Assembly (NCBI GenBank): GCA_014706385.1
Contig: JACGZH010000004.1
Coordinates: forward strand, 2,221,806-2,285,805
DNA from: Phaffia rhodozyma
Lineage: Eukaryota; Basidiomycota; Tremellomycetes; Cystofilobasidiales; Mrakiaceae
Direction: 5' to 3'
Length of the DNA: 64,000 nucleotides
Part shown: one piece after another, positions 1 to 64,000 of the stretch
Numbering within the stretch: position 1 is the stretch's first letter
Layout: each line of letters starts with the position of its first letter
Program-made: the position numbers and the translations under genes
The notes under the pieces: model-generated
What the model saw: the letters and a program-made list of their open reading frames with translations, nothing else
Databases searched by the model: none
Told to the model about the DNA's origin: nothing

Positions 1-2612
1 GAACGAAAACCAATGTCTGTTCTTTACCAGCATAGTTAAGAACTTTCTCGTAACAAACCTCATTCATGATCTGGAAACGCTTGATCGGTTTTTTCTCCGT
101 AACGCCGATGAACTCTTGTTGAAGCGGACACGGTCGGTACGTCCCATTGAAGTAAAACAAACCAACGTTCGGATCGACCCGAAGGAAGGTAGCGACATCT
201 TTGTAATTCGGAAGTGTAGCGGAGAGACCAACCATTCGGACAGGATCCCCAGTCTGCTCGGCCTTTCGGATCGTTCGGGAGATAATTGACTCTAGCACTG
301 GTCCACGCTCATCGTGAAGCAGATGAATTTCATCCACAATGATCAATCGAACGAGATTCGTGTAAGACGTCTCGGTTGACTTTCGAGTGATGACATCATA
401 CTTTTCCGGCGTGGTAACGATCACCTGGGTTTCTGCGATCTGTGCCTTGGTGAGCTGGGAGTCTCCAGTGAGCTCACCAACTTTGATGCCAAGGTAAGAG
501 AGTCGCTTGGTAAACGTTCGCACTTGCTCCTGGACCAAAGCCTTCATCGGAGATACATAGATGATCTTGAAAGATTCGAGGTCAATCAAACCCGTTCGCT
601 CGTCTCGAAAGTTTTGGATTGCTCGAAGAATAGTGAGGACAGCGACGTTGGTCTAGAATTTGTTAAGTGAACATTGAAAGAAAAAAACAACCAAACAAAC
701 ATAAATGATGCAAGTCAGTTAAATCACGTGAAGAGAGCGATTAGACTGTTGTTGATGACAAACCTTTCCGGCACCGGTGGGGGCGCAAAGCAATATGGGT
801 TCGTCCGTTCCGAAAGCGATCGGATACGCTTGACTCTGAATCGGGTTCAATCTACTAGACTCTGTACCGAAAGCCTGTCTAGACCATTCCGGAAGTTCCT
901 GAATATTGACTAGATCCCCGTCCTGAATCTCGACCTTCTTGGGCGCCTTGACAAGAATGCGGTCGTAACCCTTGAAGGAAACCTTGGTGGATCCTGCGGG
1001 GAGTGTTGGCTTACGGTTTGTGTTCAAGTGGCTTCCTTCAGTGAAGATCATGTCGTTCAGGTCTACAGTTCGACGGGGCTGAGCAATGAGCGAGCCGGGA
1101 GCTATAGTCGCCAAAGCTTTTGCTGGCTTCGCCAATACAGAATCGACGTCCATGGCATCTAAGGTAGATGAAGTAGCGGTGGCGATAGCAGATCTTCCGC
1201 CTCTTCCACCAGAAAGTTCCCTCAAAATCCACCCAACACCTTTTTCTCGCATCGCAACCTCCACATCCTTCTTGTCATCTTCCCCGCTTCGTGCCAACTT
1301 GGTGCACCAAATGATAGCCTCCCTGTTCTTGATAAGAATTCGAACGAGGTCAAACTTGTCGTAGTCGAAGAGTTCCATGAGCGAATTTTCACAGTCTCGA
1401 AGGTTGAACTCGGAACCAAGAATATCGAGCGTTTTGGCGGTGAGGTCGCTTGAGGTGACAGGGTCAGGATAGGACTTTGCGATAAGTCGCTGGAGGTAGA
1501 AAGCATCGATGTCGTGAAGAGAGATCACATCAGAGGCGGCAGAAGATTTCTTTTTGGATGATGTAGAGGCCGACGTTCCTAAAAGTAGAGTATCATCTCC
1601 TTCAAGATCATCTCCATCAGCCATCGGGCTGTCCCCATCGTCTTCATCATTTTCGTCCTCGTCGTCAGAGTCAGACTCGTCCTTGATCTCAAATTCTTGT
1701 CCGTCTTCGTCTTCATCGTCGTCCTCACCCTCGAACTCTACGGCGACACCTTCTTCTCCAAAGTCGCCCTCGCGTTTACCCTCACCATCTGCACCGGTCG
1801 CGTCCTCCTCTCCCCAGTCAGTGAGCTTTTTACTCAAGTTCAGGAACGCGGAGAACGATTCAGAATCGACGTTGCCAACGATGTCTTCCATTTCCCTCTT
1901 CTTATCAAAGTCCTTCAAGTCATCTGCCTTGAGGATATCGAGAACGGTATCGGTGGCGGATCGGACGACGTCGGCTGCCTGATCACCGAGCAATCGATGG
2001 GTCATGCCGAGAACCAACTCGAATACTTCTCTTGTCTCTGCCGTTTTGGGTCGATATGACACACCCTCCGAGTCTAAAGCAGCTTCGAGAATGTCTTGGT
2101 AGTTGCCGGCTCCTGGCACAGAAGACGTGTTAGTTGCTCCTCTACGGACCGATCGTTCTACCAAGTCGGCAGCCGAGGGGTTCTTGGCCTTTTTCGCCGA
2201 TGTCTTAGGGGCCTCTCTGTGAACACGAGTTCCCATCTGGGACTGATCGATCCGACCGACGAGAGATTCTGCCTCTCCAGTAGGCTCGAAATCACGTCGC
2301 GGAATTTTTGAACGGTCTGAAAAGGTACACGTGAAAGCGTGACAACAGAGAGAGATTGGAGATAAAAGCAGGAGAAAGGATCGGATGGATATATTGAGGT
2401 GGCGAAGAGTAAGGGACAAGACGGAAGGTGAGAGATACGCGACGATGAGGTTCCCACAAAAAGGCAAGCAAGTCAAGAAGAGAACAAAAAACAACAAAAG
2501 AAGGGCAGAGAGATTGTTTGAAAAGAAAGAGAGAAAAGAACATACCGGTCTGGAGGACCAAACTACTCATGTTCCCATAGTTGTATTGAGACAGATCCTG
2601 TTGCTTGGACAT
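1..2612 (-). CDS. BRR2: Brr2, U5 snRNP RNA helicase (N-terminal part, runs off left edge)
   Basis: Brr2 is the Ski2-like helicase of the U5 snRNP that unwinds U4/U6 during spliceosome activation in the nucleus. Reading leftwards, exon 1 is 2612-2546, exon 2 2316-764 and exon 3 652 to the edge. Exon 1 encodes [21 protein letters not shown], the Brr2 N-terminus, joining [21 protein letters not shown]. An acidic Asp/Glu/Ser stretch follows at about 1560-1780. The helicase core begins at the end of exon 2: Walker A (APTGAGK) is split by the 653-763 intron and continues TNVAVLTIL. Exon 3 also shows the DEIH box ([12 protein letters not shown]) and motif III (GLSATLPNY). All junctions are GT-AG and keep frame. 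Only the start of the first helicase cassette is inside the window; the rest of this roughly 2100-residue protein lies to the left. Neighbour SET3 is divergent. Confidence 0.93.
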
Positions 2613-3906
2613 GATGGGCTGATGATGGGAAAGATGGATGGGTAGTGGAAGATCAAGAGAAAAAGAGGGGAGCAGGAGGGAGACTAATAATGTGGATGGC
2701 CTGCGATTTGGGTAAGATCACAACCCCCTCTGGATGATCTGAGAGAAGAAATAAAGAAAGAGAAAGAGATGATCAGAAGAGAAACGAAGAAAAAAAGTGG
2801 TGGGATTGTCGGTGGGAGGTGAGAGAAAAGAGTCTGTTGGAGGCGAGGGGGAAAAAAAGCAAGAGATCGGCAGTCTAGGCGAGAGGAAAAACAATAGAGA
2901 ATGTTGGTGAAAATCATTAGAAGCATCTGTGAGATTCAGTAATAGTCCATATTTTGATAGGGTCGGTCCGGTATGACTTGCGATCGAAGTCTCGTTCAAG
3001 AAAAACCGACCGTTTTGCTAGTTTCGTAATCGTTTTCCTAGTCCTGGTCTGTAGTTTGTCTGCGGGTCTGGATTTTGTATTGAACATTCGAATCGCATTA
3101 CGCGATAGCTCTAGTCGACTTCCTAGTTCTTTGTCTTTGCCTCCACTTCGTTCGTTCCTTCGTTCCTCCGCTTCTTTTTCACTCTTGACCAAATCAGGAA
3201 AAATCAGGAACAACAGGAACGAACCCCATCAGGACAGATCAGGCACGAGTTCTGTTCCTAGATCATTCATCTCGCCCAGATTCCATCAAGGTTTGTCTCT
3301 TCACCACCAAATCCCCATATCTACTCCTGGTGATCCCATTCGTTAGACAGGAGTGAGGATAGGAAAATTGCAGACAGGGAACGCGTGAACTGAAACCTTC
3401 ATCCATCCATCCATCCATCCATCCATTCGTTGCCCTCGGATTCTTTTTCCTTCTCTCTCTTGTAGATCTTGAATAAATTCTGGCATCCTTCTCCTCCTTC
3501 CTATCTCATCCAGAGACAGACTCCTTGGCCTTTCTCCACATCGGCATTCTATCCAGTTGGATGCCTTTACCCATACTCTATCTCCGCTCTGTCGTACGTG
3601 TTTTCTTGATCCGGGCTATGCCTCTTCCTCCTTGCCGATTGACCTTAAACTCATGTCTTTCGCCCTCATTTACGTCACCTATCGACATGACATCCAGCTC
3701 TCTTACCATCCGTACGCGATCTGAGGAACATATGCCACAGTAGGAAACTCATCACCTCAACGTAATTCCGTATGTTCCAAGTTGCTTCTTTGCTTGTTGG
3801 CTTCATCTTTTTCTATCGCTGGCAACTTCTTATTCCTCACTCTGCTTTTATTCTTCCTTCTTGAATTGTTCATTTTTCTCTGCATCAGTTGTTTCAGAAA
3901 ATCGCC
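2613..3906. other. Divergent intergenic region BRR2/SET3
   Basis: About 1.3 kb between the Brr2 and Set3 start codons. It holds pyrimidine-rich sequence, a CCAT tetranucleotide run near 3400 and, just before the Set3 ATG, a TTTCAG that could be the acceptor of a 5'UTR intron. No convincing gene is seen; open frames such as 2954-3346 have no recognisable domain. Confidence 0.6.
3400..3426. repeat. (CCAT)n microsatellite
   Basis: Six to seven uninterrupted copies of a four-base CATC/CCAT unit in the presumed Set3 leader. Confidence 0.85.
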
Positions 3907-6900
3907 ATGGACTCGACAGAAGACATTGCATCCCTTCTGTTAGCACTTCATGATTCGACTCCTCGAACCCATCTGCCCGTTTCTGGCCAACCCACAGCGT
4001 CTACCTCTCAATTGCCATCTTCATCATTTCAGTCTGATCAACCCCTGCTGCCCTCAGGAGCACCTCCTCCAGAGCATGTAAAAGTGGAGCCTCTATTTCA
4101 ACCTCATCCTTTATCAACCAGGAGCCCAGGCCATCAGTTATCTTCATCACTGGGCCCTGCATCGTCACCTGGGGGTCATCTACAGAACAACGCAAACCGG
4201 GATCCAATTGAGATTAATACATCTTTTCACATTCGTACCAAATCCCCTTCAACAACCCTTCAGAATCTACCACCCCCACCGGTGATCCATCCAGCGATCC
4301 CGTCTCCACCGGCGATAGTAGAGTCCACTTCTTCGTCAATATTTCCTACGCCAGATACAGACTCAAAGCCGACAGCTCCTGTCAAGGCACTCAGTCCATT
4401 GGTACCATTGGATGCTATCTCCGGTCCCGCCGCTGCTGCACCGACGGCAAGAGGTACGAAACGAAAAAGAGGAACGGGCTCCAAAGCTGACACCAAAGCA
4501 AAATCCAAATCTGCCCTTGTCTCAGCAGAGCCCCTTAAGGTTAATGCACAATCCGACGCTCATGTCCTTCATCCCGATGCGGGAATCATTCGATGCATCT
4601 GTGGAATCATTGTTCGTTCACGTTCTTCTCTATTGCTGCCTTTCACGCGTGTTCCTGACTTGATGGTTCGCGTCAACTTATTAATACGCGTCATCCCTAC
4701 AGGACGATGATGGATTCACCATTCAGTGTGATCACTGTTACGCCTGGGAGCATGCCGTCTGTATGGGTATCCAAGAGGGAAATGTCCCGGACGAATACCT
4801 TTGCGAGCTTTGCTTGCCTCGTGCTATCGACTTCCACGGAGCAAAAGAAAAACAACGAGCCAAGAAAGAGGAGCTGACTCTCCGTGCAGAGATCGAAGCT
4901 GCTAAGGCAGTCACACATCCGCGAAAGACTTCGGGGCCTATTGGATCAACATTGACGACGGGGGAGAAAAGTTCACATCAGGCCTCCCATAGCAAGAACA
5001 AGAAATCAAATCATCTTATACGAGAGGTCCTTCACCCACCTTCCAAGGACTCCCAACCCCTTTCTATCAACACATCTTCGCTCTCCGATTCTATTTCGGC
5101 TACCAATGGCCATATAGTCCTCTCGATGGATACTCTTCCTGAACCTCATATCTCGACTTCCTCGCAAACTTCCTCGACAAACCAACGAGCACACTCAAAT
5201 CTCCATCTTTCACTTTCTTCTATCCAGCAGCAGTCGCTCGCGACTACCAATCCACCTTCGCCTCAACCTGGATCGACTAACTCAGCTGTCGTCACTCAAG
5301 ATGAAGATGAGAAGTTCGAGCCCTGGACGATGGAGTACTTTCCTGTCCGTGAAAATGTGGTGAGAGATCCAATTGTGATGAACAAGCTTCATATCCTCCA
5401 GAATGTCTGGGACCGAAGACTTGGTGGATTGGTCGGCCCTTCGTTATTATCGTCTTTAACCAAGCTAAATTCTGAGGTCGAGTCGTCTAGAGAGGCAGAG
5501 TCTCCGACAGGAAATCAGGTTGAATCTCACGAAGGAGACGAGGATATGAAGGATAGATCCAGTCCTGTCGTGTCTGTGACATCCACAACCAACCAGTCGG
5601 CGAAGAGTCCAGTCCCTGTGCCGATTCAAGTGCCCCCGGAATACGAACCTTCGTTCTCGACTTTGGGCAATTTCTTACCCCCGGTCCTTCTTTCCGCTCC
5701 CAATCTCGCTTCAGTCTCGTCCAAACTTCAGATTAAATCGCTTCCTGCGAATGCTCCATCCAATCCCCCTCAACAATCGTTTACGCTTTCTCATCCATCC
5801 ATCACGACATCGCTCCTCCGCCCGGTCTACACCCGACCAAACGCGTACGCCGTCTTCGCCGAAGGCCTCATCCCTCAAGGTACCCTTGTTGGTGAGCTCA
5901 ACGGAGAGCTCGTACAGGGAGAAAAGTACAGACAGGATCCCATCAATCAATATCGGTTTTTAGGCTGTCCAAAACCTGGGGTCAGGACGCTTGGGCCGGG
6001 TGTTGACCTTGTATTGGACTCTAGAGGGTTCGGAAATCAGCTTCGATTTATACGTAGTAGCTGTCACCCAAACGCTGTGCTACGGCCAATGCTTTTCTTT
6101 CGAAACCCCAGCTCAACCGCTCGGGACGCATCTGTTCCGCCTGCCGACTTATCACCTTCAGACAGCAATCCACCGTCTACACATTCTGGTACAGCCGGCG
6201 AGCTCTTATTCGGAGTGTTCGCATCGAAAGACATTTCCAAACGGGAAGAAATCACCTTACCGTGGGAATGGGACGACGGTCACGTTGTACATGCCCTTCA
6301 AAAACTCCTCGACTCCAAGTTCTCCGGTCCCTTTCACCATTCCTTATTCGGCCCTTCTTCTGCAGCTACTCCTATTGCTTCTCACAATCCTCAAACCCCG
6401 ACACCAACATCTGGAAGTCGACGAAATTCTCTCTATCCTGTTGATGAAATCCCTTCCCTTGCTGAGCTTGTTCCTAAATTATCAATCGTACTGATCCATT
6501 TGACGGGGACTTTCGCGACTTGTGCTTGTCTGAAAAAGAAGGATTGTGTATTGTCTCAGATGGCTAGGCTTGTCGAAGGGAAACCGTTCTGGGGGCTGGT
6601 TGAAAAGACTGTTGGGCAAGGAAGGGGTGGAAGGAGACCTAAAAGACCAGATCTAGGGCCATTGATTGGCCCAGTAAGAGGGTGGAGAAACCGAGAGATG
6701 GAGAGACGGGCAGAAAGAGAGAGGTTGATTGAAGCTCAAACTCAGGCTCTGACCCAGGCGTCGGAGGAAGTGGATGAAGCGGAGATTGTTAAATCTCCTG
6801 AACGATCGGATCAAGTTTCTGGAGAAGTGGAAAGTGCTACGGAGGCTGACGATGAGCAAGAAAACAAAGAGTTGGGTGTTGAGGATGAGGTTGAGGTCGA

Positions 6901-9646
6901 AATGGAAACCGCTGCTGATGTGCAACCGCAACAAATATCGCCGCGTCCGGAGCGCAATTTGAGCCCGATCAAACCTGTTACGAAGGTCTTCTCAGGAAGT
7001 TCGCAAGACGAGGAGGAAGACAAGATGGATGTCGACGAACCTGTTGGTCAAGGACTAGCTCACGAATCTGTTCGTGAATCTCCTTCAACAACGGTATCTT
7101 CTCCTTCGAAACCTCTTTTTGCAACAATCAACCCCTCGCCGGTAGCCGGGCCGCCATCGTCGACATCTCTTCTCAATACCGCGCAATCAAAACATCCACA
7201 CTCAGAGTCTTCTCAACGACACAGTTCTCCAACAAAATCTTCTCGCTCTCTCCCTGCTTCATCTCCTGCAATCATCAAACCTAGAAGGTCTGCATCAGAC
7301 GTGGAACCAACTGCTGATGAAGATGCTGGCAATTTTTCAGATGCCTCAACTTTGACCGAGCCCCTCTCCAATTATGACTCAGATTCCGCGTCGGATGATG
7401 CAGGAACATACTCGTCTCCTTCCTCAATCATCGAGTCCGACTCAGAAGAAGATGATGGAGACGAAGACGAGGAAGAGACACAGGAGGGAAGGCCCCGACC
7501 AGGTGTAGCGCATACATCCAAAGCAGTACTTTACTCATCTGATGAACTTTCTTCTCCTGGTCCTCCGTCATCTCCTACAACCTCTCCCCCGGCCCTATCA
7601 GCGCCTATGACACCTTTGAAATTGGCTCCTGTTGGCCGTAGACGATTTCCAACACGCGTTGAATCAGAATCACCGTCTAGTTCTCCGCCTGACACTAACA
7701 AGACGTCCGTTGAGGGGAAGGTTGGCGACGAGGGAGGTAGTAATAGTGCCAACAGTATACAAAGCAAGAAAGAGAAGGACGAGGACGACTCGATGTCGTC
7801 TCATCCATCACTGTCCTCTATAGCCTTGCAATCGCCGCCACCACAAACTACAACGACGACGGTCATGCCTTTCCCACCGTCTCCACCACCCGCTCACCTC
7901 GATCCCTGGATCTCACTCTCCCTTGTCGATGACGTGAATAGATCCGCTGAAAAAGCTATCCCGACTGGTCCTCGATCGCTCGTAGGTCCGCCACACCTAA
8001 CGTCCGCAAAGGATTCTACACCTCTTTTACCACCTTCCCCTTCGCCTCCTCCGAAAGAACCGACACCACCGCCACCAAAACCTCCCACGCCGCCGCCAGT
8101 CAAACGGATGAGCTTGAAGGATTGGAGTAAGAGAAAGAAAGCAGCTGCGCCTCTGCCTGTCACGGATAGAACGGTAGATGCCGATGAAAGCACACATGAT
8201 CTTTATCAGTTAGTGTCTTCTCTCTTAAGTGCCTCAATGTTTGGACAAATCATTTATTAATACTCAATCGATATTTTCGACTGCTTCTTCTTGTCTAGAC
8301 CTCAACAGCCGCATTCTTCTAGCCCAAAGAAGACAAGTGAATCGATTTCCGTCTCACAGTTACCTGTCTCAGCATCTTCCCTCGATACACCAGACGATCT
8401 TATTTACCCTCCTAGTTCACCAGATGAGAATTCTGTTGCTATCAACGCTCGTGTCGGGGCTGTCAAGGATGCTAGTCGTCCTCCTACCCCTTCATCGGAA
8501 GATGAACCTATCCCTGGATTCACTCCTCGACAATCCAGAGTTCAACAATCAAGTCTGACTTCGATGAACGTTGAATATACTAAAATGCCACCTCCGTCAC
8601 CATTTTTGGCTACCTCTTCTGAAATCAAGACGCAAAATTCATCAAATGAACCTCCCTCGACCGTCTTTACCGATCCACTGATGTCTCAGAAGATGGAAAC
8701 ATCCTGTTCCTTGCCAAATGCTTGGCAACATCGTAAACACGAATCGGTCGATGTTGAATTCACCGAACACCGATCTATCACGCCTCCACCTTCCATGATG
8801 CTGTTATCATCTCCAAGGACGCGTCAGTCCTCAATGACTCACATGTCGGACCCCTATGCTCGATCGCCTTCTCCTACAGGTACAACATCACCTAGCACAA
8901 CTCCTCCTTTACCATATCGACAGTTAATCAGTACTCCTAGATCTAGTGATCCGCCAAAAGGACCAGCATCTAGCACGTCTCGAGTCGCAGGAGTCTTACC
9001 AGTTCGAAGGCCTGAGAGTAGTATTCCTACGGGGCCACTTAAGTCGCTTCCACCTCTTCCTCCAAGCTTACCAGCGAAACCAACAGCTGTCCGACCAACC
9101 CATTCTCCTACTCGACCCCGATTCAGTACAATGGATCGAGAGGAGCCATCGCATCATATCGAACGAGATCGAGAGGTGGAAGAACGCGAACGAGAGCGAG
9201 AACGTGAACCTGAGCGAAATATCGTTCGTGAACAACGGTCGTCAATAACCTTGAAGGAATCACCAGTCTTGTCGACTGTCCCTCTGGTTCGGCCACCTTT
9301 CCATCCTTCTCACGTTCGTCCTTTCGGACCTGGCGCTTTCAGAGGCCGAGGAGCTCTCGCCGGCGTGCCGTCTGGACCTAGAACAACTTGGACTCCCCCT
9401 CGTGGGCCCCGAGGGATGGGCGGTCCTTTCAGAGGTGGTGGAATGGGAGGTAGAGGAATCAGTAGTATGCCGGCGTCGGGAATAGCACCTAGGGCACCAA
9501 GGATGATGGTACCTGCTGGAGAAGAAAGGGAGAGGATTGATACTAGGTTGCCACCACCAACAAGATCGGAGGGAAGGGACATCTCGGAGAGTCCGAGAGG
9601 TGCGTTCAGAGGAAGAGGAGGGCTGTTCAGAGGGAGAGCTAGATAA
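3907..9646 (+). CDS. SET3: Set3-type PHD-finger and SET-domain protein
   Basis: Set3 is the scaffold of the Set3C histone deacetylase complex; its PHD finger reads H3K4 methylation. Exons 3907-4611, 4703-8208 and 8299-9646 join in frame (GT-AG) to give 1852 residues. ATG 3907 lies in a good context (ATCGCCATGG). The PHD finger (about residues 228-276) is split by intron 1: CIC before it, then DDDGFTIQCDHCYAWEHAVC and CELC. The SET domain is about residues 606-757, with LRFIRSSCHPNAVLRP followed by a degenerate EEITLPWEWDD, lacking the usual Tyr of the GEELTYDY motif, as in non-catalytic Set3/MLL5 relatives. The rest is low-complexity Ser/Pro-rich with acidic patches, ending in an Arg/Gly-rich tail (FRGRG, GGMGGRG). 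Divergent from BRR2, convergent with the next gene. Confidence 0.9.
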
Positions 9647-10062
9647 AGTATGGTCTGTCGCTTGATTTGGTTAAACTTTGATCTATCAACTCATCTGCTT
9701 TTCAATAACCAATCATTCAATCTCTCTCGTCATTCAAAACTTTTTCTCTATCTATCTTTCGGGTATGATTAGCACAATTCGATGTCGGTTAGCGTTCTGC
9801 ACATGTTGTGCTAATTTTCTTTTTCTTCTTTAGATCACGTTCTCGAATTGATATGATGTTGTATGACTAGCAGACTCAACGACTTATCCATCGTTTTATC
9901 TGACAGGTTTCAATCGAATCGTCACGTAATGATTGTGATATCAAAGAGCCCAGAAATTCAGTAATGCATATGAGGTGAACTAAAACGTGTGCAAAAACAA
10001 AGAAAGTAGATAGGGGACGCAGCGGAGGACGAAAAATAAAGTACAATCAAATAATTCAGCGT
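9647..10062. other. Convergent intergenic region
   Basis: About 415 bp between the stop codons of SET3 and the membrane-protein gene; AT-rich, presumably both 3'UTRs. Nothing else seen. Confidence 0.6.
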
Positions 10063-11160
10063 TCAGAGCTTCCAACGTCTCGAATGAGTGGTCCCTCCAT
10101 CCACTTTGCGAGGTCCTATCAAACTTTCTGAATCCGATGAAGAGGCGTCTCCCGGCGCGGAGTTGACGACAACCAGTTTTTTGCCATCAGATTGTGCGGG
10201 ATAATCTTGAACTGAAGGAGCTGATTGAGCGTAAGACCTTTTTGATGTTGTTGTCGTCAAAGTCGCCGCCTGAGGAAGAGGGGAGGAAGGAGTAGGAATG
10301 GTTGATGCCATAGGATTTGGCGCTATACCAGTACTTGTTGGAAGGATGGGCGACCGATAGCCTGGACCTCGCCTGTTCAATATAGGAGAGGCGAGCGAGA
10401 CTTCAGTCATGTCTCCCTCGCCAGCCCTATTCCATTGTCCAACAGTCGATTTATGTGATACCTGGTCAGATAGATGAGAATCGAGCCCGTTCCGCTCCTC
10501 GTCGTGGATCCAAAATTGCTCTTGTTGACGCCGTCTTCGCTGATTCTTGGAAAAGAAGCACCAAGAGAGTGAACTTCCAACAAGAGTCAATATGATGAAT
10601 ACCAGGAGACATCCAAGTAGTATCGCGGGAACATTTGGTTGCTCTGGCGAGGTCCCGTTGCGGGACATATCTGTCGAGGGAATATCTGAAGTCAATGATA
10701 TTGATTGGGAAGACCGGCTCAAAGAGGCTGTAGAGGCAATGCGGTAGAGACCATGGTCGGAGGTGGAAGATATTGACGCCTTTGAAGAAACACTAGAGAC
10801 GGAAGAGCTTGTAGTAGCCAGGCTGGATCTGGATGTTGTTGTCTTCGCAATGCTTGTCATCGTCGTTGTATCGGAGAGTGGTGAGACTGTAGATGACTGC
10901 ACTGGCTGAACTTCGGTTGATGAGGTGATTGTGGGAAGCAGAGGCGGAGCGCCAAGATTAGACATGGCAAATGTGATCCGAGGAAGATCTTTCCTGGTTG
11001 GCACGTCCTGCTCTATCTCTTGGAACAGAGTCAAATGAGCATTCACGTCAGGACGGAAAGGATCGGGTTTCATCGTTGGCATGTTCTTGAAATCGGTCGG
11101 CGCGAAACCAGTCGACACCGAGGGAAGAATTCTATTAATGACGCGTAAATTGAGAGCCAT
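10063..11160 (-). CDS. Ser/Thr-rich single-pass membrane protein (start uncertain)
   Basis: Not assignable to a named family. From ATG 11160 the protein has 365 residues. Residues about 75-170 are a mucin-like Ser/Thr-rich stretch, about 178-202 one hydrophobic helix (AILLGCLLVFIILTLVGSSL), followed by a basic stop-transfer SKNQRRRRQQ and a roughly 160-residue hydrophilic tail. This layout resembles fungal surface sensors of the Wsc/Mid2 or Skg6/Axl2 kind, but that is inference from topology only. No signal peptide follows ATG 11160. An open exon upstream (down to about 11260 from 11517) ends at a GTGAGT donor and would splice in frame to an acceptor just before this ATG; it contains a hydrophobic stretch and could supply the true N-terminus, but has no ATG of its own, so a further exon would be needed. 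Confidence 0.65.
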   Translation of the reverse strand: MALNLRVINRILPSVSTGFAPTDFKNMPTMKPDPFRPDVNAHLTLFQEIEQDVPTRKDLPRITFAMSNLGAPPLLPTITSSTEVQPVQSSTVSPLSDTTTMTSIAKTTTSRSSLATTSSSVSSVSSKASISSTSDHGLYRIASTASLSRSSQSISLTSDIPSTDMSRNGTSPEQPNVPAILLGCLLVFIILTLVGSSLSWCFFSKNQRRRRQQEQFWIHDEERNGLDSHLSDQVSHKSTVGQWNRAGEGDMTEVSLASPILNRRGPGYRSPILPTSTGIAPNPMASTIPTPSSPLPQAATLTTTTSKRSYAQSAPSVQDYPAQSDGKKLVVVNSAPGDASSSDSESLIGPRKVDGGTTHSRRWKL

Positions 11161-11669
11161 GTTGAGGAGAGGACTAAAAAAGGGATTTCGACTAAGAAAA
11201 ACTTAGTTCAGATTTCGGTGCAATGAGCAGAAATCATGAGCAGAATGATCACAGACTCACTCAACGAAATTAGAGATGCACCTGGCACTCTTATACTGCA
11301 GCTCGGCAAGAATTATTAGAGGAAACGAAAGGCAAGAGGCACAAAGGTCGAAGAGAGATTCATAGAAATCCTCGTCATATTCCGCACTTGCAGCTGTTTT
11401 ATAGGATGAAGTCGCAAACGGGAAGGTCAACTGGACACCGTAAGGGTTAAAGCGGGTAGATTTCAAGGTCAACACGATGCTGCCAGCGGAAACAACGCAT
11501 AGGCATACATATCTCACACGCGGACTAGCCAGGTATTAAGCTAGTCGAATAGTCAGATAGTTAGCCAGTTAGTGTCTCAAAAGGAAGCTCTGAATGTTGT
11601 TGTCGACTAGACGTAGTCGACGGTCACTTATGGCACGTAGAGGTTTGGAAGGCGTTGACCGTCATCCTC

Positions 11670-11680
11670 TATATATATAT
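11670..11680 (+). promoter_or_regulatory. Possible TATA box of IES6
   Basis: An alternating TATATATATAT run sits about 35-45 bp upstream of the split IES6 start codon, in the divergent promoter it shares with the membrane-protein gene. Position is all that supports it. Confidence 0.35.
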
Positions 11681-11713
11681 TCTGACATTCGACAACCATC
11701 TACGATAGCAGCC

Positions 11714-12508
11714 ATGTAAGTGTCAAGACTCCTATCAATCCTTCTCATACTCGTACCAATAATTTGTTCCCTCAACAGGGCTCCGAAAGGGAAAGGCCGA
11801 GTGTCCAAAACAGGCTCAAACACGCCACGGTCTTCATTAGCACCAGCTGATCCGACTCAGCCAACTATTGCTGTAAGTTGTAATATTCGTGATCTACTCT
11901 TAGTTCTTATATCTCATCAGCTCATAAAAGTTTCGGTGTCAATGATCTCAGTCCGTTGTGGACTCGCTATCCTTCTTTTATACTCCCAGACCATTCAAGA
12001 ATCCAGACTGGCAGAAGAAAAAAGATGCGAAACCCCGAGCGAGGAATCTGAAGCAGATGATGGTAGCTGAAAGAGAAAGAATGCCGCGTCACATCCTGCC
12101 ATCTGGTGAGAAGGGAGAAGTTTTGGGGTGTGAGTGTTTTCAATCATTGATCATGGAAGTTTTCTCAGACGGGAGCGAAGAAAGATGTGTGCTTATAACA
12201 AACCGACCGTGTGTTTGTATGGTGATTCTGGCAGATACGACTCTGCATCCTCCACCATCGTTGCTACCGCCCAAAAAGTACTGTGACATCACCGGGCTCG
12301 AAGCACCCTACACGGATCCGAAAACAGCGCTCCAATATCATTCAAAGGAGGTGTACGAGATCATTAAGACCCTTGTACGTTCCGAAGTCGACGCTTATAT
12401 CTAATTTGTTCATCTACATGTAACTGATTCTGTCCACTTTATACATAGCCAAGAGGAGCGGACCAGCAGTATTTGGAAATTCGTGGCAAAAATGTTATCA
12501 TCAAGTAG
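11714..12508 (+). CDS. IES6: Ies6, INO80 chromatin-remodelling complex subunit
   Basis: Ies6 (YL1 C-terminal domain family) works with Arp5 in the INO80 nucleosome remodeller. Five exons: 11714-11715, 11779-11872, 11952-12129, 12235-12374, 12449-12508, all GT-AG, 157 residues. The AUG is split: exon 1 contributes AT immediately before GTAAGT and exon 2 supplies G, giving MAPKGKGRVSKTGS. The family signature is clear: RPFKNPDWQ, then PPPSLLPPKKYCDITGLE, AYTDPKTALQYHSKEVYEII and PRGADQQYLEIRGKNVIIK at the C-terminus. The donor of intron 3 is the least certain (an alternative GTGAGA lies about 24 nt earlier in the same phase). Short for the family but complete in the conserved region. Confidence 0.9.
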
Positions 12509-12930
12509 ACACTTTATCGGGAAGTCTGTATTTTGTTTCATCCATATATCTTGCCTCTGTGCTTCTTTGTACCATGTATACCTATCAACCCCCTCGACGA
12601 GACTTGACCGTTTTGTCCACGAGTCACCATAAATTCAGTATTTCAACGGATGCGAATCTGATTGGCCACATAGAGTGGACGAACATATGAATGACATGAG
12701 TATATGAAGATATATTGCGAATGTATAGTGGGTTTGAATGGATGCATGCATGCGACTGTTGCTACAGAAGAATATGATAAAGCCGATGTGTAGAAACAAA
12801 TGAAACCCCAAATTTACTGGAGGGGAGATACAAGTGGGAAGCGACGATTGATATTCAATTCGCTATAACCAAAGTGGATTTTTCTACAAAAGAGAGATGG
12901 TTTTAAGAAGCAATGCCGAGATGCGCTGAA
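12509..12930. other. Convergent intergenic region IES6/MMS22
   Basis: About 420 bp of AT-rich sequence between two stop codons; presumed 3'UTRs, nothing else seen. Confidence 0.6.
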
Positions 12931-15900
12931 CTACGAAACAACGCTCAATGTGTTGAAGAACGTCAACTCTCGCATCGTCCGTTCGTTGATGACCAACTCA
13001 GCCCTGTTCTTTAGTCGAGCGATTACATCCCAACAGAATATTGTATAATTGTTTCCAGCCGCTGTGCCTTGCATTTTCTGAACGAAGGAATGGCACAAGA
13101 TATATATAATACGGTAGCATGAGCGATACATTTTCATTATTGCCACAGGTTGAAATGCTGAATAAAGACGTACGGTAACATGATCGGCCATCGAGAGAAG
13201 CATGTCTCTGACACAAGACATCAAATAAGATTTTCTTTGAAGGAGAGAGGTATTTCCAAACGCGTTCCGGGACAGTTCGATATGTAAATTCCTGAAGATC
13301 TCTATTGCATCGAAAGAAGCGGAGAATGAGTTAGTTAAAGACTTTCAGGCAGAGAGATTCGAAAGATTTAATGTGAATGTACCATTCAATATGTCGAGCC
13401 GCTGTGCTTGGAGTTTTTCGGAATCAAATTCGAAAATCCCATGTTCGTTTCGCTCAATTGGGAGCTGAAAGAAGATTATATCATCCAGTTTATCCATCTG
13501 GAATAGAAGAGATGTATAATGAGGTTCGACTGTGAATGTTGAAGCGGGCGCTACGATAGACTGGAACCAAACCGAGAGGAAGTGTTCTTTGAGGTGCTGG
13601 AAAGTAGGAAAAGTATGCATATCAGATAGCTTTCTACAGGATGCATCCCTATTGATATACTTACTTCATAAGAAGAAGGATTCAACTGTGCAAGGTTCCA
13701 CATAAACCGAAGACCGATTTGCCGCTTGGTGGCCGATTCGCTAAATCGTTTCCAAGACTCTGTCCCCAATTCCACATAACTAGACCAATCCTATATGACA
13801 CAAGGAGAAATAGAAAATATGAGTACTTTTGGTCTGATAAGACGAAACAGATCAATGACAGACCTTCAACCCATGCTGAACAAGTACGCTAGCACAACCA
13901 GACCAACAATCTACCAACTGAGCCACATAGCTATCTCTCGCTCTCGAATCTTCCTCTCTCGAAACTTCGGATCCTCTTTCGCCAACGAGTTGGACCCAAG
14001 CCTGATCATCAACGACCATATTGGAGAGAAGCTTATAGATAGCAGGAGAGACGATTTGGTTCACAGTTGATGCAAATTTTTCGTCCATAGTTTCCTCACT
14101 ACGCGCAACAGTAGCCTCTGAGGATTCGCCAAACTTTTTTGCAGAAGGTCCATCGAGCAGAAGAAGTAGGGTTGGATCGTTCATGTCGATGTCTGCAAAC
14201 TCAGCCCCGAACTCATCCTGAGAGTCTCCCGCTGGATTCGGTGGAGGTGTATGAAGATATGAGAGCGCAGATCGACGGGCGTCGAGGAATGCCTGAACAC
14301 AACGAAGGACTTCCAGGCCTGTCAGAGGTTCCAATGCTAGAGGAGAGGCCAAAATACCCTCTGTCCAAGCTGATAAAGACAAGTTATATAAAATATCAGT
14401 CTGATGAAATATAAAGAAAGGGCAAGTCGACAATGAAGTTATAACACTCACATTTGTGAAGCAACACGGGATCAGGATATGGTGTTTTGGAATGACCTGT
14501 TCTATTTTGAATACTGATTATCGGTGAAGATATGATGTGTCGGACAGATCCCAAAATCAACGAAAGACAAAAAATAAGCTCGTGTTTCGGAGCTGTGGGA
14601 CTGCCTAGCCGTACAACTCCTGGCGGTCGATCTATGATTGACAGCTCTTGAAGAAGAACATCGGCCAAATCACCTAGCCAATGTGCGACGCTTTGCAATG
14701 AGAGATTGAGATGACGGTGAAGCACTGCCATGTACATCATAGCCCTGATGCAGATCTTACGAGACTTAAAGTCCGCTACCTCGAAAGCAAGATAATTGCG
14801 CATCTGTCGCAAAGAATGAACAGCAGTAGCTTCAGCAGGATCGAGAAGGACGGAGACAATCGAGAAACTGTAGCGATTGATCAGCGTTGACAGCTCACGC
14901 ATGCTTGGAGGACATGACCGAGTGAATGAAACTTTGCCCATGGGCGCAGAAATCGCAAGAAGTCTAGAGATTTCTCTCTCGGCCTGTTTTGTGGTGAGCT
15001 CGCCCTGTGAACTAGATTTTTGAGTGTCACGGACCGCCAACGCAATGATTTTGATGAAAACATGAAAGGCGGAGTCAACACTTGGATCCACTTCGGAAAT
15101 GAGCGAACGATTGGATTCCCGGATGAAAAGTGGGAAATCCGAAACAATGGGGTCCGAAAATAGGTTGAGAAACTTTCGTGTTTTGAAAACTTTCTGACCA
15201 AGTTGGCCAAGAATCGGATCCTTTGCGTTCAATGGCCATCCCCATCGAACGCCGAGAAGGTAACAACGACTTAGAACAGTCCACACATATTTGTCGCGCT
15301 TTTTTAAATTAGAAGAGGAAGCCTCGGCATCATATGTGGAGTCAGCCTCCAACTTGACCGATAGAACGGCCTCGGACACGAGTGGCCAGTACGCAAGAAT
15401 GAAAGGGGTATCCTCGGTGATCCCTCGCCGGTTGAACTGTGAGATACAACAGACCCCTTGAATGACATACCAAATCTTCTCAGCGGCTAGCAAGCCAGAA
15501 GATATTATTCCAGTAGCTTGTAAGCCAGCCTTTACAGCGATCCAGAAGGAAGGACCTTGGGGAAAATCGAGATCCATATACGGACAGAGGTGAATAAGAG
15601 AAGCCCATAGCTCGATAGTTAAGTCCTGAACATCAGGACGATATTCGTTCGCGCCTGTCAACGAAGAGGATGCAGTCTTGACCGATCTAATGGTTCGACT
15701 GAAGTCATATTCCAATAAGCGACGGACGAGGATTGAACACAGACTTTGCTGAGAATCTCGAATTTGCTCTATCAATATAGGAGAAGAAAGCGCAAATCGG
15801 GTGGCCAGCTCCAGAAGAAACCAGTGCAGTCGGAAGAAGAGTCCGCTTCGGATATGTTTCAGGGAGGTGGGAGTCGTCATCGTTTCCAATCGTTCAAGAA

Positions 15901-18900
15901 GAGACTCTATTCCATCCATAATAGCGGGGAAGAAAATGTCCACATATTCATCATCCGATCGGCGATGCATCACGAATAAACAGGTGAAGCGCATAGCTCG
16001 TTCGCATGTTAACTGTACCTTCGTTTGGGCGTCAATATCATCGTGGTTGGCCAATTGAGAGTCCGGATCGACCGCGTCATACAAGCGGTTAACAATGAGT
16101 CCAAATGCCTCCGAGAACAGAGAGAGGGGCATATCAGCCGTAAGCTCTAGATCGAACGCGGAGCATGGAGGAGGAGCAAGTATAGATTTTGAGGATTGAC
16201 CCTCTTGATGGAGATAGAAAATTTGACAGAGGTCAAGAAGTTCAGACAGATAGCCCTGACGAGAATAAGAAAGTGAAGGAAAAGCCAGTCCAGCCGGAAG
16301 TGGTGTGATGCCGAAGTCCGTCGAGAATCCAGCGTAAGTATCCCACAAGACTCGGGGACCTGGCGAGGCGGCTTTTGGCGAAGACTGCCCATCACCGCGA
16401 TCTACTGTCGGAAACTCAAATGGCACCGAACTTGCAGATGAATGGCGAGCAAAGACTCGATGAGAAGTAGGTGTATGAACGGGAGAATCATTTCCTTGTC
16501 CCACTAGTCCTGGCGATAGGGGCCGTACTACTATAGGCGGATTTGGTCTGTGAGGTTGGGGAGAACCACGAGCATGCACGGCAGGGACAACCCGAATACC
16601 CGCTCGACGAGTCTTTCTACGCAAGAGAGACTCTCCGGTAGGCCCAGCTGGTCTAGGAGGGGGCTGGAAGTCGCCGAAAATACTATCATCGTCCAGAAAG
16701 ACTTGCGTGGGCCGAATCTTTCGACGAGCTGCCGGTCGGGATGCTTTCTTCCTTGACTTAGTCTTGTTGAGTGCGGCTCGAGGCGGATCCGTCCGTTTGA
16801 TATTAGAATGGTTTAATCTTGAAAGATGGGGTTGAGCGCTTAGACGTTGTGCTCGTTCTGCGCTATTTCTTGAGCGTACGGCCGTTCGACTCAGCTGTCG
16901 ATCCACCACACTCTCCGCTTGTTTGCTCGGCATGCCGATCCATCGCCTGATATCGTTTGAGGCAAATTCGACCGCTTCGTCTGAAAAATACCCTGCCCTA
17001 TCCTCATCTTCATCAAGGTTTGATTCTTCGTCATCCGTCTCCGGAAGCAGCTCACCACTTGTCCCATATATGGCATTGACCAAGGCTGGATCTACAACAT
17101 CTCGATTAAGTATCACATCTAGTTGTCGATGTCGAACTTGTTCAACAACCATCGGAGCTTGTTCCTCTTCTGCCGATGATTCAGAATCCCCCTCAATCAC
17201 AAACGGTCGTTTGGTCGCTCCGACAGTTCGACGAACGACAGATTGTCCAGCTCGAAGAGGGCCCTCTGGTATTTTTGCTACATGTCGGGCCGCTCTTTTG
17301 AGCGCCTTTCGATCAGCCTTATCCTTTGCCAAATATTGAAGATGCTTCTTGGCGAGCACAGCAGGCATCATCCGGTTTAGGATCTTTTGTTTCTTGCGTT
17401 CGAGGATCATTGTGGTAGCCTCCTGAGACGATGAAGAGGATGATGAGGAAGACAAGGTTTTGCTCTCATCGTCATCCAAGTGCGAATCGGAATGAGACTC
17501 AGAATCAGAAGTCAGGTTCGAGTCTGCATCAGATGCTTCCAAGACTCGTCGATTCCGTCTACTTGTAAATCGTATGGATCTACGTGGTGCCGTCAGAGAA
17601 GGGGAAGCAGTCCTATCTTCTTGCGCGTGCGAAGCATCGATCCCAAAGGCTGTAAAATCAAAATTCTGGCTTTCTTCAGGGTTCAATATCGTGTTCGAAG
17701 CGTGCATTGCACGGAGATTGGGATTTCCACCTGGAGTAATTTGACCTGTAAGGTGGGATCGATGCATGGGGGTCCTCTCCCTTACTTTCCGACGAGCATA
17801 AGTCCGTTTCGATTTGCTCGTTCCGCCGAACTAGAGAAGATTATACATATATTTAGAACCCCTTCCACCTCTCTTTCATTTGATTAGATCGACAAGCAGC
17901 AAGAGAAACTCACGAGAGCGGTTTTTTCTTTCCTTTTGACAACTCTGTTATCATCGGCATCTTCATCCTCTGTATCGCCTTGTTTGCGCTCTCCATCTTC
18001 AGTTTCAGCCGTCTGCTCTTCCCTTCTATCTACTTCTCCAACACCGGGCGTCCATGTTTCTTCTCCCACTTCCAACATATCTAACAGGTCATCTCCTTCT
18101 TCCTCAAGCCATCCTCCTAAAGAATCCTTTCCGTTCATGTCCTTATCTTTGTTTTTCCTCGAGATTTTGTCCTTCCGGAGCTGATCGGCCTCATCCTCTT
18201 TTCCAAGTAACGCATCCTTGAAACCACGCATTGCCAAGCGCTGCTTGTATGCCAACCTCTCCCGAGTGTACGGCTGAAGCTGAAGACTGGTTCTCTGACG
18301 AAGGTTGCGCTTCCCTGGTGGTTCATCGGTGGTGTTTGCGAGGAAAGCGGCCACTTCTGCATCGGTCATCGCTGGAGCCAGAAGTTTGTTAGATGAACCA
18401 ACAGGAGAAGATGGGCCAGCAGAAGTGGATTCGATGATGGGAGGAGATTGAGATGGAAGCAAGATTGAACCTGAATCTGGAGCCGATGGATCAAGATCGG
18501 CTGTATGAATTGCGCTGAGAGTTGAGAGTGGCTCGATTGAGGTTGGTTGATCCGTCACATCCGATTTAGATATATTTATACTAGATTGAGAGAGGATCGA
18601 GCTCCCATCCGATTCTTCATTAAGGATTGATAATGAGGGCGTTAAGCTGGGTATGTGAAAGGATTTTTGGGTATGTGCTAGCTCGGTGGGTATTGATGGA
18701 CAACGTTGTATATGTGGGTCCTCTGTTGTAGAAGATACCGTGAGTTTAGATACAATCGGGGTCGGACTTGATGGGTTGATCGATGCAAATTTGGAGGGTG
18801 ATGATTCAGGACCTGCTTGAAGATTTGTCTGAATTCCATTCACGACAAGAGGGATAGTCTTGCGGCAGCAAAACAATATGGCGAGAGATTAGGTCAGAAT

Positions 18901-20060
18901 AAATCCTTATATACAGCTTGACAACGCTTAAAAGCTTACACCTGTCTTGTCTTTGACTGGTCCATCAGGCTTCAATGGCACTGACAAAGAGTCAATAGCT
19001 ACTGACGGCGAAGGCATTGATGATGATGGCTTCTTTGCCGCCACAAGATTCTTATGATCGACCAGAAGGGATTCGTCTATCGTGACCTTGGTTAAGTCTG
19101 GGATAAATAGATTGGAGGTAGAAGGCAATCCTGATGGGAAAATTATCGAAGCGCTCGGAGGAGTAGGTCTAGGTGCGGTGATAGGAGATAAGGACAAAAC
19201 GTCGGAGAACATTGGTCCAACTACCTCATTCTCAAACCATTCCAGGTCATGTGCCGGTGGCAGAGAATGAGTGGGAGAGAACATAAATGATTGAAGCAGG
19301 TCATGACGGGAAATCCCACCAGGCTGTTGATTTGAAACGAGAGCTCGATTCTTAGGTGAGGGTGGAAGAGGCTATATTTTATTCAACCATTCCCAGACAT
19401 CAGCGCCACCAGAGGTTTTCAATCAGATCTATCTAGTTCAAGCACAAGAAACGAGAAGAGTCCACTGACCTCGAGTTCTATCATCACAGATTGTTCGTAA
19501 TCTCCCATTAGAGATTTTGTGTCTTGTTCAACATCCTCCCTTCGATAGAGAGCGTTTTTCCAATATGTGCTGTTCCATGTAGACTTCGTCAAAATACCCT
19601 CTTGTTCTTCCTCGTGGTCCGATGTAGGAACTGGGGATAAATCCAGATCACAAAGGGCAAGTTCTGGCGATTCATTGCCTTTTTTCTTTTGGAATAAGGA
19701 TGGACTGCTGATTGAGATACCATCTGGTACAGGATTTGGAAGAGAGGAAGGTGAAGCGAAAGGAGACAAAGATGACGAAAGCGAGATATCAGGTTCGTCA
19801 TTGTCCTGGTTTGGGCGCGTAACGGAAGAAGAAAGACCTGATGTTAGTTCCGAAAGAGAAGGGGCAATTCTCCTTCGTTTTAGTGGTGATTCTCCTTTGA
19901 TAGTTGAGCGAAAATATGCTCCGCTATGGCCAATGATCTGCTGATTTGTTGTAATGAGTGGTCTGGCAGATGAGAGGGAATCAAGAGGGACCTCTTCGTT
20001 CAAGGACAGTGTGTCCAGTGCAAGCTCATTGCTTGCCTCACCAGACGATTGAGAGACCAT
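12931..20060 (-). CDS. MMS22: Mms22/Mus7 family replication-repair protein
   Basis: Mms22/Mus7 proteins act with Rtt101/Cul4-type ubiquitin ligases at damaged or stalled replication forks in the nucleus. Nine exons join in frame with GT-AG introns: 20060-19470, 19371-18940, 18858-17914, 17830-14452, 14369-13864, 13790-13665, 13596-13383, 13301-13174, 13077-12931; total 2155 residues, a usual size for the family. The N-terminal half is disordered and Ser/acidic-rich, with a basic KSKRTYARRKVRERTPMHRS across exon 4. The conserved C-terminal region includes DTYAGFSTDFGITPLPAG, LVDCWSGCASVLVQHGLK joining DWSSYVELGTESWKRF, and RQIGLRFMWNL. The long 17767-14396 frame and the 18876, 19284 and 20060 frames look separate but are parts of this gene. 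Family assignment rests on the C-terminal motifs; individual splice sites are my reading. Confidence 0.85.
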
Positions 20061-20205
20061 GTTTGAACCAAATTCTTCCCGAACCTGGAGATGATCTCTC
20101 GGTGAACGTATGTATGTGTGCGGGTGCGTGTGGAGTTGTACGAATGGGTGTATGTATGTTGCTAAGACGAGGTGCTCATCCTAAATGAGAGGCCCGTTGA
20201 TCGAG

Positions 20206-20236
20206 ACGCGTTGGGAAACGCGTCATCCAGACGCGT
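20206..20236. promoter_or_regulatory. Cluster of three ACGCGT (MCB) boxes
   Basis: ACGCGT occurs at 20206-20211, 20218-20223 and 20231-20236, between the divergent MMS22 and FRA2 starts. ACGCGT is the MluI cell-cycle box bound by the MBF factor at G1/S genes. Two CACGTG E-boxes follow at 20242-20247 and 20257-20262. A link to S-phase expression of MMS22 is inference from the motif. Confidence 0.6.
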
Positions 20237-20364
20237 TGGGTCACGTGCTTTATAATCACGTGCCTATCTTCTTTTCGCACTCTTGACGCAATCGTTCCCA
20301 ACTCCCAACATTTTCTTCGCAACTCCAACAATCCTACACGAGTTATACCAACACCACCATCATC

Positions 20365-20974
20365 ATGTCTGCCGTTCCACCAGAGGCGCTTCGTTCGAAG
20401 CTTGAGTCTGGACTCGTCTCTTTCAAGCATGCTGTGAATCGTTTTACTCAAAACTCGTCTTCAAGCTTCGTGGCCATTACTGACTGACGTGCTCTGCTTC
20501 TCTCCTTCTCTGCCTCGTTTCACGTTACGGACACCTTTCTGATCGACAGGACATTATTGATTCTTCGTCCGGATGTGGAATGAGCTACTCTATCGTCGTT
20601 GTCGCTGATGACTTTGAAGGACTCAACACGCTCAAACGAAACCGACTTGGTTGGTAGATCTCTTTCCTCTTCCTTTCCTCTCATGTCTATTTCGTTCGGA
20701 TGAGTCCTTGATGATCAGCTTAATGGAACGCATCGGCTGACGTGAGGTATGTCTATCGGTTATGTTCTCTGGCTGGTTCAGTGAACTCAATATTAGCAGA
20801 AGAAATTGCTCAGCTTCATGCTTTCTCCCAAGTAAATATCCTCTTTTTTTGCCTCATTGTCTGAATCGTTTGCCTGACAAAGAACCTTCTCGCCATGAAC
20901 GGTTGGAACGACAGAAAACGTTGACGTCCGCTCAATATCTTGCTCAAGGGGGAAAGATCGCCGCAAATCCTTGA
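20365..20974 (+). CDS. FRA2: BolA-like protein Fra2/Bol2
   Basis: Fra2 is the cytosolic BolA protein that pairs with monothiol glutaredoxins to bind a [2Fe-2S] cluster and relay iron status. Four exons: 20365-20433, 20550-20649, 20782-20831, 20915-20974, 92 residues. The spliced product reads MSAVPPEALRSKLESGL, SSGCGMSYSIVVVADDFEG, LKRNRLVNSILAEEIAQLHAFSQ and KTLTSAQY, matching BolA in order and spacing, including the conserved RxRxVN and H-A-F/L-S-Q segments. First donor (GTGAAT) is weak; the others are typical. Divergent from MMS22. Confidence 0.92.
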
Positions 20975-21776
20975 AGAAGTCCTCGAACTTTCAACATATC
21001 GTTCTTTCCATACTCTGCATCGTTCAGCTTAAATCCATATCCAAGCCTTACTTATAGTCCCTCAGGGCTATATATCTTCTTCTCTTTTTCTTCTGATTTC
21101 TCCTAGTTCTGCATCGAGCGTTGACTTCGTACGTCGTCCTTACGCACATATTTCGCAAATGTTTCTTTCTATTCTTCCTTGCGCTGAGATGATTAGATAC
21201 GCAATCGGCATCTCTTTTGTTTTCTATGGCTGCCGCTTATCAGATTACAACATATCGGCTTAAACCCTCTTTATGAATACTCGTACAGTTACCCAAAGAT
21301 GATAAGGACACCCGTCATATAATTGAGACCTAACGAAGTCAATGAGAAACAGGAGTGCGAGCGTCAGAGAGCAGACGAAGAAATACTCGACCACCAAGCG
21401 TTATAGTTGGGAGATTTGTCGATAAACCAAAAGATATTGAAACATGATGAAAGAACTATAGAGGATAGGGAGGAACGGGAACACATGAGGTAAACTACCG
21501 ACCCGAATAATTTCTACAACAATAAGACATATTTAAAAGAAAAAAAAAACAGAAGAATAACTTTCAATCCAGGAAAGCTCTCTATGCATTATGTTGTATA
21601 TTCACCAAGCAACCAAACACACAACAACGGAGAAGGGCAGATCGATCTATATACATCAAGGAAACAAAGATGGGATTCAGAGCACGCAGCGCTCCTCCCT
21701 CAATTTATATCAGTTTCCTCAGAGGCTTCTCACCAAGGAAAAACGAGCTCTTCTTTGCTCCAGCAGTTTTCATTAT
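20975..21776. other. Convergent intergenic region
   Basis: About 800 bp between FRA2 and the next minus-strand gene: pyrimidine-rich then A-rich, with an A-run near 21540. No gene or RNA structure recognised. Confidence 0.55.
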
Positions 21777-24001
21777 TCACCAGCCTGAGGCCTGTTTGTG
21801 AGCGGAGATATGTGATAGAGACGTTGGCGGCATCACCGTACGTTCTTGAACGTATTGGTCAGGCGCTGGTCGAGGAAGCGCGGTTTGAACGGCTGTAAGA
21901 AACTCAACCACATTTGGCTGATTGATGCCGTTCTTTGGGTAGGGAGGAAGAGGTAATGGATACTGCTGTGCCAAGAATAGATCTCGTTGGACGGCCTGAA
22001 CAGAGTGAAAGTCGAAATTCTTCGCGTGGCTCTTGGTCGATACAGGTCGAACAGAGTAGATTGGCAAACCTCTCGGCTGTACAGAATCAAACTTGCTTTG
22101 AGTGAATCCGTCCAGTTCTCCGTGGTCTGAATCAGTCAAGGAGGAAGCGGTTGATGCAGAGGAGGATAAAGTAGGCGGAGGGAGCTGAGTGTTCGCGTTG
22201 CGATAGACGAAACCGAGACCGAGCTGAAGAGGCGGGCAAGGACGAGGACCGTGGGAGTCGGGGTTGTATCTCAAATTATACTCGAACGAAGAGTTGCTGA
22301 AGATATCCTCGAGTACAGGAAGCTCTGAGGTCAGATCTACGCTTGCAGAGCGGTTTCTCAGCACGACAGGTTTGGTAGGCTCTCGTGAGACCTTGATAAA
22401 TGTTGACAACCGAGTCAATCATTCCGAAAGATATAACAGTGACACGATAAGACAAACTCACAGGTCCTAGCTTAGGACGAGCATCCCCAATAATACCAAC
22501 TGGATCGGAAGAGCGACGCAGGACTATATGCTGATTAGAGTCATCCTGTTTGCCAAGGAATGAGGCTAGGATGCTTCCCAACATGGATTGTGGGGGTCGC
22601 TGTTCGAAAGAAGAAGAGCTGATAGTAGGAACGATAGGCAAGGGTTCGTTCGTCGATTCGCCCTTCATTGTGTATGCCCTCAGACTTTCCCCTTCTTTGG
22701 TGTAGACAAGCACAGCTGAAGGTGTTTTGTCTAGCTCGGCTCGAGAATCGGAGATGCAGTCTTGTGTAGAGAAATCCGATCTAACCCTGGAGTTTGTAGA
22801 GGAAATAGCAGAACTACCGAGATCGAGGATTTCCATAGGTTGTGAATCCTTGACGCGGAGTGCACGGATGACGAGAGCTGTCATGGCGGTTGTGAGCTCG
22901 CGAGTGACGGTTGAATGGATCTTGAGGAGGAAGGGACCCCAGATACAGAGATATTCAGTATTCGGATACGCAACAGAGAACCTAGGTATACTTACCGTCA
23001 TTCGGACGAGGTTTGTCAATCCAGCGGCACTGAAGATGGCAAATGAAGTTTTCAGGATGAGCTAAATCCGGATCAAAGGATAGAGAATGAGAAAGTGATG
23101 AATACTTGCCCTCGGGTAAAATCACCCTCAACCTCGGGCCTATTTGGATCGACAATGTTTGACGATTTTCCCAGCTGAACGTATCGATTCGGTTGCCTGC
23201 GGTCACAATAGAGTTGATTCGATGGTTGAATATGCAGGCGAGCAGAAAGCGATAGATAGTGAGATCGCTTACCGGAGACGGAACTCTTTTCTACACTGGA
23301 GAAGAGAACACAATGGTGGAAGGATGTCAACTACAGTTGTGAACAATAAGGCAAAGAACGGTAGAACCAACTCCTGGAATTATGCCCATCTCAAGGATAA
23401 GACCACCGAGCGAAAGTCTCTTTTCTATCTCGGCGGGTGTTTCTTCTACTGAGGACGCTTCTCGATCCGTTAAAACCTCCGCAGGGCTGAGAAGGCGAAG
23501 AGAGGTCACGCCGTCCAGAGGAATGACCATCTCGTGCCGGGCATCGTCGAGGAGGAGACAGATGGACGGTGGTGAGCGTAGACGAAGCCGAAACTACGAG
23601 AGAAGAGGGGAGAAGGGAGAAAATGGAATGGGTTGTGGAGAGGGCCCTGTCAGGCACCCGGCTGTATGCGACAGATTCCAAAGAGATGAAAGAATCGACG
23701 GACCTTGAGAGAACCTCTGGACTGGCTACCTTGCCAAAGCAAGGGATTTCCAAGTTCTGGAGGGTTCTCGTTCTGTCCTGTTGATGGCAGCTGATAGAGA
23801 GCGGCGTGCTGAAGATGCTATGAGAGGGAAATCGATCAAGAGGAACCATATATATGTGTGTGTGTGTGTGTGAGAGAAATGAAAAGAAAAAAAACCGAAA
23901 CGACGCGCAAGACTGGAACGCACCAGATCAAAGACGACTTTGTGTCTTGGCTGGCTCCTCTTCGGTGGCTGTCTGGGTGGTGTCTGTAGAAATTGAGCCA
24001 T
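21777..24001 (-). CDS. Hypothetical protein, eight exons including a 23-nt micro-exon
   Basis: I do not recognise the family. A consistent GT-AG model is 24001-23924, 23777-23658, 23593-23372, 23295-23273, 23196-23106, 23061-22996, 22920-22462, 22391-21777, giving 557 residues. The central part looks conserved in character: RQPNRYVQLGKSSNIVDPN, RPEVEGDFTRGQ, LILKTSFAIFSAAGLTNLVR, then IHSTVTRELTTAMTALVIRA. The C-terminal 350 residues are low-complexity Ser/Pro-rich. No transmembrane helix or signal peptide. The donor of intron 2 (GTGCCT) is uncertain; an earlier in-frame GTAGCC would shorten exon 2. Intron 1 contains a TA/TG dinucleotide run. Confidence 0.6.
23850..23873. repeat. TA/TG dinucleotide microsatellite
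   Basis: Short alternating TATA then TGTGTG run inside intron 1 of the hypothetical gene. Confidence 0.8.
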
Positions 24002-24856
24002 GTCTATCAGAGAGAAGGGAGAGAAGCGAAAAGGAGAGTGGAGGATGGATCGAATGAAGAGAGAGAGGAAAGAAGAGAAGAGAGAAGGCAAAGAAGAATG
24101 ACAGTCTCCGACTCTTTATGTGGACAGGTGGTACAGAGAGACAAGGATATGTTAAAGGGACAGAAAAAGGACGTCAGGGCCGAGCCAGGGCCATCTTTTC
24201 AGGAACGGTTAGAGAACGACCTGAAATCAGGACAGCATGTCAGTTGAATAGACCAAGTTACGATGATCAAGTTGGTGATTGATCTAAGGCTCAACCATCA
24301 GAAGCAGACAGGTAGGAGAGTGAGAGAATGTGTGTGAGTGTGACTGAGTGATTGAGTGATTGAGTGATTGAGTGATTGAGTGAATGAGTGAATGAGTGAA
24401 TGAATGGTTCGAGATCCTATCTGAACAAAGGTAGTTCAAAGGCAACCCATGCACACCATGAACACCATCAACAACAAACAAAGCGGATGTGCAGTCAAGT
24501 CAGTCTTTTTGATTGCCAGGTCGAAGTGAATGGCTCTTTGATGGACTGAGCAGTGTGATTGAACTCTAACCGTCGGCCCTGTCCGTAAGAAGATCGCCTG
24601 CCGACGGGTAATCATAGCCTGGGATGTTAGGGTTGCGATCAATATCACGTGTGCCAATATAACACAGCCTCCACCCATTATATAATCGCACCTCTCCTTC
24701 GCAATGCTTCGGCTAATCTCACCCGCAACTGGACCAACTCCATCCTATTTTTGACCTCTCGTTCTATCCGTTCTATCTCTCCTACATCCGTCTAGCTTGC
24801 ATTTGTTTTCTTCTTCTTGCCTATCTTCCTCTTCCCGATACCAATCGCTCCACCGC
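24002..24856. other. Divergent intergenic region
   Basis: About 850 bp between two start codons. It holds purine-rich sequence near 24040-24100, the TGAGTGAT tandem repeat, a CACGTG at about 24645 and a pyrimidine-rich leader before 24857. No gene seen. Confidence 0.55.
24343..24404. repeat. TGAGTGAT/TGAGTGAA tandem repeat
   Basis: About eight head-to-tail copies of an 8-bp unit, the later ones changed from TGAT to TGAA. Confidence 0.85.
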
Positions 24857-27698
24857 ATGACAGAGAATTTACCAGCCTTATCGTTATTGGATGAAGAATC
24901 TCGGTCTTCAATTACTCATCACCTGGTCAAACATAAGAACTCCCAGTTCAGGTCCGCGTCCAGAAAGGCAAAGAAGCATGCCCATAAATTCGGTCGATCG
25001 AACAGCCCATCCTCCCACCGGAATGCTGTATCATCAGACACTCCACTCGATGTACTCGAGCCGTTGACAGAGCGGAACAGCATGGAGGATCTGCCCTGGG
25101 ATCCTACAGCGGCCCAACTCAACGGAAATCCCACGGATGGCAGGCCCGACGCTGAATCTTGGGGCGGCCAGGTCTCACTTGCAGTAAGAAGGGCCCGGAA
25201 CAAGATATCTAGACATGGTTCAACTGAAGGAGCTGATAATCTTGACAGATCAGACAGCCTGTTGACGTATCGACCAGGTGCTAGTACTTCCCATCGTTCA
25301 AACTCTTTTCTAGGCAGCAAAGATCGGCCTCAGCGCGTACGTCGTCACCACCACCACCACAAAACACCTCTCGTTAACCAACATCACACATATCATCATC
25401 CACTTCATCGCTTTCGCCCGGGCGAAAGCAGATCATGGGGTGGCCAGGAAGAGGATGTGTTAGTCGAAGAACGAGACTGTGATTCTCCCAGAGCTCCGCC
25501 CTCATTGACCTTTCTCGAGAGCTTAGCCTCGACAGTCACCGACACATTTACCGCTCCAAACACACGTTCACCTTCTCCTATTCACCGGCCATATTCCGAC
25601 CGGCATCGGCTCTTTCCTCACCGATCATCGTCCACACCACCTTCCAAGTCATCACTAGCAGAGAATCCGTTCGAACCGCCAGCCGATTTTTTCAGAATTC
25701 TGCCACCCACCCCCAGTGTTCATAACCTCTCTCGTTCGTCTTCCCTTGGTAATGGCTCGCCTTGCCATGATTATCTACCAGGGACAACCCATTCCTCCTC
25801 TTCTACTCCCTCTCCTCCCTCCATTCCCTCTGGTATCCCGAGCGCCAACTCTTCTCCACTGTCGCCACCATCCGATTTGTACACATCCCTTCTTCCCTCT
25901 CCTCTGCGCTCGCCTGGCTCGCTTTCTCCCAATGCAGCACATCGCCGGCTTCCTCGGGTTATCACTGATCAGCACTGTGTTGATTCCACTCTTTCTTCGT
26001 CCCCGGTGGCCATGTCGGCGAACAATGAGTATCCGTTTCTTCCCACCATTACCGCGATCAAGAAAACTCCCTCGGCTTCGTCCGCCGCTTCACCTTTTCT
26101 CCCGGCGATCACCGATCGGCCGCTCTTCTCCAGACCTGCCTCCTTCCTTAGTCGCACCACTTCGGCGGACGACGCATCCGGAAAATCGTGGACTGAGAGC
26201 GATCGGGAGGATCACCTCCATCGAGAGACTAGCAACCAAAGCGCAGAGTCTGCCTCGCTCGCTCCATTCCCTTCGTCTGGTGATCTAGCTCTCACCCGAT
26301 CAGGCAGACTTGCTGAGCATGCCGCTCGCAAGCTAAAGTCTCTACGTAAAAGCACAAACACCTCAAAAATTGACAGACTTCTTTGCGAAGCAGGTCAGAC
26401 TATTGACGTTGAGGAAGGCAATGTCGTTTGGGTTCGTCTGTGGGAGAATCAGAGAGGGTTAGTCGATCTTATCACTTTGTCGCTGTTGATTTTCGAACTC
26501 GTTTCTTACCCCTTTCTCTCTATTTCTCTCCTTTGAACATATCCGCAGTATTCTCTTTTTTGGAACGCCCAGATTTTCTGCCAACATCCTCTTTCCACTC
26601 GATCCTGCGCCTTTCACCAGACCGGGAAACACCAAACAAGAGTGTCAGACTCCATATAACTTGAAGACGTATCAAGTTCGTCCCTCCCTTTCTGTTCTTA
26701 TCTGTTTGCGCACTCTATGAGAATTCTTAGTTGATGTGTAAACACTTCATATTTACAGCTCCCGGATGGGACTTGGAAATGGGCTTCAGAATGGATGGTC
26801 AACATGAAACGAGACGGAGAGACTGATGAGAAAGGATGTACGTGCCTTTTTCTGTGTCTCGATTACTTACATTCCATCACTTGATGCTTTACTTTCTGGT
26901 TAACCTACTTTTTTTTTCCTTATAGGGGAGTACAACTCCATCTTCCAGCCCCATGGATGGCATTGCTCACTACCTTGGCATGGATGGAAAGGCTGGGTCC
27001 GTCGACGAGAATGGTTTGTCCTTTCTCAATTTTTACTCTTGATTCATTCTTCTTGCTGGAGTTGATCTTGGCCATGCTTGTCAACCTTCAAATTTAGGAT
27101 TCGACTTCGAGTGAAGCCGAACCCTTGCAAACAGATTGAAGCCCTCCCTGCCGCCACCAACGTTTTCCAAAACGACAACAAATGGTCAGACTCTCCCTTC
27201 TCTCCTATAGATAATACCCGAACACTCGCCGCCCGTACTCGCACTCCCACATGGGCCGGCATTCACTTTCAGCTCGATGAGGCCGTCAAAACGCTTGCTA
27301 GTAGAAGGGTTGATCGAGAACGGCTCGAGGTTTTGGCTGAATGGTTGGAGGGTGGCGATCGGATCGGTGGATTGAGATGGGTCATTGAACACAAGGTAAA
27401 TCTTATCTCTTATTCTTGACTTTCTTTTTTTTCTGCTATTTATGATCTTCACTTACTCATTACTTTTATGTGCCTTCTTTCTAATCGTTCAAAGCTTCCC
27501 GAACTTCTTCGTGTGTTCACATTTGAATCATACCGATCCCAAGCGATCGATCTCGTCCGTCGGATCCAACCTCGCTGGACGTTCACCCTCATAGACCCTG
27601 TCCGATCGGAATCAATGACAGATTCTGACGAACCTGATCTTCAAGTAAGACAAACGAGTAATGGAAGTTCTATCGGGTTGGTCGTCCCTCGTTTTTAA
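24857..27698 (+). CDS. Dysferlin-domain (DysF) protein, peroxin/Spo73-like
   Basis: Exons 24857-26457, 26549-26675, 26759-26837, 26926-27013, 27098-27395 and 27495-27698 join in frame to 798 residues. The first 530 residues are low-complexity, with a His run (HHHHH) near residue 175 and many Ser/Pro. The C-terminal part is a dysferlin domain: VVWVRLWENQRG and ILFFGTPRFS (DysFN), YQLPDGTWKWASEWMVN, GWEYNSIFQPHGWH and WVRRREWIRLRV (DysFC, with the expected Trp/Arg pattern). Fungal proteins of this type include Pex23/Pex30-family peroxins and Spo73, which act at ER/peroxisome or prospore membranes; no membrane helix is obvious here, so it is closer to the soluble Spo73 type (inference). The last exon may continue beyond a GTAAGA near 27644 by splicing; I end it at the in-frame stop. 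Confidence 0.8.
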
Positions 27699-28181
27699 TC
27701 CGTAGGTTTACTCTGATCGTTTCTTCCCTATATTTGAGATTCTTTTTGTTCCTCGACCTTTTCTACCCTTATTCTTAGTTCACGTTCATCTCTTTGTGTT
27801 CCTCACTTTGGAAGGTTCATGCCATCGCACAACTCCTTTGTATCATCTCTATAAGAACGTAATCCTTGCTTGCCACTCCATATACCTTCCTGACTGCCCC
27901 TCCTTCATCGGATATGTTTCTCTAACCCGAGAGGGTCGCCTGGGTTTCTTGCCTTTCGTACGCACACGCCTACAATATTTACATACCCTTTGGTTTCGGT
28001 TGTACCTTCTATCGTCATATCCCTCTTACTTTTGCTTTTGCTTTACTTTCGCATCATGTTCAACGGGCGACCAGTCCTTTTCTAGTCACTACACTTTCGG
28101 TTATATATTTAAGCATTGCGATGATGGAAAAATTTCATCCATCTGAATTAAGAAGGGAAAGAAAAATAGAGAGAAGAACAC
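27699..28181. other. Convergent intergenic region
   Basis: About 480 bp between the DysF gene and UTP10 stops; pyrimidine-rich, presumed 3'UTRs. Confidence 0.55.
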
Positions 28182-31100
28182 CTATATCTCCTCTCCAAAG
28201 TATGCCCCACTCAGCGGGCCAACCAAGCCTTCGATGACTTTCAGTAACCCTCTCGCGCTAGCTTCCACTCCTTCGTCCTCATCCTCGACCAGTTCTGCAA
28301 CAAAGTCAGACACCGTATGGGGCACAAACTCCAACATCTCGTCTCCACTCTTTTCCCAAACGGCCTTGACAATCTGCAGACCAAGCGATCTGATCTCGGC
28401 GATATCCGATCGAGAATGGAGAAGGAGAGTATGGTTCAACGATTTGAGCAACGACGGCGAGGTCGTGGCAGCCGAAAGAGACGCCATCGTCTTGGCGTAC
28501 ACGGCCACGGCCGACTCAGAATCGAACGTGTAGGCAACAGGAAGTTGAGAAACCAGGATAGGAGTCAATTTGCTGAGAAGCTCGTCCGTCCAGTATGCTA
28601 GAAGTTTACATAAAATTACAACAACCCGGGTTAGTAGACTCTTCATATAAAGATCGAGTACTGGGTTGATTTTTGACACTTACTGCCTTCGTCACATTCT
28701 AAAGACTCTCCGAACACAGCTAGGACCTCTTTCCAAAGCTGAACGTTCGTGATGTCTTTCTTGGCGTATGATTGCAGCAAAGCCATCGAATGGTCCAAGA
28801 TCAAAGCCATGTACGGGTTGATGATGGACTACACAGTCGTCATAAGTTCGAGAAAGTGTGAGTCTCAACAGTTCATCCAATGTCAAAGCGTGCGAGACAG
28901 AGAGAGAAATCGACATACTTTGAACTTTCTCAAAAGGTGGAACATGATACTGAATAGTGTAGTGCGTCGAGCGGTGACATGCTCATCTTTCAAGCCAGCT
29001 ATGATGAACAGCGTAAGCAGAATTTAGTAAACCAACTTTGACCGATATCCTCATAAATTGAATAAATACTTACTGGCTTCATCTCCAACCAACTCGACAA
29101 CTGCCCAATCATAGATTCTCACGAACAGAGGTCGGAAAGATGCTTCACTGAGTTTGACAACGACCTCAAGGAAGGCATTGATCACCTGGACCTCAACGAC
29201 ATGGACTTCCTCAGAGGACAGAGTGTTCTTCAAAGTCCATCGGGAGTCAAACGCAGAAAGGAAGAAACTGAATAAACTCTTGAGCAAGCCGGTCAAGACC
29301 TCCCGGTTTGCGTTTCGGATAACTCTTCGGAGAAGATCAAGAATAGCGGCCAGGGGCTGTTGTCAAAACCCAATTTAAAGCACCGTTGTTAATAATGTCT
29401 ATCATGAGGGCACTATAACGAAATATTACCCACAAGTGCAGATGATTTGTCGACCTCCTCCCAGAATTTGAAGATGGCAGGCAAAGTGGACTTAGCCGGT
29501 ACCGTCTTGGCAATAGCATTGAGCAGACCCTGAATTGGCTCAAATCTGCCCGAAACTGCCGTGTTATCGCCGAGAAGACTAGGCCTCAAGATAGTGGCCA
29601 GCAGGTCTCGGAGTTGACCTCCGACAAAAGTCGGGACCGAGGATATCAAAGCAGAGAGAGATTCAAGAATAGCAGGGAACAGAGTGTCCCGGAACTGTTC
29701 TAGTTTTTGAACTCCAGCCCTAAGATTTTGATCAATGATTTCGGTCGAGAAGACAATGATGGGCTTGATGTAAGGAATCAGTCGGGGTCCGATCCGTCTG
29801 TTGATGACTGCCAAAACAGAAAAGATCTTCGTCTGAACATTAGCAGAGTTTTGGGATCGTTTTCCTCGGGCGATAAGAGTGCCCACAGCTTGGGCTAGGC
29901 TAGGATCCTCAAGAGGAGTAGCGGTGGAGGCAATTGCTTTAATGGTCTCAAGCACTTGGCAAAGGTCGGACTCAATCTCGTCCGACTCAACAATCTTCAG
30001 ACTGGAAGCGAGCGCAGTAATCAATGCAGGAGAAATGTCTTTCCGGGCCTTGGTCTTCATTCCGGGAAGTCGGTTGGTAAGAGCAGCGCAAGCTCCGAGC
30101 TGGGCCTGAAAGTGCGAACATGTGGTGAGTTGTTGAGATAGATAAAAGCTGAGATACATGTGCACTCACATGGAGATCATCACTCTCGAACAACGGTGTG
30201 AGAGCTTCAGCAAAGGCCAAGACGGATAGATTTCGGACAGCCGAATCCAGAGCAAGTTGGCTGGTCGAGACTAAATCACTATTGCCATTCTCACGAATCT
30301 GTCTTGAAGCAATCGCCTGAATTTCGAGAAGACCTCCGACGGTAGCTTTGACGACAGGATTCAAAGATACATCACCAGCCACAGCGATGATAGAAGGAGA
30401 GTTGGAAGCGAAGTGAACGAAAGATAACAGAGCAAGAACTCGTCGTCGCTCGATTTTGGTGGCGTCGGTGACATCAGTGAACCTGTAGTTACGAAATTAC
30501 TCAGCCTATGAAACATGCGTTAAAAATGGAACACTTCACACTCACGGTTTGGCAGCCTGGGTCAATAGAGCTTCCTCTGGGGTTCGTAGAAGATTCTTTA
30601 TCTCATTCACGATATCGTTCAAGCCCTAAAATGCAGGAGGACAAGATAGGAGATATTGAGACCACCACCCCGATATGTGGCTGAAATTGTATTCAATGAC
30701 TCACTTCATATCGTGTGGCCACATCAAAGCTCTCAAAAACCGCCAAAGGGAAAGTAAATGTCGATGCCTCAGTAGTTCGGATCTTCGATTTGAAAGCCAC
30801 GTGGTCTAGCAACAACATGGTCACAGCTCCCAAGAAATCGGAGGGTCCCAAAACTTTTATTAAAGTCGAGAACAATCTGAAATTTGAAAAACACATATGT
30901 GCATTACATCAAAAAGTGCATCCAGAGAAAAGTTTTTTTTTAAATTAGAAAAGCACTCACCTCGTCTTTCGATGAGCCGGTACGTGGTTAGCCATGCCCG
31001 AAAAGACTTGCAAAACCTCCAAACATTCTGCAAGTTGAAAGGTTCGTTATTTTTGTTAAGTAAGCCAAAAGCAGTGAGAAGAGACAAAAAAACTGAAACT

Positions 31101-34100
31101 AACGATTCCAAAGCGCAGACCTGTTTGAGGTCTGGGACTTGAATTGGTCAACCATGACTGGAAGGATGCTCTCAATAGTCTGCAGTAATGAAACAAGTTT
31201 GAATCAGGCCAAGAAGTTTGCAATCTCTATTTTGAAAGAGTACTGACCTTCTCGACAACCAAGAACGTATGGTCATCATCTCGCTGGAGTGTATGAGCAC
31301 CGACAGAAATGAAGATAGGAAGAGCGTTTTGCAAAACAACGGCAGGAGAGAATCGAGCAAAGTTTGAAACAAGAACAAGCCCTTGCTGAAAAGTCTGGGG
31401 GTTCTTCGAGTCTGCATATTTGATATCAGCCAAGCTTGCGCCCAACTCTTAATAATACTCTGAATTCGACTTACCAGAGATAACTCTCATCAAGACAGTC
31501 TGGTCGATTTCCTGGGTCCTAGGTACAGTCTATGGCAATTCACATGAATGTGTGTGAGCAAATGGATATATTTGACTAAGTTGATCCAAGAACATACATC
31601 GATCTTGGAAGATACGGCACATAGACCGGTGAGAAGCAGCTGTTCGGCATAGTCGATATTGATTTCCGACTTGGTTTGAATATCCATCAGAGAAGCGAGC
31701 ACCTCGAGAAGGGCAACTAAAAGCTCGACACTTCCAGGCAAGGTGTCCACCGATCGAGCCTCCAGCGTAATGATGAGTCCCCGATGGAAAACATTAAGTG
31801 CCTTGAGTTGGTTCCTTTGGAAATGAAATGAGACGCCACAGTTCAGCGGGGTCCATGAATATTCGGAGCTTGAGAACACGTACTCGCTGTCAGTTTTGTT
31901 TCGCTTGGTGCTTCTGAACACTTCGGCATCAGGGCGAAGGCTGAAGACTGTGGCTATGATGACTTCAGGCTCTGGGGCAATATCCCGAAGGCAAAGTTTT
32001 ATATCCCCAGTGTTGGTCTTCAAAGAAGGAATTCGTTAATACCCACAATCATGCGAGGTGACAGACAATATGAATATAACACTATCACGACTTACAGTAT
32101 CGGGGTCCGCGACCTGACGAACGAGAGTCTCAAAAATCTCTATCTGCTTGCCCACAGGAAGTACCCTGTAGAGCGAATGTTGAAGTTGGAACAGAGCCGA
32201 CGATGCAACCTGTTTGCCTAGTTGAACCTCAAATCATCAACGAGGTCAGTATTTTTTAAAAAAAAATCATAAAAGAATTTACAGCCACGTACTTGACTTG
32301 ATGAAATTTTTGAAGGTGTTCCAGTACTCAGGATGGTTGGGGAAGAGAGTTACGGCCGAACGATCGTAGCTATCCATAAGTAGCGCAACAAGAGATGAAG
32401 CATCCGAGTCCTCAGGAGCATCATTAAGATCGGCAAGGAGAGGATGAAGGATTTGGATTCGGACAGAATCTCTGATTGCCTGAACGGTTCGAAGTAAGAA
32501 TGCTTGTGCAGAAACAAGCTGCCACGACGCAACATGAGACAGAATGTACGAAAGAAGGCCTCGCTTGAAACTACGATTGATATTATACATCAGCAGAAAT
32601 ACTTGACACTTTGTACAATATTTGCAAAGACTCACCCAGCATCCTTTTTAGGTTCTCCCTTGACCAAAGTTAGGTAGTTAGTGTGAACTGACACAATGTG
32701 TGCTGGATCAATGGATAATGAACCTTGATCATTAAGTATGATGTCAAGATAAGCCCGCAGGTCCGAAGGCTTCAGAATTTGGACTCTTTCTGTTAAGATG
32801 AAGTTTTTTAAACAAAAGTTCAGTTGATAAATTCCCGTTCGCATTCGAAGGTGGATCAAGAAGAAGAAAGGAATGCTGACCAGAGCGAGAACCATAGATA
32901 TCGTTCAATGCAAACGGAACTGTAGATTCGTTGCCAGCCGCATTCCTAATAAGCTCCACGCATTTCAAAGCGGCCTCTCTGGTAGGCTTCTCCAGCGATC
33001 CAAGTGCAACAATTAAAGCGGGAATGACGGTCTGGAAGTCCATTGTCTCCGAACCTGAACTCTGGACATGGGCCTGCAGGAATGCCTCGGCGTGTCGAAG
33101 TGCCGCTGTTTGAAGAGCACTCGAAAACTCAGTGACTCCACCCGGGGTGGCGGTCCAGATGGAAGCGAGAAAGAGGAGCGTATTGTCTCGAAGTCCAGCG
33201 AACAGATGTCGAAGAAATCGGGCCGATAATGAAAGAGGAAGCTTAGAGGAGTTGACAAGGCCATAGATGAGGTAGGCGAATCTAGCGACTTGAACAGCCT
33301 CGGCGTCCTATAAAGGAAAGAAAAGGTAATGCTTCAGCTTTGTGACATTGGAACAATCGAACACGAAGACTAAAACTTACCCAAGAAGCAGCGTCTAACC
33401 AACATATCGATGCAATATGAGTAAATTTGACTTCCTGGATAGATCCAATCAAGATTCCTCGCACTCGAAGAGTTGTTTTAGCAGCGGAAGGTTTGAGAAC
33501 GACAAAATCGAGGGAAGAGTCTTGAATGGGCTCTAAACAAGCAAAGCCATCTCTGATGCCTCGTAGTTTCTCGAGGGTCAAGATGGCAGCGCTTGTTGCA
33601 GATGTGCCTTTGAGCAACTTCAAGATGACCGATAGGATGAGGTGAGAGAGAACTCTAGAGTGAGGATCTGAGTCGGCCAGTTTAGAGAGCATAAACTTGA
33701 TGTGTGCGTCTTGATCTTCAGACTGAATGACGTTAGCTACGTATCGGACGAGTAAAGTGAGAAAAAGAAATAACAAAGAAAATTCATCGAATTAGTCAAG
33801 TCAACAAGGAAGGGTGTCTTGAGTTCAAGGGTATGTAGACGAACCTGCTATTTTCTGAACAATCAGAGTGTTGAGTTCTGCTTGTTTTTCGTGCTTGTTT
33901 TCCCCTTCAATCTCAGAGCCTTGAACGTTCTGGGCTATCCCGCTCAGGACGCCAATGTTGCCCAGATCTGACGAAGCCAAGGCTTCCCAAGCATATCCAG
34001 ATACAACCTGCTGCGTCTTAGAGATGAGCAAATACCTGAACAATACCCTTCGAATGACCTCATTACCCAGCTCGGGATACTTAGATGCAAAAGGGCCGAC

Positions 34101-36317
34101 CAAGAATTGAATATGTCGTCGGACGATAGCCTTTGAGAGAGAATCCAAATCCAGAGCTGCACATATGGTACTTAATATGACCTCAGGTTCGGGGACGGCG
34201 CTGAAGAGAACAGAGGGAGAAGAGTAGATAGCCTCTAGAACGGGAAGATAGGTGTCACAGAGTCGAGGCAGGAGGTTTTCTCTCGCAGAAGATCCAAGCT
34301 ATGGACGATGATAGTGAGTAAGTCGTGTAGGCATCAGTAACGCAGCGAAGACTGAGCATCTGACGAGTGAAGTATACAACGAACCTCGTCCACGTCGACG
34401 ACGTCTACATCCATGTCGCTCCCAGTAGAAGCGTTCTTTAGTTCTTTGGCCAATCTTCCGATCAGACTCTGGACTCCGTTGAGCCTATTGGCTGAGTCCG
34501 CACTGTTGAGATTGATGAACATATCTCCACCATGACCATGGAGAGTTTTTGTCTGATATTAAGATTGTTATGAGTAAGAAGTTTGTACTCAAGAGATGAC
34601 CTAGTAAGACAGTTTCGAAGCTTACCTGAGCCACCTGAGCGCACAAATCAAGCACGTAGTTTTTCTTGACTTCTGGAATTTGATCCAAGATTTCAACAGT
34701 ATCTGTCTCCCAAGTCTCAGCATATCGCTCTTTTAAAATGGCAAGCAAGTTGACCCGTGCATTTTCCACTTCTGAAACTTCAGATCCAGCATCAGAGAGA
34801 AGAAGTCCACGAATCAAGAATGATATCAGGTGAAGAGGAATGGAATTTCGAGCGCAGGTCGCGAAAGCTTGTAACGTAGTCATAGAGGAAGGAAGATCGA
34901 GACTGTATGATAAACCCAAAATCAGATGCGGACTCGGGTACTGAAGGCATCTTGGAGCGATGTCAGAAAAGAGACAAACCTTTGGATCAAAGAAACGATG
35001 ATAGGTCGGAGGGCTCGAGAAGTCTCAAATTGAGAAGCGTGGTGAGCCAAGATATTGCCGGCATTTCTGTGTTAATTGCAAAAAGTTCAGTCGCTATGAA
35101 CAAAGAAATTAGCAGCTGAAACATACTGACGGGAGGCCTCCTAATCGTTCAGCAGCGTCCTTCTCTATTCCTCGTAGCTCTTCCTGACTTTGTAGAACCC
35201 CAATGATTGAAGCAATTGCTTGCTGAATACCCTTCTCACTTCTGAGGAACGCATCGTTTGCGTTCAAAACTGACATCAAGAAGACATGAATGGCCTCCGG
35301 GCTCAATGTGGCTTTTCGGGCAGTAGCGAGAAGAACGATGAGATTGCTGGATATGCAATCAACATCCAAAGACGCCTTTAGGCCATTAACTACTTCAGGA
35401 ATGATAATGGTGAGCTCAGTGTCGCCAACCAGCTTGCTTTGGCCGCCATGAGCAAGGAAACCGACAAGAATGGAAGCGTGGAAGTTGACCAAAGTCCGGT
35501 AGAGAGTCTTGTTTTGAATAGCTTGAGTCAAGATAGAAGATACAAATCGCAAGAGATCTCGCGACTTGTCTTGATGAAGAGAGAGGATGAGGTGATGTCG
35601 GGACAAAGGAACGTGAGCGGTTTGAGGACCGATCAAAAAAGAAAAATGAGAGTTTTTTCTTGAAGAAACTTCGAGTCAGTTCGGTCTCTTGCTTCATACG
35701 AATTTAAATGTAAATGATACTCACGGGACTTTAAGAATGGATAGAATCCGAACAAACTGAGTAGAGTCATGATAAGGCAAGAAGGCGGATAGGACACTAT
35801 TGAAGTTCATTTCATGAACTCTGTATTTTAAAAGTAAAAACGCGTCCTCTTCATCTGTCAGCCACAGGCCTCTTTCTCCATTCACATATCTTTATGAGGA
35901 AGCATATAGAATACTCAATCAGAGCAAAATAAACGAAACTAACCTGAACCTCCTCACCAGCCACTCGATCACTTTTGCTGCAGCTCTTAGGGGCAAATGT
36001 TTCGCAAGTTTACTTAAGAAAATGTCCAAAGTAGCACCAAGAGCCACATTTTCCTCTTTGGAAAGAACCATTCGGTCGGTGACCTTGGCAGCCTCTCCAA
36101 AAAGGTCCTCCTCAAACTCAACAAGGGAAGGATCCAACTCTTTGAGTTCTTCGAATCCATTAACTCCCAGTGAATGAATGGTCTCGAAATCGTGCTGAGC
36201 AGCCTCCGTTCTGGAGAAGAGGTAGGAGGCCTGATTAGACACCTGCTTGGAAAGAGAACCGAGGCGACTGGCGTCTAACGACGCGATGGAAGCCAATTGA
36301 CTGGCTAAGGAAGACAT
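28182..36317 (-). CDS. UTP10: Utp10, U3 snoRNP / small-subunit processome HEAT-repeat protein
   Basis: Utp10 (human HEATR1/BP28) is a very large HEAT-repeat subunit of the t-UTP complex, needed for rRNA transcription and early 18S processing in the nucleolus. The start at 36317 gives MSSLASQLASIASLDASRLG and continues to KVIEWLVRRFR; exon 1 (36317-35944) joins an exon reading RVHEMNFNSVLSAFLPYHD, which matches the family N-terminus. The C-terminal BP28CT region is visible near 29050-29300 (FRPLFVRIYDWAVVELV). The last exon ends at the stop at 28182. The 8.1-kb span is cut into some 20-25 exons by short introns; I traced the ends and a few junctions rather than every splice site. The upstream side faces the tRNA array. 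Confidence 0.88.
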
Positions 36318-37870
36318 CCTTTAACAGATCTGTTCGTTCAGAATAAAATGCAAAAGAGATGAATAAGAAAGAGATGAAATGCCGGGTTGAATGGGGTGGT
36401 GAACGGCAAAAGAGTCGGTCAGGAAACGGTGGATGTAATACCAAACGGATCGAACAATTTTGGCGGATTGAAATTCTTTGTGGCTGTGCAAAATATCTTG
36501 TGCACGTGAATCAACTCCCGAAATTGATGGATTGAGGTTCCTTATATACAATCATGAAAACTTTCATATTTAACTCTTTTTCTTTGAGAATCTACAGTCT
36601 GACATGGTTTGAATCGTTGAATCTAGTAGTCCAGACATCAAATATGGAGTCAAGTTTTGTGAGCAACGAGTGGTGCAATTCGCCTTATTTCTCTATCTTT
36701 GGGATCTCGTATATACAGTAGATATTTTATTCTCTTTATTCTCTTCTGATTCTCTGGATCGATTAATTTTCACTTTGGTGTGAACATTCGTTTGAGGGAA
36801 TCAGAATCAGGAATCAGTTTGAGACAATAAGATGCAGGATAAAAATAAATAGACTCAGAGGATTTGAAAAGTAGGACTTTATCGTTTAAATAACTCCTTC
36901 AGAAACACAACCAAGTCTTGGGAGATCCATGGTATGTTCTATGAATGAGAAAACACTTATCTCTCAGCAAACAAACAGTATATGTGAATGCTGAGGAAAG
37001 GAAAGAAAAATAAGAGAAACGAAACGAAAAGAGAATGTCGAGCGCAGATATATGTGAAAGAACACAAAGCAGAACACAGGTGCGATGATGAGAAGATAGA
37101 TGAGAACAAACATAAGAAAAGAGAAGCTAAAAGACAATAAGAGAAACAGCCACGATGGAAGAAGATGTCTGCCAAGACGTCGACTGAGAAAGAATGGGTC
37201 GAAGTTGAAAGAGCACAAGTGTTATGGGCGCAGGCAAGGAGGCTGAGTAGGGGATGCACTCAGCGCGCTCAGGCTCTTGGAAGGTTCATGCGATATTGAA
37301 AGGAGGTTAAGGGCGAGGATGACTGTACGGAACTATGAGGATTTAACGAGGTTCCAAGCTTGGGAGAGAAAAGGGGAGATAGCTAACGACTACATAGTAT
37401 ATATGTCATTCGAGATATCAAGCCAAACAAACACAAGCAAGAGCGAAGAGATACCAAGGAGGAGCGAAGAGATACTAAGGAAGAGCCAAGATATAACCAC
37501 GAGAGAGTTAAGATGTAACAAGAGACTGTTGCAAGAATCGGTCTACATTGCGCAAAATCACCCTGCGCGGGTCCAACCGGGTCAGATCATGACAAACAGG
37601 GTGAAGATGGATTTTTCGTTCTGGCACTTGTTCCCAATCAAGTCCTCACTCGTTTCCCGAACCATATACACACCACCCAGGTGTTTCAGTAAAATGGATT
37701 GAGAAACCAGGAAAACAGGAGGAAACCCGCTAAAAAAGTTATAGCTCTTCGGAAAGACAGGCTTGAGACTCCGCGCAAACGGAAGTCGGAAGGTGATGCC
37801 TCAATAAGAGATAACAAATAACAGATGAAATTATGTCAAGACTGCTGAAACTCCAACAGTGTTGTGTGGA
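36318..37870. other. Region between UTP10 and the tRNA array
   Basis: About 1.55 kb without a supported gene. An AT-rich promoter side near UTP10 is followed by purine-rich sequence. A 141-residue frame at 37277-37702 has no recognisable domain and overlaps the short purine-rich repeat at 37441-37495. The first array unit begins at about 37871. Confidence 0.55.
37441..37495. repeat. Degenerate purine-rich tandem repeat
   Basis: Two to three imperfect copies of a unit of about 24 bp built on GAGCGAAGAGATAC, diverging to GAGCCAAGATAT. Confidence 0.6.
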
Positions 37871-37918
37871 CTGTATGCGCAGGGTATAGGACTGATGTAT
37901 GTGGACCCTGCCATCAAC

Positions 37919-37990
37919 GGGATGTTCGTATAATGGTTATTATTCCAGATTTCCATTCTGGAGACAGGTGTTCGATTCACCTACATCTCA
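37919..37990 (+). tRNA. tRNA-Gly(TCC)
   Basis: First gene of unit 1. Acceptor GGGATGT pairs 7/7 with ACATCTC; stem CCAGA/TCTGG encloses loop TTTCCAT (anticodon TCC, reads GGA). T-arm AGGTG/CACCT. No intron; T-run follows. Confidence 0.92.
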
Positions 37991-38158
37991 TTTTTGTCAT
38001 TTTTTTTTTGTGCGCGTGGCGGGGGCGGAGGCGGTGGCAGTACAAGACACTGGGCGGACGGCGGCAAGACTCTGAGGCACACGACCGGGGCGTGGGAGGG
38101 GCTAGTTGGGTGGTGGCGTTGGTGTCTAGGGGTACGGGCCGGGCTGGGGACTATAACC

Positions 38159-38252
38159 GCCCTGTTAGCTCAATCGGTAGAGCGTCAGACTCTTACCCAG
38201 TCTCTTGACAGTTGGCATCTGAAGGCTGGGGGTTCGACCCCCCCATGGGGCT
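38159..38252 (+). tRNA. tRNA-Lys(CTT), 21-nt intron
   Basis: Acceptor GCCCTGT/ATGGGGC; anticodon stem TCAGA/TCTGA, loop CTCTTA then a 21-nt intron before position 38. T-arm GGGGG/CCCCC. Confidence 0.92.
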
Positions 38253-38284
38253 AGCTTCGTTTTTGTGTGTCGGTGTGATTTTTT

Positions 38285-38316
38285 GTTTCTGTTTCTGTTT
38301 CTGTTTCTGTTTCTGT
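38285..38316. repeat. (GTTTCT)n hexanucleotide repeat
   Basis: About five copies after tRNA-Lys, present in all three units (also near 48032 and 57869). Confidence 0.8.
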
Positions 38317-38482
38317 TTTCGTTCTTTGTGTTTTTGTTTGCTGGCTTGGTGTGTGCTTGGTGGGCCGTCGACGGTGGAAGGGTGCATGGAGGGTTGAACA
38401 GAGGTGAGAGGTGGGTCGGCTGGTGGGTCGCGCGGGCATGTCTGACGATCTGGGCTGGTAGCACGGACAGACAGACACACAC

Positions 38483-38555
38483 GGGGATTTAGCTCAGTTG
38501 GCAGAGCGCAATCTTAGCATGGTTGAGGTCGTGAGTTCGATTCTTACAATCTCCA
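38483..38555 (+). tRNA. tRNA-Ala(AGC)
   Basis: Acceptor GGGGATT/AATCTCC; loop TTAGCAT in stem CAATC/GGTTG. No intron. T-run follows. Confidence 0.93.
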
Positions 38556-38765
38556 CTTTTTTGTGTCGTTTTTATGTGTTTTTTTGTGTTTTTTGGTAGT
38601 CTTTTTTTTTTTTTCCGCCCGCTGCCTTTTTTGCACTCTCTTCTTTCGCTCTGCTCCTCTCGGTCATGCTCCGTCCTGCCCACCACATCACACACCATGT
38701 GTTGCACCGAGACAGGCCGGCTGCTGCGAGCACACTGGCCGACCGGCCGGACAGGCCTTCATCCA

Positions 38766-38858
38766 GGTGAGGTGGCCGAGTGGTCTAAGGCGCTGTGTTA
38801 AGGCTCTTTCTATGCCCCGCAGTCAGTAATGGCGCGAGTTCGAATCTCGCCCTCATCA
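38766..38858 (+). tRNA. tRNA-Leu(AAG), 13-nt intron
   Basis: Long-variable-arm tRNA. Acceptor GGTGAGG/CCTCATC; anticodon stem CTGTG/CGCAG with AAG and a 13-nt intron after position 37. T-arm GCGAG/CTCGC. Confidence 0.9.
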
Positions 38859-39029
38859 CTTTTTGTCCGGCCGGCACGGGCCGTGCCTCTCGGGTCTGCC
38901 TGGCCGGGCTGTGCTCTCAGGTGCGGTGCCATGGTAGTATGATGCCACGTTGCAACACTGCCACACCCCCTTGCTGTCTGCCGGTCCGTTTTGGACTGTG
39001 GACTGAATGAACAGACCGTACAGCATCCA

Positions 39030-39100
39030 ACAGCTGTGGTGAAATGGTATCATTGGTGCTTGCCATGCACTAGGCCGGGGTTCGATTCCCCGCGGTTGTA
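39030..39100 (+). tRNA. tRNA-Gly(GCC)
   Basis: Acceptor ACAGCTG/CGGTTGT (with G-U pairs); loop TTGCCAT; T-arm CGGGG/CCCCG. Starts with A rather than the usual G. No intron. Confidence 0.88.
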
Positions 39101-39291
39101 TCCTTTTTTTTTCTCGTCCCACACACCGATCGGCTCTGTGCTGGCGGGTGCACATCTGCCGATCGTCCGTGTTCGGTCTCGCCGACTGGTGCGATGATGG
39201 TGTGTGCTGCCGTTCGGACGAGCAGTGCGTCTGTGCCGACACAGGGGCAGGACACGAAGGACGTACCGACGCGCTCGGTGGACACCAACCG

Positions 39292-39364
39292 TCCTTCTTA
39301 GCTCAGTTGGTAGAGCGCGACACTAGTAATGTCGAGGTCAGTCGTTCAAATCGGCTAGCAGGAA
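39292..39364 (+). tRNA. tRNA-Thr(AGT)
   Basis: Stem CGACA/TGTCG with loop CTAGTAA. Acceptor TCCTTCT/AGCAGGA has one T-C mismatch at pair 5:68; T-arm AGTCG/CGGCT. No intron. Confidence 0.85.
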
Positions 39365-39562
39365 CATTCTTCTTTTTTTTATTCTCCGTTCATTTCCGTT
39401 CATTTCTTCTTCTTCTTTTTCTGTTGTATCCTTCCCTGTCGCCCCGGCGGGCGTCTGGTCGACGCGTGCTCGTTAGGGTTCCGCACAAAGCACAGCACCA
39501 CACCACACCACACACCACAAACGACACCACAAACAACACCACAAACGCAGGGAAAGCATGCT

Positions 39563-39661
39563 GGTGAAGTGGCCGAGTGGTCTAAGGCGCTGTGTTTAGG
39601 TCTCTCTTCCGAGTCCAGACCGCAGTCAGTAATGGCGCGAGTTCAAATCTCGTCTTCATCA
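39563..39661 (+). tRNA. tRNA-Leu(TAG), 19-nt intron
   Basis: Acceptor GGTGAAG/CTTCATC; stem CTGTG/CGCAG, anticodon TAG, 19-nt intron after position 37. Close paralogue of the Leu(AAG) gene 800 bp upstream. Confidence 0.9.
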
Positions 39662-39696
39662 TTCCTTTTGTCCCGGCCGGGGGGGGCAGGGCAGCT

Positions 39697-39778
39697 GGGG
39701 ATTTAGGCTAGTTGGTAAACTGGACGCTTCGCACTGTCGATCATGTGTCATTCCTGGGTTCGATTCCCGGAGTCTCCA
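39697..39778 (+). tRNA. tRNA-Ala(CGC), 10-nt intron
   Basis: Acceptor GGGGATT/AGTCTCC; stem GACGC/GTGTC, anticodon CGC, intron about 10 nt. Lies only 35 bp after the Leu(TAG) gene, the tightest spacing in the unit. Confidence 0.88.
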
Positions 39779-39935
39779 TCTCTTTTTGGTGTGTTTCGGT
39801 GTGTTTTGTTTTATCTTGGCGTATTTGATTTCGTTGCATTTCATATGGCATGTTGTGTGTCGTGTTCTGTGTGTCTTCTCTTGGTCTGCTGCCCACCGGC
39901 TTGTGCTCACCGCTCACCGAGCGGCGTCCATCCAA

Positions 39936-40045
39936 GGCCGTTTGGCGGAGTGGTCTAACGCGGTAGCCTCGAACGAGTCCCCTCTGTGGGACGACGCGAC
40001 AGCTACTCTTCTCTGAAGGCGTAGGTTCAAATCCTACAGCGGTCG
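39936..40045 (+). tRNA. tRNA-Ser(CGA), 27-nt intron
   Basis: Acceptor GGCCGTT/AGCGGTC with G73; stem GTAGC/GCTAC, anticodon CGA, intron 27 nt; long variable arm; T-arm GTAGG/CCTAC. Confidence 0.9.
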
Positions 40046-40187
40046 TCCTTTCTCTTTTTCTTTTTGCCCACTTCCGTTCTCTCTGCCTTCTGTCGCGTCG
40101 ATCCTTCCTTGCTGTCTGTGTTTGCTGTCTCCGCATGCTCACACCCCGCCAGGCAGACAGACAGACGGGCTGACGGGCTGCCATCGT

Positions 40188-40281
40188 GCGTGATTGGTGT
40201 AGTGGTATCACGCCAAGTTTGGGCACACTTTCTGCCGTGCACATCTCTTGGAGGTCTTCGGTTCAATCCCGGAATCGCGCC
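40188..40281 (+). tRNA. tRNA-Pro(TGG), 22-nt intron
   Basis: Acceptor GCGTGAT/ATCGCGC, C73; stem CCAAG/CTTGG, anticodon TGG, intron 22 nt; T-arm TTCGG/CCGGA. Confidence 0.9.
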
Positions 40282-40811
40282 TTTTTGTTCGGCCCGTCTG
40301 GGCGGGTGGCGTGGTCGGTGTAGGGTTACTTGCTGTGTCAGTTGCTGTGTTACTTGCTGTGCTACTCATAGGATTACCCGCCACATAGCGTCCGCTGTTA
40401 CCCTATGCTGTGTACTCTTTTTTTTTTTCTTTTTTCTTTTTCCTCTCCCGTTTTTTCTTTGTCCTTTTTCTTTCCTCTTTTTTCCTCTTTTTTCCTTCTT
40501 TTTTCCCTTCTTTTTCCCCCTCTTTTTTCCCCTCTTTTCCCTCTTTTCCCTTCTTTTCCCTCTTTTCCTTTTTTCTTCTTTTTTCTTCTTTTTTCTTCTT
40601 TTTTCTTCTTTTTTTTCTGTCAACGATAGATGCATCAATATAGAAAGAGAAAAAGACATATGGCAGAAAGACAACAGCATAACAATGGCAACACAGTAAA
40701 AACATAGCGAGAACACAATGAGAACACAACGAGAACACAACCATGCAATGCAATGCACCAGCAACACAGTGTCAACACAGTGTCAACACAACAGAAAGAC
40801 CAAAACAAAAG
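40282..40811. other. Longest tRNA-free spacer, with polypyrimidine tract
   Basis: About 530 bp without a tRNA. About 40417-40618 is an almost pure C/T tract (TTTTTTC/TTCCTC units); then A-rich sequence with repeated GAACACAA motifs. Units 2 and 3 have the same tract at about 50167-50438 and 60023-60259 with length changes. Confidence 0.7.
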
Positions 40812-40824
40812 AAGGCAAAGATCC

Positions 40825-40921
40825 TCGTAGTCAGACGCCTTACCGCTGGGCCACTCGGCCAGAGCGAATGGGTGGTGGGACCACTAGACCAAGACGGGGT
40901 TCGAACCCGCGATTTCCTGAT
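40825..40921 (-). tRNA. Circularly permuted tRNA-Arg(ACG)
   Basis: On the minus strand the 3' half comes first (40921-40886: position 38, stem TCAGG, variable AAATC, T-arm GCGGG-TTCGAAC-CCCGT, acceptor CTTGGTC). After a 26-nt spacer comes the 5' half (40860-40825: acceptor GGCCGAG, D-arm TGGCCCAGCGGTAAGGC, stem TCTGA, loop CTACGA). The halves rejoin to a normal tRNA-Arg: GGCCGAG pairs 7/7 with CTTGGTC and TCTGA pairs with TCAGG (wobbles allowed). Neither half has a partner in the conventional order. The outer flanks form an 11-bp inverted repeat (40812-40822 with 40961-40971), and leader CTTGT (40930-40926) can pair with ACGAG at the anticodon, a bulge-helix-bulge-like splice structure. B box precedes A box. 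A TTTTG terminator follows. Confidence 0.85.
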
Positions 40922-41154
40922 GCATACAAGCTGGCAGCCGGCCATGACGACCGTTCCACCATCTTTGCCTTTAGCTTTCGTCTGGTTGTGTGGATGTATG
41001 GCCAAGTGGATGTGTGGGCGTTGGCTCTGCTAGGGTTATCCGAGGCGGTGGGCGTCCGGCCGATCCGTCCGATCGCCCATCGGATATCGGACGTCGGACG
41101 TCGGACGTCGAGCCCCGGAGTACGGAGCCCGGCGGAGAAAAGGCCGTGTCGATC

Positions 41155-41238
41155 GGTCGCCTGGTCTAGTGGTATGACGCTTGCTTCACATCTCACCCGG
41201 TGCGCAATAGGTCGCCAGTTCGATCCTGGCGGTGACCA
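41155..41238 (+). tRNA. tRNA-Val(CAC), about 12-nt intron
   Basis: Acceptor GGTCGCC/GGTGACC; anticodon CAC in stem CTTGC/GCAAT (one mismatch at 27:43); T-arm GCCAG/CTGGC. D-loop is one base shorter than in the unit 2 copy. Confidence 0.85.
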
Positions 41239-41465
41239 TGACGTCTTTTTGCCCTCAGCACACGCCCACGATGGACAGACCGAGAGAAGCCATCGCAAGA
41301 TAAGATGCATGATAAGATACACAGCCAGCCGACAGAGATGGCAGATAAGATCGACAGACACGATCGATCGGCAAGAAAGAAAGAAGATAAGATGGCGATA
41401 AAGACAAAAGACAAAAGACAAAAGACAAAAGATACAAGATAAAAGCCAGGTCGGCAAAAAGACAA

Positions 41466-41565
41466 GGCGCGATCCCGGGATTGAACCGAGGACCTCCGTC
41501 AGACACGTGTTTCATGCGAGCCAGCAAAGCCCGAAGACGGCGTGATACCACTACACCAATCCCGC
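41466..41565 (-). tRNA. tRNA-Pro(CGG), 28-nt intron
   Basis: Stem CCGTC/GACGG, anticodon CGG, intron 28 nt; acceptor GCGGGAT/ATCGCGC has a G-G mismatch at pair 4:69; T-arm CTCGG/CCGGG; C73. Confidence 0.87.
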
Positions 41566-41643
41566 CAGTGATCGCACAGGCCTGGCCGGTCAGTTTGTCG
41601 GTCTCCAGCCGGCCGTCCGTCCGTCCGTCCGGGAGGCAAAAGA

Positions 41644-41741
41644 TACTCCATATGAGGTTCGAACTCATGATCCTTGTTAAGCACTAGAGGCACGGACGGC
41701 AACCTATAAGAACAATGCGATAACCACTTCGCCAATGGAGT
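41644..41741 (-). tRNA. tRNA-Ile(TAT), 25-nt intron
   Basis: Acceptor ACTCCAT/ATGGAGT; stem TTGTT/AACAA, anticodon TAT, intron 25 nt; T-arm ATGAG/CTCAT. Ile(TAT) carries an intron in many fungi. Confidence 0.9.
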
Positions 41742-41914
41742 AAAGGTAAGCGTCGGTGGAAAAAGACGAGAGATGACAAGACAGGACGAGACAGGACGAG
41801 ACAGGACGAGAGAAGGCCGCACCGGACGGCACACGCCAGACCGGGCCGAGTCCGACAGAAGACGGCACAGGCGGCAGGAGGGAGGACGGGAAAAAGAGGG
41901 CGAAAAAAAAGGAA

Positions 41915-41997
41915 AGGTCCTACTCAGATTCGAACTGGGGATTCGAGAAGGTGAGTCAATCAGAATCTCGCGTGATAACCAACTTCACCATAGAACC
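41915..41997 (-). tRNA. tRNA-Gln(CTG), about 10-nt intron
   Basis: Acceptor GGTTCTA/TAGGACC; stem CGAGA/TCTCG, anticodon CTG, short intron; one C-A mismatch in the T-stem. Confidence 0.87.
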
Positions 41998-42189
41998 GGT
42001 CGTTGTCGGCCTATTGCCCTCGCGAGTCTCGTTCTGGCGGTGTGTCCGCTGGCAAGGGTCCGTCGGCGCGTGTCCGCTGGCAGGTGTGCTTACATCGCTG
42101 GCCGACCTGTCCGCCCGCCGCACGTGGCCCGGCCGGCATGACACGCACGGCCGACCCGATACACACAGCGGACATCGGAGCAAAAAGCA

Positions 42190-42262
42190 AGCCCAAACGC
42201 GGATTTGAACCACGGACCTCACCGTTACGAGCGGCGCACTATAACCACTTAGCTATTCGGGC
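42190..42262 (-). tRNA. tRNA-Thr(CGT)
   Basis: Acceptor GCCCGAA/TTTGGGC; stem CGCCG/CGGTG, loop CTCGTAA; no intron. Confidence 0.88.
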
Positions 42263-42413
42263 CTGGTGCCCGTCGCCCGGTCGTGTTGTCTCTAAGGGTG
42301 TTGGTGTGTCGATGTGTTGGTGTACCGGTGTGGTCAGGACCCGGCCCACACCGTCCGCTCGGCCAGACGTAGCCCATCGAGGTCGACCGCCGGGGCGGCT
42401 GGGCAGTCAACGT

Positions 42414-42500
42414 GCCTGGGTAGTTTAGTGGTAAAACGTAGGTCTCATACCGTCACCCGAGTGTGATCCTCAGCCGCGAGTTCGATTCTCGCTCTGGGCA
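42414..42500 (+). tRNA. Probable elongator tRNA-Met(CAT), about 16-nt intron
   Basis: Acceptor GCCTGGG/TCTGGGC, D-arm and T-arm (GCGAG/CTCGC) are sound. The anticodon region reads CTCATA, as in elongator Met, but stem TAGGT pairs poorly with TCCTC (three good pairs). The intron is assumed after position 37. Identity is therefore less certain than for its neighbours. Confidence 0.55.
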
Positions 42501-42742
42501 ACTCTTTTTTTTCCTCTTTTGCTGTGTTTCCCATCCTTCCTGATGGTTGGTGGGCGGCCGGGCTGGGCCAGGCGGAGGTGCGGTCGGATCCGGCCGTCAG
42601 ATGGGCTGAGCATGACGGCAGTGGAAGTGGCGGCGGTGGCGGTGGCGGTGGCGTCGGCAGTGCTGATGACGACGACGACTGCTGCTGCGCAGAGTCCGCT
42701 TGGACGAGAATCTATCCGGACAAACGGTGCTGGCACCATACC

Positions 42743-42829
42743 CGCCGCTTAGCTCATCTGGAAGAGCGTTGGTTTGTAAAGGATACACTTGTTCACCGAA
42801 GGCACTCGGTTCGATCCCGAGAGCGGCGA
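42743..42829 (+). tRNA. tRNA-Tyr(GTA), 14-nt intron
   Basis: Acceptor CGCCGCT/AGCGGCG (C1:G72, the eukaryotic Tyr identity pair), stem TTGGT/ACCGA, anticodon GTA, 14-nt intron. Confidence 0.93.
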
Positions 42830-43051
42830 TCTTGTTTTTTTGCCTTTTGCTTTTTGTTCTTTTTTGTTCTTTTTTTTCTGCCTTGTGGCTGCTTCCTCTT
42901 TGACTGCTAGGGTTCCTGCCTTCGGTCCAGTCCGGTCGCTCTCACGCAGCATGCGCACTGTCTCGGCCAGACGGGCGATGCGACCGATGACGTTCTCCCA
43001 GCTGCTGCTGCCGATGTAGTGGTCACCGGGGCAGGGCAAGTGATCATATCT

Positions 43052-43150
43052 GGCCGATTGGTGTAGTGGCTATCACAGCAGTTTTCGGTACTCGTCCGCA
43101 AGGTCGTCTTCGCTCGCTGCTGGTCGTCGGTTCGATCCCGACATCGGTCT
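43052..43150 (+). tRNA. tRNA-Arg(TCG), 26-nt intron
   Basis: Acceptor GGCCGAT/ATCGGTC, close to that of the permuted Arg gene. With position 26 an A, stem GCAGT/GCTGC gives anticodon TCG and a five-base variable loop; a register shift would give TTC (Glu), but G1 and the variable-loop length favour Arg. Confidence 0.78.
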
Positions 43151-43364
43151 AAATGTTCACTTTTTGTGTCCCCCTTTCTTTTTTGCCCTCCTTTTTGCCC
43201 TTCTTTTTCTCTGCACGCTCTCTCTGCACTCTGTTTCTATCGGCCGTTGTGTGGGTCACTGTCTGTCCGACCGGTCTGGCCTGTGTGCGCGTGTCCACCA
43301 CGGTCGAGCCAGGTCGACACAGCTCCCTGTGGTGGGGCAGGCAGACGGGCGGGAAAACAAAAAA

Positions 43365-43438
43365 AGACCCATACCCGACTTGAACGGATGACCTCAAGAT
43401 TTGGAATCTTGCGCTGCTACCAACTGAGCTAATGGGTC
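43365..43438 (-). tRNA. tRNA-Trp(CCA)
   Basis: Acceptor GACCCAT/ATGGGTC; stem CAAGA/TCTTG, loop TTCCAAA; T-arm ATCCG/CGGGT; no intron. Confidence 0.92.
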
Positions 43439-43595
43439 GCTTGCCCGGAGGCTCCGTGCCCAGAGGGTATGTCGAGCGCCCGGCTGGCTGGCCGTACAGA
43501 CGGTGGCACCATGCGGCCGGCTTGCAGGCCTCCAGCACGGACGGCCGGACGGGGGCCAGGGAAAAAACCGAGGGAAAACGAGCAAAAAGACAATG

Positions 43596-43667
43596 TTGCC
43601 AAGGCCCGTCTCGATCAGGCGACCTCCGGGTTATGAGCCCGGCGCGCTTCCACTGCGCTACTTGGCA
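43596..43667 (-). tRNA. Initiator tRNA-Met(CAT)
   Basis: Body reads AGCGCAGTGGAAGCGCGC, stem CCGGG/CCCGG with CTCATAA, and a T-loop ATCGAGA with A54 and A60, the eukaryotic initiator marks. Pair 1:72 is T-A. No intron. Confidence 0.94.
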
Positions 43668-43734
43668 TTGATGGGAGACCATGGCTGAGGAGTGTGTATG
43701 TGGTGTCGGCCGCAGGTCACGTGCCGGTGTCGAT

Positions 43735-43806
43735 GTCAGTGTCGACGTCAGTGTCGATGCCAGTGCCAGCACCAGTGTCATTACCAATGCCAGTGTCAAT
43801 GCCAGT
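43735..43806. repeat. GTCAGTGTC-type minisatellite
   Basis: Imperfect 6-12 bp repeats (GTCGATGTCAGT, GCCAGTGTCAAT) in the spacer before tRNA-Ile; also in units 2 and 3. Confidence 0.65.
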
Positions 43807-43875
43807 CACACCATCGACTGGTGCGACCGACGGTACACCTGGCCATGGTCTGCCGGGTGGGCCTGACAGTCATCG

Positions 43876-43949
43876 GATCGATTAGCTCAGTTGGTTAGAG
43901 CGTGGTGCTAATAACGCCAAGGTCGCGGGTTCGACCCCCTCATTGATCA
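43876..43949 (+). tRNA. tRNA-Ile(AAT)
   Basis: Acceptor GATCGAT/ATTGATC; stem TGGTG/CGCCA, loop CTAATAA; one C-T mismatch in the T-stem; no intron. Confidence 0.9.
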
Positions 43950-44205
43950 CTTTTTCTTTCTTTTTCTAATTTTCGCCATCTTTTTTTGCCATCTTTTTTG
44001 CACCCCTCCTGTTCTCGACCGTTGCGGTCTGTGTGGCATTGTTGTCGACTGGCACGCTCCATGGTGAGCGATGCAGTGTTGTGACGGTGTGACGATGTGG
44101 TGGTGCAGTGGCGACGATGGGAACGCAGATATACACCCGGCTGTGCTGGACAGTGTCCGACCAGACATGGGCCTATGGTGTCTGGGCTGGGCTGGGAGGC
44201 ATCGT

Positions 44206-44292
44206 GCATGCTTGGTGTAGTGGTATCGCGCCATGTTAGGGTCTTTGCGCCTTGTCTCATGGAGGTCCTCAGTTCAATCCTGGGAGCGTGCC
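44206..44292 (+). tRNA. tRNA-Pro(AGG), 15-nt intron
   Basis: Acceptor GCATGCT/AGCGTGC, C73; stem CCATG/CATGG, anticodon AGG, 15-nt intron. Confidence 0.9.
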
Positions 44293-44501
44293 TTTTTTCC
44301 TTTTCCTTTCGTTCTTTGTTTCCTTTTCCCGAGCGCTTCCTGTCGCTCTTCGTTGTTTTCTGCCACTTTTCACTCACTTTTTGCCACTCTCCGCCACTTT
44401 CTCGGCAGCAGACAAGCGATGTGTGCACCCGGTGGAGACGTCTCTGACGCATGGACAAGCTGTCTGGACAAGGTGTCTGGACACGGATGACAGCCATCAA
44501 G

Positions 44502-44573
44502 TCCTCAATTGTCTAACGGCTATGATAACCGCCTCTCACGCGGTAGGCCCGGGTTCGACTCCCGGTTGGGGAT
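44502..44573 (+). tRNA. tRNA-Glu(CTC)
   Basis: Acceptor TCCTCAA/TTGGGGA; stem ACCGC/GCGGT, loop CTCTCAC; no intron. Confidence 0.92.
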
Positions 44574-44803
44574 CTCTCTTTTGGTCTTTTCTTTTGCTCT
44601 CGTTTCTTTTTTTCTTTTTTTCCTTGTCCTTCTTTCCTTTCGTCTTTCTGTTTCGTCTTGTTTTTGTATGTCCGTTCTGACCACTGGTATCAGCGCTGGT
44701 GTGTGCCTGCGGGTACTGTGTGGTTGAATGCACGGTATGGGGTGCATGCACCGGCCAGCTGTCCAGCCACCTGGCGAGCGGACAAGGCTGACAACCAACC
44801 GAC

Positions 44804-44875
44804 TCTTGGATGGTCTAACGGTTATGATTTCCGCCTGTCACGCGGGAGACCGGGGTTCGACTCCCCGTCCGGGAG
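44804..44875 (+). tRNA. tRNA-Asp(GTC)
   Basis: Acceptor TCTTGGA/TCCGGGA; stem TCCGC/GCGGG, loop CTGTCAC; T-arm CGGGG/CCCCG; G73. Confidence 0.92.
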
Positions 44876-44904
44876 CACTTTTTGCCTTTTGCTCCTCTCT
44901 TTTG

Positions 44905-44958
44905 TACTTGCATTTGTACTTGCATTTGCATTTGCATTTGCATCTGCATTTGCATTTT
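44905..44958. repeat. (GCATTT)n repeat
   Basis: About eight imperfect hexamers after tRNA-Asp, shortened in unit 2. Confidence 0.75.
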
Positions 44959-45256
44959 TTCTTTCCATTCTCTTTTGCTGTACAGCTGTATGGTTGTCTT
45001 GCTTTGTTGTGTTTGTCCGTCGACGGCCATCGATCGTTATCTTTTTTTCTTTGGTCTGTATGTCTCCTTCTTTTTCTCTTTCTTTTTCTTTTGCTCTCTT
45101 TGACGGCGCATGTTTGGCAGCACACGCTCCGAAAGACGCACCGAGCACAGCACAGCACAGCACAGCACGCCGACACGTGTGCGCTGGGCAGACCAACTGG
45201 CTGGATGGCTGTTGAGCACAGGCTATGGGCAGTCGATCGGCAGACCGAGACCATAC

Positions 45257-45339
45257 GCTGTCTTAATCAAGTGGTCTACGATGAGAGATTAGAAATCTCT
45301 TCCTCTTTGAGGGCGCAGGTTCGAATCCTGCAGACAGCT
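45257..45339 (+). tRNA. tRNA-Ser(AGA)
   Basis: Acceptor GCTGTCT/AGACAGC; stem AGAGA/TCTCT, anticodon AGA; long variable arm; no intron. Confidence 0.9.
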
Positions 45340-45562
45340 TTCTTTTGCACCCTGTACTTTGCCACCGTGGCCTTTGCTCTTTTTGCTTTTTTTTTTCTTC
45401 TTCTTCTCTTCTATGCCTTTGCCTATGTGTGTCTATGGTTGTCGTTCATGTATGCATAGTACGCACACACCGGGCAGCCAGCCCAAACAAAAAAAAAAGA
45501 CGGCCACACCATCGAAGCCATCCTCACTGACACACAGAGCGAGGACCGGAAAAAAAAAGGGA

Positions 45563-45648
45563 TGCCGTCAGCCTGAATCGAACAGGCGACCTTATGATTG
45601 CGGACAGATGTCTTCAGTCATACGCTCCACCAATTGAGCTATGACGGC
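45563..45648 (-). tRNA. tRNA-Phe(GAA), 13-nt intron
   Basis: Acceptor GCCGTCA/TGACGGC; stem TATGA/TCATA, anticodon GAA, 13-nt intron. Confidence 0.93.
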
Positions 45649-45843
45649 CGATGACAGTCAGCGCCGTCCATCAGGCCATGGCCCGTCTGGGTGGCTGTCG
45701 GGCCGTCGGGCCGTCCGGCTGGCACTCACTCGGTCGGTCTCAGCCGGGTCGGTGTGTGTGCTGACGCGGCAGGCAAAACATGCTGGGCACTGACCGTCAG
45801 CGTGTGCTGTCTGAGTGCTCGGACACAGCAGGCGACCATCCCA

Positions 45844-45916
45844 TGCCCTGTAGCTCAGTTGGTAGAGCGTGGAGCTGTTAACTCCAAGGTCTACGGTTCG
45901 AGCCCGTACGGGGCAG
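45844..45916 (+). tRNA. tRNA-Asn(GTT)
   Basis: Acceptor TGCCCTG/CGGGGCA; stem TGGAG/CTCCA, anticodon GTT; no intron. Confidence 0.93.
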
Positions 45917-45970
45917 TCTTTTTGTCGTCTTTTTGTCGTCTTTTTGTCGTCTTTTTGTCGTCTTTTTGTC
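45917..45970. repeat. 11-bp tandem repeat TCTTTTTGTCG
   Basis: About five copies directly after tRNA-Asn, so the terminator T-run is repeated. Confidence 0.8.
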
Positions 45971-46112
45971 TCCTCATTTTTTTTCCCTCTCCCTTTCCTG
46001 TGCAGTACTTCCCCTCTCGTCTTCTGCCGTCCATGAGGTGTGCGTGTTCTTGGTATGTTCTTGCGATGGACATCATCCATCTTCCACCAGCATGCTCGGC
46101 CGGCAAGAAAAA

Positions 46113-46185
46113 AGGAGTCACCCGGGATTGAACCAGGGACCTGCTGGGTTGCAACCAGCCGCAACTACCGCTGTGCTATAACTCC
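46113..46185 (-). tRNA. tRNA-Cys(GCA)
   Basis: Acceptor GGAGTTA/TGACTCC; stem GCTGG/CCAGC, loop TTGCAAC; T73 as usual for Cys. Confidence 0.93.
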
Positions 46186-46466
46186 GTATGAGGCTGCCGC
46201 GCCATCGGACAGATCATCCACAGGCACGCTTGCACACATGCACACAGCACAGTGGCAGCCGCTTTGTCGTCCTGCGATCGAGTAGTGGCAGCTGTGGACG
46301 CAACATCGCCCGGTGCGACCAGGCCGGCGTCACAGATGCTGCATCTGCACAGAGAAAACAAAAGGAACAAAGGAGCAGAAAAAAGAACAGGAAAAAAGAG
46401 CAAGAAAAAAGAGCAAGAAAAAAGAGCAAGAAAAAAGAGCAAAAAGAACAAAAAGAACAAAAAGAG

Positions 46467-46538
46467 TAGTCGCACCCAGAGTCGAACTGGGGTCGTGAGT
46501 GTGTTAGACTCAAGTGATAACCGTTACACCATGCAACT
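46467..46538 (-). tRNA. tRNA-Val(AAC)
   Basis: Acceptor AGTTGCA/TGCGACT; stem TGAGT/ACTCA, anticodon AAC; no intron. Confidence 0.92.
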
Positions 46539-46729
46539 CTGATGACTGCCGGTCTCTGCCCAGTATCCTACTCATCGACCAGGCACCGCTCGCTCCGCCG
46601 TCTGCCCGCCCGCCGCTGTGTGTCCATCGGTCGGCCGGCCCATCAGCCCGATCGTGCGACACCGGGACCATGCCTGCCGACAAGCTGGCCCTCAGACGAG
46701 GCAGCCCGGGGAGAAAACAAAAAGGATCG

Positions 46730-46802
46730 TTCCCCATCCGGGAGTCGAACCCGGGTCCTCAGCGTGAAAAGCTGATATCGTAAACCGTTTGACCAATGAG
46801 GA
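46730..46802 (-). tRNA. tRNA-Glu(TTC)
   Basis: Acceptor TCCTCAT/ATGGGGA; stem TCAGC/GCTGA, loop TTTTCAC; no intron. Confidence 0.92.
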
Positions 46803-46942
46803 CTAGTACAAGCACGCCGAATCGGTCGAGTCGTCTGCAGTCGTCTGCAGTCGTGCGCAGTCGTGTGCAGCCTGCTCCGTCGTGCGGTAGGCTGTGAGCG
46901 GGTGGCCGCCGGTCAGCATGCTTCCGACCGGACGGCAAAAAG

Positions 46943-47014
46943 TGGACCCAGCAGGGATTGAACCCGCGGCCTTTCGCATGCAAAGCGAATGTGATACCAC
47001 TACACCATAAGCCC
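46943..47014 (-). tRNA. tRNA-Ala(TGC)
   Basis: Acceptor GGGCTTA/TGGGTCC (G-U at three pairs); stem TTCGC/GCGAA, loop TTTGCAT. Confidence 0.9.
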
Positions 47015-47052
47015 GTGTGGGATGGAGGCGTGGTGTGTCGGCCGGTGGGGCG

Positions 47053-47112
47053 AAGTGCGGTGCGGTGCGGTGAGGTGCGGTAAGGTGCGGTGCGGTAAGG
47101 TGCGGTGAGGTG
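47053..47112. repeat. (GCGGT)n / GTGAG short repeats
   Basis: Pentamer repeats GTGCG/GTGAG between tRNA-Ala and tRNA-Leu; a related TGTGCGGGAG repeat lies at 47290-47340. Confidence 0.7.
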
Positions 47113-47188
47113 AGGTCTGGTATGATGCTATCAGAAACAGAGTCTTGGTTGCAAAACCACACGGAACCTCTCGGCGGGGGGCAAAAGA

Positions 47189-47270
47189 TGAACAGAGGGG
47201 GATTCGAACCCCCGCATCTTGCGATATCAGAACTTGAGTCTGACGCCTTAGACCGCTCGGCCATCTGTCC
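47189..47270 (-). tRNA. tRNA-Leu(CAA)
   Basis: Acceptor GGACAGA/TCTGTTC; stem TCAGA/TCTGA, loop CTCAAGT; long variable arm; no intron. Confidence 0.92.
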
Positions 47271-47380
47271 GGATGGGGTGCGTGAGGTGTGTGTGGGTCC
47301 GGGAGTGTGCGGGAGGTGTGCGGGAGTGTGCGGGAGTGTGGGCCGGGTAGAGCGAGTGCACCCTGCCCGGGCACACACAC

Positions 47381-47466
47381 GCCCCGTTGGCAGAATGGTA
47401 ACGCGTCTCCTTCCTACTGTCTGGTGAGAGAGGTGAAGATTCTGGGTTCAATCCCCAGGCGGGGTT
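47381..47466 (+). tRNA. tRNA-Arg(CCT), 14-nt intron
   Basis: D-arm GGCAGAATGGTAACGC and stem TCTCC with CCT resemble fungal Arg(CCT). Stem 3' side GGTGA has one T-T mismatch; acceptor pair 1:72 is G-T. Confidence 0.83.
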
Positions 47467-47664
47467 TCTCTTTTTTTGCGGCGGGCGTGGTTGGGGTGTG
47501 AGTGGGGTGTGAGTGGGGTGTGGTTGGGGTGTGGTTGAGGTGTGAGTGAGAAGGTGGGTGAGAATGTGGGTGTACACGTGAGACGCTTGGTATGCTGGCG
47601 GGCTGTAGAGTGTGCACTGTATGCGCAGGGTATAGGACTGATGTATGTGGACCCTGCCATCAAC

Positions 47665-47736
47665 GGGATGTTCGTATAATGGTTATTATTCCAGATTTCC
47701 ATTCTGGAGACAGGTGTTCGATTCACCTACATCTCA
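47665..47736 (+). tRNA. tRNA-Gly(TCC), unit 2
   Basis: Copy of 37919-37990, no differences. Confidence 0.92.
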
Positions 47737-47904
47737 TTTTTGTCATTTTTTTTTTGTGCGCGTGGCGGGGGCGGAGGCGGTGGCAGTACAAGACACTGGG
47801 CGGACGGCGGCAAGACTCTGAGGCACACGACCGGGGCGTGGGAGGGGCTAGTTGGGTGGTGGCGTTGGTGTCTAGGGGTACGGGCCGGGCTGGGGACTAT
47901 AACC

Positions 47905-47998
47905 GCCCTGTTAGCTCAATCGGTAGAGCGTCAGACTCTTACCCAGTCTCTTGACAGTTGGCATCTGAAGGCTGGGGGTTCGACCCCCCCATGGGGCT
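47905..47998 (+). tRNA. tRNA-Lys(CTT), unit 2
   Basis: Copy of 38159-38252, intact, intron 21 nt. Confidence 0.92.
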
Positions 47999-48227
47999 AG
48001 CTTCGTTTTTGTGTGTCGGTGTGATTTTTTGTTTCTGTTTCTGTTTCTGTTTCTGTTTCTGTTTTCGTTCTTTGTGTTTTTGTTTGCTGGCTGGTGTGTG
48101 CTTGGTGGGCCGTCGACGGTGGAAGGGTGCATGGAGGGTTGAACAGAGGTGAGAGGTGGGTCGGCTGGTGGGTCGCGCGGGCATGTCTGACGATCTGGGC
48201 TGGTAGCACGGACAGACAGACACACAC

Positions 48228-48302
48228 GGGGATTTAGCTCAGTTGGCAGAGCGCGCAATCTTAGCATGGTTGAGGTCGTGAGTTCGATTCTTACAATCTC
48301 CA
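48228..48302 (+). tRNA. tRNA-Ala(AGC), unit 2, 2-nt insertion
   Basis: GC duplicated between D-arm and anticodon stem relative to unit 1, which would disturb the D/anticodon junction. Confidence 0.8.
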
Positions 48303-48515
48303 CTTTTTTTGTGTCGTTTTTATGTGTTTTTTTTGTGTTTTTTGGTAGTCTTTTTTTTTTTTTTCCGCCCGCTGCCTTTTTTGCACTCTCTTCTTTCGCT
48401 CTGCTCCTCTCGGTCATGCTCCGTCCTGCCCACCACATCACACACCATGTGTTGCACCGAGACAGGCCGGCTGCTGCGAGCACACTGGCCGACCGGCCGG
48501 ACAGGCCTTCATCCA

Positions 48516-48609
48516 GGTGAGGTGGCCCGAGTGGTCTAAGGCGCTGTGTTAAGGCTCTTTCTATGCCCCGCAGTCAGTAATGGCGCGAGTTCGAATCTCG
48601 CCCTCATCA
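48516..48609 (+). tRNA. tRNA-Leu(AAG), unit 2, 1-nt insertion
   Basis: Extra C in the D-stem (TGGCCCGAG). Confidence 0.8.
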
Positions 48610-48781
48610 CTTTTTGTCCGGCCGGCACGGGCCGTGCCTCTCGGGTCTGCCTGGCCGGGCTGTGCTCTCAGGTGCGGTGCCATGGTAGTATGATGCCACG
48701 TTGCAAACACTGCCACACCCCCTTGCTGTCTGCCGGTCCGTTTTGGACTGTGGACTGAATGAACAGACCGTACAGCATCCA

Positions 48782-48852
48782 ACAGCTGTGGTGAAATGGT
48801 ATCATTGGTGCTTGCCATGCACTAGGCCGGGGTTCGATTCCCCGCGGTTGTA
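48782..48852 (+). tRNA. tRNA-Gly(GCC), unit 2
   Basis: Identical to the unit 1 gene. Confidence 0.88.
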
Positions 48853-49044
48853 TCCTTTTTTTTTCTCGTCCCACACACCGATCGGCTCTGTGCTGGCGGG
48901 TGCACATCTGCCGATCGTCCGTGTTCGGTCTCGCCGACTGGTGCGATGATGGTGTGTGCTGCCGTTCGGACGAGCAGTGCGTCTGTGCCGACACAGGGGC
49001 AGGACACGAAGGACGTACCGACGCGCTCGGTGGACACCAACCGT

Positions 49045-49117
49045 CCCTTCTTAGCTCAGTTGGTAGAGCGCGACACTAGTAATGTCGAGGTCAGTCGTTC
49101 AAATCGGCTAGCAGGAA
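49045..49117 (+). tRNA. tRNA-Thr(AGT), unit 2
   Basis: Extra C in the 5' acceptor strand compared with unit 1; the rest unchanged. Confidence 0.78.
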
Positions 49118-49313
49118 CATTCTTCTTTTTTTTATTCTCCGTTCATTTCCGTTCATTTCTTCTTCTTCTTTTCTGTTGTATCCTTCCTGTCGCCCCGGCG
49201 GGCGTCTGGTCGACGCGTGCTCGTTAGGGTTCCGCACAAAGCACAGCACCACACCACACCACACACCACAAACGACACCACAAACAACACCACAAACGCA
49301 GGGAAAGCATGCT

Positions 49314-49411
49314 GGTGAAGTGGCCGAGTGGTCTAGGCGCTGTGTTTAGGTCTCTCTTCCGAGTCCAGACCGCAGTCAGTAATGGCGCGAGTTCAAATCT
49401 CGTCTTCATCA
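49314..49411 (+). tRNA. tRNA-Leu(TAG), unit 2, 1-nt deletion
   Basis: One A lost in the D-arm (CTAGGCG for CTAAGGCG). Confidence 0.8.
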
Positions 49412-49447
49412 TTCCTTTTTGTCCCGGCCGGGGGGGGCAGGGCAGCT

Positions 49448-49529
49448 GGGGATTTAGGCTAGTTGGTAAACTGGACGCTTCGCACTGTCGATCATGTGTC
49501 ATTCCTGGGTTCGATTCCCGGAGTCTCCA
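49448..49529 (+). tRNA. tRNA-Ala(CGC), unit 2
   Basis: Intact copy of 39697-39778. Confidence 0.88.
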
Positions 49530-49688
49530 TCTCTTTTTGGTGTGTTTCGGTGTGTTTTGTTTTATCTTGGCGTATTTGATTTCGGTTGCATTTCATATGG
49601 CATGTTTGTGTGTCGTGTTCTGTGTGTCTTCTCTTGGTCTGCTGCCCACCGGCTTGTGCTCACCGCTCACCGAGCGGCGTCCATCCAA

Positions 49689-49797
49689 GGCCGTTTGGCG
49701 GAGTGGTCTAACGCGGTAGCCTCGACGAGTCCCCTCTGTGGGACGACGGCGACAGCTACTCTTCTCTGAAGGCGAGGTTCAAATCCTACAGCGGTCG
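49689..49797 (+). tRNA. tRNA-Ser(CGA), unit 2, several indels
   Basis: One A lost at the anticodon/intron boundary, one G gained in the intron and one T lost in the T-stem. Confidence 0.72.
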
Positions 49798-49944
49798 TCC
49801 TTTCTCTTTTTCTTTTTTGCCCACTTCCGTTCTCTCTGCCTTCTGTCGCGTCGATCCTTCCTTGCTGTCTGTGTTTGCTGTCTCCGCAATGCTCACATCC
49901 GGCCGCCAGGCAGACAGACGACGGCTGACGGTCTTGGCCATCTT

Positions 49945-50040
49945 GCGTGATTGGTGTCGTGTTTCACGCCAAGTTTGGGCACACTTTCTGTCCGTGCACA
50001 TCTTCTTGGAGGTCTTTCGTTTCAATCCCGTAATCGCGCC
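49945..50040 (+). pseudogene. Degraded tRNA-Pro(TGG), unit 2
   Basis: D-arm changed to GGTGTCGTGTTTCACGCC, extra bases in the intron, and T-arm altered to TTTCGTTTCAATCCCGTA, breaking both internal promoter boxes. Either a pseudogene or badly resolved sequence; the unit 1 and 3 copies are intact. Confidence 0.65.
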
Positions 50041-50645
50041 TTTTTGTTCGGGCCCGTCTGGGCGGGTTGGCGTGGTCGGTGTATGGTTACTTGCTGTGTC
50101 AGTTGCTGTGTTACTTGCTGTGGCTACTCATAGGAGTAACCCGCCACATAAGCGTCCGCTGTACCCTATGCGTTTAATCTTTTTTTTTTCTTTTTTCTTT
50201 TTCCTCTCCTCTCCGTTTTTTTTCTTTGTCCTTTTCTTTCCTCTTTTTTCCCATTTCCTTTTTCCCTTTCCTTCTTTTTTCCCTTCTTTTTCCCCCTCTT
50301 TTTTCCCCTCTTTTCCTTCCCTCTTTTCCTTTTTCTCTCCCTTATTTTCCCCTCTTTTTCCTGTTTCCTTTTTTCCCTCTTTTCTTCTTTTTCTTTCTTT
50401 CTTCTTCTTTTCTTCTTTTTTCTTCTTTTTTTTTTTCTGTCACCGATAGATGCATCAATATAGAAAGAGAAAAAGACATATGGCAGAAAGACAACAGCAT
50501 AACAATGGCAACCACAGTAAAAACATAGCGAGAACACAATGAGAACACAACGAGAACACAACCATGCAATGCAATGCACCAGCAACACAGTGTCAACACA
50601 GTGTCAACACAACAGAAAGACCAAAACAAAAGAAGGCAAAGATCC

Positions 50646-50742
50646 TCGTAGTCAGACGCCTTACCGCTGGGCCACTCGGCCAGAGCGAATGGGTGGTGGG
50701 ACCACTAGACCAAGACGGGGTTCGAACCCGCGATTTCCTGAT
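50646..50742 (-). tRNA. Permuted tRNA-Arg(ACG), unit 2
   Basis: Same permuted order as 40825-40921 (3' half 50742-50707, 5' half 50681-50646) with identical sequence, including the 11-bp flanking inverted repeat (50633-50643 with 50782-50792), although neighbouring genes carry indels. Confidence 0.85.
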
Positions 50743-50979
50743 GCATACAAGCTGGCAGCCGGCCATGACGACCGTTCCACCATCTTTGCCTTTAGCTTTC
50801 GTCTGGTTGTGTGGATGTATGGCCAAGTGGATGTGTGGGCGTTGGCTCTGCTAGGGTTATCCGAGGCGGGTGGGCGTTCCGGCCGATCCGTCCGATCGCC
50901 CATCGGATATCGGACGTCGGACGTCGGACGTCGAGCCCCGGAGTACGGAGCCCGGCGGAGAAAAAGGCCGTGTCGATCG

Positions 50980-51064
50980 GGTCGCCTGGTCTAGTGGTTA
51001 TGACGCTTGCTTCACATCTCACCCGGTGCGCAATAGGTCGCCAGTTCGATCCTGGCGGTGACCA
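50980..51064 (+). tRNA. tRNA-Val(CAC), unit 2
   Basis: One extra T in the D-loop (GGTTATGAC), the more usual form. Confidence 0.85.
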
Positions 51065-51292
51065 TGACGTCTTTTTGGCCCTCAGCACACGCCCACGATG
51101 GACAGACCGAGAGAAGCCATCGCAAGATAAGATGCATGATAAGATACACAGCCAGCCGACAGAGATGGCAGATAAGATCGACAGACACGATCGATCGGCA
51201 AGAAAGAAAGAAGATAAGATGGCGATAAAGACAAAAGACAAAAGACAAAAGACAAAAGATACAAGATAAAAGCCAGGTCGGCAAAAAGACAA

Positions 51293-51392
51293 GGCGCGAT
51301 CCCGGATTGAACCGAGGACCCTCCGTCAGACACGTGTTTCATGCGAGCCAGCAAAGCCCGAAGACGGCGTGATACCACTACACCAATCCCGC
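51293..51392 (-). tRNA. tRNA-Pro(CGG), unit 2, indels
   Basis: One base lost in the T-stem and one gained in the variable region. Confidence 0.78.
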
Positions 51393-51470
51393 CAGTGATC
51401 GCACAGGCCTGGCCGGTCAGTTTGTCGGTCTCCAGCCGGCCGTCCGTCCGTCCGTCCGGGAGGCAAAAGA

Positions 51471-51569
51471 TACTCCATATGAGGTTCGAACTCATGATCC
51501 TTGTTAAGCACTAGAGGCACGGACGGCAACCTATAAGAACAATGCGATAACCACTTCGCCAATGGAAGT
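51471..51569 (-). tRNA. tRNA-Ile(TAT), unit 2, 1-nt insertion
   Basis: Extra base in the 5' acceptor strand. Confidence 0.8.
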
Positions 51570-51741
51570 AAAGGTAAGCGTCGGTGGAAAAAGACGAGAG
51601 ATGACAAGACAGGACGAGACAGGACGAGACAGGACGAGAGAAGGCCGCACCGGACGGCACACGCCAGACCGGGCCGAGTCGACAGAAGACGGCACAGGCG
51701 GCAGGAGGGAGGACGGGAAAAAGAGGGCGAAAAAAAAGGAA

Positions 51742-51823
51742 AGGTCCTACTCAGATTCGAACTGGGGATTCGAGAAGGTGAGGTCAATCAGAATCTCGCG
51801 TGATAACAACTTCACATAGAACC
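51742..51823 (-). tRNA. tRNA-Gln(CTG), unit 2, indels
   Basis: Two bases lost in the D-arm and acceptor junction and one gained in the intron. Confidence 0.75.
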
Positions 51824-52014
51824 GGTCGTTGTCGGCCTATTGCCCTCGCGAGTCTCGTTCTGGCGGTGTGTCCGCTGGCAAGGGTCCGTCGGCGCGTGTC
51901 CGCTGGCAGTGTGCTTACATCGCTGGCCGACCTGTCCGCCCGCCGCACGTGGCCCGGCCGGCATGACACGCACGGCCGACCCGATACACACAGCGGACAT
52001 CGGAGCAAAAAGCA

Positions 52015-52087
52015 AGCCCAAACGCGGATTTGAACCACGGACCTCACCGTTACGAGCGGCGCACTATAACCACTTAGCTATTCGGGC
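52015..52087 (-). tRNA. tRNA-Thr(CGT), unit 2
   Basis: Intact copy. Confidence 0.88.
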
Positions 52088-52241
52088 CTGGTGCCCGTCG
52101 CCCGGTCGTGTTGTCTCTAAGGGTGTTGGTGTGTCGAGTGTGTTGGTGTACCGGTGTGGTCAGGACCCCGGCCCACACCGTCCGCATCGGCCAGACGTAG
52201 CCCATCGAGGTCGACCGCCGGGGCGGCTGGGCAGTCAACGT

Positions 52242-52327
52242 GCCTGGGTAGTTTAGTGGTAAAACGTAGGTCTCATACCGTCACCCGAGTGTGATCCCAG
52301 CCGCGAGTTCGATTCTCGCTCTGGGCA
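52242..52327 (+). tRNA. Probable elongator tRNA-Met(CAT), unit 2
   Basis: One T lost 3' of the anticodon (GATCCCAG for GATCCTCAG), in the already weak stem. Confidence 0.5.
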
Positions 52328-52572
52328 ACTCTTTTTTTTTCCTCTTTTGCTGTGTTTCCCATCCTTCCTGATGGTTGGTGGGCGGCCGGGCTGGGCCAGG
52401 CGGAGGTGCGGTCGGATCCGGCCGTCAGATGGGCTGAGCATGACGGCAGTGGAAGTGGCGGCGGTGGCGGGTGGCGTGTGGCGTCGGCAGTGCTGATGAC
52501 GACGACGACTGCTGCTGCGCAGAGTCCGCTTGGACGAGAATCTATCCGGACAAACGGTGCTGGCACCATACC

Positions 52573-52660
52573 CGCCGCTTAGCTCATCTGGAAGAGCGTT
52601 GGTTTGTAAAGGATACAACTTGTTCACCGAAGGCACTCGGTTCGATCCCGAGAGCGGCGA
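52573..52660 (+). tRNA. tRNA-Tyr(GTA), unit 2
   Basis: One base gained in the intron; exons unchanged. Confidence 0.9.
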
Positions 52661-52882
52661 TCTTGTTTTTTTGCCTTTTGCTTTTTGTTCTTTTTTGTTC
52701 TTTTTTTCTGCCTTGTGGCTGCTTCCTCTTTGACTGCTAGGGTTCCTGCCTTCGGTCCAGTCCGGTCGCTCTCACGCAGCATGCGCACTGTCTCGGCCAG
52801 ACGGGCGATGCGACCGATGACGTTCTCCCAGCTGCTGCTGCCGATGTAGTGGTCACCGGGGCAGGGCAAGTGATCATATCTT

Positions 52883-52983
52883 GGCCGATTGGTGTAGTGG
52901 CTATCACAGCAGTTTTTCGGTACTCGTCCGCAAGGGTCGTCTTCGCTCGCTGCTGGTCGTCGGTTCGATCCCGACATCGGTCT
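52883..52983 (+). tRNA. tRNA-Arg(TCG), unit 2, indels
   Basis: Extra T next to the anticodon and extra G in the intron. Confidence 0.68.
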
Positions 52984-53198
52984 AAATGTTCACTTTTTGT
53001 GTCCCCCTTCTTTTTTGCCCCTCCTTTTTGCCCTTCTTTTCTCTGCACGCTCTCTCTGCACTCTGTTTCTCATCGGCCGTTGTGTGGGTCACTGTCTGTC
53101 CGACCGGTCTGGCCTGTGTGCGCGTGTCCACCACGGTCGAGGCCAGGTCGACACAGCTCCCTGTGGTGGGGCAGGCAGACGGGCGGGAAAACAAAAAA

Positions 53199-53272
53199 AG
53201 ACCCATACCCGACTTGAACGGATGACCTCAAGATTTGGAATCTTGCGCTGCTACCAACTAGCTAATGGGGTC
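53199..53272 (-). tRNA. tRNA-Trp(CCA), unit 2, indels
   Basis: One base lost in the D-arm, one gained in the acceptor. Confidence 0.8.
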
Positions 53273-53430
53273 GCTTGCCCGGAGGCTCCGTGCCCAGAGG
53301 GTATGTCGAAGCGCCCGGCTGGCTGGCCGTACAGACGGTGGCACCATGCGGCCGGCTTGCAGGCCTCCAGCACGGACGGCCGGACGGGGGCCAGGGAAAA
53401 AACCGAGGGAAAACGAGCAAAAAGACAATG

Positions 53431-53503
53431 TTGCCAAGGCCCGTCTCGATCAGGCGACCCTCCGGGTTATGAGCCCGGCGCGCTTCCACTGCGCTACTTG
53501 GCA
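53431..53503 (-). tRNA. Initiator tRNA-Met, unit 2, 1-nt insertion
   Basis: Extra base in the variable region next to the anticodon stem. Confidence 0.85.
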
Positions 53504-53713
53504 TTGATGGGAGACCATGGCTGAGGAGTGTGTATGTGGTGTCGGCCGCAGGTCACGTGCCGGTGTCGATGTCATGTCGACGTCAGTGTCGATGCCAGTG
53601 CCAGCACCAGTGTCATTACCAATGCCAGTGTCAATGCCAGTCACACCATCGACTGGTGCGACCGACGGTACACCCTGGCCATGGTCTGCCGGGTGGGCCT
53701 GACAGTCATATCG

Positions 53714-53787
53714 GATCGATTAGCTCAGTTGGTTAGAGCGTGGTGCTAATAACGCCAAGGTCGCGGGTTCGACCCCCTCATTGATCA
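53714..53787 (+). tRNA. tRNA-Ile(AAT), unit 2
   Basis: Intact copy. Confidence 0.9.
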
Positions 53788-54044
53788 CTTTTTCTTTCTT
53801 TTTCTAATTTTCGCCATCTTTTTTTGCCATCTTTTTTGCACCCCTCCTGTTCTCGACCGTTGCGGGTCTGTGTGGCATTGTTGTCGACTGGCACGCTCCA
53901 TGGTGAGCGATGCAGTGTTGTGACGGTGTGACGATGTGGTGGTGCAGTGGCGACGATGGGAACGCAGATATACACCCGGCTGTGCTGGACAGTGTCCGAC
54001 CAGACATGGGCCTATGGTGTCTGGGCTGGGCTGGGAGGCATCGT

Positions 54045-54131
54045 GCATGCTTGGTGTAGTGGTATCGCGCCATGTTAGGGTCTTTGCGCCTTGTCTCATG
54101 GAGGTCCTCAGTTCAATCCTGGGAGCGTGCC
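54045..54131 (+). tRNA. tRNA-Pro(AGG), unit 2
   Basis: Intact copy. Confidence 0.9.
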
Positions 54132-54339
54132 TTTTTCCTTTTCCTTTCGTTCTTTGTTTCCTTTTCCCGAGCGCTTCCTGTCGCTCTTCGTTGTTTTCTG
54201 CCACTTTTCACTCACTTTTTGCCACTCTCCGCCACTTTCTCGGCAGCAGACAAGCGATGTGTGCACCCGGTGGAGACGTCTCTGACGCATGGACAAGCTG
54301 TCTGGACAAGGTGTCTGGACACGGATGACAGCCATCAAG

Positions 54340-54411
54340 TCCTCAATTGTCTAACGGCTATGATAACCGCCTCTCACGCGGTAGGCCCGGGTTCGACTCC
54401 CGGTTGGGGAT
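54340..54411 (+). tRNA. tRNA-Glu(CTC), unit 2
   Basis: Intact copy. Confidence 0.92.
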
Positions 54412-54643
54412 CTCTCTTTTGGTCTTTTCTTTGCTCTCGTTTCTTTTTTTTCTTTTTTTCCTTGTCCTTCTTTTCCTTTCGTCTTTCTGTTTCGTCTTGT
54501 TTTTGTATGTCCGTTCTGACCACTGGTATCAGCGCTGGTGTGTGCCTGCGGGTACTGTGTGGTTGAATGCACGGTATGGGGTGCATGCACCGGCCAGCTG
54601 TCCAGGCCACCTGGCGAGCGGACAAGGCTGACAACCAACCGAC

Positions 54644-54717
54644 TCTTGGATGGTCTAACGGTTTATGATTTCCGCCTGTCACGCGGAGAACCGGGGTTTC
54701 GACTCCCCGTCCGGGAG
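54644..54717 (+). tRNA. tRNA-Asp(GTC), unit 2, indels
   Basis: Extra T in the D-loop, shuffled bases after the anticodon stem and an extra T in the T-loop. Confidence 0.75.
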
Positions 54718-55096
54718 CACTTTTTGCCTTTTGCTCCTCTCTTTTGTACTTGCATTTGTACTTGCATTGCATTTGCATTTGCATCTGCATTTGCATTTTT
54801 TCTTTCCATTCTCTTTTGCTGTACAGCTGTATGGTTGTCTTGCTTTGTTGTGTTTGTCCGTCGACGGCCATCGATCGTTATCTTTTTTCTTTGGTCTGTA
54901 TGTCTCCTTCTTTTTCTCTTTCTTTTCTTTTGCTCTCTTTGACGGCGCATGTTTGGCAGCACACGCTCCGAAAGACGCACCGAGCACAGCACAGCACAGC
55001 ACAGCACGCCGACACGTGGTGCGCTGGGCAGACCAACTGGCTGGATGGCTGTTGAGCACAGGCTATGGGCAGTCGATCGGCAGACCGAGACCATAC

Positions 55097-55178
55097 GCTG
55101 TCTTAATCAAGTGGTCTACGATGAGAGATTAGAAATCTCTTCCTCTTTGAGGGCGCAGGTTCGATCCTGCAGACAGCT
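55097..55178 (+). tRNA. tRNA-Ser(AGA), unit 2, 1-nt deletion
   Basis: One A lost from the T-loop (TTCGATCC). Confidence 0.8.
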
Positions 55179-55403
55179 TTCTTTTGCACCCTGTACTTTG
55201 CCACCGTGGCCTTTGCTCTTTTTTGCTTTTTTTTTTCTTCTTCTTCTCTTCTATGCCTTTGCCTATGTGTGTCTATGGTTGTCGTTCATGTATGCATAGT
55301 ACGCACACACCGGGCAGCCAGCCCAAACAAAAAAAAAAGACGGCCACACCATCGAAGCCATCCTCACTGACACACAGAGCGAGGACCGGAAAAAAAAAAG
55401 GGA

Positions 55404-55489
55404 TGCCGTCAGCCTGAATCGAACAGGCGACCTTATGATTGCGGACAGATGTCTTCAGTCATACGCTCCACCAATTGAGCTATGACGGC
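55404..55489 (-). tRNA. tRNA-Phe(GAA), unit 2
   Basis: Intact copy with 13-nt intron. Confidence 0.92.
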
Positions 55490-55685
55490 CGATGACAGTC
55501 AGCGCCGTCCATCAGGCCATGGCCCGTCTGGGTGGCTGTCGGGCCGTCGGGCCGTCCGGCTGGCACTCACTCGGTCGGTCTCAGCCGGGTCGGTGTGTGT
55601 GCCTGACGCGGCAGGCAAAACATGCTGGGCACTGACCGTCAGCGTGTGCTGTCTGAGTGCTCGGACACAGCAGGCGACCATCCCA

Positions 55686-55758
55686 TGCCCTGTAGCTCAG
55701 TTGGTAGAGCGTGGAGCTGTTACCTCCAAGGTCTACGGTTCGAGCCCGTACGGGGCAG
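55686..55758 (+). tRNA. tRNA-Asn(GTT), unit 2
   Basis: Single A to C substitution just 3' of the anticodon (position 38); otherwise intact. Confidence 0.88.
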
Positions 55759-55949
55759 TCTTTTGTCGTCTTTTTGTCGTCTTTTGTCGTCTTTTGTCGT
55801 CTTTGTCTCCTCATTTTTTTTCCCTCTCCCTTTCCTGTGCAGTACTTCCCTCTCGTCTTCTTGCCGTCCATGAGGTGTGCGTGTTCTTGGTATGTTCTTG
55901 CGATGGACATCATCCATCTTCCACCAGCATGCTCGGCCGGCAAGAAAAA

Positions 55950-56022
55950 AGGAGTCACCCGGGATTGAACCAGGGACCTGCTGGGTTGCAACCAGCCGCA
56001 ACTACCGCTGTGCTATAACTCC
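55950..56022 (-). tRNA. tRNA-Cys(GCA), unit 2
   Basis: Intact copy. Confidence 0.92.
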
Positions 56023-56303
56023 GTATGAGGCTGCCGCGCCATCGGACAGATCATCCACAGGCACGCTTGCACACATGCACACAGCACAGTGGCAGCCGCT
56101 TTGTCGTCCTGCGATCGAGTAGTGGCAGCTGTGGACGCAACATCGCCCGGTGCGACCAGGCCGGCGTCACAGATGCTGCATCTGCACAGAGAAAACAAAA
56201 GGAACAAAGGAGCAGAAAAAAGAACAGGAAAAAAGAGCAAGAAAAAAGAGCAAGAAAAAAGAGCAAGAAAAAAGAGCAAAAAGAACAAAAAGAACAAAAA
56301 GAG

Positions 56304-56377
56304 TAGTCGCACCCAGAGTCGAACTGGGGTCGTGAGTGTGTTAGACTCAAGTGATAACCGTTACACACCATGCAACT
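56304..56377 (-). tRNA. tRNA-Val(AAC), unit 2, 2-nt insertion
   Basis: Two extra bases in the 5' D-arm region. Confidence 0.8.
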
Positions 56378-56567
56378 CTGATGACTGCCGGTCTCTGCCC
56401 AGTATCCTACTCATCGACCAGGCACCGCTCGCTCCGCCGTCTGCCCGCCCGCCGCTGTGTGTCCATCGGTCGGCCGGCCCATCAGCCCGATCGTGCGACA
56501 CCGGGACCATGCCTGCCGACAAGCTGGCCCTCAGACGAGGCAGCCCGGGGAGAAAACAAAAGGATCG

Positions 56568-56640
56568 TTCCCCATCCGGGAGTCGAACCCGGGTCCTCAG
56601 CGTGAAAAGCTGATATCGTAAACCGTTTGACCAATGAGGA
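56568..56640 (-). tRNA. tRNA-Glu(TTC), unit 2
   Basis: Intact copy. Confidence 0.92.
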
Positions 56641-56781
56641 CTAGTACAAGCACGCCGAATCGGTCGAGTCGTCTGCAGTCGTCTGCAGTCGTGCGCAGTC
56701 GTGTGCAGCCTGCTCCGTCGTGCGGTAGGCTGTGAGCGGGTGGCCGCCGGTCCAGCATGCTTCCGACCGGACGGCAAAAAG

Positions 56782-56853
56782 TGGACCCAGCAGGGATTGA
56801 ACCCGCGGCCTTTCGCATGCAAAGCGAATGTGATACCACTACACCATAAGCCC
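56782..56853 (-). tRNA. tRNA-Ala(TGC), unit 2
   Basis: Intact copy. Confidence 0.9.
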
Positions 56854-57028
56854 GTGTGGGATGGAGGCGTGGTGTGTCGGCCGGTGGTGGCGAAGTGCGG
56901 TGCGGTGCGGTGAGGTGCGGTAAGGTGCGGTGCGGTAAGGTGCGGTGAGGTGAGGTCTGGTATGATGCTATCAGAAACAGAGTCTTGGTTGCAAAACCAC
57001 ACGGAACCTCTCGGCGGGGGGCAAAAGA

Positions 57029-57111
57029 TGAACAGAGGGGGATTCGAAACCCCCGCATCTTGCGATATCAGAACTTGAGTCTGACGCCTTAGACCGCTCG
57101 GCCATCTGTCC
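57029..57111 (-). tRNA. tRNA-Leu(CAA), unit 2, 1-nt insertion
   Basis: One extra base in the T-arm. Confidence 0.82.
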
Positions 57112-57220
57112 GGATGGGGTGCGTGAGGTGTGTGTGGGTCCGGGAGTGTGCGGGAGTGTGCGGGAGTGTGCGGGAGTGTGGGCCGGGTAGAGCGAGTGCA
57201 CCCTGCCCGGGCACACACAC

Positions 57221-57306
57221 GCCCCGTTGGCAGAATGGTAACGCGTCTCCTTCCTACTGTCTGGTGAGAGAGGTGAAGATTCTGGGTTCAATCCCCAGGC
57301 GGGGTT
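57221..57306 (+). tRNA. tRNA-Arg(CCT), unit 2
   Basis: Intact copy; last gene of unit 2. Confidence 0.83.
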
Positions 57307-57503
57307 TCTCTTTTTTTGCGGCGGGCGTGGTTGGGGTGTGAGTGGGGTGTGAGTGGGGTGTGGTTGGGGTGTGGTTGAGGTGTGAGTGAGAAGGTGGGTG
57401 AGAATGTGGGTGTACACGTGAGACGCTTGGTATGCTGGCGGGCTGTAGAGTGTGCACTGTATGCGCAGGGTATAGGACGATGTATGTGGACCCTGCCATC
57501 AAC

Positions 57504-57575
57504 GGGATGTTCGTATAATGGTTATTATTCCAGATTTCCATTCTGGAGACAGGTGTTCGATTCACCTACATCTCA
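57504..57575 (+). tRNA. tRNA-Gly(TCC), unit 3
   Basis: Intact copy. Confidence 0.92.
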
Positions 57576-57740
57576 TTTTGTCATTTTTTTTTGTGCGCGT
57601 GGCGGGGGCGGAGGCGGTGGCAGTACAAGACACTGGGCGGACGGCGGCAAGACTCTGAGGCACACGACCGGGGCGTGGGAGGGGCTAGTTGGGTGGTGGC
57701 GTTGGTGTCTAGGGTACGGGCCGGGCTGGGGACTATAACC

Positions 57741-57835
57741 GCCCTGTTAGCTCAATCGGTAGAGCGTCAGACTCTTACCCAGTCTCTTGACAGTTGGCAT
57801 CTGAAGGCTGGGGGTTCGACCCCCCCATTGGGGCT
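57741..57835 (+). tRNA. tRNA-Lys(CTT), unit 3, 1-nt insertion
   Basis: Extra T in the 3' acceptor strand. Confidence 0.82.
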
Positions 57836-58068
57836 AGCTTCGTTTTTGTGTGTCGGTGTGATTTTTTGTTTCTGTTTCTGTTTCTGTTTCTGTTTCTGTT
57901 TTCGTTCTTTGTGTTTTTGTTTGCTGGCTTGGTGTGTGCTTGGTGGGCCGTCGGACGGTGGAAGGGTGCATGGAGGGTTGAACAGAGGTGAGAGGTGTGG
58001 GTCGGGTGGTGGGGTCGCGCGGACATGTCGGACGATCGGGGCTGGTAGCACGGACAACAGACACACAC

Positions 58069-58142
58069 GGGGATTTAGCTCAGTTTGGCAGAGCGCAATC
58101 TTAGCATGGTTGAGGTCGTGAGTTCGATTCTTACAATCTCCA
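58069..58142 (+). tRNA. tRNA-Ala(AGC), unit 3, 1-nt insertion
   Basis: Extra T in the D-loop. Confidence 0.85.
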
Positions 58143-58357
58143 CTTTTTTGTGTCGTTTTGATGTTGTTTTTTTTGTGTTTTTTGGTAGTCTTTTTTTTTT
58201 TTTTTCGCCCGCTGCCTTTTTTGCACTCTCTTCTTTTCGCTCTGCTCCTCTCGGTCATGCTCGTCCTGCCCACCACATCACACACCATGTGTTGCAACCG
58301 AGACAGGCCGGCTGCTGCGAGCGACACTGGCCGACCGGCCCGGACAGGCCTTCACCA

Positions 58358-58451
58358 GGTGAGGTGGCCGAGTGGTCCTAAGGCGCTGTGTTAAGGCTCT
58401 TTCTATGCCCCGCAGTCAGTAATGGCGCGAGTTCGAATCTCGCCCTCATCA
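58358..58451 (+). tRNA. tRNA-Leu(AAG), unit 3, 1-nt insertion
   Basis: Extra C in the D-loop (GGTCCTAAGG). Confidence 0.82.
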
Positions 58452-58623
58452 CTTTTTGTCCGGCCGGCACGGGCCGTGCCTCTCGGGTCTGCCTGGCCGG
58501 GCTGTGCTCTCAGGTGCGGTGCCATGGTAGTATGATGCCACGTTGCAACACTGCCACACCCCCCTTGCTGTCTGCCGGTCCGTTTTGGACTGTGGACTGA
58601 ATGAACAGACCGTACAGCATCCA

Positions 58624-58699
58624 ACAGCTGTGGTGAAATGGTATCATTGTGGATGCTTGCCATGCACTAGGCCGGGGGGTTCGATTCCCCGCGGTTGTA
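58624..58699 (+). tRNA. tRNA-Gly(GCC), unit 3, insertions
   Basis: Several extra bases in the anticodon stem (ATTGTGGATGC) and extra G's before the T-loop; probably defective if real. Confidence 0.65.
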
Positions 58700-58894
58700 T
58701 CCTTTTTTTTTTTCTCGTCCCACACACCGATCGGCTCTGTGCTGGCGGGTGCACATCTGGCCGATCGTCCGTGTTCGGTCTCGCCGACTGTGCGATGATG
58801 GGGTGGTGCTGCCGTTCGGACGAGCAGTGCGTCTGTGCCGACACAGGGGCAGGACACGAAGGAACGTACCGACGCGCTCGGTGGACACCAACCG

Positions 58895-58967
58895 TCCTTC
58901 TTAGCTCAGTTGGTAGAGCGCGACACTAGTAATGTCGAGGTCAGTCGTTCAAATCGGCTAGCAGGAA
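58895..58967 (+). tRNA. tRNA-Thr(AGT), unit 3
   Basis: Identical to unit 1. Confidence 0.85.
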
Positions 58968-59163
58968 CATTCTTCTTTTTTTTATTCTCCGTTCATTTCC
59001 GTTCATTTCTTCTTCTCTTTTCTGTTGTATCCTTCCCTGTCGCCCCGGCGGGCGTCTGGTCGACGCGTGCTCGTTAGGGTTCCGCACAAGCAACAGCACC
59101 ACACCACACCACACACCACAAACGACAACCACAAACACACCACAAACGCAGGGAAAGCATGCT

Positions 59164-59262
59164 GGTGAAGTGGCCGAGTGGTCTAAGGCGCTGTGTTTAG
59201 GTCTCTCTTCCGAGTCCAGACCGCAGTCAGTAATGGCGCGAGTTCAAATCTCGTCTTCATCA
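59164..59262 (+). tRNA. tRNA-Leu(TAG), unit 3
   Basis: Identical to unit 1. Confidence 0.9.
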
Positions 59263-59297
59263 TTCCTTTTGTCCCGGCCGGGGGGGGCAGGGCAGCT

Positions 59298-59379
59298 GGG
59301 GATTTAGGCTAGTTGGTAAACTGGACGCTTCGCACTGTCGATCATGTGTCATTCCTGGGTTCGATTCCCGGAGTCTCCA
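59298..59379 (+). tRNA. tRNA-Ala(CGC), unit 3
   Basis: Identical to unit 1. Confidence 0.88.
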
Positions 59380-59537
59380 TCTCTTTTTGGTGTGTTTCGG
59401 TGTGTTTTGTTTTATCTTGGCGTATTTGATTCGTTGCATTTCATATGGCATGTTGTGTGTCGTGTTCTGTGTGTCTTCTCTTGGTCTGCTGGCCCACCGG
59501 CTTGTGCTCACCGCTCACCGAGCGGGCGTCCATCCAA

Positions 59538-59648
59538 GGCCGTTTGGCGGAGTGGGTCTAACGCGGTAGCCTCGAACGAGTCCCCTCTGGTGGGACGACG
59601 CGACAGCTACTCTTCTCTGAAGGCGTAGGTTCAAATCTACAGCGGTCG
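59538..59648 (+). tRNA. tRNA-Ser(CGA), unit 3, indels
   Basis: Extra G in the D-arm and in the intron, one C lost from the T-stem. Confidence 0.75.
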
Positions 59649-59791
59649 TCCTTTCTCTTTTTCTTTTTGCCCACTTCCGTTCTCTCTGCCTTCTGTCGCG
59701 TCGATCCTTCCTTGCTGTCTTGTTTGCTGTCTCCGCATGCTCACCACCCCGCCAGGCAGACAGACAGACGGGCTGACGGGCTGCCATCGTT

Positions 59792-59885
59792 GCGTGATTG
59801 GTGTAGTGGTATCACGCCAAGTTTGGGCACACTTTCTGCCGTGCACATCTCTTGGAGGTCTTCGGTTCAATCCCGGAATCGCGCC
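59792..59885 (+). tRNA. tRNA-Pro(TGG), unit 3
   Basis: Intact, unlike the degraded unit 2 copy. Confidence 0.9.
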
Positions 59886-60465
59886 TTTTTGTTCGGGCCC
59901 GTCTGGGCGGGTGGCGTGGTCGGTGTAGGGTTACTTGCTGTGTCAGTTGCTGTGTGTACTTGCTGTGCTACTCATAGGATTACCCGCCACATAGCGTCCG
60001 CTGTTACCCTATGCTGTGTACTCTTTTTTTTTTTCTTTTTTCTTTTTCCTCTCCCGTTTTTTCTTTGTCCTTTTCTTTCCTCTCTTTTTTCCTCTTTTTT
60101 CCTTCTTTTTTCCCTTCTTTTTCCCCCTCTTTTTTCCCCTCTTTTCCCTCTTTTCCCTTCTTTTTTTTTCCTCTTTTTTTCCTTTTTTCTTTCTTTTTTC
60201 TTCTTTTTTTCTTCTTTTTCTCTTTTTTCTTTTTCTTCTTTTTTTCTTCTTTTTTTTCTGTCAACGATAGATGCATCAATATAGAAAGAGAAAAAGACAT
60301 ATGGCAGAAAGACAACAGCATAACAATGGCAACACAGTAAAAACATAGCGAGAACACAATGAGAACACAACGAGAACACAACCATGCAATGCAATGCACC
60401 AGCAACACAGTGTCAACACAGTGTCAACACAACAGAAAGACCAAAACAAAAGAAGGCAAAGATCC

Positions 60466-60562
60466 TCGTAGTCAGACGCCTTACCGCTGGGCCACTCGGC
60501 CAGAGCGAATGGGTGGTGGGACCACTAGACCAAGACGGGGTTCGAACCCGCGATTTCCTGAT
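60466..60562 (-). tRNA. Permuted tRNA-Arg(ACG), unit 3
   Basis: Third identical copy of the permuted gene: 3' half 60562-60527, 5' half 60501-60466. Confidence 0.85.
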
Positions 60563-60795
60563 GCATACAAGCTGGCAGCCGGCCATGACGACCGTTCCAC
60601 CATCTTTGCCTTTAGCTTTCGTCTGGTTGTGTGGATGTATGGCCAAGTGGATGTGTGGGCGTTGGCTCTGCTAGGGTTATCCGAGGCGGTGGGCGTCCGG
60701 CCGATCCGTCCGATCGCCCATCGGATATCGGACTCGGACGTCGGACGTCGACCCGGCGGAGTACGGAGCCCGGCGGAGAAAAGGCCGTGTCGATC

Positions 60796-60879
60796 GGTCG
60801 CCTGGTCTAGTGGTATGACGCTTGCTTCACATCTCACCCGGTGCGCAATAGGTCGCCAGTTCGATCCTGGCGGTGACCA
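60796..60879 (+). tRNA. tRNA-Val(CAC), unit 3
   Basis: Identical to unit 1, short D-loop included. Confidence 0.85.
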
Positions 60880-61106
60880 TGACGTCTTTTTGCCCTCAGC
60901 ACACGCCCACGATGGACAGACCGAGAGAAGCCATCGCAAGATAAGATGCATGATAAGATACACAGCCAGCCGACAGAGATGGCAGATAAGATCGACAGAC
61001 ACGATCGATCGGCAAGAAAGAAAGAAGATAAGATGGCGATAAAGACAAAAGACAAAAGACAAAAGACAAAAGATACAAGATAAAAGCCAGGTCGGCAAAA
61101 AGACAA

Positions 61107-61208
61107 GGCGCGATCCCGGGATTGAACCGAGGACCTCCGTCAGACACGTGTTTCATGCGAGCCAGCAAAGCCCGAAGACGGGCGTGATACCACTACAACC
61201 AATCCCGC
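61107..61208 (-). tRNA. tRNA-Pro(CGG), unit 3, two 1-nt insertions
   Basis: Extra bases near the anticodon stem and in the D/acceptor junction. Confidence 0.8.
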
Positions 61209-61286
61209 CAGTGATCGCACAGGCCTGGCCGGTCAGTTTGTCGGTCTCCAGCCGGCCGTCCGTCCGTCCGTCCGGGAGGCAAAAGA

Positions 61287-61385
61287 TACTCCATATGAGG
61301 TTCGAACTCATGATCCTTGTTAAGCACTAGAGGCACGGACGGCAACCTATAAGAACAATGCGATAAACCACTTCGCCAATGGAGT
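61287..61385 (-). tRNA. tRNA-Ile(TAT), unit 3, 1-nt insertion
   Basis: One extra base in the D-loop. Confidence 0.85.
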
Positions 61386-61556
61386 AAAGGTAAGCGTCGG
61401 TGGAAAAAGACGAGAGATGACAAGACAGGACGAGACAGGACGACAGGACGAGAGAAGGCCGCACCGGACGGCACACGCCAGACCGGGCCGAGTCCGACAG
61501 AAGACGGCACAGGCGGCAGGAGGGAGGACGGGAAAAAGAGGGCGAAAAAAAAGGAA

Positions 61557-61639
61557 AGGTCCTACTCAGATTCGAACTGGGGATTCGAGAAGGTGAGTCA
61601 ATCAGAATCTCGCGTGATAACCAACTTCACCATAGAACC
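61557..61639 (-). tRNA. tRNA-Gln(CTG), unit 3
   Basis: Identical to unit 1. Confidence 0.87.
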
Positions 61640-61831
61640 GGTCGTTGTCGGCCTATTGCCCTCGCGAGTCTCGTTCTGGCGGTGTGTCCGCTGGCAAGGG
61701 TCCGTCGGCGCGTGTCCGCTGGCAGGTGTGCTTACATCGCTGGCCGACCTGTCCGCCCGCCGCACGTGGCCCGGCCGGCATGACACGCACGGCCGACCCG
61801 ATACACACAGCGGACATCGGAGCAAAAAGCA

Positions 61832-61904
61832 AGCCCAAACGCGGATTTGAACCACGGACCTCACCGTTACGAGCGGCGCACTATAACCACTTAGCTATTC
61901 GGGC
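61832..61904 (-). tRNA. tRNA-Thr(CGT), unit 3
   Basis: Identical to unit 1. Confidence 0.88.
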
Positions 61905-62055
61905 CTGGTGCCCGTCGCCCGGTCGTGTTGTCTCTAAGGGTGTTGGTGTGTCGATGTGTTGGTGTACCGGTGTGGTCAGGACCCGGCCCACACCGTCCGC
62001 TCGGCCAGACGTAGCCCATCGAGGTCGACCGCCGGGGCGGCTGGGCAGTCAACGT

Positions 62056-62142
62056 GCCTGGGTAGTTTAGTGGTAAAACGTAGGTCTCATACCGTCACCC
62101 GAGTGTGATCCTCAGCCGCGAGTTCGATTCTCGCTCTGGGCA
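62056..62142 (+). tRNA. Probable elongator tRNA-Met(CAT), unit 3
   Basis: Identical to unit 1, including the weak anticodon stem, so that weakness is not a single-copy error. Confidence 0.55.
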
Positions 62143-62385
62143 ACTCTTTTTTTTCCTCTTTTGCTGTGTTTCCCATCCTTCCTGATGGTTGGTGGGCGGC
62201 CGGGCTGGGCCAGGCGGAGGTGCGGTCGGATCCGGCCGTCAGATGGGCTGAGCATGACGGCAGTGGAAGTGGCGGGCGGTGGCGGTGGCGGTGGCGTCGG
62301 CAGTGCTGATGACGACGACGACTGCTGCTGCGCAGAGTCCGCTTGGACGAGAATCTATCCGGACAAACGGTGCTGGCACCATACC

Positions 62386-62472
62386 CGCCGCTTAGCTCAT
62401 CTGGAAGAGCGTTGGTTTGTAAAGGATACACTTGTTCACCGAAGGCACTCGGTTCGATCCCGAGAGCGGCGA
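62386..62472 (+). tRNA. tRNA-Tyr(GTA), unit 3
   Basis: Identical to unit 1. Confidence 0.93.
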
Positions 62473-62694
62473 TCTTGTTTTTTTGCCTTTTGCTTTTTGT
62501 TCTTTTTTGTTCTTTTTTTTCTGCCTTGTGGCTGCTTCCTCTTTGACTGCTAGGGTTCCTGCCTTCGGTCCAGTCCGGTCGCTCTCACGCAGCATGCGCA
62601 CTGTCTCGGCCAGACGGGCGATGCGACCGATGACGTTCTCCCAGCTGCTGCTGCCGATGTAGTGGTCACCGGGGCAGGGCAAGTGATCATATCT

Positions 62695-62793
62695 GGCCGA
62701 TTGGTGTAGTGGCTATCACAGCAGTTTTCGGTACTCGTCCGCAAGGTCGTCTTCGCTCGCTGCTGGTCGTCGGTTCGATCCCGACATCGGTCT
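62695..62793 (+). tRNA. tRNA-Arg(TCG), unit 3
   Basis: Identical to unit 1. Confidence 0.78.
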
Positions 62794-63007
62794 AAATGTT
62801 CACTTTTTGTGTCCCCCTTTCTTTTTTGCCCTCCTTTTTGCCCTTCTTTTTCTCTGCACGCTCTCTCTGCACTCTGTTTCTATCGGCCGTTGTGTGGGTC
62901 ACTGTCTGTCCGACCGGTCTGGCCTGTGTGCGCGTGTCCACCACGGTCGAGCCAGGTCGACACAGCTCCCTGTGGTGGGGCAGGCAGACGGGCGGGAAAA
63001 CAAAAAA

Positions 63008-63081
63008 AGACCCATACCCGACTTGAACGGATGACCTCAAGATTTGGAATCTTGCGCTGCTACCAACTGAGCTAATGGGTC
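63008..63081 (-). tRNA. tRNA-Trp(CCA), unit 3
   Basis: Identical to unit 1. Confidence 0.92.
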
Positions 63082-63238
63082 GCTTGCCCGGAGGCTCCGT
63101 GCCCAGAGGGTATGTCGAGCGCCCGGCTGGCTGGCCGTACAGACGGTGGCACCATGCGGCCGGCTTGCAGGCCTCCAGCACGGACGGCCGGACGGGGGCC
63201 AGGGAAAAAACCGAGGGAAAACGAGCAAAAAGACAATG

Positions 63239-63310
63239 TTGCCAAGGCCCGTCTCGATCAGGCGACCTCCGGGTTATGAGCCCGGCGCGCTTCCACTGCG
63301 CTACTTGGCA
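63239..63310 (-). tRNA. Initiator tRNA-Met, unit 3
   Basis: Identical to unit 1. Confidence 0.94.
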
Positions 63311-63518
63311 TTGATGGGAGACCATGGCTGAGGAGTGTGTATGTGGTGTCGGCCGCAGGTCACGTGCCGGTGTCGATGTCAGTGTCGACGTCAGTGTCGA
63401 TGCCAGTGCCAGCACCAGTGTCATTACCAATGCCAGTGTCAATGCCAGTCACACCATCGACTGGTGCGACCGACGGTACACCTGGCCATGGTCTGCCGGG
63501 TGGGCCTGACAGTCATCG

Positions 63519-63592
63519 GATCGATTAGCTCAGTTGGTTAGAGCGTGGTGCTAATAACGCCAAGGTCGCGGGTTCGACCCCCTCATTGATCA
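63519..63592 (+). tRNA. tRNA-Ile(AAT), unit 3
   Basis: Identical to unit 1. Confidence 0.9.
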
Positions 63593-63848
63593 CTTTTTCT
63601 TTCTTTTTCTAATTTTCGCCATCTTTTTTTGCCATCTTTTTTGCACCCCTCCTGTTCTCGACCGTTGCGGTCTGTGTGGCATTGTTGTCGACTGGCACGC
63701 TCCATGGTGAGCGATGCAGTGTTGTGACGGTGTGACGATGTGGTGGTGCAGTGGCGACGATGGGAACGCAGATATACACCCGGCTGTGCTGGACAGTGTC
63801 CGACCAGACATGGGCCTATGGTGTCTGGGCTGGGCTGGGAGGCATCGT

Positions 63849-63935
63849 GCATGCTTGGTGTAGTGGTATCGCGCCATGTTAGGGTCTTTGCGCCTTGTCT
63901 CATGGAGGTCCTCAGTTCAATCCTGGGAGCGTGCC
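63849..63935 (+). tRNA. tRNA-Pro(AGG), unit 3
   Basis: Identical to unit 1; last complete gene in the window. Confidence 0.9.
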
Positions 63936-64000
63936 TTTTTTCCTTTTCCTTTCGTTCTTTGTTTCCTTTTCCCGAGCGCTTCCTGTCGCTCTTCGTTTTT

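What the first reader, a model, noticed from the sequence alone, without database searches (positions are those of the whole stretch)
40812..40971. Circularly permuted tRNA-Arg(ACG) gene in a fungus
On the minus strand the T-arm half precedes the D-arm half. Rejoined, they give a normal tRNA-Arg: acceptor GGCCGAG/CTTGGTC pairs 7/7, anticodon stem TCTGA/TCAGG pairs 5/5 with one wobble, and the body resembles fungal Arg(ACG). No conventional partner exists for either half within reach. The precursor's 5' leader and 3' trailer form an 11-bp helix, and leader CTTGT can pair with ACGAG at the anticodon, as expected for a splicing-endonuclease substrate. Permuted tRNA genes are established in red algae, prasinophyte-type green algae, nucleomorphs and Thermofilum; I know of none in fungi. 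The arrangement is sequence-identical in all three units (also 50633-50792 and 60453-60612) although flanking genes vary, arguing against an assembly accident and for selection.
Basis: partly seen in the sequence, partly recalled or inferred. Interest (0 to 1): 0.97.

Follow-up and report, generated by a model that had tools for sequence, protein, structure and literature searches.

The report
Circularly permuted arginine tRNA in fungus
A basidiomycete-like fungus seems to encode its arginine tRNA (anticodon ACG) back to front, second half before first half, in dozens of tandem copies and with no ordinary version found; such genes were known to us only from some algae and one archaeon.

Summary
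On the minus strand the 3' half (40921-40886) precedes the 5' half (40860-40825), 25 nt apart. Joined at 37/38 they give an intact 72-nt tRNA-Arg(ACG), nearly as similar to yeast and human Arg(ACG) (recalled) as those are to each other. All 44 copies found in the 19.8-Mb genome have this order. Four genome searches found no conventional Arg(ACG).

Two features support one precursor: a perfect 11-bp leader/trailer helix (0 of 3000 shuffles; 10 of 4000 genomic windows), and no T4 run until just past the trailer. New here: the leader holds an A box 54 nt before the B box (conventional array genes: median 53), restoring the order that permutation reverses.

Corrections: identity between units is no evidence of selection, because the unit is homogenised (99.3%). 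The -3 anticodon-intron pair is absent in the 37/38 register. Best reading: a type II circularly permuted tRNA gene, a new member of a known kind in a new kingdom.

The parts
40922..40971 (-). 5' leader of the proposed precursor (5' end of transcript not known)
   Evidence: pairs with the trailer, contains an A box and a hairpin, ends in CTTGTATGC just before position 38
40961..40971 (-). leader arm of the 11-bp leader/trailer helix
   Evidence: 0 of 3000 shuffles and 10 of 4000 genomic windows reach 11 bp
40951..40961 (-). A-box-like TGGTGGAACGG in the leader
   Evidence: PWM score 11.3 against array-tRNA median 11.9 (bonus for GG included); 20 of 73972 background positions score as high, p about 0.014 for the leader; 54 nt upstream of the B box
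40925..40930 (-). leader CUUGUA that can pair with anticodon-loop UACGAG
   Evidence: fold with the cloverleaf enforced
40886..40921 (-). tRNA-Arg(ACG) 3' half, positions 38-73 (T arm, acceptor 3' strand, U73)
40897..40907 (-). B box GGTTCGAACCC
40861..40885 (-). 25-nt intervening sequence between position 73 and position 1
40825..40860 (-). tRNA-Arg(ACG) 5' half, positions 1-37; anticodon ACG at 40828-40826
40812..40822 (-). trailer arm of the 11-bp helix
40802..40810 (-). two T4 runs (40810-40807, 40805-40802), first T runs of 4 or more in the precursor; likely Pol III terminator
50633..50792 (-). second copy, identical
60453..60612 (-). third copy, identical
37870..64000 (.). tandem array of ~9.7-9.85-kb units; the first unit has 33 conventional tRNA genes by ARAGORN plus the permuted Arg

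Best explanation
It is a type II (37/38) circularly permuted nuclear tRNA-Arg(ACG) gene of a basidiomycete-like fungus, repeated once per unit of a tandem tRNA array and probably the only source of this tRNA. Proposed working: (1) Pol III transcribes leader, 3' half, spacer, 5' half and trailer as one RNA, stopping at the T4 runs; TFIIIC can bind because an A box in the leader sits upstream of the B box at the usual distance (inferred). (2) Leader and trailer pair over 11 bp and the leader end pairs with the anticodon loop, giving a pre-tRNA-like splice region (sequence shown, folding inferred). (3) The tRNA splicing endonuclease cuts after 37 and before 38; Trl1 ligase joins the ends into a circle (inferred; genes present). 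(4) RNase P and tRNase Z cut out the 25-nt spacer at the acceptor stem and CCA is added (inferred from C. merolae). (5) The ICG tRNA reads CGU and CGC codons (inferred).
For: Joined halves form an intact Arg(ACG): 48/73 to yeast and 52/73 to human Arg(ACG), yeast against human 53/73 (recalled sequences). 44 of 44 copies keep the order. Genome-wide query with the joined sequence finds only the separate halves in arrays (44 first-look candidates, 40 scored). 5'-half ACG pattern: 42 array sites and 5 others (control 15); 4 of the 5 have at most 2 of 4 D-stem pairs, and ARAGORN finds no tRNA at the fifth, C11:701427. Intronless ACG pattern: 16 hits against 26 in the reversed control; none has five T-stem pairs, and ARAGORN finds no tRNA at any of them. 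11-bp terminal helix. A box at proper spacing. T runs only after the trailer. Trl1-type ligase, two tRNA_int_endo hits, one only at the cut-off, a Sen54-type N-terminus hit, a partial TFIIIC B-block hit (that family also rings in 4 of 14 prokaryote controls). About 15 conventional array tRNAs carry introns, so splicing must work. CGT/CGC codons occur in window ORFs, 44 and 30 of 4083. U73 as in the array's Arg(TCG) and Arg(CCT) and the dispersed Arg(TCT) (read by eye).
Against: No RNA data. In the 37/38 register C32 faces U at -3, whereas 14 of 15 parsed conventional introns here pair 32 with -3 (14 of 16 if the poorly parsed Met(CAT) is counted); a 38/39 register would restore that pair but give G38. 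The unconstrained minimum-energy fold of the precursor (-65.2 kcal/mol) is not the cloverleaf (-55.6 when enforced). Almost no substitutional variation between copies, so no covariation test. The general 5'-half pattern fits only 22 of 33 array tRNAs, so an odd conventional gene, or one in unassembled DNA, could be missed. No relative with the same gene could be fetched; one scan of viral contigs found none. The only Rfam match over the element is a weak YrlA one (18 bits, E 8.9, gathering score 69).
Confidence: 0.86

Rival explanations
1. Silent relic: a once tandemly duplicated Arg(ACG) gene lost its outer halves and is copied along passively by homogenisation of the array; a conventional Arg(ACG) gene in unassembled DNA does the work.
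For: The unit is homogenised as a whole, so identity does not prove use. Contigs break off inside arrays, and C12:1-3000 reads N, a gap or a withheld stretch. The leader resembles a tRNA 5' half (23 of 32 ungapped matches to Asp-GTC; 4 of 300 shuffles and 6 of 300 array spacers reach that score), as the duplication model expects.
Against: All pairs and the checked conserved tRNA positions are intact. Four searches of 19.77 Mb find no conventional gene. The leader/trailer helix, A box and terminator placement have no reason to persist in a relic.
Confidence: 0.09
2. Split tRNA: the two halves are transcribed separately and joined in trans through the complementary leader and trailer, as in Nanoarchaeum (recalled).
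For: An 11-bp complement between leader of the 3' half and trailer of the 5' half would also serve trans-joining.
Against: Only 25 nt lie between the halves, with no T4 run to end the first transcript; trans-splicing needs an extra assumption.
Confidence: 0.03
3. A poor conventional tRNA: leader plus 3' half, which ARAGORN reports as tRNA-Gly(gcc) when shown the precursor alone with introns off and its score threshold lowered, with the 5' half as debris.
For: ARAGORN call on the isolated 181-nt stretch at 90% threshold; A box and B box stand in conventional order.
Against: Mismatches in acceptor and anticodon stems; not reported by ARAGORN in the window nor by the Rfam tRNA model at E up to 10; does not explain why the downstream 5' half fits the 3' half at 7/7 acceptor and 5/5 anticodon pairs and as Arg(ACG).
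Confidence: 0.01
4. Assembly error or chance juxtaposition.
For: 9 of 44 copies are not exact over 231 nt and 4 of 44 lack an exact copy of one or both halves, mostly by small indels that look like read errors.
Against: Same order in 44 of 44 copies on 9 contigs; chance rate about 0.2 per Mb per strand.
Confidence: 0.01

Closest known systems
Circularly permuted tRNA genes of Cyanidioschyzon merolae, type II junction 37/38 (PMC3978253: Table 1 seen in part as a passage, section 5 read)
   Same: 3' half before 5' half, junction 37/38, short intervening sequence (Table 1: 7-31 bp for its type II genes; here 25), downstream T stretch; expected circular intermediate
   Different: The review says A and B boxes are inverted and that upstream TATA-like sequences likely serve C. 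merolae; here an A box lies in the leader before the B box and only 2 of 33 array tRNA genes have TATA within 50 nt upstream. Host is a fungus; the gene is multicopy in a tandem array.
Permuted tRNA genes of prasinophyte green algae and the Bigelowiella nucleomorph (Table 1 of PMC3978253) and of Auxenochlorella (PMC12633428, passages)
   Same: Type II junction in nearly all listed; Auxenochlorella's too were found after tRNAscan-SE gave an incomplete set
   Different: Photosynthetic lineages. The part of Table 1 that I saw lists Arg(TCT) in O. tauri and Arg(CCT) in C. merolae, no permuted Arg(ACG).
Thermofilum pendens permuted tRNAs (Chan et al. 2011, PMC3218864: search listing only; details from PMC3978253)
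   Same: Sole genes for their anticodons, according to PMC3978253
   Different: Archaeon; the iMet junction is at 59/60
Entamoeba tandem tRNA gene arrays (PMC2888827, passages)
   Same: tRNA genes packed in tandem units that make up arrays
   Different: Here one ~9.8-kb unit carries 33 conventional tRNAs plus the permuted one; fungal host

Membership tests
circularly permuted tRNA gene | 3' half upstream of 5' half on the same strand, close together | tested here: met
circularly permuted tRNA gene | joined halves give a complete canonical tRNA | tested here: met
   ARAGORN tRNA-Arg(acg), all stems, conserved positions
circularly permuted tRNA gene | termini of precursor form a splicing-endonuclease substrate (BHB or hBH-like) | tested here: inconclusive
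   11-bp leader/trailer helix and 6-bp loop helix, but no 32/-3 pair in the 37/38 register and MFE prefers another fold
circularly permuted tRNA gene | no competing conventional gene for the same anticodon (not strictly required) | tested here: met
   sensitivity limits stated; unassembled DNA not covered
circularly permuted tRNA gene | circular RNA intermediate | not testable with these tools
   needs RNA
circularly permuted tRNA gene | mature aminoacylated tRNA produced | not testable with these tools
   needs RNA
split (trans-spliced) tRNA | halves made from separate transcripts | tested here: inconclusive
   25-nt gap, no T4 run between the halves; needs RNA

The most novel reading that the evidence does not exclude
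A fungus has made a permuted gene its only source of the essential tRNA-Arg(ICG), and adapted it to TFIIIC-dependent transcription by keeping or recruiting an external A box, in a leader that looks like a worn tRNA 5' half. The gene would thus be a tandem-duplication relic turned into a promoter-competent permuted gene, the missing step in the duplication model for permuted tRNA origin.
Probability: 0.45. Interest if true: 0.93.

Novelty: new member of a known kind. Interest (0 to 1): 0.86.

Why it matters
In the papers I could search, permuted tRNA genes are described in red and green algae, a nucleomorph and Thermofilum, none in a fungus or other opisthokont (11 papers hold the phrase and 'fungi', 9 listed, all 9 opened at the passages; 33 papers, 31 listed, most seen as listing only; 1 paper). 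A permuted gene that is the sole Arg(ACG) source would show that a fungal splicing endonuclease and Trl1 ligase can support an essential circular tRNA intermediate. It would make the open question of how Pol III reads a gene with inverted promoter boxes directly testable, because the leader supplies an A box at the normal distance. It would also explain why ARAGORN and the Rfam tRNA model report no Arg(ACG) in the window.

Tried and rejected
Selection inferred from identity of units: rejected, since the whole unit is homogenised; variation is concentrated in repeat-rich stretches. Covariation of the helix: impossible, one substitution in the aligned stretches of 44 copies, the rest indels. Outer tRNA with acceptor GGCAAAG/CTTTGCC: no T arm before CTTTGCC (by eye). 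Conventional Arg(ACG): four searches and follow-up of 19 loci (46, 50); the one ARAGORN hit there is a Gly(ccc) call in L099, not Arg. Of the 5 off-array hits, 2 were fetched; of the 5. Naming the species: three protein searches (best 120, all 9 and best 120 rows listed) gave almost only unnamed proteins; the only organism name among the listed rows was Coprinopsis. Relatives: one viral contigs pattern scan, no match (47); metagenome and genome collections not scanned. Literature on fungal tRNA arrays: nothing on fungal arrays in the listings; PMC2888827 read in passages only. Searches were swamped (8,549 and 8,448 papers, none of the 10 rows listed in each holding the permuted-tRNA term) and tell nothing.

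Full report
What is there. The window is the end of a 2.29-Mb contig (C9:2221806-2285805) of a 19.77-Mb genome in 15 contigs. From 37870 on it is a tandem array with a period of about 9.75-9.85 kb. The first unit holds 33 conventional tRNA genes by ARAGORN with introns allowed; the Rfam tRNA model finds 30 of these (31 rows, one of them belonging to the next unit). Between the array's Pro(TGG) and Val(CAC) genes (anticodons assigned by eye) lies the reported element. ARAGORN does not report it in the window, nor does the Rfam tRNA model; the only Rfam row over it is a weak YrlA match (18 bits, E 8.9). On the minus strand the 3' half (40921-40886) comes first, then 25 nt, then the 5' half (40860-40825). 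Joined, they make a 72-nt tRNA that ARAGORN calls Arg(acg), with every stem formed. None of the 15 intronless array tRNAs compared nor the dispersed Arg(TCT) exceeds 46 matches to either.

Chance and artefact. A strict permuted-tRNA scan (all pairs required, T8, T33, GG in the D loop) found only the three copies in the window, none in 214,378 scanned bases of non-array loci, three in the array loci of C12, and two hits in 10 Mb of Markov-1 sequence. The 24-nt core of the 5' half was found at 42 places and that of the 3' half at 42 places; together they mark 44 copies. In 44 of 44 the order is permuted. 35 are exact over 231 nt, 39 over the 160 nt 40812-40971, and 40 have both 36-nt halves exact. 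Of the nine not exact over 231 nt, one is cut by a contig end, one differs only at its last bases, and seven carry small gaps, one of these also a single substitution. An alignment of 28 copies with 1.2 kb on each side and of the first two whole units (99.34% of 9713 aligned columns; 33 of 40 blocks at 99% or more) shows that the unit is homogenised throughout, so the identity of this gene among units is no proof of selection.

Is there an ordinary Arg(ACG)? The joined sequence, searched against the genome, returns only half-length matches, all in arrays in permuted order (44 first-look candidates, 40 scored). A general pattern for a 5' half with anticodon ACG returns 42 array sites and 5 others against 15 in the reversed-pattern control. 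Four of the five have at most 2 of 4 D-stem pairs; the fifth (C11:701427) has 3, but ARAGORN finds no tRNA in its locus. This pattern would catch 22 of 33 array tRNAs had they this anticodon. The 13-mer GCGTCTGACTACG with one mismatch gives 44 array sites and 5 others (control 21); two of the five were fetched and show no Arg tRNA. The intronless ACG pattern gives 16 hits against 26 in its control; none has five T-stem pairs and ARAGORN finds no tRNA there. A conventional gene in unassembled or withheld DNA cannot be excluded.

Signs of one precursor. Leader and trailer share a perfect 11-bp helix: 0 of 3000 shuffles and 10 of 4000 genomic windows reach that length. The leader's CUUGUA can pair with UACGAG of the anticodon loop, and both helices form when the cloverleaf is enforced. 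There is no T4 run in the precursor before 40810, just after the trailer; conventional array genes have their first T run 1-11 nt after the gene. Against this, the free minimum-energy fold is a different structure (-65.2 against -55.6 kcal/mol). And position 32 faces U at -3 in the 37/38 register. By my reading, 14 of 15 parsed conventional introns pair those positions; I left out Met(CAT) 42413, which did not parse well and would be a second failure, and Ser(AGA), whose long arm I take not to be an intron. A 38/39 junction would restore the pair but make position 38 a G, unlike yeast and human Arg(ACG) as recalled.

Transcription. The review of permuted genes (PMC3978253, section 5 read) states that the A and B boxes are inverted and poorly suited to TFIIIC, and that TATA-like elements probably serve C. 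merolae. Here only 2 of 33 array genes have TATA within 50 nt upstream. The leader contains TGGTGGAACGG at 40961-40951, scoring 11.3 on an A-box matrix built from the array (array median 11.9); 20 of 73,972 background positions do as well, about 1.4% for the leader. It lies 54 nt before the B box; in the 33 conventional genes this distance is 42-81, median 53. The leader aligns without gaps to the 5' half of the array's Asp(GTC) at 23 of 32 positions; 4 of 300 shuffles and 6 of 300 array spacers score as high. So A-to-B order is restored, by a leader that may itself be a worn tRNA 5' half. This is moderate evidence: the A-box and alignment tests are not independent of each other.

Machinery and host. 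The genome has a Trl1-type RNA ligase, two tRNA_int_endo hits, one of them only at the cut-off, a Sen54-type N-terminal hit and a partial TFIIIC B-block hit, a family that also rings in 4 of 14 prokaryote controls. About 15 of the array's conventional tRNAs carry introns, so a splicing pathway must run. BRR2 is 51% identical to Coprinopsis (P0100, 482 bits) and 71% to an unnamed protein. Among solved structures it scores 216.5 bits with 8ro0 (nematode, recalled), 205.4 with human and 116.7 with yeast BRR2, so the basidiomycete placement rests on Coprinopsis. RPB2 and Mus7/MMS22 searches named no species. Telomeres are TTAGGG. So: a basidiomycete-like fungus, species unknown. CGT and CGC occur 44 and 30 times in 4083 codons of six window ORFs; that they need an ICG tRNA in eukaryotes is general knowledge.

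Mechanism and novelty. The best explanation is the C. merolae route: one transcript, endonuclease cut at the paired termini, ligation to a circle, RNase P and tRNase Z trimming. Steps after transcription are inferred. For print: ('permuted tRNA' with 'fungi') found 11 papers, 9 listed, all 9 opened at the passages that hold the term (three of them only cite it in their reference lists); (the phrase alone) found 33 papers, 31 listed, most seen as listing only; one search found one. None shows a fungal case. The library holds open-licence papers only, so an account in print elsewhere is possible. I class it as a new member of a known kind: new kingdom, apparently sole gene, array-borne, and possibly a new promoter solution.

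Noticed in passing
37870-64000; also G000 C4, C5, C6, C7, C10, C11, C12, C13: Tandem tRNA array in a fungus: ~9.8-kb unit with 33 conventional tRNA genes, at least 44 units judged by the permuted gene; contigs C4-C7 (19-55 kb) carry it at regular spacing, C9, C10, C12, C13 end in it and C11 begins in it, while the far ends of C9, C10 and C13 carry telomere repeats, so arrays may lie inside chromosomes. Entamoeba-like organisation; no fungal report seen in the listings of searches.
   Followed up: partly
window 39697-39781, 41155-41238, 43052-43150, 45563-45648, 47381-47466: ARAGORN mislabels several intron-bearing array tRNAs; by the 37/38 rule they read as Ala(CGC), Val(CAC), Arg(TCG), Phe(GAA) and Arg(CCT) (partly by eye).
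   Followed up: partly
array units, tRNA upstream regions: Many array tRNA genes have a CATC motif a few bases before the gene (by eye), perhaps a start-site signal; the permuted gene has CATCC about 20 nt before its helix.
   Followed up: no
L001-L008, L050, L054: Arg(TCT) and Thr(TGT) genes occur dispersed outside the array, while neither anticodon was listed in the unit.
   Followed up: no
array Arg tRNAs and dispersed Arg(TCT): The Arg tRNAs looked at here (ACG, TCG, CCT, TCT) appear to have U at position 73 (by eye), unusual against yeast Arg(ACG), which has G (recalled).
   Followed up: no
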